Shown here piece by piece: positions 1 through 64,000 of a DNA stretch of 64,000 bases; position 1 is the first letter of the stretch, and each line of letters opens with the position of its first letter. The DNA lies in the NCBI GenBank assembly GCA_014871385.1, contig CM026428.1:8972772-9036771 (forward strand). The letters run 5' to 3'. The notes below the pieces were generated by a model that saw nothing but the letters and a program-made list of their open reading frames with translations, ran no database searches and was not told the DNA's origin. This DNA comes from Ceratodon purpureus. Its lineage: Eukaryota; Streptophyta; Bryopsida; Pseudoditrichales; Ditrichaceae. Position numbers and translations under genes: made by a program.

Positions 1-1003
1 CCATTCAAGGGATGAAAAACAAAATTGTCACAAATCTTTGGTGCTAATTGGAATTTCATCCAATCTTCAACCCGGATGTGTGGAAAGGGCATTCAAAGTT
101 TTGAAAGGGGGATGGAGAATTATTTTGAAAATCTATGATGTATTGTTGAGAATGGTTCTAGATATTGTTTCAATTTGTATGGTAATGAACAATTTGTACA
201 TTACAATATTTGTACATTTCCCCATATCGCATGTTATCTTTGTAGGTGTGCAAGCCTTTTTCAGTAATTTTGAATTTCTTTTTGAAACCAAGAATCCAAA
301 AATAATCTAAATAAAAACATTTAGTTAATTTTGGATAATTTATATTTTTTTAAATTTAAATTTTACATGTTTTTATCAACAAAATATGTTTAGGGGGCTT
401 TTTACCTATAATGGGTGCCATGCTGGTTGGCCCTTGGTCATCAAATCAAGGGTGCAGATATATAAAGCAGCAATGGGCGTGTAAGGGCTCTTTACCTCGC
501 TTGGATCACTTTTCCAATCACATGAGTACTCAAGCTTCTTTTGACCTCCGAATAGGGTAACCTAAAGTAATTCCTTGTCCACACTCTTGGCTTCTGCTTT
601 ATGACTAGGGTGAGGTTTATCGCGGGGGCAAAGGAAGCGATGTCATATCCGTGTGGGTGGTTTTGCCAAGCAGGCTGTGTTGAACTCACCATTCCTTCTT
701 ATGTTGAACTCACCATTCCTTCTTAGAGTCCAGTCACTCATATTCCATGGGGCCCAATTCACAGTCAACTTTTCATTCTATATATGAGTCAAGTTTAATT
801 TATTGACTCACTTGCCCTAGTTTTCATAGTGATCCCACCTCGTCAACATTTAGCGTGGATATGTAATTTTTTGAGGTAATTTACTATTCATCTCAATTTC
901 CTTTGGGTGCTATATTGATTCTCATTGTGGGTTAATTTTTTTTCTGATTCTTCTTTGCAAATTACTCTTGTAGATGCCTATGTTAATCTTTGTAAGGACA
1001 ATA
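1..1003. other. AT-rich non-coding DNA with dispersed-repeat debris
   Basis: No convincing gene is seen. Positions of about 340-450 and 600-640 resemble two other places in the window (about 1940-2265 and 5635-5930) that share a GGGGGCTTTTT / CCTGGTTGG / AGGTTTATCGC pattern, so this is probably an older, interrupted copy of the same dispersed repeat. The short open frames here lack codon structure or recognisable motifs. Confidence 0.5.
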
Positions 1004-1852
1004 TTAACCCCTAAAGGACAATCTGCCACATTTGGGCTTTTTTTGAATTCGGGCATGTACCTATGAATGCAATTTATATCAAGATTTTCTGAAATTTTTA
1101 TTGAAGGTGGACCGTTCGAAGATCTTCGTGTGGGTATTTTATTTTTTCAATTCCGACATCCGAATCAAAAGTTATGAAGGTTTAAGTGTCAAACGCTACT
1201 CGTTGGGCAGTTGCTGAAATTTTCTAAGCCACTGTGAATGCAGCAAATTCTGCCCAAAACTGCCCAAAACTGCCCAAAGACGAAACTTTGAAATTCCACC
1301 AAAAATTGAGATTTTGATATTTTTCAAAATTGAAAATTTCTATGTATAGAAAAGGCAGTAGAGCATGTTCCCACCGTTCGGAGTTTCAATCCAAATTTTT
1401 TTCATATGCTATGTTTATTGTCCAAAAACGGCCTTTGTTTGTGAATTTCAGTATACCCCCTGGCGGAAAATGATTTTTTTGGCAACTTTCCACAATTTTT
1501 TTGAATATAATTTTCATAATTCAATTAGCTAACTCAGTCTTCTTTGACGTGCATCAAAACCCCCAAAATTCATAATGCAAAAAAATGGTTTTTTGGGCGT
1601 TCAAAACTCTGCTGTCCCCTTTTTTCGCAGGGGAAAAAAACTTGTTTTTCTACTTTGAACGTTACGATCTTGCAATTGGTGAAGAATGAATGTGTGAGAT
1701 TTGGTGGACATGTAGACATAGAAGTTAGCTACAAGATCTTACGTTTAGATGTACTAAAAAAAACCCCAAGTTTGCAAAATCCACCTTGCTTTGAAGAGGG
1801 GCTGTTTTGACGCAGTTTTGATTAAAAATACCCTTAGAACTTTAGGGGTTAA
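1004..1852 (+). mobile_element. TTAA-flanked TIR element, copy A
   Basis: The element starts TTAA-CCCCTAAAGGAC and ends with GAACTTTAGGGG-TTAA, giving a short inverted repeat of consensus CCCCTAAAG with TTAA at both edges. The 849-bp interior is closely similar, in opposite orientation, to the element at 6254-7133. Both contain a similar 88-codon open frame and a stretch rich in the motif CTGCCCAAAA, but the reading frame has no recognisable domain and is probably not a gene. No duplicated bases are seen outside the TTAA, so TTAA is the likely target duplication, as in piggyBac-type elements. The superfamily is an inference. Confidence 0.65.
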
Positions 1853-3185
1853 CTTCTGCATTGGCAAGTGAGCTTGACATCCATTTTATAGTTCAACCCT
1901 AAACCCTAAACCTCAACCTTGTCTTAACGATGAGGCGGGCCCTCTCCTCCTCTTCCCTTTTCTCCTCCCTGATTCTGTTTGTAGGGCGTATGTGGCATAT
2001 TTTTAGTAAATTTTATCTTTTTAATTGAATCTAGACCCCGAGTTAATTTTAAGGAACTCACTAAATTGTCTTTAGATAGTTTTTATATCTTTATAATTTT
2101 TTTTTATTTTTTTATTTTTTTTCATTAAAAAATTAAATTATTTTTTTCATTAACAAGCAAATAATAGGGGGCTTTTTGCTCTTTCCAATGGGAGCCCTGG
2201 TTGGGGGGACCTCGTCATTAAGACGAAGGCGAGGTTTATCGCCGGGGAAGTTCATTGCTGAATCTTTGATCCTACTTGCTGTCCAACGGCTCACCTCATC
2301 CAACATAGAGACGGCTTCAAGTTGCACTGATCATAGTAAGGGCCAGTTTGCACAAAAATATTGGGATCCAGCCCAAAGACAGAAGTGGTACCTTGTTCTT
2401 TGACAAGAGCATTGTAGGTGGGATATCATTCTTGAAACAAAAGACTTATAAGTAAGTCGTGCGCCAAAGTTTTGTTATAAACTCAAAAAGTAGAATCACA
2501 GGCCATACTAAAGTGATGATAATACATATTTTTTTTAAATTACTGAAGTCCAAAAGGGAATGATCAAAAATTGCAAATTGCAAAAACATCAATTGTCCAA
2601 ATTTATTTTCTTGGACAAAAGTTTATGACTAAGTTTAATGAGTAGCAAACTTCTTGAGGTTATTAATTCTAATAGGCAGGAGTCTAGAGAAATCATGATC
2701 CATATTTGCCATGAAGGATTTTAACTAGAAATCTCATCCATGAAAAAAGCATAAGCTCCATTCTGACTTTTGCTTTTATATAAATTCAAAATCTAGGTAT
2801 TGAGACTATCTACAAATGAAGATTCTTCATTTCTTTGGGCTTCAATTAATTGTTTTCAGTGTAAATTGGTCTTCATGTCATTAAAATATTATACCTCTAC
2901 AAAAATATATTCTGGAAGGCCACTTGCATCATAACATATTTGAAATTAACTTGTAGAAAAATCCTTCCACTACAATCTCTAAGTTGAAAGTGAGTATTAT
3001 ATTTCAAAAGAATGTTGCACTATCACAACCTCATAGGCCATCTTTACATTAGAGGCGAGAAGTTGTAGAGAAAACCTTACAATGGCTATGTTTGTCTATG
3101 AGAAGCCAACCTTTGAACTAAATAGCCTTTGGATATGGTGTAAAATAAGAAAGGGCCAAGAAAATTATAATAATTTTTAATTTTT
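1853..3185. other. AT-rich spacer with one dispersed-repeat copy
   Basis: Positions of about 1940-2265 hold a copy of a roughly 320-bp dispersed repeat, with the landmark CCTGGTTGGGGGG near 2203 and AGGTTTATCGC near 2230. A second copy in the same orientation lies at about 5635-5930. The rest is AT-rich with no gene, RNA or clear transposon end seen. Confidence 0.45.
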
Positions 3186-4278
3186 TTAACCCCTAAAGTA
3201 TTTGGCCATAAAATCCCAAATTCTGCCTCAATTCTGCCCTGTTTTAGTTCAAAGTAGAATTATGCAAATTTAAATGTATTTAGGAGAATCTAACCGTAGG
3301 ATCTAGTACCTTACTTGTACATGTATGTGTACACAAAATTTTAGACTATAACTCTTCACCGTTTGGAAGATCATAAGGTTTGAACTTGAGTGAAAAGTTT
3401 TTTTTGGTCCTGCCCGACAGGGACAGCCAGACTTCGGAGAGTAAAACAGTCCATTTTTGAAGATCGCGTGGGTGGAGGCTCTTCAGTTTTGGATTCTAAA
3501 GTGAGTTGGGAGTATGTCCAAAAAAATTGAAGACAATACAACACACAAAAGCATTGGAAAACCACATTTCTAGTGACGGGAGTCAAATGAAATGCTTATA
3601 CACTAGGTCTTTTTCTACACTACAAATGCCTAAGAAGATCATCAATTTTTGGGAATCCAAACGGTGTATTCATGCATTTGTATGGAAAAGAAATTGTAGA
3701 GGAAAAAAATCCAAAAAATAAATAAATCCAAAATAGATATGAATTTTACAGCATATACTGTGGTTTAGGAGGAGAAAATGGTGAAGGGAAAATGGGTGAT
3801 GAAGGTGACCCAATCACTGTTGATCTGTCTTGACAGTTTTTATAAAACTTGAAACTTTGACTGAATATATCTCAAGATCCGTACGGTCAAAGTTCACAGA
3901 ACTTGGTACGTAGACTAATTGGATGGCTCTAAACAAGATTCTACGGTTGGATTTTTCAAAATCAAATTTAAAAAAAATTATGAAACAATTTCAGAAAGGA
4001 TCATTTGCAAGTCACTGTAGACTTTCACAGATTTGGTACACCACTCCCATCGGCCACAAACCTGGCCTAGCTGCCCTGAATTGAATTTTGATCTTTAAAC
4101 ACCAATTATTTCTTAACTACGGGTCCGATGGAAGTAAAATTTGGTCTTGCTAGAAAGATATGACAATTTCCTATGTTGTGCCAAAGTTACAGCCACATCC
4201 GATAAAATTTGACTCATAGGGAGCCTGACCGGACCCTAAATCATACCAAAACTGTTGAGTTGATACTTTAGGGGTTAA
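3186..4278. mobile_element. TTAA-flanked TIR element, copy B
   Basis: The ends are TTAA-CCCCTAAAGTAT on the left and the inverse, ATACTTTAGGGG-TTAA, on the right, a 12-bp perfect inverted repeat. The 1093-bp interior contains the sequence AACCGTAGGATCTAGTAC and, near 3940, CTACGGTTGGATTTT; both patterns recur in the sister elements. No open frame with a recognisable product is seen, so this is a non-autonomous copy. It differs greatly in internal length and sequence from copies A and C while sharing their ends. Confidence 0.65.
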
Positions 4279-4993
4279 AGTATGTTTTATAAATGTGTTC
4301 TAAATTTGTTCAATAAAATTAATAATCTATCTTTGAAATTTATCATGCTTTTGATTTTGTTCTTTGAACAAATTGTCACTGGAATCACGGAAGCTACATA
4401 TTATAACACATCTTGGTTTTTGACCCGGACATTTGAGCTTTTAGTAGTTAAAAAATCTAGCTTTCAAAATTCCTGCACTTTTTCTGGACCATGGCCTTTA
4501 ATGGTCCTGTACTGCATTATAAAATATTATATGTAATTCTTATACATTCAGTATGTTCATACTTGTGTTCCAGTGAGGTGGCTTATTCCAAAAGCAAGTC
4601 ATATATTATATATCTGTTCATATGCTTTAAAATTTATTGGATACATAATATATAAACTGCATGACATCAGCAACATTTGAGTCCTACGTCATGGAGCTTT
4701 ACCCATCCACAGTATACAAGTTTTGAAGATAAATTATGTAATCGGTGTGGATAATCCATTTTAGTTTCGGATCAACACTCTATTATACTGAACGGAATGG
4801 TTTTTGAGGATTTGATTTTTTCTTCAACAAGTTTCTTAATATCCAACTTACTTGTATGTATATATGTACTCTCTCAGGAGGTAATCTTTAGGGAGTGCGT
4901 CGTTCGCAGTGCATATAGCCTGATCAGGCCGGATTACAGGCGGATCCTGTAGCAAAATAGCCTGACTGTATCCTGCTTTGATGACTGTACTCA
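4279..4993. other. AT-rich spacer, nothing recognised
   Basis: The stretch is AT-rich. The short frame at about 4282-4536 shows no motif or splice context. I see no transposon ends or RNA gene here. Confidence 0.4.
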
Positions 4994-5002
4994 CTAGATG
5001 AA

Positions 5003-5303
5003 GGCGTGGACAGGACATCCCCGGCTTGGACTTACCTAGTGCTACGAGCGTTTTTAGGAGCTACTCCCATTGGTTGGCTTTTTTCTTCCAAAACCCTGAA
5101 ATTTTCAATTTGGACCCCCCCAAGGCCATTTTTGGTAATTTTGAATTCAAAAATGGAGCCTGCGGCCCCAAATTGCTCTATAGAGATCCTCTAAGGACTT
5201 TTAAAATAAAAAACCAAAAACCAAGGGCTCATCAACCCTGCCCCTCCGAAAAACGCTCGTAGCACTTGGTAAGTCCCAGCCTGGGGGATGTCCTGCCAAA
5301 GTG
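5003..5303. mobile_element. MITE with long TIRs and 9-bp flanking duplication
   Basis: About 45 bp at each end form an imperfect inverted repeat. Both ends share GTGCTACGAGCGTTTTT and ACAGGACATCC-like or GCAGGACATCC-like blocks. The element is flanked on both sides by CTAGATGAA (4994-5002 and 5304-5312). A 9-bp duplication with long TIRs is the usual signature of Mutator-like elements, although the outermost few TIR bases match less well. The interior is only about 200 bp and codes for nothing visible. Confidence 0.65.
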
Positions 5304-5312
5304 CTAGATGAA

Positions 5313-6031
5313 TGGGGAACAGAATTGTCACAGTGAAACTAGAACCTTGGAACTCACTTAATTCTATAATTTTTGTTTTACATATTTTGGGTAATTTTAT
5401 TTATTGATTTTCAGATTATTATTATTTTAAATAAAAATTTAAAATTTAGTTAACATATTCACAAATTTTCTAAAAATAAATAACTAATTTGATTAATTGA
5501 ATCAAGTGAATATTTTTTGATAAATGAATTTGTGTAAAAGATTTTTTGCATCCTAAAATTATGGTTTTGATAAACTTGATTTTTATTCATTTATTAGCAA
5601 CATCCGGATGAAAATGGGTCCCCCACAACTGTCCGTCTTCATCCCCTCGTCCCTCTCTGATTCTAATTTTAGGAGGCTTGTGAGCCCTTTAAAGTATTAT
5701 TATTATTTTAATGGAATCAAGGACCCCAAAGTAGTCTATAGAGACCACTTAGTTAATCTAGAAATTCTAATTATTTTTAAAAAATTAATAGAATTACGAT
5801 TTATTTTTATTTTTATTTTTTCATTAACAAAATATTTATAAGGTGATTTTTGCCCCCTTCAATGGGAACCCTGGTTGGGGGGCCTTGTCATTAAGGCAAG
5901 GGCAAGGTTTATCGCTAGGGCATTTTGCCCCCATAAATATGTAAAATAAATTAAATATAAAATTCCATTAACAGTATTTTTACTTTCATGTGAAAATACA
6001 TACGCTTGCTTTTTAATGTCAAAAAAGTTAA
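5313..6031. repeat. Dispersed-repeat copy in AT-rich spacer
   Basis: Positions of about 5635-5930 repeat, with many differences, the unit at about 1940-2265: a CTCTCTGATTCT block, then GGACCCCAAAG, an AT-rich run with TTCATTAACA, then CCCTGGTTGGGGGGCC and AAGGTTTATCGC. No coding potential or terminal repeats were found, so the class of this repeat is unknown. The remaining bases are AT-rich with nothing recognised. Confidence 0.45.
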
Positions 6032-6033
6032 TA

Positions 6034-6204
6034 CTCCCTCCGTCCCACTAAAAAAGTGTTGTTTGCTAATAATATTTAAGGGCAATTCTAAATTTAGAAC
6101 AAGTTGACCAAAAATATGAACAAGTGGCTAAATTTAGAACAAGTGACCAAATTTAGGAACAAATTTTTTGAGCAAACAATGCTCTTCTAGTGGGACGGAG
6201 AGAG
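6034..6204. mobile_element. Stowaway-type (Tc1/mariner) MITE
   Basis: The 171-bp element begins CTCCCTCCGTCCCACTA and ends with the inverse TAGTGGGACGGAGAGAG, and it is bordered by TA on both sides (6032-6033 and 6205-6206). The CTCCCTCCGTCCC terminus and TA duplication are the known hallmark of plant Stowaway MITEs. The interior is AT-rich and non-coding. Confidence 0.9.
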
Positions 6205-6253
6205 TACTTGTTACAAATGTATTGTACTGTTAACAGTTACTGTAGAGTTAAGG

Positions 6254-7133
6254 TTAACCCCTAAAATTCTGAGGGTATTTTTCATCAAAACTGCCTCAAA
6301 ACAGCCCCTCTTCAAAGCAAGGTGGATTTTGCAAACTTGGGGTCTTTTCTAGTACATCTAACCGTAAGATCTTGTAGCTAACTTCTATGCCTACATGTCC
6401 ACCAAATCTCACACACTCATTCTTCACCGATTGCAGGATCATAATGTTCAAAGAAGGAAAACAAGTTTTTTTTCCCTGCGGAAAAAAGGGACAGCAGAGT
6501 TTTGAAGGCCCAAAAAACCATTTTTTTGCATTATGGATTTTGGTGGTTTTGATGCACATCAAAGAAGACTAAGTTAGGTAATTGTATTAAAAAAATATAT
6601 ATTCTAAAAAGTTGTGGAAGGTTTCCAAAAAAATCATTTTTCGCTAGGGGGTATACTGAAATTCACAAACAAAGACCGTTTTTGGACAATAAAAATAGCA
6701 TATGAAAAGAATTTGGATTAAAAATCCGAACAGTGGGAACATGCTCTACTACTTTCTCTATACATCGAAATTTTTATTTTTGAAAAATATCAAAATCTCA
6801 ATTTTTGATGGAATTTCAAAGTTTCAGCTTTGGGCAGATTTTGGCAGTTTTGGGCAGTTTTGGGCAGTTTTGGGCAGTTTTGGGCAGAATTTGCTGCATT
6901 CACAGTGGCTTAGAATATTTCAAGAGCTGCCCAACGAGCAACGTTTGACACTTAAACCTTCATAACTTTTGATCCCGATGTCGGAATTGAAAAATAAAAA
7001 TACCTACACAAGGATCTCCGAACGGCCCACCTTCAATAAAAATTTTAGAAAATCCCGATGTAAATTGCATTCATAGGTACATGCCCAAATTCCAAAAAAG
7101 CCCAAATGTGGATGATTGTCCTTTAGGGGTTAA
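6254..7133 (-). mobile_element. TTAA-flanked TIR element, copy C (inverted copy of A)
   Basis: It starts TTAA-CCCCTAAAATT and ends GTCCTTTAGGGG-TTAA. Read on the minus strand it follows copy A (1004-1852) almost throughout, including the 88-codon frame at 6296-6562, the AACCGTAAGATCTTGTAGC block and the TTTGGGCAG run, which is expanded here to five units near 6835-6885. The pair forms a large inverted repeat with about 4.4 kb between the arms. Minus strand is given only to mark this relation to copy A. Confidence 0.7.
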
Positions 7134-8381
7134 GGTAGGAGTGACTTCTAGTCTGTAGATGATAAGTTACTCCAAGAGCCACTTCATATTTTAACAAGAG
7201 CCACTTCATATTTTAAAAAGTAAGTGACTAGGAGAAATAAAAGTAATCCAAAAACAATCAAACAAGTTGTAATTATTATGAGAATTCCAAAATCAGATCA
7301 TGCCTTAGTCACTTCCATAGTGTGAAGAAAAGAAAGAAGAGAAAAAGAACATAAACTTTGGTGTCCTGAATCAAGACGTGTATTAAGTGTATGTTTGTTC
7401 TACCCCCCAATTCAATGTCTATGAGACAAAAGAATGGAAGCAAACAACTACTTTACGCTTTTGAGTGTAGACACTATAGCCACAAGATACTAGGAACCAA
7501 AAAACAGAGCTTGATGCTTGGAGTTTTAATATAAGACTAGTTTTTCTTGAGGATTGATTACCAAGTCATGAGCTCATTGTTAGATGGAGTGGGCGTTTAT
7601 CTCATGTAATTGGCCCGGGTTTGAACCCGACTGGACTTGTTTGAATACATGAGGAAAATGTAGTGGCTTGGCGCTATTGAATAAGCAATTGCATGTAGGA
7701 AAGGCCATAGTATGAAATTATTTATTAGGAGTAATAAACTTTGATTAATTTGAAAGAAGATGGGCGACTATTTCAATACATAATATAATAAATGATAAAG
7801 TTTGAAACTTTGTGGATCACTTTGGAAGTTTTTGAGGAACTTGACTAATTAGACCATTTCAAGCTCAAATACTGTAACACCATAACATGTTTGTTCATAA
7901 ATAATCTAAAAAAAACCAAAAATAAAATAAATAAATTATAAAGATAAATAAATGAAAATAGAATATATATGTTTTTTGGTAGTTTGTTATATCTAAGCCA
8001 TTTGAGGTTATTTGTAGAGATTTTTAAACTAAATAAATAAATAAAGAAAACAAGTTTTTAACGGACGAACCTTGTTTTTCCAAAAATTTATTCGACAGGG
8101 AACAAAACTTGCTATGATGTTACAGTATGTGAATATGTTTGATGTGATGGTTGTTGTTTCAACCAATATTCAAGCATGGGAAACATTTCTTGCAAAACTG
8201 GATTACAGAAATTTACAGTTTCTATTTCTTATGCTATATCTTCAATTTGAAAAAAATTCAAGTCAGATTGGCAAATTTTGTTAAGATTTGATATGGTGTG
8301 GTAAAAAATAATAATGCTAATTGATTAATCAATTGATTATTTAATTACTTCAGCCTCAAGGTTCCTAGAACCAAGTCAAAA
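7134..8381. other. AT-rich spacer with a SINE-like repeat
   Basis: Apart from the SINE-like repeat at about 7350-7685, listed separately, this stretch is AT-rich and shows no gene. The 70-codon frame at 8072-8284 has no recognisable motif. Confidence 0.4.
7350..7685 (-). repeat. SINE-like repeat with tRNA-type B box, copy 1
   Basis: On the minus strand a GGGTTCAAACCCG block near 7605-7620 fits an internal RNA polymerase III B box (GWTCRANNC). The order of landmarks that follows (AATTACATGAGAT..AACGC, CAATGAGCTCATGACTTGGT, CTATAGTGTCTAC, then ACATACACTTAAT) is repeated at about 14,480-14,810 on the plus strand. Shared order over some 300 bp in opposite orientation shows a dispersed repeat. 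A tRNA-derived SINE is the likeliest class, but no poly-A tail or target duplication was found. Confidence 0.5.
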
Positions 8382-8946
8382 TCTATACTATAAAAATAAT
8401 GGTGTGTGTCCGTCAGTCCGTCAGTCATAGGACTGATCCCGGAAGAAATCCTTTGGAAATAAGAATTATCAAAAAATTGAACGGACATGTCCATTTGAAG
8501 AGACAATATATTGAAGGAGCATGCATATTGGAACAAGGAAGAGAAGGAAGCAAATTTATTTATTTATTTATTTTTATCTATTGGAAAGAACAAACAAAAA
8601 CAATTATTAAAAAAAAAATTTAAAAATTTAAAAAATAGAACAGTAAAACCAATGGTAAAAGGCCAAACATAAATTTGTCTAATGAGAATTTTCAAAACAT
8701 ATTAGGATAAAAAATAATTTTTGATTGGAATGTTTTTAATTTTTAATTACTTGTATTTGAAATAAATATTTTATTGAAAAGGGACAATAACGATATCCAT
8801 ATAATTTGTTACTATATTCATATGTTTGTTATATTCATATGTTTACTACATTCATATGTTTACTACATTCATATGTTTATTGCATAATTGCCGGCGCCAA
8901 AGGCGCCGGTGGTGTGTGGGGGCCGTTAGGCCCCCGCATAACCTAG
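8382..8946 (+). mobile_element. Non-autonomous Helitron
   Basis: The left end is A|TCTATACTATAAAA and the right end is CCTAG|T, so the element starts with TC, ends with CTAG and sits between A and T, as Helitrons do. Eleven bases before the 3' end there is a strong hairpin: GGGGGCC at 8918-8924, loop GTTA, then GGCCCCC at 8929-8935. A second palindrome, CCGGCGCC-AAA-GGCGCCGG, lies just upstream at 8891-8909. The 565-bp body encodes nothing, so it would need a helicase supplied elsewhere. Confidence 0.85.
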
Positions 8947-9097
8947 TTTATATAAATTTATTGAGCTTTATAAGGCTCTTTCTTTTACAAATTTTGGTAG
9001 ATCATAAAACTTTATTCAAAGAACACATTTTGTTGAGAAGCTCAAACTTTACATATAGAAAATTTAGACCATTGTGATTAAATTAGATATATCATAT

Positions 9098-9662
9098 TTA
9101 AACCCCTAAAGTTCCTTTTAATCCCAATTTGGATGTTGGGATTTAGCCAACTTAAATGAAGTAGCAAAAAATAATATTTTGGTGTAATTTCTGTCCAGAA
9201 TAAAAAAATTAGTGCAAACTAAGTGTTATTTATGATTTTTTTTTTTAAATCACTAAAAAACTCATTATTTCTTCAAATTTGTGTAGCAATATTTTTTGAA
9301 ATTAAGATACTTTTTGAATATATTCATTGTAGTTTATTCTTAATCAAATTCTTATTCAAATTTGAAACTTATCTAAATTGGAGTGTATATGAATTTTACA
9401 TAGAAATACTTCAAATTTAAGCAAAAAAATGTTTCACGATTGTTGAAAAAACAATTTAGTCCACTTTTATTTTTGTGATTTCACAAATGAAGAAAAACCA
9501 ACGGTCCAATTTTGATATATGAGTGGTATGTCAAGTCAATATTAAAATCTTACTATTAAATCTACTTAAAATATTACTTCAATTGAGAATTATTAAGCGC
9601 AAAGTTAAAAAGTAAATTTTAACAATTTTGGCCAATTTGCATTAAAGAACTTTAGAGGTTAA
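9098..9662. mobile_element. TTAA-type element, degraded copy D
   Basis: The left end TTAAACCCCTAAAG and right end CTTTAGAGGTTAA match the family ends with one or two changes each, consistent with an older copy. Inside, near 9500-9540, the block CAACGGTCCAATTTTGATA resembles the CAACGGTTCAAATTTGGTA block of copy G at 54,867. No coding potential is seen. Confidence 0.5.
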
Positions 9663-9705
9663 AACGTCTTGGTCACTTGCCATAGTATTTAGTGTGGAGT
9701 GGCCT

Positions 9706-9947
9706 TTAACTCTTAAAGGTCAGACCCACCCAGAGGGGCTTGGATTTTATTTGAGAGAATCTTGCTCATAACTTACACTCCATTATACCAAATGGGATTT
9801 TTAGAATGCTAAATCAAACACCTTAAAGAGATCTATACTTTTTTAGAATAGATTCAAAGCAAATTGAAAATAGAATCATGCTTAAAATAGAGTTTAAAAG
9901 AGATTTTGGATGTGGTATCAAGAAAGCATATGTCCTTTAAGGGTTAA
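9706..9947. mobile_element. TTAA-type element, short copy E
   Basis: The left end is TTAA-CTCTTAAAGG and the right end CCTTTAAGGG-TTAA, a short inverted repeat related to the CCCCTAAAG consensus with TTAA on both sides. At 242 bp it is the shortest member. The TIR has drifted, so assignment rests mainly on the TTAA edges and on its position beside copy D. Confidence 0.45.
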
Positions 9948-12860
<2,913 letters not shown>

Positions 12861-12865
12861 TGGCA

Positions 12866-12975
12866 ATAAAAAGTGCCATTCTTTAGCTTGGATGGTAGTT
12901 TGGTTTACGCAATAAGAGGCATAAAAAGTGCCATTCTTTAGCTTGGGTGGCAGTTTGGTTTACGTAATAAGAGGC
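12866..12975. repeat. Tandem duplication, period 55 bp
   Basis: The sequence beginning ATAAAAAGTGCCATTCTTTA at 12,866 is repeated at 12,921 with four or five changes over about 55 bp. It lies at the left boundary of the recognisable LINE region. Confidence 0.85.
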
Positions 12976-13460
12976 GTTTCACATCCAGCCCAAAGGTCAA
13001 CTTTGTTGAAAACCCTAAGAATTATCAATATACAATTCCCTAACAAACCAACATATATATTTACCAATTGTCTGAATGTAGTATACTTACTTAATACACA
13101 AATAAAACACCCCACATTACACAATAGTCACCCGGATCAAGTCACACTTGCCTCCATGGTAGAACTATTACAACAAAGAACACAACCAATTACACTATAT
13201 AAAGTTAAAGCACACGTTGACATTGATGGGAACAAAGAAGCAGAGCAATTAACAAACCTAGGGACACTCAAAGCTCATAGAAAGGCTAAACACACATACA
13301 AACTGGCCCATGCCACCCCATACTACTTCCAAAAAGACGATTGGCCATCGATAATGTATGTTCAAGACAAAGGCCCAGTTAGAATACTAGAAAAACAAAT
13401 CAAGAAATATGACCGAGAAAAAAACTTAGAAATAATGGCCATGCAAACTCTCAACATTTG

Positions 13461-13572
13461 CAAATGGACAGAAAACGCAGACATAGATAATGAGCTTTCC
13501 AACAAATTTTTGGTTGCAAATGGACAGAAAACATAGAGATAGATAATGAACTTTTCAACAAATTTTGGAATA
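13461..13572. repeat. Tandem duplication, period 56 bp, inside the LINE
   Basis: CAAATGGACAGAAAAC at 13,461 recurs at 13,517, and the following 40 bases also repeat with several changes. The duplication lies in the coding part of the LINE and shifts its reading frame, so it arose after, or at the time of, inactivation. Confidence 0.85.
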
Positions 13573-14479
13573 ACCTAGCTATCATAGACAAACAAAAATC
13601 TTGTCTCATCAAATTCCGCGCGGGAACTTACAAGGGCCAAGCTAGAAAACAAATGCTTTTTGGAAGAGATAGATTCCCGTCTATCACATGTTCCATCTCT
13701 AACACCCGTAAACCGGATACATGGTTACACGTACTACTCACATGCCAACAATTACATATCCATTCACTCCAAGTCAAAAGACATAACAGAGTAGTCTGAG
13801 AAATTAGAAAATTACTAGTCTCATCCGAAAAATCTCGGAGTTTTATTCTCATGAATGCTGGCACCTTCAATGATAAACCTCTAGAAAATACCGTACCTAA
13901 TTAGCTCCTTCCTTGCACATGTGGCACACAAAAATGCCATTGTAACTCAAGATTTAAACCAGACATTCTTTGCGTCAAAGGTTTACCATACCAAAGCAAC
14001 CTCCATACAGAAATAAACCCCAATCTCACCATACAATTCATTGAATTCACATACTGTAATGAATGATTCTCCCCAGAAACATTCAAAACCAAAACCAACA
14101 AATACAATCCATAAATTGCTAGTATCATTGCTAAAAGATGGTAAGTTGACCCCCTTATATTCATTATAGCTGGCGCTAGAGCCACCACACACAGCCCATC
14201 AATGAAACTAATAGAAGACAAATTCAAAATTTCCATGTTTACCATCAAAAATACTTCTAAATATATAAATACCATTGCCATACAATATACCATGTCTATT
14301 CTCCTCCAGAAAAGAAGAATAGAAAATCACCAACCATTACCCGAGACACTAGACCTTCCATAGTAAAAAACTATAAAAACAATTTTTTAAGGAGCTAGAG
14401 CTTCTTTATTTAAATATTAGTATACGGGTGTAAAGTCTATTGTCACTTCTTGCTCGGTGGGCTGTTGGTTGGTACAACT

Positions 14480-14810
14480 CATTTCTTGCCTGTGATTACT
14501 CACTTAGCGAGTACCAAGCCACTTCATCCCCCACATTTGCTCAAACGAGTCCATCAGGGTTCGAATCCGGACCAATTATATGAGACAAACGCTCTCCTCC
14601 AACCAACAATGAGCTCGTGGCTTGGTGGCCAAACGTTTATCACAAAATAACTTATACGCTCAATTTTCTGGTTTTTTGTTACTGGTTACTTGTGACTATA
14701 GTGTCTACTCTCGAAAAGGGGGAGTAGATCTTTACTTCCATACCTTTGTCCTGTGGGCTTTGGATTGGAGGTAGATCGAACATACACTTAATTCACATTG
14801 GTCCTCTCCG
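14480..14810 (+). repeat. SINE-like repeat with tRNA-type B box, copy 2
   Basis: GGGTTCGAATCCGG at about 14,556-14,570 is a good RNA polymerase III B box, with a weaker A-box-like TTAGCGAGTACC some 55 bases upstream. The landmark order (ATATGAGAC..AACGC, CAATGAGCTCGTGGCTTGGT, CTATAGTGTCTAC, ACATACACTTAATTCAC) matches the minus strand of 7350-7685. A further fragment resembling its 3' part lies at about 57,320-57,420. It is called SINE-like because no tail or target duplication could be defined. Confidence 0.5.
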
Positions 14811-15768
14811 GAGACCGAAGTTTTTCTCTCTGTCTCAACTTTGTTGGAGACAAAACTATGCCACGAGTCTAAGTTTTGGAGTTGTAGAAAAATAATAAAA
14901 TGTTGAATTGGCAATTTTTCTACAAATTTTAATGAAGAAGAATTTGGCCCCGCGGCAAGAGTTTGAGTTATTATTCTCATTTGACCCAAAATCTCCTCAA
15001 AGGGGCCAAACTCTTGGCGCCAAAACTCTCAAAAAGTGCTACCATGTAAGCATTTTCAAGACTTTTGGCTATTGGCCCTTGGCCCCTAGTGTGAAACCCA
15101 AATGGCCGATTTCCAACTCTAGACCTGTAATATTGCTGGAATTGCTTGGCCCTTGGTCTCTAGTCTGAAACGCCCCTGCAAGTTTTGTGAGATCCAATGG
15201 AAATTTTCATTTAAGTTGCGCCGTATTCTGCTTTGTTCTTGTCTGTGCATGGCATAATATAGCCGCGTCATGATTCTCCTGAAAATTTGAAAATAGCTTG
15301 AAGTTTTGCAATGTCACTGTGACTGTATCCTGCAGACTTGGGTGTCTTAAAAAAATGAATCATCACCTATTGGAATCTATCACTATCCTCTGAAGTTATG
15401 ATTTGTATATTTGCTGCCAGTACAAACGTTTCAGATAAGCTTCAAAGTACCAGTCTTAGAAATTAGAATGTGAAACTTAACACTCTTTTGGAATTGTTCA
15501 ACTAAACTCTGCAGATTGTCCCTGCCACTTTTCTTGTTGTGAGCAAGTATATGTATGAATGAATGTAACATTTTGGTGTTTATGAATGTTTGTTAGACAA
15601 CCTCACATGTTATGAATGGAGTTTCTGTCAAGAGCCAAAATGCTTTAATGCACACCACCGTATAGGGTGGGCTGACTCTTTACCACCATGTTAAGGATTC
15701 CACTCATTTGAATGTTGTAGAAATTATCCTACAAATTTAGTTCAAGGATGTTGAGGCTTGAATATGAA

Positions 15769-15778
<10 letters not shown>

Positions 15779-15817
<39 letters not shown>
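15779..15817. repeat. (TA)n microsatellite
   Basis: An uninterrupted TA run of about 39 bp is seen directly. Confidence 0.95.
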
Positions 15818-15819
<2 letters not shown>

Positions 15820-15918
15820 AATTCTAATTTTGAACAAAACTTGAACTAGATAATTACGCATTGCTAGAGGGTACTACCGGTATTGGAAAACCTATGTAAA
15901 CAGCGACTGATTTGTTCA

Positions 15919-16174
15919 TTAACACCTAAAGGTTCAAGTTGTTTTGGGACAACGACTGATTTGCTCATTAACCCCTAAAGGTTCAAGTCGTTTTGGGACC
16001 TCCAAAACCAAAAACTGTGATTTTTGACAACCTTGTAGAAGTTGGAGTATGATTCTTATTTTTTTATTTTTTTGGTACATCCAACTGTTAGATCTTGAAC
16101 CTAACTACCTGCACCAATACCATGTTGAATTTCAACGGTTGGATCTTGACCATTTGTGAGATTATAACGTTCAA

Positions 16175-16235
<61 letters not shown>

Positions 16236-16953
16236 GGGGGGGGCTTTGCGTGAAAGGCATACTCTAAATGGTGCCAAGGGAGACTTGATGATTGTTACCC
16301 CAAACATTTTGCTCATATTTTTTCCATGTAGGTAACTAAGTTGGGTACCTCCATCCAGAATTTAGAGTCTTATTACGCTTTTTTGGCCTTCATGCAAATT
16401 ATTTACCAGAAAGAGGTAGAAAAACCACGATATGGTAAAACTTAAATAACGTTAATTTTTTTGGGTTTTTTCAAAAAGTGAGCAGTTGGAAGTTACGTTT
16501 ATAAGTTTTTGAATTATTGGAAAAAAAATTTGAAAAACTTCTAAATCTCAAATTTTGACAAATTTTGAAAGAAAAAATTGTAAAATTACCAAAAACTGTG
16601 AAGGTTATCCTTGTAATTTTTGGAGGCTGCCCTTGTGAAATTTGGTAAACTTTTTGACATAGGCCACTTCGGATTTTGAGTAGTGAAGTGGTTATGAACA
16701 CATTTCTAAAAAACAAAATCTAAGAAAACCTAATTTTAAATTTCCCGTTCTAGACTTGAAACCTAAAATTTCTAGATGAAGGTTTTAAAAGTGAAATTTG
16801 GCTTTGAAAATTTTACAACATACACCTTGCGGTATAGCCTATAGGGAGCATCCAATAAAATTCTTAGGCAAAAATATTACTTTTAACTCCTTCACTGAGG
16901 CTGCTCGAAACAGCCGAGAGCCATTTTGGATTTCCAAAACCTTTAGGGATTAA
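15919..16953. mobile_element. TTAA-flanked TIR element, copy F
   Basis: The left end TTAA-CCCCTAAAGGTT starts at 15,968, and the right end AACCTTTAGGGA-TTAA closes at 16,953. A second left end, TTAA-CACCTAAAGGTT, lies at 15,919, because a 49-bp segment containing the terminus is tandemly duplicated. The interior repeats the family motif CAACGGTTGGATCTTGA. It also contains a poly-T run of about 58 bases followed by nine G (16,177-16,243), at the place where copies A and C have a short T-rich tract. No product is encoded. Confidence 0.6.
16177..16243. repeat. Long poly-T tract followed by G9
   Basis: A homopolymer of about 58 T bases followed by nine G is seen directly. Its true length is uncertain, since homopolymers this long are error-prone in assemblies. 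Confidence 0.9.
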
Positions 16954-18742
16954 CATCCAATCAAAAATCAATATTCACTATCTGTTGGATATGTGATCTC
17001 CTTAATCCCTAAATGCATTGACAACCAAAATGTGGTCGGAAGCTATTTTGAAGAAGACATGTGGTGTAAAAATAATTATTAAGTCATGAGGTTTTATGTG
17101 TAGCTTTTATTAGGTCATTATGTACATGCCAAGCTTTGTTTCATAAGATTCCAATATATAATGCAAAATTTATATATAGTTAAAGATTTTAACATGGGCA
17201 ATCAAAAATTTTAAACTCATCTTATAATACTAAAGTGACAAAAGTATAAATAATAACAAGAAGAGTTTTTTTTTGTAAGCTATTTCAAATGATGGAGAAA
17301 ATTAGTAAAAAATAATTAACAATGATTAAATTTAGTATCTTTGGCTATTTTTTTGGTATTATCTATGAAGAGCAAGAAAAAAGATTATAAAAAATGGAAA
17401 TATGAAGGTAATAATGGACCTTGAAAATGAGAATATATGTATTTTTTGATATTTAAGAATCAAACATATTTTGATATTTTTTTGATATTTAGGATATTTA
17501 AGTGTGACTTAGAATGCAGGGCAAGGTTCAATGCGTTTCAGAGGTCATCCCAACTATTATCTTCTTTTTACTTATGTGGGGGAGAGCACAATAAAGTGGA
17601 CCACAAAGTGCAAAATGTGACCACCAACAAGTGAATATGAAGTGTGCTGTTTTTTAAGGCTCAGAGCTGATTTTGAGCATTTTGGTGTAGTTTTTGAGCA
17701 TTTTAGTCACTTTCTAGGGTGTCATAAGGTATCTTATACACATCTTCATAAAAAGAACATCTTCAATTGAAACTTAATTTGACCACTAGTTCTAATTCAT
17801 GAAAATGAACTTTTCCAAAGTCTTAATTTCTTCATTAGGAGCCATCTATTGTCTTTAGAGGATGTTTTTTTCAATTTGAAAAACAATGTTCAGTGAAAAA
17901 AAACGCACAAAAAGTACCGCGGAAGTGACCCTCTTAAAAAGTATCCTTGCGGTACTTTTGGAACCCTAAATCAATCAATGAGTATATTAATTGACTATTT
18001 TAGAATACTTCTTAAACATATAGAGTGCACCGCGAAATTAAAAGTGATTTCGGACAAAACCCTAAACCGTTATGTTCACTTTTCCAAATGACGACCATTC
18101 ACTTTGTCTGACTTTGACGTCTCCGTTTTCCATTGTAAACTCAATATCTTTTCTTGCAACTTTGGGAAGTTGAAGAAGATCAAGTCTACTTTCCGTATCC
18201 CAAATTTAATTTTGCATCTACATAACGTAAATCCCACTTTCTCTAGTCTTTACAAAAGGGGCTGAAATTGGAAAAAAGATAAGCACTTTTGTGGTTCACT
18301 TTATTGTGCTTCCCCCCATGTGATTGTTTGGTAATATCTGTATGATACTTATGTGATACGAGGATGATACTCATGTAATACTTAGGTAAGATTTAGGTTT
18401 TAAACCAATTTTTTTTTCTAAACTTCCAAAATCAAATCGGTAATTTGGCACTTTCATTTGGCTCACTTACAATAACCTGCCGGATCTCCCGACCATTGCG
18501 GAGGCCATCCCAGAGAGGCGAGGAGAGGAGAGGAGGATGATGAGGTGATTGGGAATAAATCATAGAAAACAGATAGATGACTGACAAGTTGCAATTTATT
18601 TGCAACGTATTCAGTAACATGATATGAACGGCATTATGATATGACACTGGGCAGGGCAGGGCAGGGCAGCATTGATGGCCGGAAGCGAGGAAACAATAGA
18701 AAAGGGAGCAAAAGGCGTAGGGAGGGGACGGAGGCCTTGAAT
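16954..18742. other. AT-rich spacer leading to the gene island
   Basis: No gene is recognised. From about 18,430 the base composition rises in G+C and long AT runs stop, marking the left edge of the gene island that continues to SPO11-2. A few short frames here carry no motif. Confidence 0.45.
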
Positions 18743-18756
18743 GCAGCGAGCATCTT

Positions 18757-18859
18757 TTTTTTTTTTTTTTTTTTGAAGCAAGATTTCATTGCACAGAAAT
18801 AGATTACAATCCCACGCAGGGTGAGTAACAGGGGGGAAGAAGCTACCACATGATAAACG
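18757..18859 (-). mobile_element. Retroposed cDNA or LINE/SINE 3' fragment with 14-bp target duplication
   Basis: On the minus strand this is about 85 bases of unique sequence ending GCAATGAAATCTTGCTTC followed by about 18-20 A residues. The insert is bracketed by a perfect 14-bp direct repeat, GCAGCGAGCATCTT, at 18,743-18,756 and 18,860-18,873. An A tail plus a target duplication is the product of target-primed reverse transcription by a LINE machinery. The source is not recognised; the tail end reads like a plant transcript or LINE 3' terminus. It sits about 1.85 kb upstream of the bHLH start codon. Confidence 0.85.
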
Positions 18860-18873
18860 GCAGCGAGCATCTT

Positions 18874-20710
18874 CCGGGGTTGCACGTCGTCGATCGGGGT
18901 GCGGCGGGGCCTCTGGTGTCTGAGTCCCGACCGTCCCTCACTTTTTATAGCCCCCGATCCCCTTCCCCGCTCGCGAGGAGTCAGGAGTCAGGAGTCCGGA
19001 CTCAGGACCCAAACCTTTTCCTGAATTCACCCCAGGCCGCAGGCAGCAGCAGCAGCGACGCAGAGCAGCTCCCTGTCCAGTGTATCCAGTGTCACCACCC
19101 GCGAAACTTAACTTAAGCTTTAGTCCAGGCTCTAGAGCAGGCTCTGCAGATCCTGTGCCTGCGTGCGTGCGTTTGCTCCCTATCTAGCTAGCTAATTCCG
19201 CGCCAGTCCCCCCCTCCTTCCCTGGTTGCATGCGACTTGAGATCAGGGGGAATATATATTAGGATACTCCAGAACTGTTGTCTCGCTTTCTGTAACTTTG
19301 TCGTGGGTTCACAACCCTGGCAGCTTTTCAAGCGTACATACTCGACAGGAGCCAAGCTGCAGCGCGCACAGTAGGAGGTCCGAGGGAGACCCGAAAGCAG
19401 CCCTTCTCCGTCCGACCACCTAGACTAGATATGCCTTCTCTAGATGAGCGTTGGTGAAGTTCCTTCACTACTTCATTTTCCTGGCGGTTGGCATTGCCCC
19501 TAACCTTACCATCTCGATCGCGCGGTCAACCGTACGCTCATCACTGTTGTATCTGCAAGCTGTGTTTGTGCTGCAAGGGGCTGTGCATGCAGGTGAATAC
19601 GAAAGACCGAGAGGGGGAGAGAGCGAGGCCAGTATTGATCTCCTCTTAATAGTTGCTGGAACGTGTCGAACAGAGCCAACGTCTGATCAAGTACAAGAAC
19701 GAAGAGCAGCGCTACTCCAGAGTCGTTTCGAAAGCTAGTTCCAGCTTCGTAGCAGAGCTTGGTTGTTCTTTAGAGCAGAGAGTGCAGTTAATCACTTAGC
19801 AGAAAGCTATTTGCTGTAACGGAGCATAGAGTGTAGTCATCTCATCTTGCGTCGATCCAGCTGCTAATAAGCAGACCATGCATGTCTTGCGTACTCTTGC
19901 GAGAAATCACTCCTACTTTGCAATTCCCTCTTGACTCCGAGCATGTAAGGTGACGCTCATGCTCGAGATCTGCCAAGCGCCGAGTCCAATCGACTTAGCG
20001 AGAGTATTAATGATGAGGGGCTGCTTCCGCTCCGCTGTGTACAATCGGATCCTCTTAGGTGGGGACGGAGACATATAGTACTACGGCAATAAACAATTAG
20101 TGGTTGGTAAGCTCTGCATCTGAACTTATAATTCTGAGATATCCATTCTAATCCTGGTCGAAGCTTCCTGATACTGAGACAATGCGGGATTACAATCCTT
20201 ATGTCCAGTCTAGTCCAGTTCTTAGTGATCAAGACAGTCTGTTTTTCTCGACATTGGGAATTTGAAAAATCAAACATAACATAAAGTCCATTTTCAGGAC
20301 TACTTATTAATCTTGTAACTCAAATAGCAATTTGCATTATCTCAATCAAAGAAGTTTTCAGTAACCTTTAATCCATTTCTGAAACAAGTTGATAATATTA
20401 TGTTCAGTAACTAAAACACCATGCAATATTATGAGATAACTGCTCCTTGGTTAAAGTTGCATTTCTTGGCAAAATAATTAGGACAATAGAACAGGTGGTT
20501 CCTTTGAAGAACGTTCTTAGGTTACTTGGATTGCAGATCCTGTCTAGAGGTGACTCGTAGCAATGTCATATTCTTTGCTGCAATAATTCTTGTTTCCGAC
20601 CTGTGCTGATTGTTTGATTTCATGATCACTATGTGCTACAGATTTTGACGGTGCACGATTTGATCAACTTGGCTACAATTCAATCGCAAGAACTAGAAGT
20701 AGGTTCCGCA
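18874..20710 (+). promoter_or_regulatory. Probable promoter and long spliced 5' leader of the bHLH gene
   Basis: No protein-coding exon is recognised here. The G+C content is gene-like, several short upstream open frames occur (for example about 19,451-19,738), and an acceptor-like GTGCTACAG ends at 20,641, 70 bases before the chosen start codon. This suggests a long leader with at least one intron. RSL-class bHLH genes are known in other plants to be strictly controlled, but the exact transcription start cannot be fixed by eye. Confidence 0.45.
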
Positions 20711-22558
20711 ATGGCGGATCAGCACCAGAACTCAAGCGTCGACTACTCCGGCTCCTCCGCCGACGAGAGGAACTCGTGCGTAGTGGAGAATTCAATGTGG
20801 GACGAATTGACACACCCCTCCAACGTCGGCGACGAAGTGTCTACAAGCAACTTCCTGCCCGACCTCACGACGTCATCCTCGTCGTCTCGCCTCTCCTTTC
20901 ACGGCCAGGCCGACATGCTCTCGTCGTGGATGTCCAACTTCCAACACCTTGGCTTCGCCCACTCCAGCCTCGCCCACTCCAGCCTCGCCGCCCCAGAGCC
21001 TTGTGTGGACATCGATCCCCATCCCGCATTATTCATGCACGAGGCCAACTTAGGAGCACCACTGGACCAGCCTCAATCTAGCTGCACCCAGAAGTACAAT
21101 CTTTCCGGAACAAGTCACAGCAGGATATATATTCCGGATCACGTGGGGAGCACAATCGATCATCTAGAGGAGAATGGAGGGTCCACGAGAGTGGTTTCTA
21201 GACCCCGCCATACGGATATATTTATCGGGCCCAACGGCACTTTCGAATCGACTCCCGGAGGCTGGACGCCGCAGTTCTATGATGGCACAGCTGAGACGAC
21301 GGCGTCGGCGATGAAGCCCATGAAGATGATGGCGTGTCTACGGGAAGCGGGGGAGAGCTCCAGTAACCTCCACAACCATCATGCAGTGCAATCGGAGAAT
21401 CGGACCATGAGCAGTTTCCTCGCTGATTGCAGGCCGGGGGGTCAGAATGTCTGGTTCGGCAAGCACCGCCTGGAGCTTTCGGTGGACGGTGACGATCAGC
21501 ATAGTGCTCTCCAGCTGAAGCGCTCAAAATTCTCTGTAAGTGAATGATCGAGGCGAATTGCTTTTACAGTTGGAGAATACTAAGTATGCAGAAGATTTTA
21601 ATGACGACGGTTAATTTGTTGGTCGATTTGTAATTCTTGAATCATCTCCAATCTTGATGAACAACTGCGCAGGTGTCGTAATTTGGGCCATAGTTTTAGG
21701 ATTGCTGTTTACAACAATATCGTAGGACTTAATTACCCTACCTTGCAGCTCCGTTGAGTTCCTCAGCGAGTAAGTGGTGAGTGGATCATTCATGCAGGTG
21801 GGTCATGGGAGTAGTAGTGCACTCAAGTGGGGGGATCAGGAAATGAGAGAAGGTGAGATTCTGAGGACGTATAACTGCCCTTCAGGGAGCCTGGCGTCTC
21901 AGGCAATGGACATAATTGCCATTGGCCCTGCGCTCAACACGAATGGCAAGCCCAGAGCACGGCGGGGGTCGGCCACCGATCCCCAGAGTGTTTATGCCAG
22001 AGTAAGTAGTTAATGGCACTGCTGGTCACCAGTATCTGTATGTATATATGTATCACTGCTTAGGTGAATCAACTCAGACTCTAATTATTTTCATGTGTCA
22101 AGAGTGTGAACTGCGACCTCGTATTTTCTGTTAATTTCATGACCTTGGCCCAGTGATCCCCTGATGGTATTGTGATGGTATTGTGGATGATTGGCTGGAT
22201 TTGGCAGCAAAGGCGAGAGAGGATCAACGACCGCTTGAAGACGTTACAGCACTTGGTACCCAACGGAGCCAAGGTGGACATTGTAACCATGCTCGAGGAA
22301 GCATACGACTACGTCAAATTCTTGCAATATCAATTAACGGTACGGACTAATTCATAACTAATTATTCTTGACTAGTAATTTGGTTTTTAAATTTTCTGGA
22401 AATATTCTGTATTTTAATACTAATCATTGGCTTTGTGTGTGTTATAGCTGCTCAAATCTGATGAGTTCTGGGTGCTTGCAAATCCATATAACTACAATGG
22501 TATGGACATCTCCAATCTCCCTTCAACACAGACGCAGGAGCTGGAGTCAGATGCATAG
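20711..22558 (+). CDS. RSL-class basic helix-loop-helix transcription factor
   Basis: Four coding exons, 20,711-21,535, 21,798-22,001, 22,208-22,339 and 22,448-22,558, join in frame at GT-AG sites to give 423 residues. Residues 331-343 ([13 protein letters not shown]) followed by [30 protein letters not shown] and YVKFLQYQL form the bHLH domain. The segment before the basic region and the tail [21 protein letters not shown] are diagnostic of the ROOT HAIR DEFECTIVE SIX-LIKE (RSL, subfamily VIIIc) group, which drives formation of root hairs, rhizoids and other epidermal outgrowths across land plants. The long first exon (275 residues, rich in Ser, His and Asp) is poorly conserved, as usual. 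The start was chosen at MADQHQNSS because the frame upstream lies across an apparent intron acceptor. The protein is nuclear and expected to bind E-box DNA as a dimer. Class I versus class II is not decided. Confidence 0.85.
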
Positions 22559-23746
22559 GATATGGTTCGTCACCAGCCAGTCTGCAAGACGAGATTATTT
22601 TAATGATGGAATGTACGTGAATGGTCACTGTCTGCCCCGTATTGATAGCTTCAGCAGATCAACTCTGAAATTCTGAATACGTTGCAACATATTCTCGGTG
22701 AAAGGACCGAGAATTGGCAGGATTTGCAGGTGGAACTAGGGCTTAGGCTCTAGTTCTGAGCTTGCAAAATCGGAATGGCATTACTTTCACCACTAGCTTG
22801 GGCATTTCCAGAAGATGGGCTCGTAAGTATCACCCATGAAAGAGTCGTCACGTGTTCACTATGTCATTTCTGTTTTCGCATACCATCGCCTTACCTGAGC
22901 AGGATTAATGGCTGTTGAGGGAGCCTTGCATAAGGCTGGCATTCAAACCTTTGGTGTGGAAATGATGGATATTCTCGGTGTGATAGACAACGATCCATTC
23001 AGTTAGAGGAAGCACTCGATCCACTTAGCACACGACAGTGATTAAGGTGAGGGGTTGATTGCCATGTCCATGAATTTGACTAGTTCTTTGGCGTTTCTTT
23101 CATTTGCATTTTTGTCAAGGAAAGAAGTTTCGGAATCAAGCATGCTGGCTTCTACGATTCTGCGAACTCCACGAATACTTTCGTAAATTTGGTTAATTAA
23201 GTTAATGTTTCTGATTAAGGTCCCAAAACATAAGTTTACGGAAGTTGCGATGAAACGATTTGGAACGTCTTTCAATCTGTTCCAAAACATATTTCGAAAC
23301 GATTCAATGCTATCATTTGTTTCTTATTTATTTTAAAAGCAAGTATTCATTTTGTTACATTTCGATGACTTCAGAAAATTTCTCAAGTTGGTTCATGTTG
23401 GTAATTCGGAGACCTAAGTAGATTCCACAGAAGTACAACCTTCGAAATTGCAGGCTGTACGAGAATTTTGGTACTAGATTTTTTGAAGGTACATTACCAC
23501 AATCTAGTTGGCATTGGATATGAAGAAACTATAAACAAGTACCTGTAAAGTATAAGTATAAACAAATAACTATAAACTACAACTATGAACAAATATTTAA
23601 AAACTGTAACTTTAACTGTAAACTAAGACTATGTACTTGCTCTCCAGGAAAGCCTGCCAGCATTCTCAAACCAGGCTATCACCGTGTATCGAGGTGCATT
23701 AAATATAACAGGCACATAACCCTGTTTGGAATAGGATTTAATAGAT
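22559..23746. other. 3' region of the bHLH gene and convergent spacer
   Basis: This stretch lies between the convergent bHLH (+) and cyclase (-) genes and should hold both 3' untranslated regions. Two short coding-like runs occur on the plus strand. One, near 22,650-22,755, contains ERTENWQDLQVELGLRL and a stop; the other, near 22,905-23,000, contains ALHKAGIQTFGVEMMDIL. They could be remnants of another bHLH-type gene tail or alternative exons, but neither could be joined to the main frame with confidence. Confidence 0.4.
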
Positions 23747-25865
23747 TCAGGTTGAAAGCACACATCTGATAGGGCAGCCTTCTGCTTGCAAGAGTTTCAA
23801 AGGGAGGCAATGGACAGTATAGAGTCCCATCTCCACTTCGTCCAAGTTCAGCCCCTTCACAATTACGAGTTTCTGCAAGATTGCACAACAGAGCAACAAA
23901 ACTTGAGTCATGTCAGAGCAAACTTTGCAGTTCTTGAAACAGACCTCAATCCAAAGAAGAGAACAGAGGAGCCAACACATTCAGGACTCATTTCGTACAA
24001 GTTGTTTACCTTTACAAATGAGTGTAAGTAAAGGAGTTTAATCAAGGAGATGAACGCACCTTCCCTAAGAGAACCCGGTGGGCAGCAACAATGTCAACAT
24101 AAGCTGCAATAGAGAGGTAATCAATTCCTGCAACCAAAATAGCACATGTCATTCACCTAGTTATACATATGTTGCAAGCAAAACCTACACACTAAATTAA
24201 AAGATTCTTACCGACAAACTTGACGTTGGTGTTCTTCACAAGCCATTCAGCACCATCGGTGGTGAAACCCACATAGCTGGAGTCCCACTCCTGTGTCCAC
24301 ATCAGTTTCCTGTATCACACACAAGTTTACACATAAGCTGAGCAAGTGCTAATCATAATGCTCGATAACCGATCTTCCCCATGGTAACCAGAACCGGCGA
24401 TTTCACAATTAAAGCGAGAGCAATCACCAACCCAAGCCGGAGTCGTAAATCATTTACAATCACAACATTTGGCACTTGCAGCTGTGGTAATACATCATAG
24501 TCATGGTAAGGCTGTATGCATTGTGCTTAAATTCTAGTAAGTAGGATCTAGGTAGCGGATTGAGCGAGACCGGTACAAGACATAGCCAACTCCACAGTTT
24601 TTACACCTTGTCCCACTCTTGATATCTAGCCATTCATGACGTGACAAATGGGAGCATGATGAAGAACACGTTTCTACATAGAGTCAAAGTAAACAAGTAA
24701 CCTGGAAGAGGAGAATGCTAGCAGCTACAAGAGTTCAAGATTAGCGACAAAGGGAATAAGAAAGCACTATGGAGATTTGAAAAGAGTTACAGAGCAATAT
24801 GGAGAGTAACATCACTGCCTATGTGGAGGTGGCTGTGTAGCATCCATTGCACGAAGAAAATGAATCTCGTAATGCACAAAATTCACATCGAGAACTGGGT
24901 TCCTCCCTACCTGTCAGAATTAAGTGTCCTAAAAATGACTCGTTCAACACCTGGGGGAATATGGAGATCCTGGAGAACCTGAGCTATATGCCCATATCCA
25001 CACGTTTCTTCAAATCAGTGCCAATTAGGTCTCGATTCAAGAAATTACCCTCACAATCACATCCAATTGCCATCAATCTAGAATGCTCAATACTAAGTAA
25101 TCATCACACTGAAGAAAACAAACAATCGAACAACATCCAATCTCTTCTGTTCCAAAAAAGGCTGTTCAACACGAACCTGTCAAGTTGGAGTCGCGTGGTG
25201 CATCAATCAGAAGCACTGGACCTGCATACATATAAAAAACAAGCCTCAACAAGAAGCCCAAAACCACAGAGTAACATGCTTTAGAACTCCAAAAACAAAA
25301 CTATAGTTAACCTAGATTCTCTAAAGAACCTCCAAACTAATCATTATCCTCTCCCTCCATTTCATTCACTACACTGTCATCACTGCCAATTAACACCATA
25401 ACTCTCAAACCAAGCAACAGATCAATGGTTACCCTTGAAACTGCAATTGGGCATGCACTTACCAATGAGCACATCTAGACTAAGAGACGCCACATCAAGC
25501 CCAGCCTCGTAATGCTCCTGGACATAATGTCCAGGCGCATCCACATGGGTACCCGAATGAACTCCATCAAACTTCAGCCCGGAGATATTACAATCGTCCC
25601 CGTCGGCCATGCTCTGCACCAAGCCCGTGAGCTTCCCCAGCCCGTTCTTCGACTCCCAACTGGGCACATCCTCTCGGTATGCGTGCGTGATGTCGATGAC
25701 CCTCCCTCTACTTGCCGCGCCATGATCTCCAGACTCGACCCCACCACGTGGAGCTTGGCAGATGTGATCTCCAGGCTGAGTACTGGCTTGCACTTGCACT
25801 GAAGTGATCGCCACTAAGCTTAGTGCGAGGATGAGCAGAAGCAGAAGCGGCATCGCCATAGCCAT
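23747..25865 (-). CDS. Cyclase-family protein (kynurenine formamidase fold), secreted
   Basis: Six exons on the minus strand, 25,865-25,463, 25,221-25,177, 24,983-24,911, 24,309-24,212, 24,127-24,060 and 23,872-23,747, join in frame to 270 residues. Residues 1-28 form a hydrophobic signal peptide (MPLLLLLILALSLVAI). HSGTHVDAPGHY at 103-114 is the HxGTHxDxPxH metal-binding signature of the family (Pfam Cyclase). Further family blocks are LIGPVLLIDAPRDSN, GVERVIFRTLNSDR, WDSSYVGFTTDGAEWLV, GIDYLSIAA and VIVKGLNLDEVE. Length fits plant CYCLASE1/2/3-like proteins, which act outside the cytosol and are linked to stress and cell-death control. The true substrate is unknown. Met29 of the longest open frame was chosen as start because the signal peptide begins there. 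It is divergent from SPO11-2 across a 332-bp spacer. Confidence 0.88.
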
Positions 25866-26197
25866 GGTTGTGGAGCTCGATCTGCTGGTGCCGTGGCGAT
25901 GGTGGCGATATTGTTTGCCTGATGTTGGAAACTGAGGCAAAACGTACACTACAGCATGGTTGCGTCATTGCACAACATGTATACATGTGAAAGCCAATTT
26001 CAACTTGTTATCCTTCAAAGTCGCCTAAAGGTTTCCTGATTGATACCTATGAGATACTCAGGTGATATGATATGATACCACTGCAATCCCACGGTGATAT
26101 CCAGGGACTTATGCTGTGATACAGACAAGAGCTAGAAAAACCTCTGGAGGCTGCTGGAAGCGAGAGAGGCAGCAGCGTTGTCACTCCAGTTGCAGCT
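25866..26197. promoter_or_regulatory. Shared divergent promoter region of the cyclase and SPO11-2 genes
   Basis: Only 332 bases separate the two start codons, so both promoters and 5' leaders lie here. No clear TATA box is seen at a standard distance from either start. A GATA/ATGATA-rich stretch lies near 26,040-26,075. Shared control is possible but not shown. Confidence 0.5.
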
Positions 26198-29100
26198 ATG
26201 GCGATGGTGCAGGAGCGAGCAATGGTCCTGGCGGACGACGCCGATCCGTCTGAGGTGAGACATTTTCTCATTCTTCTTAATGTTGAATGAGATGAAAGGT
26301 TTCTGCGTTGTGTTGGTTGAGAGGATGATAGGCGAGCATGATGACTGTGTTCGTACATGGGGCTGCTTGTTCGGATGAGTACAGCGATGTTTTGGGAGAA
26401 GGAAGGTGGATCGTGTTCTGGAATTGACCAGGTGGCTTTCTTTTCTGTTAGGTTCGGAGGAGGATTGAGTGTTTGGTGAAGCTCTTTCTCAAGAGTTTGA
26501 TGGCCGAGAAGGATGTTGCGATCAGGCCGCTGTCGTTGGTAAGCAATTAACCTCGTTTGTAATCTTGAGGTTTTTTCTGTGCACCGCCTAATTTTTAAGG
26601 TGATTCGAGTTTTACGGCAATGCAGTTTGTTTGGATATATGTATGGGGATACTGTAGGCTCTTATCGAATTAGCAAGATGAAGAAAATTTAAAGGTATTA
26701 GATGAAGTCGGACGAAGTTTTGTGGCGCCGTTAGTGTCCATTAGGGCACGACAAGGTGTATGATCACATCAAATTACTGTAAAACGACCTGTAACTAGGA
26801 GCGTCACTCGCTGTGCAGGTCTGTAGAAAAGATCGCAACACGGGAGTGGACGGAGATGGTATTCACTTGATGGATGGAACGTATGAAAAAGACTTCACTA
26901 TGAAGAAATGCGGGAAAAGTTTCTTTCGAGGTGAACATAGGCTTCGACGGTTCAAACACTGGTATATGTTTGGTTTGTTTGCGACAGTGCTGTTGCAGAT
27001 TCATTGCATTGACTTATGTCTATGATCTGCAGTTTGGAAGGTGATGGAAACCTGCTATCACTTGCTTGGAATTGGAAAACAATTGACTCAGAGAGAATTG
27101 TTTTACAAGATTCTATCATCTTCAGGTTCTTACGTGACTGGCCAGAATCAAGTGAATAGCGCTATTCAAGGTAAACCTCGCTGTATCACATTATCTCCAT
27201 TGCTGTTTCTGAATTTGCACCAGTGGAAACTCATGTGACGCCAAATGTGATATTGGCGCCTTTTTGCAGATGCTGTGGCAGTACTGCTGTGCACTCGTCG
27301 GAGCCTTGGCATTCTTGCTTCAAGTAAAGGCCTCGTGGTTGGCCGCCTTGTAATCGAGGTACGAAGCTAAATTTGCATGAATTATTTGGTGGCTGTTTCG
27401 ACTCTTGTTAGATATTTTCATGTGCGTGATATTTCTAAGTATTGACAAGTTGTGATTCTTTCGAAGGAGCATGATGGAGACACGATCGACTGCAGCAACC
27501 TAGGATCAAGCGCCCATCCCATTAGCGCGGACATGAACATGAGGGAGCGATTTTACTCAGATGCGAGATACATACTTGTGATTGAGAAGGTATGATTCTA
27601 ATTTGACTTGTCTCACGATACCAGCTTCAAATGTGCGTCAAAAATCGAGGAGGAAACGTAAAGCTGATTTTGAACCTGTTAATGATTTTTCTAAAGACCA
27701 AAGATAACCTGTAGGATGCAATATTTCAAAGATTGGTGGAAGAGCGCTTCTTTCTTAAAGTGCCATGCATCATCATAACAGGAAAGGGCTTTCCGGATTT
27801 GGCTTCTAGGTACGTGAACCACGTTACATGTATTATCGGTTTGTCTTGTAAATGTTGTGACATTTTGAACGACATGCTCAAGCTAAGCAAGTACACGTAT
27901 TATGCATAGTCTCTTACTTTTGTGGCAGCTTTCTTGGTCATTTTATAATTAAATCCATGGCTATCTCGTGCAGAGCACTCCTGCATCGTTTGCACCAAGA
28001 ATTCCCGAGTTTGCCAATTTTCGCCCTTGTAGATTGGTGAGGCGGCTAGCTACTTCACTTCCAAAAGTTTCATTGCTTTTGAAGCTACATTGATGTATAG
28101 ATATTATTCCCTTAATCGAGCTGGAGCATACTTGAGTCGAAACTTCTAATACTTAGATATTGGCTGCAGGAATCCAGCGGGTCTAGCCATAATCTGCACT
28201 TACAAGTTCGGGAGCATCAAAATGGGATTGGAGGCTCCACGTTACGGTAAGTCAACATGTTGATTTGGTTGATTGGAAGCCGGCTATCCCTCGAACAGAT
28301 CGCTACAAGCATTGCCTTATTTCGCCCCCATGGAAATTGATACTTTTCGTAGTATCTTTTGAAGAGGCGGTAAAATGATCCTGTAAAGTGCATACTATCC
28401 AAATCGAAATCAGCCGAGCCTATCTTACAATCAAGATTGGCTTGTGTCCGCAGTGTGTGATGTCAAGTGGCTCGGATTGCGAAATCAAGACGCTTTGACG
28501 TACGTACCAGATAACGCTTTTACTAGCCTTACAAACAGAGATGTGACACAGGCAAGGAGCTTGCTTGCTTCAAAGATGCTCCAGGTATATCTAAACAGTA
28601 CTTGGTGTTGTAGCTGCTTTGATATACTGGAGAATCAATTGTAGATTGTTGTTCATACGAAACATATAATTGTCGCACAGAGGAACTTTTCTAAAATCCC
28701 CAAAAAGCTGAAGTATTCTCGGCTCATAGAATGATTTTCGTTTTGTAATTAAAACACGCACTAGTAGCGAAATGGTCGTTTTTCATTCCCTGAAATAGGC
28801 AAAAAGCTCTCATGGCGACATGGTTTCCACTCGGCAGCGGAGAAACGCGGGGACCTGACCTCCGAGTTCTACTGAGTGGTTTTCGTCACAAAACGACGCG
28901 GGGTGGGCCCTGTCGAAGCGCACCCTCCGTGGGTAACTTGGAACTAACTGCGCGCAAAACGTAACTCGTAAAACGTAAAACGTAACTCGTAAAACGTAAA
29001 ACGTAACTCGTAAAACGTAACTCGTAAAACTTAACTCCGGTAAACCGAGGGTAAGTGAATTCTTTTTTTTTATCCAGCCAATCGGGTTATAGGGTTTAGG

Positions 29101-32100
29101 GTGCCAGATCACCGCGTACGCCGGGATATTGGCCCGTGCTTGCTGCGTGGTATTGGCCATTCAGGTGCCAATATCTCGTTCAGGATGTCATCTTGGGATG
29201 ACATCTCATGCCAACACCCTATAGCCACGCGACAGGTGGAAGCTCGGTATTCCTCTTCAGATTTAGGGTTTCGATGAAACCTGTCCGAATTGATGAATGT
29301 TGTGTTAATGCTGGTTGGATGATATTCGTCGTGTTTGATGGATAATCCAATGATGATGTACAGACCCATTAGTCGAAGCATTTGAGTGAACTGGTTTAGG
29401 GTGAAGCTTTGCAATTGCTATTTCAGAGGGATAGCAAGACACATAAATCGCTCCAATATGGACCCGAGCAAAACGAATGGCCACCTTATACCAGAAGAAA
29501 ATTCATTTATAAATCGTCTCAAGTGAGACCCAGATCATGTACAAGTGTGAGTCCTGTTTCCCACCCAGCGATTCGAATTCATCTGGGAAAACTCCTCACC
29601 CTCCTTACGCATGAGTGCCGCTCCCATAGATGGATTCCTGTGCCTGCTTTGTTCATTATACATACCCTGAATACATTTCACATATAAAAAACGATATCAC
29701 ATGTACCGGGCTTTGCTCGAATTAAGCAAAAAAACCTTTATTCACATGCAGCCAACACATGGAGTTAGACGTTCAGTGACCATTCCCTGGGGTAGAAAAC
29801 AGGACCTCTACAGTTGACCCCGCTAGCTTCGCAAGTTCAAGGTGGCTGCAGCCGCCTGTGTCGGGGCCTTGTGCCGCTTGTATCATTACGCACATGGAGT
29901 GCTGTTATCGTCCCCTCTCTCCGCGTAAGCCAGGGTAGCCCCTGCATTGCACCGTAGTATTCACGAATCGAAACCAGAATATGGAAATTACCATATGCTA
30001 CTTGACTTTACTTACTTCAACGTAACGGAGGTGTGTGGTTTTCCAAACGATGGTGGAATCTTCGGCGAACGCCCCGTTGATAGCATCAGACAGTTTCTCA
30101 ATCCCCTCTCGCTGATGCTCGGGATACAGGACCTTCGTTGATGCATGTTGGGGGTAGACGTGCTCAACTGTCACCTGCTGCATCCCAAACTCCCACTGAA
30201 TACCTTGTACGGAGGGGATGAGTTTCTTCTTCTGTGATCGCCAGTGAGGACCGCTGCGTCCAAGGGCGACCGCTTCATTTGGATGGTCTGGGTGTAGGAT
30301 CCACACCGCACTTCGAGGTGATAGTGGAGTCTGCGGAAAATCGTTTTTACTCTTTAGTACTTGAGAGTTATCCACATTATCAAACACGCCATAATGTCCT
30401 TGAAAAGAGGTAGAGCTAGAATGGATCAGGGTTAGGGTAGTATAGCACCTTGTCTGATCGGGGCTTAAGGTCGCTCGGGGGCACACTGTCCAAATACTTT
30501 GATGGTCGTTTCGTTACGCGTCGCTTTTTATTCTCCTGCGGAACTGTGTCATCTTTCCCGCAAGATTCAGGGAGGGTCACAATCGTGCCATTGGCGCAGC
30601 CCGAAGGTGCTGCTTTCTTTAATCCAAGGGCACGTTTCTTCCCTTTATCTGCAGTGGGCTTCACGGTTTCCTTTGCTGTGGACCATACAATATTTGGGAA
30701 TATTACATTAGTTGAGACAAATAACGCCAAAGGGGGATTCTCATAACAATCGGATTCATACCTTTAGTCAACCAAGATGGGGATCAACGTTTGTACCTGT
30801 TGGCGTGGGATTCGGTGTCGTCTTCATGAACAGGTCGTCGTTGTATGCTCCGAAGGCGGCCTGCGCCGCTGTTGGCGCAGTGGTACTCGTCACTGCGTGG
30901 ATAGGCGAGTTCACTACAAGGCAGGGGTTGTCATCGTTCTTGTCTGATGGCTCGTTCGTACGAACGTGTTGTCCTACTTCGAGCGACTTCGTCTTCCTAT
31001 TGACTTCTACGGGGTCGCAGCTTGGGTTGACGGTTGTACCCCCTCCTGGAGTCATATCTGCGAGGTAAGTGGAACCCTGACTCAGTCGCACATCTCATTT
31101 GCAGCGATGGGTGTCAAAATGGGAAGCTAACATAAGTAGAGGGGCAGAGATCCCAAATGAATAGGACAAGGCCAGTTTCTTAGAAGAGTTGCTGTGATGG
31201 CATCCATACCTCTTCTCACGATACCGTATTCGGAGTCCCGACCATCGTCGGATACCCCGGATGTAGAGAATGTTTTCTGCATGTGCGGGCGCTCTCTGGA
31301 GTTGTCGGTTGTGGCCGGAGATGGTGTGTGCTCGAAATTCCCTCTTGAATTTGCCGACTTGTCAAGAACCTCCGCTGTGGCCGCTCTTGTCGAACCCTTC
31401 CTGAGGCCATTCAATTGTAGCTCCAGCAGTAGGTCAAGTTTTTTCTTCACATCAGTCATGTCCTCGGAGTTCCTCGCCATCTGCTCGGAGTTCCTCGCCA
31501 TCTGCTTATCCATGCCATCACGCCACACTGACATGTTATACATGGACGACTTCAGAGAGTTGAGTTCACGTGCGACATCTCTCGGCACTCCACCCGTGTC
31601 TCTGTGATCCACCGATCTCTCGACGTACGCAGGGCTCGCCGTAGCAAAGGTCTCGTCTCTCTGCAGCGCAGTTCTCTCTGTCAGTGAAAATAGGACTCGA
31701 CCTTCTTAACCATTCCAAGACGGTGAGACGCGTATATTGTTAACAGTGCATGCCGAGGGACACATGGAGTTCCGGATTAGTTCTACAGCTACGAATGGAG
31801 CGCGCTTACCTCTCCTGCGACTTCCACATCACCATCTCTGTTGGGTGTCTTAGATGTTGCAATCTGTTCCCAATGCGTCCAGACAGGCAAATTCAGAATC
31901 AGAAATGGAATTACGGTTTAGAGCATCGACAGACCGCAATGGTATCTACTGTAATGGACCCTGTACCTCATTAGAATAGGAGAGATCAGTGTATTCGTTA
32001 CAAGGGAATTACAAAATGGGTGTGAAGTTAATTATGCATTACTGTTTCGCACCTGTGTGTGTGGCATGTCATTCGAGGAGTCCTCCGGTGCTCCAAGTTC

Positions 32101-35100
32101 CTCAGAGTCCTCCCCCAATTCATCATCATCCCATTGGAGGTACTCCGGCGACTCTTCCGTGTCTAGTAGTGGCTGAATCGTGGTCAAAACAAGACACTTG
32201 CATATTAGCGAGGTACAGCGCTATCAGTAAGTTCTAACGCATGTTTGGTCCAACATAAGAAATGGATGCAGTGACAATCTGGAGTGGATATTGCTTACGT
32301 CCCACGACTCGTTTGAGACTACAGAATCTACGTCGGATCCCTCCGGCGCTTTCGCTTTTGCATTCCGTGCTGCTGCTCGTGCCAACTTCATTCTCCGACT
32401 CTCCTCCTCTGACTCCGCAGTGTTCCAGTACTTCACCAACGAAGGGAAGAATCGCTCCGGACATTGTCTGTGCTTCTGTCCTCGCCCAGTGGCAACCCAA
32501 TACTTTCGCCACTGGTACCGTGACGTTCTGAGTATCTCTTCTATGTACCAAGTTATGTAACCAGGTCTTAGGGATGGAGTGAAGTGGTACTGCCTGGTGA
32601 CGTCCTCCTCGACAACCTTCAGCTCGGCGTTGGAGTGGTCTCTGAAGTGTATCTTCGAAAGATCCAAGAAGCGTTTTGCAGTTGCCCTTATGTACCTGTG
32701 TACGTGAATTCGCACGCTCTTGTCGATGTCCCCCTTCTCCGTGCATGCGATGTCCATTGGGTACTGCTTAGACTTCTCGGTGAAGACCTTCTTCGCATGT
32801 CGCTGTACACGGCGCTGCGCTGTTTTTTTGGACTCCTGCCAAATGGTAGGTGCAACCTGCGAGAGACCTGGAGTGGTGGTTGTTGGAGGTTCGGGTCGGG
32901 ACGCGCTCAGTGTCAATGGGCCGCCCAAGGGACCTACTACTGGCTGATTACCACTGCTCATGCTCGTGATTTGACATCCATCTACCCACGGCGTCCACGC
33001 TATCTGTCCTGGATAATTACATTGGGAGCCCAGGGCTACCTGCACGCCATTTGCATCAAAGGATGGACCGCATGCCACAGAGGACTGTGGGCCGGCCATT
33101 GAGCTGGACCCCCTCGTTTGTCCACTGCTACTATCGAAAGAGAACACACTGGATACGCCATTGCTGACCGTAGTGCTTGGGGTGACATTGCCGCTCCCGC
33201 CAAGCATGTTCGGTTGCGCTGGGTTGTACTGCATGAGGGCCTGCGGTTGGACACGATTTCCTGGCATGTTTGCTTGCGCTGGGTTGTACTGCATGAGTGC
33301 CTGCGGTTGGGCACGGTTTTCTGGCATAGGACTGCCGTTACCCGAATTTTGCTGATGCGTCCCCGGAACAGGTTGGGATTGAACTGATGGAGGAGGGTAG
33401 CCTTGGAACAACATTTGCATTTGGTTTCCTCCTCCGATGGACGTCGTAGGAGCCCCCGGGAATATCATGGTGCCTCCCCACGGTGAAACAAACATCGGCC
33501 TCTGCTGGTACTGCGACATCGCCGGTATGCCATTGTTCACAGCGCCCTGCAAAAAAATGCACGCTTTCAGTGGGGAAAACTGACTGCAGACTTCTCACAA
33601 ACCTATCCGAAAGACTTATACACCATGAATGCTGGCTGACGACTTCATTACATAAGAGTGCAATGATCATGAATGACTACGCGGGTTACGGATCACCCGA
33701 GTTGTGCGGGACATCTTTGGGGGATCAAGGTAGGGCATACCGAGCTGTAGCTGTTGGAAGACATGTCTTCAGCTAGCTTCGAATTGCAAAGAGCCACGGC
33801 GCCAGCGAGGAAGTGTGCTGCGACCTGCGTGAGGACAGACAAAGACAAGTTAAAGCACTCCGGATCGTAACACGGGCATAAGCTAAACGAAGGAAATGCA
33901 GGACCCCAAATTGTGTAAGCGTTAAACCATAATTAATCGTGACAGGCAACATAGACTGCCAAAGGTTTAAGAAATAACGATGGCGTTCAAAGAGAACGTT
34001 CGCTCTATTACGACAACTCCAAATTCGTACAAACGCCACAGACGTAGTGGGATGAGCAAGTTTCAAAGCACGCTATTTAGTAACTACGGACTCTAAACCC
34101 CTTGCGGTGCCGCTTCTGCTGGTTCCACATCATCCTCGTGGAGGGCCTCGGGGTTTGGCACATCGACGCCATCCGCATCCGGTTCCGAGTCCCAGTACGC
34201 GGGGTTTGGCACATAGGGTACATCCGCGTCCGGTGCCAAGTCCCAGCTGTCCAGCACGTCATCTCGCTGTGAGTCTCGGAATGCTATCCACGCAGGCCAT
34301 CCGAGAAACCACTCCCGTTGAACCTCGACAAAGTCCCGCCAGCCGCGACAGACCCATCGCAGCTCCCAGCAAACTCTAAAGTTGTCGAGGTAAATTTCAG
34401 AGTCCATGATTATGGGCCAAATAACATCTTGTACAACGTCAAGAGGTAAGCCGTCAAGGAAAGCCGGAGGGGGCGGCGGAAGTTGCAAAGCACTCCCACT
34501 GTCAGGGTCTGTGTGGCCTTGGTCGTGCTGAAGTATCAACGAAGTCGGGTTCTGCACTGCCTGCTGAGGTTCTTCAGACAACGTTCGAGGGGAGGAGAGC
34601 GTCATCTCTGACGGGGTCCGCTGTACTTCCACACGGTGGTTGGCCATAGCCATGGCGTCGATGCGGAAATGAGAGATCTCGACCGAAGGCTACTCCTGGA
34701 CAAGTCACTCTACGGTCTAGGGTAGGACGGCGTTTCAATTAACGAATTCGACTTCTCGGGCGCCTTCGCAATGGATCATGAAACGTAGAAGGCACTCTGA
34801 CGCAATATACAGATGCGCTCACTCTCTGGAAACGACGATACCTAGTCTCGAAATTGACAGCGACACGAAGAGAACCCTTCCACAATGTCACACTGAAGAA
34901 CAATCACCTCTCCGTTACAAATCTGTTCACATACCTGATAAGGGTTGATCACTCCCGCTGTATCCGAAATGGGAATGGGCAGAGGTGCATCTGGTGCGCT
35001 ATCTCCCTTGTACGCATTGCAGCCGCAGGGCTCCCGCGGTGGATGACGCCGTTCTTCCAATCGGTGCTCCATTTGCGCCCTAGTCAACCTCTGGATTCTG

Positions 35101-38100
35101 AACTTAGCATGGGACAAACCACTGCTTCAGGTGTCGATCCCAAAGGCTTTTTATCAAGAGTACATTTATGATGTACATAGCAAAAATGGACTTCTAAAGT
35201 CACGGGCGCCGCACCTTCGCAAGAAATTCGGCTACTCTTTCTCCACTACTGGAGTGGCCAGTCACACGGCCTCTTCACCTCCATCACGCCATCGTACCCT
35301 ACCACAACATGCCTGACAGCCCTCGTATATCAGAGTGTCTCTTTTCGACATGTGTTGGACTACCGTAGAGTCCATCGACCATGCTCCGGTGTTTTCTCCG
35401 ACATAGCGACAATAGGGGAAATCAAATTGGACCTTTCCTAGAATTGAAAATAGCCTTGGCCAAACGGAGAGGAGAGTGTATAGACCATACCTTCAATATT
35501 TTCCTTCCGACTACCGGAGTGACTACACACTCTCTCGAGCCTGGAATACTCAATCACTCCAACGACCGTCCAGCTCTGCCTTCCCACTCTGTCCGGTAAG
35601 TCACTCCTCTGTGCTTTCTGAAACATTTGGAACCCTAATTCACGTTAGTTGCAATAGATGAGAGCCATTTCACTTCCTGTCTACTTATGCGTTCCCCAAC
35701 CACCCCTACACCCTTCTATGAATCGTCCTTTTCTATGGATCGAAAACGTCCTCGGCACCTCTCGAGGAGCGCGTATAGGAGATACCTTCAATGCTATGCC
35801 TGAGGATCACCCGAGTTCTTTCTCACTCTGCGGGGGCTGAGGGATACTCCATCACGCCAACGACTGTCCAGGTCCGTCTTCGCATTCGGTGCTGTAATTC
35901 GGTCCGTCTTCGCATTCCGTCGTGCACTATGAAGCTTCTGGAACCCTAATTCACGGTAGCTGCAACTGGGTCTACCCATTGGACATCCTGCCTCAATATG
36001 CTTTCCCCACCCTCCTCTGCCCCTTCTCTGAGTTGTTGTTTCCTGTGCCTGCGACATCGCCCGGACAAATGGAAATTCCGCAGATGTGCTGTACGTTGCC
36101 TTCCCTAGTGACGACTTAGCGGATTAGTTCTCTACTTCTTCTCGGAAACCACGGTGGACACTCATAGGCCATGTCGACAATGTAGCTTTGTGTCCAAAAG
36201 CAGGATAGTCAGTGGTCGTGAGCAAGTTAGTCAGTAGTGGACCTCGAAAACTACGACACTATCCACTGACGTCAGGACAGTAAGGGATTGTTGGGCAGAA
36301 CGTGGGATCCTATTTTATGTGTAGTGGAGATGATTTGGGTAGATTTCAAGAGTACCAGGGGGACTGTTCCGTCGATGCGATGGCCCTGACAGGTTTCTCT
36401 GACCTGATTGTTGTACCGTTTCAGACCAACACCGTACCCACCGTATACCGTATTCGAGAAACTGCTCCAAGAGTGTACTTTACTTAGGTGTTACTGTTTG
36501 TAGGGTTTCTGAAGTTGGCCATGTCCATTTGGATGTCTGTGTCTACGACATTGCAACGATCGCTGTAGCCTTTGCGATGACTTAGTTGCGCGAAACTGTT
36601 TCACTTTTTGGGACCCCTCGTGTGGGATTGCTCTGTAGCGTACACGACAATGCAGAGAGGAGTAGCCGGGGTCTAGGGTTCCCGATGGTTTGTTGAACTC
36701 TATGGAGTGCACTGCGCTCTCTTCTCGCGACGTCTGTGTGGGGATGCTAACCTCGTGGACCCACTTTGTGTTTCAGGATGGGTATGCGTTCTGTAGCAAT
36801 TTACTAGGTGTTGGGGACGTCTTTCGCTCCATTTGGTTCGCGAGATGGCGGAAAGCATTCGTAGCATGCGCCCTTCTGAGCGCAGAATTGAGGCCAGGGA
36901 GACGAAGCTGCTTAATCGGGAGATTGAGGTCGCGCAACGAGGACGCTGGAGGCGACTGCCCTGCCCCTGCAGGTTACACATGCGTGAAACAGAGCTTTCG
37001 CTGGCCAATTACCGAACATGCATTAGGAAGAACAGGAGGCATCCTTATTTCATGGGCAGCACTGAGGTGAGTTTCTATTCCAGCCGGCAGCTCTTCATGA
37101 CCCCGTCTGTATCGCTTCAATTCAATCATGGTGCGAGCGATCCTTGGCTTTTCCGCTTCTATGCGGTGTAGTTGCGCTTATTGCATATTAGGCGAAATCT
37201 TTCACTGTTTGTAGGCCGCTCCAGAAGGGGACGCCATGCCCAAGAGAATGTCCACTGTCTTTATTTATTCGTGACATGCGTAAGGGTAATTGTAGAGGCA
37301 TTGTTGGATGAATTCGTACCTATATTGCTCGTGTTCGGGATCTTCGCACCTGCTTAAATTGGGGTTATCTGTTTCCCGCAGGGCCACGATGCTGATGATT
37401 CTGATACAGAGTGGGATGACCACATATCGTGGTATTATGGGGCCCAAGCACTGGAACGCAGGCGTCAGTTGCGGCCTGGGATGTTGGACCCGGGAGTCGA
37501 CATGAACAGGATTGTAATGGAGACCTTCGATTTAGGGGATAGAATTAGGGAAGAAGCCGAAGCACAGCATCTCGAAGCCGAAGCACGGCCTCTCTCTCCA
37601 GCGCAGCATCCCGACGTGGCTGCGGATAGAGATGCGTCAGCGGAGTTGCCTCTGCCGACCAACACCGGTGAACAAGGACGCGGGGGTGTAGGTGAAGAGT
37701 CTGAAGACGGACGCCATGACGACTTCCCTGTACCAACCTCCGATGCGGAACATGACCAGGGTGCTCCCCCAGAGACGTATGAGTCGGATAGCGAAGGGAG
37801 TACTGACGAGGACGAAATGGAGTGGGGGGAGTCAGATGACGAGACTGACATATCCATCGCCGCGTTAGAAGAGGCAGCTCTCACTCCTTTATTTACCGGA
37901 TCCGTGTATTCCTGTATGGCGACAACATACTTGCTACTCAACGGCGGAAAGGTACACAAATGTACGAACGTGTACATGGACGAGCTATTCAGGTTGCTGA
38001 GTACTACATTATTTCCGCAACCTAACTCACTGCCAACGAGTTACCGTGAGGCTGCCGAGTATTTGAAGAGATTAGGCCATAGCTACAAGAGCTACGATGC

Positions 38101-41100
38101 GTGTGCGAATGGTTGCCGCCTGTTTCGTGGTGATCTGAAGAGAGCCACCGTGTGCCCCAAATGCCGGGCTCCACGGAAGAAACGGGTGGGGAAGTCAATG
38201 GTACCCCAGAAGGTCAACCGGGTGTTCCCCCTGACTCCACGGTTCAAGAGAATGTATAGAAGTCCGATCCAGGCCGCCGCGTTGACATGGCATGCACTTC
38301 AGCAGCACGACAACGAAGTGATGAAGCACGTCTCTGATTCAGCGCAGTGGCAGTGGATCAACACCCGATATTCCGCTGAGTTCGGTACTGAGGACAGAAA
38401 CATCCGAATGGCCATGATCGCAGATGGATTCAACCCCAGTGGAGACAAGCGGAGTACATACTCGATCTGGGCAGTCATGATGATGAACTATAATTTGGCC
38501 CCTTGGTTGTCCACGAAGAAATACTTTCTTATGCTCGCAGTTCTCATTCCAGGGCCGAAGTCGGTGACGCAGGACCATTTCGACGAGTTCATCGGCCCTC
38601 TAGTTGACGAGTTGCTTGAGCTTTGGACGTATGGTGTTTACTGCTTCGATGCGGCGTCGTACAAACAGTCATCCCACTTTCTGTTGAAGGCGATGGTCAT
38701 ATGGACCATCGGAGACTTTCCGGCATATGGGGTAATGGCTGGTTGCACGACGAAGGGCTTCATAGGATGCCCGGTCTGCGCAGGTGGTTACCGGTCACGG
38801 CGCTCAAAAGTCCTCCATAAAAACATCTACTGTAACTGTGCACGTAAGTTTCTGACTGAGGACCACCCCATGCGCGCGGACGTGCGTAACTTCGGCACAG
38901 TGGAGAGGGACACGGCTCCACAACCAGCCACCGGAGCCCAGGTCTTGGAATGGGGGCGTGAACGTGAACGTTGGCTTGCGGAAGAGGGAAGGCCGAGCCA
39001 GAATGATCCAGTACGCCGACACGGCATCAAACGGGTCACCGGACTGTATAGGCTTCCGTACTGGCAGGTTAGCATGGAACTTCCCCTTCGCGAGACATGT
39101 GCATTTCATTACTCTATGTGGTCGGAATGAAGTTGTTTATGTTCACGGCCAGTACCTGTAGGTGTTTATAATTGGGTGTTGATGTGCCAATATGACATGG
39201 CCAATGCAACCTGATGCTATCGGGAACCTGAAGCCCTGTATTGTACTGTGAGACGCGCCCAGGCAATACTTTGTACTTTTAACATAATGAGCTTCGAAAG
39301 TGACATCTGTAAGTCGTTATCCGATGTCGTCCGGGTGCCAGGGCTACTCGACATGATCATATTGTTCACGACTGCATAGAGTGCCTGCGGTAGGAGAGTC
39401 TGGATTCCAGAAGACCATTTCGTGGATTGGTTGACGCAGCCGGGACGCTGACTTCGAAACCTTCATTAACCAGTGAACCTGCTCGTGAATGTTTCACTTT
39501 CTTATGATGTATTGGGCCCGGGTTTGAGTGCTCTCCTGTGGTTCTTTATAATTGAGTTCTAAGTTCATTTTGCTCCCCTTACATTACGACGATGTGGTTT
39601 ATATACCAGGATTTTAACACCGTTCTCTTGGGTGCTATAAGCGATACCAGTGATTTATACGTACTGGAAACCGTGAATTCAGGGTGTGGGTCCTGGAACC
39701 ACGTACATGTAAATCTGTACGAGCACGTTTGCCCACATCTGGACTTAAGGCAGTGGACATGTAAGTTCAGTCATGGTGGGTCGTGAGAATTAGCAGTTGG
39801 TGCTTACCGCATGCCACTGCGTCAGGTTACCTTTGGGACGACGATATCATATCTCAGGCAACTGCACCAGTCCTTGTAGTAATTGCGTATACAGGTTGTC
39901 TCCTTCCCAATATACTGATGAAAATGTGCAAATGTGCAGGAATTGCCCGTGCGACATACAATAGACGTGATGCACACCGAGAAGAACGTGATTGCGACTG
40001 CCATGGGATTCGTGTTAGGTGAGAGTGACACCATAGCAGTACGTAAGGATATGCAAGAAGTTGGTGTCATGCCCGAGTTGCACCTTGTACGTCAAGGGGC
40101 GACATCGAACTACCTCAAGCCGCATGCCCCGTACGTGCTACGACCGGATGAGAAAGAGAAACTGTTGCGGACCATACGCTCGGTGCAGACTCCGACGGAC
40201 CACTGCGCAAACTTCGAGAAACTGGTCAATCTTGAGAAAGGGCGTCTCCAGTTCCTGAAAACTCACGACTGGCATATCTTAAATCAGGAGATCTTACCAG
40301 CAGCCATTCGTGGACTACTTCCGAATGGGCCCTGTGTAGCAATGATTCGACTCGGACATTCATTCAAGCTTATCTGTGACAAGATTATCAAGAGGTCGGA
40401 GCTCATACCACTTATGGACTACGTCGCAGAGACAATGGCACTGTTTGAGATTCACTTTCCACCTGCGTTCTGGAACTCCATGGGTCACCTCGTGCTTCAT
40501 CTGCCAAGGGAGCTCTACTGGTGCGGCCCTGTACATGCCCGATGGATGTACAGCGGCGAGAGGTACCTTGGTCACCTCAAGGGCATGGTCAGAAATAAAG
40601 CGAAACCAGAGGGCTCAATCGCGGAGGGTTACATGTTCGAAGAGACACTTGGGTTTGTCACGGAGCACTTTCGGTTGTATCCAGGACTTGCTCGAGTTCT
40701 CTGGGACCTAGAGGAAGACGAAAGGGACAACGGTGAGGTATTCGAGGGCAATCCAAGGGAGATCGTATGGGAGGAGAGAGACTTGGTTGCAGTTCACGAC
40801 CACATTGTCCGACACTCGCTCATCACCGAACCCTTGTTCAGGTTTCTATCCTCCCATTTGATGGCCAATCAGTTACAGTCCCTTATATGTACCCGTAACT
40901 ATGTGTCTACAGCAACTAGATTCTCACGTTTTGAATTAAATGGGCACCCTTTTATGAGCAGAGAGTACGATGCCTTAAGAAGACAGCACGAAAACAGGCC
41001 CGGCCGCCGTTTCACCCCATTCAGTACGTGGTTGGAAGACACAGTGCGAGATAGAGAGGGGGAAGGAGAAGAGGTTAGCAACGATTTGAGATCCATGTCA

Positions 41101-44100
41101 AGACTGCCGTACCCAACGGTGAAGCACTATAACTCCATGTACTCATATGGCTACCATTTCCGCACAGATAGCGAACAAGGACGTAGTAGCGTAAGTTACG
41201 ACTCCGGTGTTGCCGCGATTATTACCCAAGAGTGCCGATCGTCTAGGGCCGACCTTCACCCCGTTGAAGCTGCGCTACAGTACGTAGGCATTATATCCGA
41301 CATCATGGAGGTTGACTACGGCGTCCGGAAGTACAACGTGTTAAGGTGCTCCTGGATTCGCCCAGATCTGGAGGGCCACCGGACTATACGGCAAGACATT
41401 CACGGCTTCTGGTCAGTTAAGTTTAATGCGAGAATGCCTCTGAACGTTGAACCGTTTATACTACCCAGCCACGCCAAGCAGGTGAGTTCTGTGTTAGTAC
41501 TGATGTTTACCAGGAGTTAATGACTTTACTTACTAAAATCGTCTGGTGATTGTTCATAACTCGTATTTGAGGTCTGGTGATTGTTCGTAACTCGTATTCG
41601 AGGTCTGTGGGGAGGTTTCCGAAAGACTCCATGTGGCTGACCCTATTACAACGCGCCTCTGTCACGTCTGACTGTGTGGATGACGATCATTCAGGTGTAC
41701 TTTGTTGACGACCCGAATGATCCTGAATGGAAAGTGGTTCGGCACATAGAACCCAGGGCTCGGAGAGTCACATCAGAACGGGACGACCCAATACTTTCAG
41801 CACCAGGTCGAGCAGACGTTGTTCTAAATCCCAGGATGACAGACGATACAGTGGTCCGGGACGACTTTCCTCCCGGTGTGCCAGTTCTCGAAGTTGACAT
41901 TGAGCAAGTCATGGCATACGAAGAACGGGACGAGGAGGCGGCCTACGAAGACGACGACTACCGAGATGATAACGAGACAGAAGACGAGGGAGGCGAGGCA
42001 GATGACACCCAAGTTGAGGATGAACACGCTGAAGTTATGGACGACATGTAGTCACAGGCACCGACGGCATGGGTGTAAGTAATTTCTTCATCTTGTTTCG
42101 AGCCCTACCACTTCATATGCCGTTCCACATGATGAGGTTAACGTTTCTCTGTGGACTCCAATCGGTTGGTAGCCCGCAATTCGAATGTAGTGGAAGAAAG
42201 CGAAGGTGGTGTGGCACCTGAAGGAAGCGTGGTTCTTGTTGTAGTGGATGTCAATAAGGAACTGAACATGACTGCTTTCAATTGGACTCTTCTTCATGTC
42301 GTCCAACGAGGAGACACAGTACGTCTGCTAGGGGTTCTTCACCACATTATAAATCCAAGTAAGTCATTCTCATGGGTAGTTCGATTTGTTTTCAACGATC
42401 CCAGGGATTTTTTTCACCAATGCCGAAGACGCCCTCACTGGATTTGGCCTTAATCCTTTTTTGGTTCCCCTTTCATTTCTTGTGGTCATAGTTGCACTTC
42501 CAGTGCTAATGTAGTGTTCGAATGCATCAGCCAATTGCTGCTCGAGCAGTCGTTTCTTTGGAACTTGCGTACTGATTTCTGTGCCGTTATGCAGTGGGTT
42601 ATAGATCTCGTGCTGATGTGAGAAGCTGGAACGGAGCGAGTCGCAAGGTATTGGAACATCAGATTCAGACAAACATGGCCATATTGAAAGGCGTCCCACT
42701 TATTTACACCACGGTTGAGAAGATGGGGGTATGTGAAATCATTCTGATCTTGTTCTCGTCTGTAATCTTAACATTCATTCACAGGTTTTCACGCGCTTTG
42801 TTTGGTTAGCCCGAAGCTGAACTTCAATTCCATGATATGATAACCTGATACGTTATTAGCGAGGACTTGAAAAGCAGCTTACGACATAGCTAGGTTACCA
42901 GCTGCTATCAGAAATGTTTCTTATCAAGACTGTTTCTTCATACTTCTTAGATTGAAACCTGATACTGTAAATCCTGGGTAATTCATCTTAGCTTGTAGCA
43001 TATTCATATGTAAATGAACTAAATTGGGCATGTGCTCTTCATCCTAGCATAGTATTTCCACTACTAGGCAGGCACAAGCATAGTTACCAAACCTTTCACT
43101 GTCTCCTTTTGATGCAGGCTAAGGTGGAGATTGATGTGCGGGCTAATCCGCATTCGGAGAATCTTGTTGTAGAAGAAGCGAATCGGCTGGGTGCTCGTTA
43201 TGTGGTCATTGATAGGTTAGATGGTTTTTCTTTGCATTGTTTGAGCTCAAATTTACCAATATTGTGGATTTCGTCTGGCTTAGTCTCGGCTTTCTTTCTT
43301 CCTTATTGTGATAGTGGTTTGGAATGTGCAGGCATATTAAAAAAGATAAAAAGGTTTATATCGACAACCTTTCTTGCTACGTAACTCGGGTGAAGACAAT
43401 GACGGATTACGAGCATTTACGCCATGGAGTGCCTGTTGTTGAGGATGATTGCGTCGCGACACAGACAATGGACACTTCCAGTGGTGAAACGTCCAAGAGT
43501 ATATCCTTATTCACCTCGCAGGAGCTTTCCGTGCGAGGCTCAAATCCAGGATCCCTTCAAGCGTCGATAGCAGCGCCTACACCTATTATTGCAACTGCAC
43601 CAATGCACCATCAAATGCAGGCACCTTCCACTGCTAAACCTGCGGCTACCTTACGTCCAAGCTACTCTCACAATAACAGTAACCCCATTTACGAAGATCC
43701 TTTGCCTGTCGGAATAGAATATGGACCAGAGGCAATGGGATATTCACATCAAAGTTCCGACAGGGATGCTGCTACGATGACTCGGGAGCTTGCTGTTCGC
43801 CGCTGATTGGTTGACTCAGGTTATAGAATGGATCCTGGTTTTCATTATCAGGCACCTGATTATGGTGAGTAAATTCGAATTTTCATCGTTTTCTTTACTG
43901 AATGTTAAGTAGGTTACTGAATGTCTCATAGGCTCTCGAATGTGCGTATTGGAAATGATGTTCAATATCATATGGCCTTGTGATTTTGACATATTTACCC
44001 ATGATGGGACGATGTCTGCCACTAACTAATGATTGCCACTAACTAATGATGCGTGATTATTTTGACAGGGACAGTGGTGCTTCCCAACTGCATGGAGAGC

Positions 44101-47100
44101 ATGCAGAATGGCCGAACCTCACATCATGTGACATTCGAAATTGAACAGAAGGACAGGTGATTTCCTAAGCTGTCTCTACGTAGATGGGACTGTCCTTTCA
44201 AACATTGCACGCCATATTCACTACTTTGCTTCATTTGGTAACTTTGGAGTAGTGAGTAAAAAGAGAACATAGTAAGCCACACAGAAGAGAATTAGCTTAA
44301 CATTGACCTGCATCAGTAAACCATTTAAACAAACACTCCACAGAGCACAAAAAACTACGAACATTGTTATCAACGCTTTGGATATTTTTGCCCAAAAATA
44401 CTCAGTGGTACACTCTTACTTTGAAATCATAACTATAACTATGTATCCTCGTTTCCGCCTTAGTTCTAACATGAAATACAGAATTCAAATACCTGCGATT
44501 ATGGTGCTTCGATGTCGTATTGTTTTAATTTTTTTTTCCCATTTTCTGGTAATGCAGGACGAAATCTGCCAAGGCTTGTTCATGACCTCCCGTTCTTGTC
44601 ACATCCGAGAGGACGAGTCAGAGCCTTGTCTGGCTATCATCAAGGTAAACATCTGAAATCTGTTATCAATTACTATGATGAATCGCATTCACCCTCAATT
44701 GGACTAACTTGTGACATACTCCGTACCTCTTTCTACCCCTCAATCCAGTGACAGGTTAAGCCCATTGATGCGATGCTTTACCATTCATACAACATCAGCC
44801 ACGTTTTAACATGAGTTCCTTTTATCTTGTTATCCTGCCGATGCGAGGTTCTGCAGTCCCACGCAGTAATGAACATGATGATGACATGCCGAGGTCACGA
44901 CAGCGATCGTGAGACGAGCGAAGACGGCCACCTTCTCCACTCAAGATGATGTCAAGTCCGATGCAGCTTATCGTACCCTAAACCGCGCTCTCCCATTCCC
45001 GTGATCCCTACTTTGTGCGCAGCCTCCTCATTCCGGCAATGCAGATGCCAATCCCACGAGTTCGCTGGATGCCCGATTGCTCAATCCGTGGAGGCGTTCC
45101 AGCGCTCATAAAGAGCGCATCCTTCCCCCACAATTCCGCAGTGTCTTCACCATCTCCAGCTGGTAGGAGACCTCAGTCCGCACCAGTTCGCAGCCTCCCC
45201 ACCTCCTCTTCCATGTGCTAACTCAGGTATGGCATTTCGCAATTTGCTCTCGTCCTGTACCGCGTCCCCTCTGAGTTGCTTCGTTCTACCGTAGTTCTGA
45301 ATTCGCGTTTCGTACATCGTGTGTACCGTGTCTCGTTCTGTCTGCGCTTAGCAATTCCGTCTTTCTGCACCCCCATACTCTCTGTCCTCCTGCACTCGTT
45401 CCCCATCGAAACCTTGGAGCCCGGTGACACTGCTCTTCTAACACAGTCCGCGTATGTTACAGGAGCGACGCGAAGAACCAAGTGTTTCCCAGGGTTTGCG
45501 ATACAGGAGCCCGACCTTGTAGCAGGCCCGGAGAAGATCTGCTCTTGCACAGGTACGCCCTACTTCACAACCAGTCGACCCCCACATTGATGTAAGTAAT
45601 GGAATTCCGCATTGTCCTTTGTTCTTCTTCTGCCGCGTCCGCAAACTTTTGTATTGGTGAACCCAGAAACGCGAAAACCTCCTAACCCTAGACCTAAACT
45701 GTTGTGACCCCTCTCAATGTCTCGCAGAGTTTTGTGTGGTGAATTCCGGGTACTACGGAGTAATCGTTCACGGCATCTCTACCCGGAGTAGGTAGCAGAG
45801 GTTACTCATCCCACCCGACACGACCCTTTTGTTCGCCGCGTCTACCTGGTAAGTGCACCATTTCCCCCTCGTCATTCACGTTTTCTTTAGACATGCAGCC
45901 TATACTATAGCACATTGAGTGCTTGTTTCCCCCGCCATGGCTAATCAACAAGTTCGCTGTTTCCTTTGAGATGTATCTAATGAGTTCACCCTAAACCGCG
46001 CAGACCGGAGAGATGGCTTCCCTTCGCGAGGAAACATACCGCCTGCCTGTGAAAGGCACGAAAGATTGGATGCATAGAGATCAAGGCCTCAATGATGTCG
46101 GGTACATCCCCGGCATCCGTTTCGGTGAGACAGGCTACATGGGTTCCACCGTTGTCTCCGTCAACGACTGCATCAAACGATGGGGTCCAATGGAAGGGGG
46201 ACGTTTCCGCTACGACCGCCCAGGAAGATGCGAAAGCCCGAAGATGCAACGTTCCATTGAACTCCTATACCAGGCGACTCATCAGCGCCCCATTGGCAAA
46301 GTCAAGGCCATCGGATTGGCTTTTGCGAGGGGTTTGCTAGCCGAGAAAATGGGCTATGCCGTCGATTGGGCAGGATTTGCTATGAAGCAGTGCCGGAGAG
46401 GAAAAAAGATGAGCCTCCCATTCGAGTCGTTTGAAGATCTTAAGGCCAAGTGCGGCAGAGGAGAGGGCGTCTGGCCCGAGAATGAGGTGTTTCCGGGAGA
46501 GGAGGAGGACTTAGAAGGCGCTCCCGACGACTGGGAGATCAACAGGAATGCTCGGAAATTCACCGCAGCAAACACCTTCAACCTCGCACGTTGGCTGCAG
46601 CCCACTCCTTCCACGGATGTGGAGCGCCCGCTGTGGGGACAGAGAGTGCAGCCATCGAAGGAGCCATCACCGGACTCTACAAGCTCCGATAGCGGTGAAG
46701 AGCACGACGCGGTCATCACCAAGGGTGCCTGCAGCAGAGGTAACAATCCTCCATCCCTTCCGCATGTCCTCATTCCTTCCAAGTTTCAATTTCCAAATAA
46801 CTATTGCTGACGATCCTCGCATTCTGGTTGTTCACAGGAAAAGAGATTGAGGGCGACGATCCTAGACCGACCCCAGCCGCGAATGACTCCGACGGGGACA
46901 ACGTCTCCCCCCGCACGCATGCCGCCAACATCTCCATAGGTAGAAGACTAAACCTCCATGATTATGGTTTCTACAGCTTTGTACTTGTTTTTTTGCCAAA
47001 AATTGTAGAGAGAACATCGTATGAATGGAAGTTGTTTTAGGCAGAGAGTAACCTTGCGTATCTAACCGGGCGTTCTGATTTATAAACAGGGCACTTGACG

Positions 47101-49134
47101 CATGACGTGGGACACGAAGACAACCTTGCACGTACCTTACAGGGACACTCCCAGGGATCGGGTCCATATCCACCAGTTCGTCCCGGGAACCTAACGCAAC
47201 GCTGGCATGGTAGCACCTGCTTCTTCGAGTACCGCTCGAAATCCCCGACGATGGGGCAGGCATCCAATGTCTCTGGAAAGCGCCAGAGCGAGGAGCACAG
47301 CTACTCCGACATCACACCGGCCCGGAAGCAGAAGCACACAGAGCAGGGCGTCCGACCATGGCGTATGCACGGGAAGGAAGGGACGGGTGGGAGCGTCCGA
47401 CCATGGTGTTTGCAGAGGACGGTAGGGTCTGGTGGGAGCGCTGTGGACAACCACACCCGCGAGGATGCTGTCTACCGAAGGGCCGCAGAAGGGGCGGCTA
47501 TGGAGAATTACGTGTTGGAGCTTGGAGATAATGCAACGCCGCAATTCACCCCTCTCCGTAAACGCAACCTTCCGCTGTCTGTACCAGGCAAGATCTACAC
47601 TCTACACTGCATTTCTCGTCATTCCGACTTACCTCATTCGGAGCTTACTTTAAGAAACATTATCGATGTCTTCAAACACGATGGCTGACTTCGTTCGTTT
47701 TTGAATTCAATTCCATGCGCAGGAGCTATGGGGTCAGGAAACAGCGTAGAAGGGGTTGCCGGGGGTGTGGCTGAGAAGGAGATTATCGTCCTTAGCGACG
47801 ACGACAGTGTTTGTCACTGCTTTGACATTGTTCGAGATCTGTAAAGCGATTCAGAGTGAATGAGCAGGTTACTTCAACCTGTGATGTGTAATGAATTTCA
47901 GGTGGAAACTAAGGATGCAGAAGACGAATTCGGAGAAGAAGAAGATGACAACAGTTTCTGATTTTGCTTTTTGTTTTTGTATAAATCTCGCTCCTAGAGC
48001 TTGAGTAGAATTCCTCCTCAGAGTAGAAGCTTTGTACAGATACAGTTGTTAGTGTAACACTTCGAGTGAGTTAGGTAATACAATATTCAGGGGGAATTCA
48101 GACTAACTTCTGCCTGCCGGATGTGCTGAACCCCATAAGTATATAATGCTAGTATATCATGCCTTGGGAGTTAACTAGCGGTGAATCAGTTTTCCAAACA
48201 ATGGATACGAGAACGTTGGAAATCTGGAAGAGTATCCCTCCCATCCCTTTACTACACGGCTTCTGATTACAGCGGAACATCCAACTAACCTAGGCATCTC
48301 ATGTTGCATTTCTGCCATGTAAACGGGTCTGAACCCTATTTGAACCCTATTATAATGATATCATTACTTGGTTATCATGTCTGCACCGTTCTACTCTAAA
48401 TGAAGTATTCGTTATAACTGAATGGAAATTCGTGGTATGAGGAATTGATAACCTTTGTTTGCACGTTTCTACCAAGCCTGCTTGGAATTCGAGGTACCCT
48501 TCTCAATTTACACTTCGCCGGATGCAGTAATTATAAATTTACCCCAGTTGCTCAACTCCGCGGCACCTTCATCGCAGTAAACATACAAATTACAGCGGGA
48601 TGGGTAAACTAAAGTGGTGCTTATCACCTACGAAGCACACTGAATTCAACCATGGACCCACTGCCCTCGAAACACACGGATCCTCGGAAAAGCAGAGCAC
48701 TCTCATTGGTCAATGCAGTTTTCACAACGGGAACAGCGGACAGACGGGCGAGGGGACGGTTTTCCACAGCTCTCCAGTGGAATGCGTCAGTCTCCGGAAA
48801 CTACGAAATGAAAAACGTCAAGGTCGCTACTAGTGACGATTCAAAGTCATCTCTGATCGGAGCAGATCGAGTGCCCACTATTCGTATTATAAGTTGGCCG
48901 GAATCTGGATTGCTCTGTATGATAGAGTTAAGTTCATGAGTTGTGGATGAGAATGAGTACGAACTTGACATGGGCTTTGTGCACTTTTTACAGAACCACG
49001 AACAATTTAAGCAGGAGATACTTGAAATGCTTGCATTCAAACGAAAAGCTGAAATTGAGGCGCTATACGCTCATGGTTATGAATTTCTTGCCAAGTTCAT
49101 TACTCAAAAAATTGTTCAGAGGGATTTTATCTGA
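26198..49134 (+). CDS. SPO11-2: SPO11-2, meiotic topoisomerase-VI-A-like protein, split by a 20-kb intronic transposon
   Basis: Eleven exons: 26,198-26,254; 26,452-26,538; 26,819-26,930; 27,033-27,170; 27,270-27,358; 27,467-27,589; 27,715-27,809; 27,974-28,036; 28,170-28,246; 28,454-28,584; 48,994-49,134. All junctions are GT-AG and keep frame, giving 370 residues, close to other plant SPO11-2 proteins (about 380). VWKVMETCYHLL leads to TQRELFYK with the expected DNA-cleaving Tyr110. The Toprim part shows ILVIEKDAIF (Glu201), CIIITGKGFPDLASR and LVDWNPAGLAI (Asp254). The last exon encodes KAEIEALYAHGYEFLAKFI, the typical SPO11-2 C-terminus. SPO11-2 with SPO11-1 and MTOPVIB makes meiotic double-strand breaks in the nucleus. 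The last intron is 20,409 bp because of the CACTA element at 28,759-48,835; without it the intron would be about 329 bp. Read-through from exon 10 would add 18-20 foreign residues and stop near 28,642, losing the conserved end. Confidence 0.93.
28759..28787 (+). repeat. Left terminal inverted repeat of the CACTA element
   Basis: Twenty-nine bases beginning CACTAGTAGCGA and ending CGTTTTTCATT pair with 48,807-48,835 at 25 positions. All mismatches lie in bases 13-18. Confidence 0.95.
28956..29037. repeat. Subterminal repeats of the CACTA element
   Basis: CGTAACTCGTAAAA occurs four times, at 28,960, 28,981, 29,002 and 29,016, with extra AAAACGTAAAA spacers between some copies. Short direct repeats just inside the ends are the known binding sites of the TnpA-type protein in En/Spm elements. 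No equal cluster was seen at the right end, so the two ends look unequal. Confidence 0.75.
29998..33764 (-). CDS. TnpA-like CACTA protein (Transposase_24-like and TNP1-like regions)
   Basis: Seven minus-strand exons, 33,764-33,741, 33,546-32,299, 32,172-32,053, 31,660-31,210, 31,057-30,797, 30,675-30,449 and 30,330-29,998, join in frame to about 887 residues. Exon 2 begins with Gln/Pro/Gly-rich sequence containing a repeated NRVQPQALMQYNPAQ unit. It continues with a conserved block (SLRPGYITWYIEEIL, CPERFFPSLVKYWNT) of the kind found in plant Ptta/En/Spm Transposase_24 proteins. A Gln/Met/Lys-rich region with MARNSEQMARNSEDM and LDLLLELQL looks coiled-coil. A basic stretch (KKRRVTKRPSKYLDS) follows. 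The last exon (SAVWILHPDHPNEAVALG...EGIEKLSDAINGAFA) resembles the TNP1 domain. Such proteins bind subterminal repeats and assist the transposase. The eight-residue first exon is the least certain part. Confidence 0.7.
34093..34653 (-). CDS. F-box-like ORF carried by the CACTA element
   Basis: A single open frame of 186 residues starts with MAMANHRV and ends in a stop. After a low-complexity head come FLDGLPLDVVQDVIWPIIM and LRWVCRGWRDFVE, which follow the spacing of an F-box (LP..V...I...., then a C..WR.. end). F-box proteins bridge targets to SCF ubiquitin ligases. The tail, rich in Asp, Pro and Tyr, repeats the VPNP unit (YVPNPAYWDSEPDAD, DVPNPEALHEDD). It lies upstream of the TnpA-like gene on the same strand and could be a captured host gene or an element gene. 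The F-box call rests on eye matching only. Confidence 0.45.
   Translation of the reverse strand: MAMANHRVEVQRTPSEMTLSSPRTLSEEPQQAVQNPTSLILQHDQGHTDPDSGSALQLPPPPPAFLDGLPLDVVQDVIWPIIMDSEIYLDNFRVCWELRWVCRGWRDFVEVQREWFLGWPAWIAFRDSQRDDVLDSWDLAPDADVPYVPNPAYWDSEPDADGVDVPNPEALHEDDVEPAEAAPQGV
34654..36844. promoter_or_regulatory. Spacer between the divergent element genes, with degenerate tandem repeats
   Basis: About 2.2 kb separates the minus-strand F-box-like/TnpA-like side from the plus-strand transposase and must contain their promoters. Positions 35,230-35,960 hold three degenerate copies of a unit about 270-300 bp long. Shared landmarks are TCCATCACGCCATCG near 35,279, TCAATCACTCCAACGACC near 35,550 and TCCATCACGCCAACGACTG near 35,847; GGAACCCTAATTCACG also recurs near 35,628 and 35,940. 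No coding frame of substance is seen. Confidence 0.5.
36845..42051 (+). CDS. CACTA transposase, TNP2/TnpD type (Transposase_21)
   Basis: Four exons, 36,845-37,066, 37,382-39,067, 39,940-41,481 and 41,695-42,051, join in frame at GT-AG sites to 1,268 residues, with no internal stop. After an acidic head come YDACANGCRLFRGDL and CPKCRAPR, a cysteine motif typical of the family, then MAMIADGFNPSG, YSIWAVMMMNYNLAPW and SHFLLKAMVIWTIGDFPAYG. GFIGCPVCAGG and YRLPYWQ cross the intron to ELPVRHTIDVMHTEKNVIA, the RHxxDVMHxEKNV hallmark of TNP2 proteins. The C-terminal half matches DUF4218 (HLPRELYWCGPVHARWMYSGERYLGHLK, shown here in parts). The last exon (VYFVDDPNDPEWKVV) matches the DUF4216 end and closes in an acidic tail. 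It cuts and joins the element ends as a DDE-type nuclease. The element looks potentially autonomous by this gene; exon 1 is less certain. Confidence 0.9.
42190..43806 (+). CDS. Captured USP/adenine-nucleotide-hydrolase-like domain of a plant receptor-like kinase family
   Basis: Four exons join in frame: about 42,190-42,359, then 42,593-42,728, 43,118-43,216 and 43,332-43,806, with GT-AG borders. The product reads SVVLVVVDVNKELNMTAFNW, TLLHVVQRGDTVRLLGVLHH, a middle part with DVRSWNGASRKVLEHQIQ, then EEANRLGARYVVIDRHIKKD and YIDNLSCYVTRVK. This order fits the universal-stress-protein-like domain at the N-terminus of plant RLCK/PERK-like (often inactive) kinases. A Ser/Pro-rich linker follows and the frame stops before any kinase domain. 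It lies inside the CACTA element, just downstream of the transposase, so it is most simply a host gene piece picked up by the element. Start codon and first exon edge are unclear. Whether it is expressed is unknown. Confidence 0.6.
43807..44760 (+). other. Possible further exons of the captured gene
   Basis: Three short coding-like blocks with splice borders follow the stop at 43,806: near 43,828-43,862 (MDPGFHYQAPDY), 44,070-44,157 (LPNCMESMQNGRTSHHVTF) and 44,557-44,644. They may belong to the captured kinase-like gene if an alternative splice skips the stop. No domain is recognised and the joins are not certain. Confidence 0.35.
44761..46012. other. CACTA internal spacer before the accessory gene
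   Basis: About 1.25 kb of G+C-rich DNA with overlapping short frames on both strands and no recognised product. It probably contains the promoter and leader of the gene that starts at 46,013. Several CAG-ended, pyrimidine-rich stretches could be acceptors of leader introns. Confidence 0.4.
46013..47961 (+). CDS. Unrecognised CACTA accessory protein with a C-terminal SUMO-interaction-type motif
   Basis: Five exons, 46,013-46,739, 46,838-46,939, 47,090-47,587, 47,723-47,808 and 47,902-47,961, join in frame to 490 residues. The third donor would be GC rather than GT (CCAG|GCAAGA). The first 150 residues look folded and unlike any family I recognise (YIPGIRFGETGYMGSTVVSV, RSIELLYQATHQRPIGKVKA, GLAFARGLLAEKMGYAVDWA). 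A middle region is Ser/Pro/Asp-rich, with a tandem VRPWRMHGKEG / VRPWCLQRTVG repeat near residues 355-395. The C-terminus has EKEIIVLSDDDS, a hydrophobic I-I-V-L core followed by acids as in SUMO-interacting motifs, then an acidic end. It lies at the right side of the element, opposite the TnpA-like gene. Some CACTA elements carry a SUMO-protease-like gene; this protein is not one. Confidence 0.6.
47962..48806. other. CACTA right subterminal region, no gene
   Basis: About 850 bp between the last accessory-gene exon and the right TIR. It is less G+C-rich than the coding part, carries no open frame with a motif, and shows no repeat array as clear as that at the left end. It should hold the 3' end signal of the accessory gene. 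Confidence 0.5.
48807..48835 (-). repeat. Right terminal inverted repeat of the CACTA element
   Basis: Reading inward on the minus strand it begins CACTAGTAGCGA and ends CGTTTTTCATT, mirroring the left end. The flanking ACG at 48,836-48,838 repeats the left flank. Confidence 0.95.
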
Positions 49135-50313
49135 CCTCTATGCACAGCACAGAAACTAGCATGATTACTAATTGGTTTCAAATTTAGCATTCTTTTCACC
49201 GGATGTATATGTCATACATCCATTCGTGGACAGCCTAATAGAGTCTTCGAAGAAGATAAAAAGCTTGTATTGTGTTTGATGAGAGTTTAATGGCAGAGAT
49301 GGATGTTCAATGTTATGAAGCCCTTGTCACTGGTAACCTAGTGGTCCATGATCTCGAGGGCATTCTGTGCAGCACTTAATTTAAAGTTCATCGTATACAG
49401 TGTATACATTATGCCGTTTCTTCAGTAGTATTCATGGAGATGCTTCTGTTCATAGCACATTAATTTCGCTTAGATAGCTTATTCTCTTGTAACCAATCTG
49501 AAAGGAATAAGAGGTACTCTAGGGGTTTGAGAGGTTTAGTGCCAGGGTTATAATGGCACTACAAACAGATAGTATTGAGAAGGTTGTTGTAGTTGGCACC
49601 TCAAATGTAGTCAATCTTCAGTAGATTGTGAAGAATAGGTAATAGAATCTCCTTTTGAAATAAGAATAGCTGGACTTAGGGAAAATGACGACGTGACCAA
49701 CTTACTGTGTGAACTGAATGAAGAATTCTAAAACAAGTTGCAATAGCTGTTGGAAAACTCAGAAGTCGACTCAATAGTTTACAAGAAAAGGTACCGACGA
49801 CACTGCAAAGTTATGACAAAAACTCTGAGGCGTTCATTACGTGGATACAACCATGTCGCCCCAACGGCAGGTGAGTGCTCACATCATTTTACTCAAAATG
49901 AATAGTTGCTATAATTGGTGGAGTGGTGGATTGCCAGCTCCATATGCAAAGGATCAATATTTCCCTTCATTGATCATTATACAAGCTACCAAGAGCAGGA
50001 CCCTCTTTGGATTTCGAATTACATACCGATTCGTTCATGAGAACAATAATCTAAGACTTCCATCATGGAAGCACTTCCCATTGAATTCTGACACCAGCCC
50101 CTCCATATGTAATCCCCGTTCTGCTCGTTAGATTATGTCGAACTTGAACCTTGTTTGGGATTAACTGGCAGGAGAATTGCAGCTCACACGATTTCCACGA
50201 ACTCTTCGCAAGAGTAGAAGGAGCAAGTACGTTATGGTATACGAATTGCTCGAGGGAATCGTCTGCATGGTGCATTGGTGATGGCATCTAATAAGGATTT
50301 GATTCCATGATAT
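49135..50313. other. 3' region of SPO11-2 and convergent spacer
   Basis: No gene is recognised between the SPO11-2 stop and the end of the minus-strand gene. The 96-codon frame at 49,841-50,131 shows no motif or splice context. Confidence 0.45.
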
Positions 50314-51921
50314 CTACACTGTTAGCGCTGGAGATGGAAGCCTGGTGTCATATAAACTGTAAGGATTCGGTCTATTCGATTTCCCTGAACGTGATCTAGG
50401 AAGATCGTCTACAAGAGTTACCGGTCTGCTCAATGAGTGCATGCTCGCTGAATTCATGCTCCCGAATCTTTCTCGCCGCCTGGATGAAGCGCGGGGGAGG
50501 TCGTACGACTTCCGCCCATTTGATTGTTCTCGGAATGTGCTCATGTCAGTAACAGGAGTCAATGGCTTGGGGGACACGGGAATATGGGAAATAGATGCCG
50601 AAGCGTATCGAGCGTGTAGCCGACGCATTGGCCTCTCAATGCTAACTCTGGCAAAGTCGGAGTTCCGTGGAGGGAGGCCGAGTTGGTAAGAGTCCGAGAG
50701 AGCCGCAACTCTTCGTGATGGAGACTGGAGAAAATTCGTGGGGTGAATCGCGGATGTTTGGAAGAGGGCCTCAAGTGACAATTTGGAGGCATTGCTGTCA
50801 GTATATTGCTCGCTCTCCGGCACCGAGTCGAAGCTTGGACGTACGCGTAGAGGACCGGAGTGGCCTTCCAGATCCCTCAGTGTCAAACCTGACGCACCGG
50901 TCTTACGGAGTGGGCCGGAGTGGCCGGCGTAGCCTTGCAGATCCGCCAGTGTCAAACCTGAAACACATGATTTATCAGAATTGCGCATTCGAGAACTGGA
51001 GCTAAACGAGGAAGTAAAACACTCTTCTTAGCTCCAACGTCAATCCGGTGCTTGCGTGACCAAACAGAGTATCCGAAACTTAAAGAGATAGAGAACCTTC
51101 CGCTAATGAGAACCTAACATATTATTCACAGCCACCGATGGCAGAAGTAATCTACACATTGCAGTTTGAATCGCTCAAGCAGTATCTCAACGCAACGCCA
51201 TTCTGCCATAGGCAAGCCCAGCCAGTACCTGGCCTCCGCCCAAGCAAGAATTGCCTAGGAACGATCGCACTACGGAGTTCGAAGCGATGACATCAGACTT
51301 CGTAAGAGATTCTCCAAGCAATGTCATTTCCTCTAGTTTTCCTCCTCTAAGACAATGGGGTTGTGGGACAGAAAGTCTACCGGTAAGGTTTAATGGTTGC
51401 ATGTAATGTATACCAGTAGGTTCTTCCTTCTGATGGTGGAACAGGAATTTTACCGGGCAGAAGGAGATTCTGAAGCTTCATCTAGCTGCAAGCCGCTGAT
51501 GTTCCAATTCATAAGTAGAATAAGAGAGACAGAGAAGGATCGTACCATTATGGCCGGTGATAACAGGCGTGAGATGCTTCCGCCCTGATTGCACCGATTC
51601 CTGCTCCAGCACTTCCCGACTGAACTTGGCGGATAGGTCAAGAATCTCCTGAGCTGAGACAGGGTGATCGTTTCGCAAGTTCCTTGAATTCGAGCGGCTG
51701 AAGGAATTTTCGTCGGATGTTATCCGGAAAGCTGAGGAATGGGCGACTGCGTTAACTTTTGAGCTATTGCCAAAGGTCACGCAACCCCTCACGTAGGTGT
51801 CACGGAGCACACGGAACAGATACAATGGCGACAACCGAGTCCACAGCTTCACTTTGCGAGTCCGAGCTATGGGCTTTGAGTCTTGCCTACCAAGTGTTCT
51901 TTCGCGCTTGACAATATCCAT
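50314..51921 (-). CDS. Uncharacterised plant protein, multi-exon (model incomplete)
   Basis: The first exon (51,921-51,546) starts MDIVKRERTLGR. It contains VKLWTRLSPLYLFRVLRDTY and VRGCVTFGNSSKV, a block I recall from small plant proteins of unknown function with a KLW.R..P..L...LRD.YV pattern. It then has SRSNSRNLRND and AQEILDLSAKFSREVLEQ, and ends at a GGTACG donor. The last exon (about 50,957-50,314) follows a TGTTTCAG acceptor and is Ser/Arg/Pro-rich, with the unit SGLTL.DL.G..GHSGPLR present twice. A middle exon near 51,400-51,250 (LEEMTLLGESLTKSDVIASN) is likely, but its borders could not be made to fit in phase. The two outer parts could belong to separate genes. The role and location of the product are unknown. 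Confidence 0.45.
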
Positions 51922-54866
51922 GGAGGACAACTTGACGAGTTCAATAACCGCTCGTCCTTCAGTCTTGCAGCTTCTATTCAACCATAAAGAACTGTCCTCA
52001 AGTCCCAACCATCTATTGGTATTGCAGCTCCTCTTTTACTGAGCGTTCCAACTCGCTAGCCAAATCAAATCTGACGGGGTCTTCTAAGGAAAGCATGCAC
52101 AAGAAATAACATCAAAGCGCTGAGGAAATCTTAAACCTTTTGCGTATTGCCTATACTCGGTGACGAGTACAGCTCCTGCACAAATCGCCCAAGGTTGCAT
52201 AGAAATTGGGAAAATCTATCGGCTCAGTTGAGAACTAACCACGCAGGCCGGATGAGCTGAACTTCACAGGACAGTGTCTAACTCGCAGACAACGACGACG
52301 AGGGTACGCCGGAAATCCGAAGAACATATAATCTGGTGCCGCGTCGAGAGCGTTGAATTGGGTCTATGAGGGGCTCGGCTCTGCTCAGAGTATTGGAGTT
52401 TCAGCTACATTAAGAAATGTAAGATCAATTCGAGGTCAATATGCACTCAAAGTCAGGGATACCGATCACCCCAATCGGAGCATTAAGAGCGGCGTCTATC
52501 GCGGGACTTATTTATATCCATCAACCGAAATAACGACCCAATTGCAGATTATAGACAGCAGAGAGACAGCACCGATGCGTGGATGAGCTTTGAGGTGAAT
52601 GCTGCGGATCTCTTTGCAAGGGGATTCTCGGCTATACGTCAACCCAGACAGACAGACAGACAGACAGACAGACGGCAGGGTCCTTCACTGTTCTCCTCGA
52701 GTGACGTGATGAGAGTGCACGCTATTGGCAAATCTCAACAGTGATGGAGAGTCCGCAGATTGATGGTAACAGGGAAAGTAACAGCAAGCAATGTCTAGTA
52801 ATCCGAATCTTCGAAGCTCAAGTATTCATCTGAAACTTCGGTGGAAGATGGTGTCAAACGCTAGCGAGACTAAGAAGTGCTCAGTTCTGTGTAAGATTCG
52901 GAGGCTTATCACAGATTCGCAGAAAAAGTAAAGCCCAAGATTGCGTCGTCTATCTGCCGTCTACTGCTCGTGCTGGTGGATTCCTGTAAGATTGACAACA
53001 AACGTAGTGTCGAAGTCGAATTCGACGCCTACTGCACGAACCGACGTCCAATTACGACGTCGAACAATACGTCACCGCAGCCAAGTTTTACAAAACAATC
53101 TTTCTTCAACCGTGTCCAATGAACACCAACAGAGGGGGAAAAATACTCAATGACTGATAACGGGGCAGAGCGTGGATAATAAATAAAAGAAGGCACCCAT
53201 GCAGCAGAGCCCACCCAAAAATTGTTTGCGTGCTCCAGCTAGGTTAGGTTTCGGAATTTGGGCTGCACTTCAACATGGGGATGAAGTGATCACTGGCAGA
53301 TTGAACGCAGAAAAGACTAAAGAAGATTAGATCAATTAATATATTGACGGTGGTGGCATTGTAGCAGCCACTGCCGCCTTACAGGGAATTGAATCCTTCA
53401 CGACCATCTAGTAATTCAGGCTTCAACTGAACCACCTCAACTCGGAATATTTATGATGACTCGGCAGCTTGACCTGGTTGCTTTTCACCAAATTTCGTCC
53501 TCAAAAATTGCATGTAGAGGACTTTTGTGTCCCACGGTGGGGCACTCCAAGTTCATACGTCTCAGTTTCCACGCCTTTGTTTGCTTTTAAATTAGTCTTA
53601 AATTCTGTCGTTTTAAGGAGGATTTTAGACACTTCGGCCTAGAAAGGGTGATAACAAGAAGATGAGCGACATAATATTGGGCACAGTAGGCGATGATTAT
53701 TCAACCGATTGAGAAAGAATATGAAGGCAACGTTGAATTTGCACCTGCCGGAATGAAAAAAGATTGCCGAATCCACCGGCCCTCTCACCAACTGGGGCGT
53801 CTCTTTTCCAGAGGAGAGAAATTCGTAATAGTTGGTGTGTTCAAAGACAGTGGTTGCAACTTTACCTTCAATTCACAGTTGGCAGCAGAAAACTTTCAAT
53901 CGGCGTCCAGGTATTCATACACGTAACTATACTTCATGGTTTGCATCAGCTTTCATGTCCTTCACCATTCAGCTGCTGTTTGTTGGGCTATCATTTTCCT
54001 GGAACACATTGGACTAGTGAAAACCATGAGCTGGGCTAAATTTTGAGGATGTAGTGTGTTTGCAAATGCTTCTAGCGGTTAAAGTAGATATGTACAGATT
54101 CTGAGATCTGTACAAGCTCATAGATATCTCTCTCTTTGAAATGGAGGTTTCTTTTCATTCATTCCCAGAAACAATTTATAATAAGAAGTCAACACAGTCC
54201 ATACAATGGGGTTCATTTCTCAATTTTTGACTTCCTTCAAGAAAACGAATTCCCGGAAGAGGAAACAGTGGTATGAATGTGATTTGTTGGATTCGGGTGG
54301 GTAACCAATTGTGGGCAGGAATTGAACCATATTTTCAACGTTCCCGGTATCTCAGGGGCACACAAAAGTCTAACAATAAGCATCTAAAGTTAATCAGTGT
54401 ACAGCAGGTTTCTTCAAAATTCCCTAATTCCTGTTAATTTGAGATTTGAAAACTATCTCTGATTAACCCAGTGTGAACGGTAAGCCAAGCTGGCAAAAAT
54501 TATGGTTACAGTAGATATTGGGTCCAACCTGGGGCCAAGAACTCCACCCGACTGACATTGACTTTTGATTTCTGAAGGTGTGAACGATGTTCTTGGTATG
54601 CGACAAATGACCCTCAAGAGCTAGTAGCTTTGTGGGAATATAGTTTTTTTTAAAGGCTAAGCGTCTAAAACCAATTATGATATCCACAGTGTTCTTTTCT
54701 TGAAACCCATCTTAAAAAGATATTACATCCTTTTATTATTTTTTAGATTTATTATATAAATAAATAACATGAAATCTTAGAAATTTGAATTAGATTCTTT
54801 GAATAGCACAAAATTCTTGTATGTAATATCAAAAAAAATTGATAAGCCATGTAAGTCATTTGATCC
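51922..54866. other. Upstream region of the unknown gene, no further gene recognised
   Basis: The composition is gene-like up to about 54.3 kb, then becomes AT-rich. Short frames on both strands (for example 52,353-52,586 and 53,693-53,926) have no motifs. The region probably contains the promoter and leader of the minus-strand gene and untranslated or non-coding transcript sequence. A GACA microsatellite lies at about 52,645-52,673. Confidence 0.4.
52645..52673. repeat. (GACA)n microsatellite
   Basis: About seven uninterrupted CAGA/GACA tetranucleotide units are seen directly. Confidence 0.95.
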
Positions 54867-55134
54867 TTAACCCCTAACTATCCTTAAAACCCAAAATGGG
54901 TTTTAGTGGTTTCCGAAGGGGAAAAATTCAGCCAACTTTGACCATTATGATATCACACATGCAAAAAAATCAACGGTTCAAATTTGGTACATAAGTAGAA
55001 CTTCAAGTTAACTTTGAGATCCTACGGTTGGATTTTCTAAATAATTCTTAGATTGAGCTTTTTAGGGCCTGTAGTAGAAGAAGGTCAAATTTTGTGATTT
55101 AGGCACTTTTGCATCAAGGAAATTTAGGGGTTAA
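54867..55134. mobile_element. TTAA-flanked TIR element, copy G
   Basis: The left end TTAA-CCCCTAACTATCC and right end AATTTAGGGG-TTAA give a shorter match to the family ends. The 268-bp interior has CAACGGTTCAAATTTGGTAC and CCTACGGTTGGATTTTC, the two internal blocks seen in copies B, D and F. This is the only member found on the right side of the gene island. Confidence 0.6.
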
Positions 55135-58100
55135 CTTTTGACCAAACCGCTAATAAGTTTGAAAACTTCAAAGTTGAAGAATAAAGATGTACAATACGTC
55201 TTTGTTTACAACATATTCTAGGATTTTTTAATTTTGATTTAAATGACACATCTTATTAATAAAATCACATAAGACTTACTTAACAAAGCACAAGATAAAA
55301 TATTGAATGAATGAAATCAAAAAAAAATTGTGTATATTATTTAACTAGTCTATGTATAATCATCAATCTTTATATTCATGGGTAGGATTCAAATCCTCAT
55401 CCTTCTAAGTTTGACTATTTCTCACAAAAATCACTCTAAAACTATTGTTTCTCAAATCAAAAGTAAACAAACCAAAATATAGCTTTCTTTGCATATTAAA
55501 TTGTAGAATTTTTCCTAAGACTACAAAAAGATCATATTTAGAAGAACTCATTAAATTTGTCCGCATTGATCAAAGAAGATCAAAAGACGTTGATTTCTCT
55601 CTGTAGCAATTTTTTGCAATATATTAAATCTAAATTTGTACTTCTATGATGTGCGTGATGTTAGTTTCTTTTACACCAAATTTAGGTAGCAAAGGGATAT
55701 AGCATTATGAACAAAATTATGGAAGGAATGTGAATCTATGTTATTGATGATTTTCATTTTTTAAAAACATGCTTTTTATAGAATTTATATCCATATGATC
55801 CAAGAAAATGTTTATGTCTATTTAAGAACCAATAATAAACAAAAAAAATATTATTTTTATGTAATAAAGAATTTTCTTTTATATCATAACCGAAGAAAGT
55901 GAGAAAACTTTGCCCTCTATAAAATGATATTTTTCCACTATATTTTGACAAACTTAAAAGTGGTAGAGAGATGTAGCAAAATTCTTAGAGTCACTCGTTT
56001 TCAAGGAAAAACAACTTAAGATAGCATAATTTTATCTTTTAGGAAAACAATGAAATTAAAATATTTTTTCATAGAAACACTTGTAATTTTCTATGTCCAC
56101 AATGTTATTCAAAATGTTACATTCAAAATTAACATTGTAGAAACCTTGCCAAAATCTAAAATGTTTGCCACAAAAATAATAAGTCCTATACTGGTTTTTC
56201 AAAACTTAATTAGTTGATAATTTGAATCAATATGATAATAGACTAGAAATGAATGTTTGACCAAAAAAAATTAATCTTTTCCTTGAATTCTTAATTACAC
56301 TTCACAATGAAAAATTCAAATTGCTATTTTAATAAAAAGAGGAAATGAAAATAAAACGATCTTATAAGTAGGCTTTCTTAAGAGCATTTCTGGAATTAAA
56401 ACAATTAAAAAATTTTGTGAATCATTTTAAGATGAAGAGTCAAATTACTCATCATCATGTCATCCAAGCGCCTATTGGTTTCGCCTAAGATTTTCTTTAT
56501 GTGAATTTACGGTGCTCAAGATCTAAGGCTTAACTTCAAATTTTAGCTTTATGCTAGACATTCTCCTTTTCATTAGCTAAAATTAAAATATGAAGTTGGT
56601 AGTATTGGCAAAACTAGAATTATCCAATCTCTATGCGGAGAGCTAGTGGCAATAATTAACAATACCGAGAAACACTTATCAATTTGAATTTTCATGATCC
56701 TTAAAATGCTCAAAGTTTATTTAAAGATAAAATAAAAATAAATAAAATCACATATCATTATATAGTATCACTTTGAAGACTGCTTTAGAGATGATGTACT
56801 ATGCAAATGAAAACGGCAAGACTTTGAATTTTAAATCCTATTTTTACATTTAAATTCAATAATCCTATCATCAAGATTTTATTAAACATATTTAATTTTT
56901 TACTTAAGATTCCTTCTTAATTAATTAACAAAAAATATATATCACTTCTTTGAATTTTATTTGTTGCTATGAAATTGTAATGAGATACTCTTGATATGAT
57001 GATTTTTGAAATTTATTTGTAGTGAAATCTATGACATCATTTTTTCAAGATAGTTTTTGAATTAAAGGCAATGCAATTTTGGCATTATCAAAATTGAATG
57101 TCAAGTTGTAGATGTGATAAAAACAGCATGCATCTTCTTTAAATATTGCAATAGAATGAGGTCTAAAACTTTGTTGTATTTACAATTATGTGTTTTGTAG
57201 TGAAAAACTCATGAAATATTAAAATCTGTATGATTCTTTTAGAAATAAGCACAAAAATCTTTCAACTATATACCGATACCCCTTTAGGCCTCAGATTTAA
57301 TTATCCTTTTTCCAGTGGCCATCGGGTTAGTGAATAGAGTGAACACACACTATATTCACGTTGGCCCCTTTCGGATCGGAGTTCTACTTCATCTTCTTGA
57401 ACTATATCTAGTTTGGTGTTAAAATTATATTTGCATTTCAAGATCTTTCATACACTTTTTAAACTCTATGTATGGCAATTAATAATTCTTAAAGGACCTT
57501 ATTCACCTCCATTTTTGTGTAATTGCAAAACTCTATTATAAGATGTAAGCAAAAGAAAAAATTACAAGATGATGTTAGATATAACTTGTTGATCATAAAA
57601 TACACATGCTATCTAAAGAATTTGTACTATGATCTATATCACTAATTCCTATTTATATTTTTTATCAAAACTAAATTTCAAAATGTTCCTTCAAATTCAA
57701 TAACACAAATTTTTATTGGCTACAAAAAGATAAAATCTCTTGTGATGGATTGAGATAAGACACTTCAAAATCAATGAACTTTCGATAAGTTTAAATTTCA
57801 TTCTTTCATGATTTCTTTAAAAGCTCATTTTAAATCAAAATCTTAAGGATGTCTTGTAGAACTCTCCAAAATGAAACGAAGAATACACCATTTACTAATC
57901 ACTCCTTTCAATCTAAATTTCACATTTGCGCAAAGCAAAAAGAACAAAATATTCTAATACCTAATGAAGCTCTGTAGAAATATTCAACTTGATCGATCAC
58001 TAACATTCATCTTGAACACTCTTGTAAGAGTCTCAACCCTCATAAGGCCCATAACAACTAGCCGTGGGCTACATTTCAGCCATAAGAGATGAGTATTCCC

Positions 58101-58427
58101 GTCAGGGTTCTAATTCCGTAGCCTATCAATGCACCAATATCCAAGCAGACTTCACCTGACTACCACACTTAGAAGATTGTATAAAAACCTATCATGATCT
58201 CCATGCAAGAATCGTTGTATTGCATATACCTACTCATGGAAATAGTGGTCTACAATATTGCACTTCAAATATTCATGAAAATTAGATAAATTTCCAAAAA
58301 ATATTAAAAAAATCCGAATTGTGATTTTTGACCTAACATCTATTTGTATAAATTTTATCCCCATAGTTTTCTAAATCCCAAATATGCTGAATGGCTTAAA
58401 TTGACGGGAATACCCATCTTTACCTTA
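55135..58427. other. AT-rich gene-free stretch
   Basis: About 3.3 kb of AT-rich DNA without recognisable genes. A fragment at about 57,320-57,420 (GAACACACACTATATTCACG, then TTGGCCCC) resembles the 3' part of the SINE-like repeat at 14,480-14,810. A block near 58,030-58,150 contains CAGGGTTCTAATTCC, a weak B-box-like match. Confidence 0.45.
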
Positions 58428-58691
58428 GAGCATCCCCAGTAAGGCCTGAACCGTAAACCTGTAATCGGAACGATGTAGAAAGACGTGAATTGCGGTTCAG
58501 GCCAAGCCTGTATTCGAGCTTGTAAGTCTGTAATTTACAGGTCAAAACCTCATTTTGGAAGGTTTTTTGGGGCAAACCCGTAAATCTGAAAACGGTTTTG
58601 GAATGTTTTGCTTCGGAAAGGCACTCAGGTTTGGGAGAACGACGTTCTCATAATTACAGGCTTACAGGTTTACAGCTCACTGGGGATGCTC
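58428..58691. mobile_element. MITE-like element with GAGCATCCCCAGT ends
   Basis: It begins GAGCATCCCCAGT and ends with the inverse, ACTGGGGATGCTC, and further matched blocks (CCGTAAACCTGTAA versus TTACAGGTTTACAG) extend the inverted repeat to about 35 bp. The flanking triplets are TTA on the left and GTA on the right, so a worn 3-bp duplication of the PIF/Harbinger type is possible, though not certain. The 264-bp interior is full of CTGTAA and TTACAG repeats and encodes nothing. Confidence 0.75.
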
Positions 58692-58983
58692 GTACAGGAA
58701 CTCTAAACTTTCAAAAGAAAACGCAAACGTAAACGAAAACAAAAAAGCAAAAGCTAACGCAAAAGTCCGATCCGGGCAAGCAGCAGTTAGGTTGCGAAGC
58801 GACGGCCGAGCGTCGCCTCTGTTTCGAAATAAAGTCGACCCTTGTCCGCATTGAAATTATATTTTCACGCACTGCAGTCCAGTTCAGGGAGTCGCTTAGG
58901 TTTCTCGAGTTTCCGCACTTGTGGGTTGGGATTTTCCAGATGTGTGTTTTGCGTCGGGTTTTTGTGTCGCGTTTCCAGTTGAT

Positions 58984-59099
58984 GATGATAAATCCTTAGG
59001 CTTGTTTCTCAAACATTCGCAGTGGCCGCCTAAAGCTTTCGCCCTGCCGGGCTCGAGAGCTGATGCAGCTTCCAAACCTTCCTTGGATATCTGAGACTT
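58984..59099 (-). repeat. Direct repeat, copy 1 (possible duplicated exon)
   Basis: About 116 bp are repeated at 59,431-59,546, 447 bp away, with only about four or five changes. The reading frame is kept open on the minus strand in both copies. Confidence 0.9.
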
Positions 59100-59430
59100 A
59101 TCTTTTCTTTGGGGTGGCATGGGTGGAGAGGAGGACACTTTCCCCGAATGATCGACGCTGATTCGAACTGTGCTAATTCGCTCGAAAGAGCCAAGCCAGA
59201 AAGACTGATCCTTCATGCTGTTCATCACTTTTAGGGTTTGCGTGGAGTGAGTGTCTTTTGGTCGTGTTCGTGGTGATGACAAGTAAATTACGTCAAGCTC
59301 AACAGACTTGATACGGGGACAGAAACATAGTTTCGCATCCCATATGATAGTTAACCCGCTGATCTGAGCGAACAAATTGTGTCATGTTGTAGGGTTAGGG
59401 TTAAGTTGGTGTGTATTGCCAGGAGTCGGA

Positions 59431-59546
59431 GATGATAAAACTCTAGGCTTGTTTCTCAAACATTCGCAGTGGCCGCCTAAAGCTTTCGCCCTGCCGGGCT
59501 TGAGAGCTGATGCAGCTTCCAAACCTTCCTTGGATATCTGAGACTT
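59431..59546 (-). repeat. Direct repeat, copy 2 (possible duplicated exon)
   Basis: This copy matches 58,984-59,099 closely. The minus-strand translation differs mainly by one Glu/Lys exchange and at the end of the unit. An acceptor-like TCTCAG stands at the same place in both copies. Confidence 0.9.
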
Positions 59547-59782
59547 TCTGGCATACATATATGTTGTAGGATGTGGTGTGGAGGCTGTGATTAGAAAACT
59601 ATCCGCGCTTCTGAGGGGCAACCCGGTGAAGCATACAGATAACATGGTTGAATTTCTTTAGATGAGCCTTTACTTTTTTTGTGGGATGGTAAGACGGTGA
59701 AACTGCATTGATGATTCGATAATCCCAGCTCGCTTTTAGCTTCCGAAAGGAAGCGTTGAAGAGAAATCATCGTTTCCAACAC

Positions 59783-60792
59783 TAAATAATCCTGAGCAGT
59801 TTTCTTTCGGGTTTGTTCGAGATGCGTGCTAGGTTATGAGGCAATCTGACTAGAGTCACTCGTGTGCTTGAATGCGGTAGCACATATGAGCGCTGAAAGT
59901 TGCCGAGAGTGAGGGTCATAGGCAGCTGTTCTACCTGGCCCTGAAGAATCTACCTGGGCAGGAGGAAGCTTCGATGAACAGTTGAATAATTTTGAATGAA
60001 GATTGTGAATATGTTGCGAGGCGGGGAAGTTGTGGGTGATGATGATATCATTCGTTGCTGAGAGTTTCTGATTTTGGCCATGCCAACTGTTGAGACATTC
60101 ATAGATATCTGAGCTCAGACAGATGACTAGAGTGTCGTAGGACGTGCAGTTAGTGGTGTAGGGTTGAAGTGGCGATGGCGCAGTCCCTATGATTATCCCA
60201 TATTAGCTCTATCCGAAACAAAACGATGTGGAAGACAATGGATCGACTATATGAGGGATCTGTCGCCATGTTGAAGCACTCCTCAGATTGGGCAGGGCTC
60301 ATTCGACTGAGAACCCAGTCTTATGAAACTTTGTACTGACGAAAACACGTTAACCCACATCACTACAAAACAAATTCCACTGTCGATTTGCTGGAACCGA
60401 ACAAACAGGTGGCCTTAACTTAATTTTGATTAGTAATGTCGTGTCCATGTAGATGTAGTTACCACAACGATTACCTCAGCAACCTTGGATGATAAAACAC
60501 AGCCGAGAGAATTTCAAAAATTGTTCAGCTGATAAGCTGTCTCACTACATTTCGAATTTTGAAACTGCGAGTATACTTGATTGCTTTTAATCTTCAGGTC
60601 GGGCGAGAAATCGTCGCATAAGTGGGGACGAGTTCCAGAGTTAATTGGACATGAGTATGTTGAAAATTCGTTAGGAGATTCATGTGCAGGATTCGAGAGA
60701 TGTCTTTGGTGAAGTGTCGAAGGGTTCGGAGAAGTTTTACAGCACGCGACGTTAGAACCTGAAATATTCGGCAGAAGGACTGAGAATTGAGT
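59783..60792. other. Gene-like composition, nothing recognised
   Basis: About 1 kb of moderate G+C without open frames of note, transposon ends or RNA genes that I can identify. It may be an upstream region or non-coding exon sequence of the possible gene at 59 kb. Confidence 0.35.
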
Positions 60793-61110
60793 TAAGGTAT
60801 AATGCTCTTAAACCGTCCGAATAAGCGATTCAGCATTGTTGTCGACTTCGTGTCTATTATTTGAAATTTTTCTTGGATGCGGAAACAGGAGGGAGAGTGA
60901 GTGCAAAAATTTCCACAATTAAATAGCAAAAGCTGAATTTGCTAGAAATTTCTGAAGTCAAAAGTGTACATGACCTTAAACCGACCACTTACTCAAATGT
61001 ACAAATGAGGTACATCTGTTTTCTAAAATCTAGGAATTAGGCTAGATTGGTTTTGGGAAATCTACTGGTTGGTTTTGGGGTGCCGGACGGTTTAAGAGCA
61101 TTGTACCTTA
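60793..61110. mobile_element. MITE-like element with 27-bp inverted repeats
   Basis: The left end TAAGGTA-T-AATGCTCTTAAACCGTCCG is mirrored at 61,084-61,110 with one mismatch in 27. The 318-bp body is non-coding. If the TIR begins at GGTA, the flanks are TTAA on the left and TTAC on the right, close to but not a perfect duplication, so the superfamily is left open. Confidence 0.75.
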
Positions 61111-63339
61111 CTTTGAAAGGTTGTATGTCAATATCCAGCAGTTCTCAATTTAAAATATTAACAAAGAACCATGCGCTTGAAATTATATCCTTGATACTAA
61201 ATCAAACTCAACGAATCAGTTAACCATGCTTAATTTCAATATAACAGGTCAGAAGATCTAGTAGTGTTCTCATAAGGCATCATTTACAGGATCACTTTCC
61301 CAGATCGTCTGTGCAGATGTTTGATGATTTCATTGTATAGGGTTATGAATTTTTTTTTGGGGACAGTTTCAAGGCAATGATGTTAGTTACTTGTATTAAA
61401 AATCTGACAAGATAGGAAAGGGATGTAGCAAAAAAATTGGGGTTACCCCTTGTGGAGTTTTAATGACTATTATGAGCAAAACGTTTTTTCTAGAGATTAT
61501 ACTCAATCAATATGACAACCATTAAGTCCTTGTGTGTCACTTTTACATCGACCTATTTGATTTTGATGGTGTATGTACACTTATCTAGAGTATATGGACG
61601 CCAAATCCAATTTGAAAATTCAACAACTAATATCACTAATAAAAATATAGTTGATGATAATCCAATACGTCATTCAATATGTTTTTATTTTCCAGCTTCT
61701 TATGCCAAATTTTGAGTCCAAAAAGATCTTCAATCAAGTGCATATTCAAAATCGAACATGTAAAAGTTTTGAGAAACATGTTACTCTTGACCAACTTTGA
61801 AACGCTCCCAAACATTGAATTTCTCGTTTTCATGCATGAAAAATTTGGAACAAAATCATCTTTATGTTGATTACATGAGTGCCAAATCCAGCCAGCCCTG
61901 CTCAGTCCAGCCCTTTAACTTTAATTGTGCATTGTTGTTGCATCTCCGCAAATGTGGGCCGGAACAAATAATGAGTATAAAATTATCAATTGAGTCGAGA
62001 GAAGGGATATTACTTAGGTTGACATCCCTCAAGAACTAACTAGCATTCCAAGCAACCCCTATCAAATAACTATGTTGAATTGGCATTTTATACATAATTG
62101 GCCCTTTACTCCTTCGTAGCCGCCTGCGTCGTCGAACCGCTTTTTTTGTCTTTCTATGGAGACTTGATTGTTTTTCAAACCGCTTTTTTTGTCTTTCTAT
62201 GGAGACTTGATTGTTTTTGACATAGATAGTACCTTCCAGATTTAAGAAACTTTGTCTTTGTAATACTGAAGAAGATATTGACACATGGTGCAACTTTGCC
62301 TCACCATTAGATGCAGAATTGTTCAATTCATTTACTATTTCTTCATCAAATGAACTATATATCATTTTGAGAAAGAAACCCTATAGAGACCTCTATGTAA
62401 ATATAGAATTTCATGCAAACTTGCTAAATATTATATGCAATATGGTAACAAATAATAACTAAATAGTGTCAAATCCTTGATCGTAAGTGAAGAGATTATC
62501 AGGGTATAAGCAACAGTTATCAATGGCCTCTGGAGGACCTTTTTCACAACAATACTTGATATTCCCATCATTTACACAACAAAATTCCCAAGGTAAATAT
62601 GATCAGGCCCATCATACTTAAGGCCTAAGTCATTATTTATTGTAGTTGATGGTAATTTAAAATACAAAAACGACAAATAAGAGTGGTAATGAAACAAACT
62701 TGTGTGAAATAATAAAAATAAAGAAATCTTGGTGATCAAGTTGATAAGTTGTAGGTAGCCAAGGCCAAGTGCATGGGAGAAATCCACTTCAAAGATACAT
62801 TTTTCTCCATCCTCAAGGTGCACAATGTACAGACTATTTTCCTTGTCCAAGATGTACATACTTTTAGACTGTACATGAGATCTAATTACACCAATCATTT
62901 TCAATAAACACGTAAATAAGGCTACATTCACAAATTGCAATATATTTAAATAATTATTTTTTCGTTTCAACTTGTTTGGCCAATGTTGAATACACTAGTA
63001 TGGTCTTTTGAAATTGTTGTTGTTTTGAATGTTAAAAGTGAAAATTATTTATGCCTCTAATCTTATCATTTTTTAACTCAATTTATACATGTTATAAGCA
63101 TCGCATTTTTTTTGAAGTCTAAGGAACCTTGAAGAATTAAAGAGTTTGATATTCAAAACTCTTTACTCAAATATCTTGAAAGTGTCTCTATGTCACATTC
63201 CTCGTCTTATTTAGAAATTTAGATGTATTTTAAGATAATTTATTTTGAATCTATATTTAAAATAAACATTTGATATCTTTAACTTATATTATTACATTTG
63301 ACATAATGTAGGTGATATATATATTTTGTCCATGAAAAA
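61111..63339. other. AT-rich stretch with open frames of unknown nature
   Basis: Two minus-strand frames, 62,365-62,036 and 62,970-62,572, are longer than their surroundings would predict. The first contains a very basic run (RKTKKAVRRRRRLRRSKG). Neither matches a family I know. A 41-bp tandem duplication (AACCGCTTTTTTTGTCTTTC...) lies at 62,138-62,219. The region borders the Helitron gene fragment and may be part of a larger element. Confidence 0.35.
62138..62219. repeat. Tandem duplication, period 41 bp
   Basis: AACCGCTTTTTTTGTCTTTC and the next 21 bases occur twice in direct succession with no or almost no change, so the duplication is young. Confidence 0.9.
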
Positions 63340-64000
63340 TGGACGATTCATTGGTAGAAGAAGAGACTTTGAATCATAGCCATAGAGCTAGAGGTATTGC
63401 TAAGATGCAAAGTCAAAGTATGTATGATCATTTATTGAGATGATGTGGAGCACGAAGGACTAGCAGAGCTAGAGAAGATGGCAGTGTACATGAAGTACGC
63501 TTCAAAAGGGCACGATTAGCATTCGGAAATGCAAGACGATAGACACTTTTACGCCCAATGGATTTGACTACTGATTATTAGGGTCGCATAGATCAAGTTT
63601 GTACTTACTGTCGTGGACTGCATTAGAGTGATGAAAGATTAACGAAATCAAGTAATCTAAATCCACAATTTGGATCTTGTTGTCTAAAAGGCAAGGTAAA
63701 CCTTCCTTTATTGCAAGATCCTCCACAACGCTTGCGCCGATTATTTGAAGGTGACAACGAACAAGCTAAAGAATTTTGTAGAAATATCCGGAGATACAAT
63801 GTTGCCTTTGCATTTACTTCTGTCGGAACTTCAAACTACAATACACATGTTGCAGGAAATGGTCCATATGTCTTTTTATTTCAAGGAGAATTAAGACATT
63901 TGAGTGGATTGTTGTTGCCTACTGTTGGTGTAACAACCAAATATGCCGATTCCTCTGGTATAGGAAAGACATTTTTTTACAACATCGTGGCTGCAAATGT
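63340..64000 (+). pseudogene. Helitron Rep/helicase gene, N-terminal part, degraded and cut by the window edge
   Basis: The plus-strand frame reads CTYCRGLH, SSNLNPQFGSCCLKGKVNLP, PPQRLRRLFEG, NIRRYNVAFAFTSVGT and NGPYVFLFQGELRHLSGLLL. This is the zinc-finger and Helitron_like_N order of plant Helitron RepHel proteins (C..C, CC..GKV.LP, IR.YN..AFTS, GPY.F...GE..H..G..LP). Several in-frame stops lie upstream of the zinc finger, so the gene is dead or badly spliced here. After GVTTKYADS the frame runs directly into GIGKTFFYNIVAA, which looks like the helicase P-loop (normally many hundred residues later). A large internal deletion is therefore likely. Helitrons move by rolling-circle replication. 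Confidence 0.75.

Follow-up and report, generated by a model that had tools for sequence, protein, structure and literature searches.

A 20-kb CACTA Element in the Last Intron of SPO11-2 in the Moss Ceratodon purpureus

Large CACTA Elements in Plant Introns

CACTA elements of 13–20.5 kb have already been published from the introns of plant genes. Tgm9, an element of 20,548 bp, lies in intron 2 of soybean DFR2 (the w4-m allele) and disrupts its host gene; it is active, excises and interrupts pigment production, and the same element later struck a meiotic gene, MER3 (St8), where it sits in exon 10 (PMC4773125, PMC4015899). Tgmt*, a 20.5-kb element in intron 1 of soybean F3'H, likewise disrupts its host gene with a known mutant phenotype. 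It is flanked by a 3-bp duplication, has imperfect 13-bp terminal inverted repeats (TIRs), and carries a gene opposite in direction to that of the host (PMC2613891). The soybean MYB gene R holds a 13-kb element in intron 2. In the less methylated, mutable line RM55, which carries TgmR, the R gene is disrupted and the line is variegated; in the more methylated revertant RM30-R*, RNA-Seq showed that splicing around TgmR* is accurate and reduced in amount (PMC4219821). In Arabidopsis, IBM2, EDM2, and AIPP1 handle heterochromatic transposons that lie inside genes, and the first two are likely to keep early polyadenylation within such transposons suppressed (PMC10241880). Among mosses, Sphagnum has 6.8% of its genome in elements of the CACTA superfamily (PMC9946827).

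The locus described here, from the moss Ceratodon purpureus, is a further case. The window, by which we mean the whole stretch of DNA analysed (C8:8,972,772-9,036,771; 64,000 nucleotides), contains a gene that we infer to be SPO11-2 from its domains, structure, and length, and whose product is thought to start meiotic recombination. One CACTA (En/Spm) element fills most of intron 10 of this gene (Table 1). The element shares with Tgm9 an intronic position, a length of about 20 kb, and an association with a meiotic gene, although Tgm9 is an active element of a flowering plant and entered MER3 through an exon (PMC4773125, PMC4015899). The intronic position, the size, and the 3-bp duplication are shared with Tgmt*, which differs in its shorter TIRs and in its orientation relative to the host gene (PMC2613891). 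TgmR resembles the moss element as a large intronic CACTA, but it is shorter, and its splicing was followed by RNA-Seq (PMC4219821). Within the parts of the literature on SPO11-2, moss meiosis, and CACTA introns that were seen, no description of the moss insertion was found; the Ceratodon genome paper may annotate it.

Table 1. Coordinates, in the window, of the SPO11-2 gene, its last intron, and the parts of the CACTA element.
Feature	Position	Strand	Remarks
SPO11-2 exons 1-10	26198..28584	+	Nine introns of 99-280 bp; in-frame splice joins, all GT-AG; the joined protein matches Pfam TP6A_N and TOP6A-Spo11_Toprim
SPO11-2 intron 10	28585..48993	+	20,409 bp; donor CAG/GTATAT (no G at +5), acceptor TTTTTACAG/AA
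Left target-site duplication copy, ACG	28756..28758		Read from sequence
Complete CACTA (En/Spm) element	28759..48835	+	20,077 bp; transposase gene oriented like SPO11-2
Left terminal inverted repeat, 29 nt	28759..28787	+	Inverted-repeat pair
Subterminal tandem repeats, AAAACGTAACTCGT type, near left end	28953..29041	+	Repeat listing
ORF of 456 aa, probably all or one exon of an accessory gene	32227..33594	-	No Pfam match; low dN/dS
Transposase block 1, 590 aa open	37358..39127	+	Pfam Transposase_21 (tnp2), E 1.1e-56
Transposase block 2, 532 aa open	39922..41517	+	Pfam DUF4218, E 1.4e-28; DUF4216 below cut-off
ORF of 271 aa	45995..46807	+	No Pfam match; dN/dS of 0.15-0.30 in four sibling comparisons, the C5 copy containing two stops
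Right terminal inverted repeat, 29 nt	48807..48835	-	Inverted-repeat pair
Right target-site duplication copy, ACG	48836..48838		Read from sequence
SPO11-2 exon 11 and stop codon	48994..49134	+	Residues 325-370, the Toprim domain end

The SPO11-2 Gene and Its Copies

The gene spans 26,198-49,134 and has 11 exons. When the exons are joined in the window sequence, they stay in frame, as the first-pass annotation had proposed; all 10 introns are GT-AG, and the result is an open frame of 370 codons plus stop (CDS of 1,113 bp including the stop). The protein matches the Pfam families TOP6A-Spo11_Toprim (E 4.8e-45) and TP6A_N (E 7e-12), as well as solved archaeal TopoVI A subunits and the SPO11 chain 8urq. 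Its best structural match is 2zbk, an archaeal topoisomerase VI A subunit. Land-plant SPO11-2 genes have 10 conserved introns, with named exceptions, and the Physcomitrella gene agrees with the one described here in its 11 exons, 10 introns, CDS of 1,113 bp, and 370 residues, the values of Table 2 in that work, the text of which gives 372 residues once; an insertion comparable to the present one is absent from the parts of that paper seen (PMC4071758).

Without the element and one copy of the ACG, intron 10 measures 329 bp, so that its present length is 62-fold greater, in good agreement with the position and the roughly 60-fold enlargement first reported for it. The G at +5 that is missing from its donor is also missing from two of the nine other SPO11-2 donors. 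Reading through from exon 10, a stop is reached after 19 intron-encoded residues, for a product of 343 amino acids (324 + 19). The importance assigned earlier to the last exon is supported as follows. Exon 11 aligns to positions 125-170 of the 170-position Toprim profile, although in the genome search it scores by itself only 21.9 bits, below the family cut-off of 24.1, and it belongs to the conserved part of the protein because the alignment with 2zbk runs to the last residue.

A second intact SPO11-2 had been named as an observation that would count against the original reading, and it was looked for across the whole genome (362,488,568 bp in 151 contigs). None was found by DNA, protein, and Toprim family searches in which the best candidates were scored with introns unread, a search that a very divergent copy could escape. 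The protein search (E up to 10) returned 12 matches, namely 11 parts of the gene on C8 itself and one intronless frame on C13. The Toprim family search returned seven, with one on C13, two on C8, and four in a split gene on C5. An extra exon 11 was also sought; the window contains it a single time, and the only two other loci examined that contain it were cut from that same place.

Several other loci were rejected as second copies. The sequence at C3:18244151-18245160 is a broken relic with stops and frame changes; it contains exons 2-5 of SPO11-2 with their introns (the equivalent of 26,363-27,370 in the window) in three pieces at 70-83% DNA identity, and is perhaps an old segmental copy. The C13 locus, at 14,084,327, is an intronless frame of 436 residues that is 36% identical over residues 88-370, and would be of the TOP6A/SPO11-3 type. 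The split gene at C5:16,393,562-16,394,881 would fit SPO11-1 instead.

The CACTA Element, Its Genes, and Its Relatives

The element has TIRs that begin with CACTA, a 3-bp target-site duplication, and a tnp2/TNPD-type transposase, three features of CACTA (En/Spm) elements. The TIRs match at 25 of 29 positions, are identical over the first 12 nt (CACTAGTAGCGA), and form the longest inverted pair in intron 10 among the matches listed. Subterminal tandem repeats are clear at the left end only. Both the CACTA identity and the ACG duplication claimed by the first-pass annotation are thus borne out; the junction coordinates that it gave, 28,758 and 48,836, are the flanking bases, and the element proper runs from 28,759 to 48,835. 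By blastn (E up to 1e-3), the element has no similarity to the rest of the window. Elsewhere in the window, a plus-strand ORF at 12925-13536, which may be the part of a retrotransposon that encodes RNase H, lies near a 93-bp TA run at 11308-11400.

Genes had been reported on both strands of the element. On the plus strand, the Transposase_21 match leaves the presence of a transposase gene certain. Coding sequence was further assessed by dN/dS between this copy and four of its five siblings (C13, C9, C5, and C6a). Block 1 gives values of 0.18-0.20, with no stops in the four siblings and one gap that is not a multiple of three (in C6a). Block 2 gives 0.13-0.28; C9 and C6a have a single stop apiece, and each sibling has three to five such gaps. 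A one-intron join between the two blocks was sought and none was found; therefore, autonomy is not claimed for this copy.

The minus-strand part of the claim stands less firmly. The ORF at 32,227-33,594, the candidate for a second, TNPA-like gene, has a dN/dS of 0.23-0.32 against the four siblings, and its values of 0.25 against C5 and 0.24 against C6a compare with 1.53 and 1.27 for the plus-strand shadow frame. It is a probable gene and no more than that because stops occur in some siblings (none in C13, one in C9, one in C5, two in C6a), along with three or four gaps that are not multiples of three. The other three of the four control shadow frames have dN/dS values of 0.38-0.53 against C5 and C6a. 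It follows that a dN/dS of that size proves nothing and that, for this element, dN/dS by itself says little about coding; the remaining minus-strand ORFs range from 0.32 to 0.77 in the same comparisons. Since stops or out-of-frame gaps are present in siblings for several ORFs, conservation of the frame among siblings is not claimed for those.

The element belongs to a family with many copies. Its transposase region has at least 58 DNA matches in the genome, with the best 40 of 398 candidates scored. The TIR pattern, allowing up to two mismatches, is found 41 times in the forward and 38 times in the reverse direction, against 0 and 0 for a reversed-pattern control in the same genome. Counted by eye, six pairs of TIRs lie 19-23 kb apart, i.e., this element and five siblings, and all six are flanked by a perfect 3-bp duplication: ACG for this copy, ATG for C13, AAG for C9, CAA for C5, CAT for the C6 copy at 0.56 Mb, and ATG for that at 67.0 Mb. 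In a six-way alignment that includes a badly aligned segment at about 41.8-43.8 kb, C13 is 95.3% and C9 is 93.0% identical to this copy, and the three remaining siblings are 73-74% identical to it.

Comparison of the siblings also reveals differences in structure. The 1,809 bp of the element at window 42098-43906 have almost no blastn counterpart in the five siblings; only the first 83 bases match C9, and the C13 sibling has an unrelated 1,073-bp stretch in their place. We read this interval as a swappable internal segment. In 1-kb steps, the C8 and C13 copies differ by 0.5-3.1% over about 29.8-41.7 kb versus 4.3-6.7% at about 43800-47800, a step suggestive of mosaic descent or of gene conversion among family members.

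Two of the siblings lie on contig C6, which at 110,524,308 bp is far longer than C3, C5, C9, and C13 (16-25 Mb); the U and V chromosomes of Ceratodon purpureus exceed 100 Mb each in a 360-Mb genome (PMC8000587). These full-length copies, C6:562329-581485 and C6:67029778-67052593, are 99.55% identical over 19,156 columns, with the second being 3,659 bp longer. Their likeness may be read as very recent movement or duplication on a probable sex chromosome. The ends of a much smaller unit were also seen. Fifteen pairs of opposite-facing CACTAGTAGAGAACCTGACGTTTTCCATT ends, a few with one base changed, lie 161 bp apart on several contigs (e.g., C2:14703583-14703743, C5:6257292-6257452, and C6:22626543-22626703), as counted by eye with only the ends read. 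These units form a very uniform, tiny, probably non-autonomous relative of the CACTA family.

Age of the Insertion and Fate of the Host Gene

The age of the insertion was estimated from substitutions private to each copy. The three-way alignment of the C8, C13, and C9 copies has 18,495 columns, 16,413 of which pass a local-quality filter. In the filtered columns, the C8 copy has 166 private substitutions (1.01%, interval 0.86-1.17%), C13 has 167, and C9 has 599; the unfiltered C8 value, 318 of 18,495 (1.72%), is raised by the badly aligned segment. If substitutions accumulate at 5-9.4e-9 per site per year, a divergence of 1.01% corresponds to 1.1-2.0 million years. This is a maximum for the time spent at the present site, since some of the divergence could predate the entry of the copy into SPO11-2. 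Gene conversion could distort the estimate. The insertion at the SPO11-2 site would then be recent, with an age of at most roughly 1-2 million years.

The first-pass annotation had gone on to suggest that the gene seems to tolerate the insertion. This does not follow from the open exons. From the private substitutions and the four private indels retained by a flank filter, we calculate a probability of 0.91 that exon 11 would be open even if it had no function, and of 0.47 that the whole CDS would be. With private divergence at about 1%, an open frame of exon 11 is therefore expected either way and is weak evidence for function.

We propose that this is probably a recent CACTA insertion that is transcribed through and spliced out as part of the intron, as follows. 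A cut-and-paste CACTA/En-Spm element entered an intron that was once 329 bp long, leaving the ACG duplication, in the only intact SPO11-2 found in the genome and with no damage to the splice sites or to either coding part. RNA polymerase II would read through the element, which is probably methylated or silenced, and the spliceosome would join exon 10 to exon 11 across 20 kb, possibly less efficiently, as the soybean TgmR* revertant leads one to expect. The role of IBM2 and EDM2 in Arabidopsis is in keeping with such read-through (PMC10241880). Any transcript terminating soon after the start of the intron would specify the 324 residues plus 19, and its product would be without the end of the Toprim domain. 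Several points tell against the proposal. The transposase gene is oriented like SPO11-2, so that the SPO11-2 transcript could be captured by the acceptors and the poly(A) site of that gene. The intron 10 donor has no G at +5. Tgm9 and Tgmt*, the elements nearest in size, disrupt the genes that hold them, as does TgmR in RM55.

The insertion may instead have produced a weak or null allele of SPO11-2, a less likely but serious possibility. Such an allele could persist in a moss, whose haploid gametophyte can multiply vegetatively and whose diploid sporophyte, the site of meiosis, could obtain the protein from a normal copy inherited from the second parent. Such an outcome would match the disruption of soybean DFR2 and F3'H by intronic elements of 20.5 kb (PMC4773125, PMC2613891), and exons of this age would often be open in any case, but the splice sites and the frame are intact, and the revertant line with TgmR* shows accurate splicing (PMC4219821). 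It is tempting to consider that methylation of the element switches the formation of meiotic breaks on and off, in the manner of an Spm-suppressible allele. The silenced element would allow exon 10 to be joined to exon 11 and SPO11-2 to be made, and the active element would block the transcript through its own transcription or through protein binding. We consider this improbable; if it were true, a single transposon would, through its epigenetic state, set the rate of recombination.

A related idea is that a shortened SPO11-2 ending in the intron has a role of its own and that the element switches between the two forms. Alternative splicing and intron retention are abundant in plant SPO11 genes, and the stop that follows exon 10 would generate a form of this kind; however, most such forms are called seemingly non-functional (PMC4071758), and the 46 residues that would be lost are the end of a Toprim domain that aligns through to the C terminus of 2zbk. 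This idea appears very improbable. Finally, an element from a multi-copy family could have been placed in the gene by an assembly join. The exact TIR-to-TIR extent of the element, its matching target-site duplication, the absence of N from the window, the private differences from the siblings, and the CACTA ends and perfect duplications of the five siblings themselves argue against such a join, which we find hardly credible.

A gene that still functions would provide a clean test of how far splicing in plants can reach over a transposon within a meiotic gene, and one that has failed would be a natural mutant of SPO11-2 in a plant with a dominant haploid phase and large UV sex chromosomes. In both cases, the locus joins the published cases of intronic CACTA elements of about 20 kb, here in a moss.
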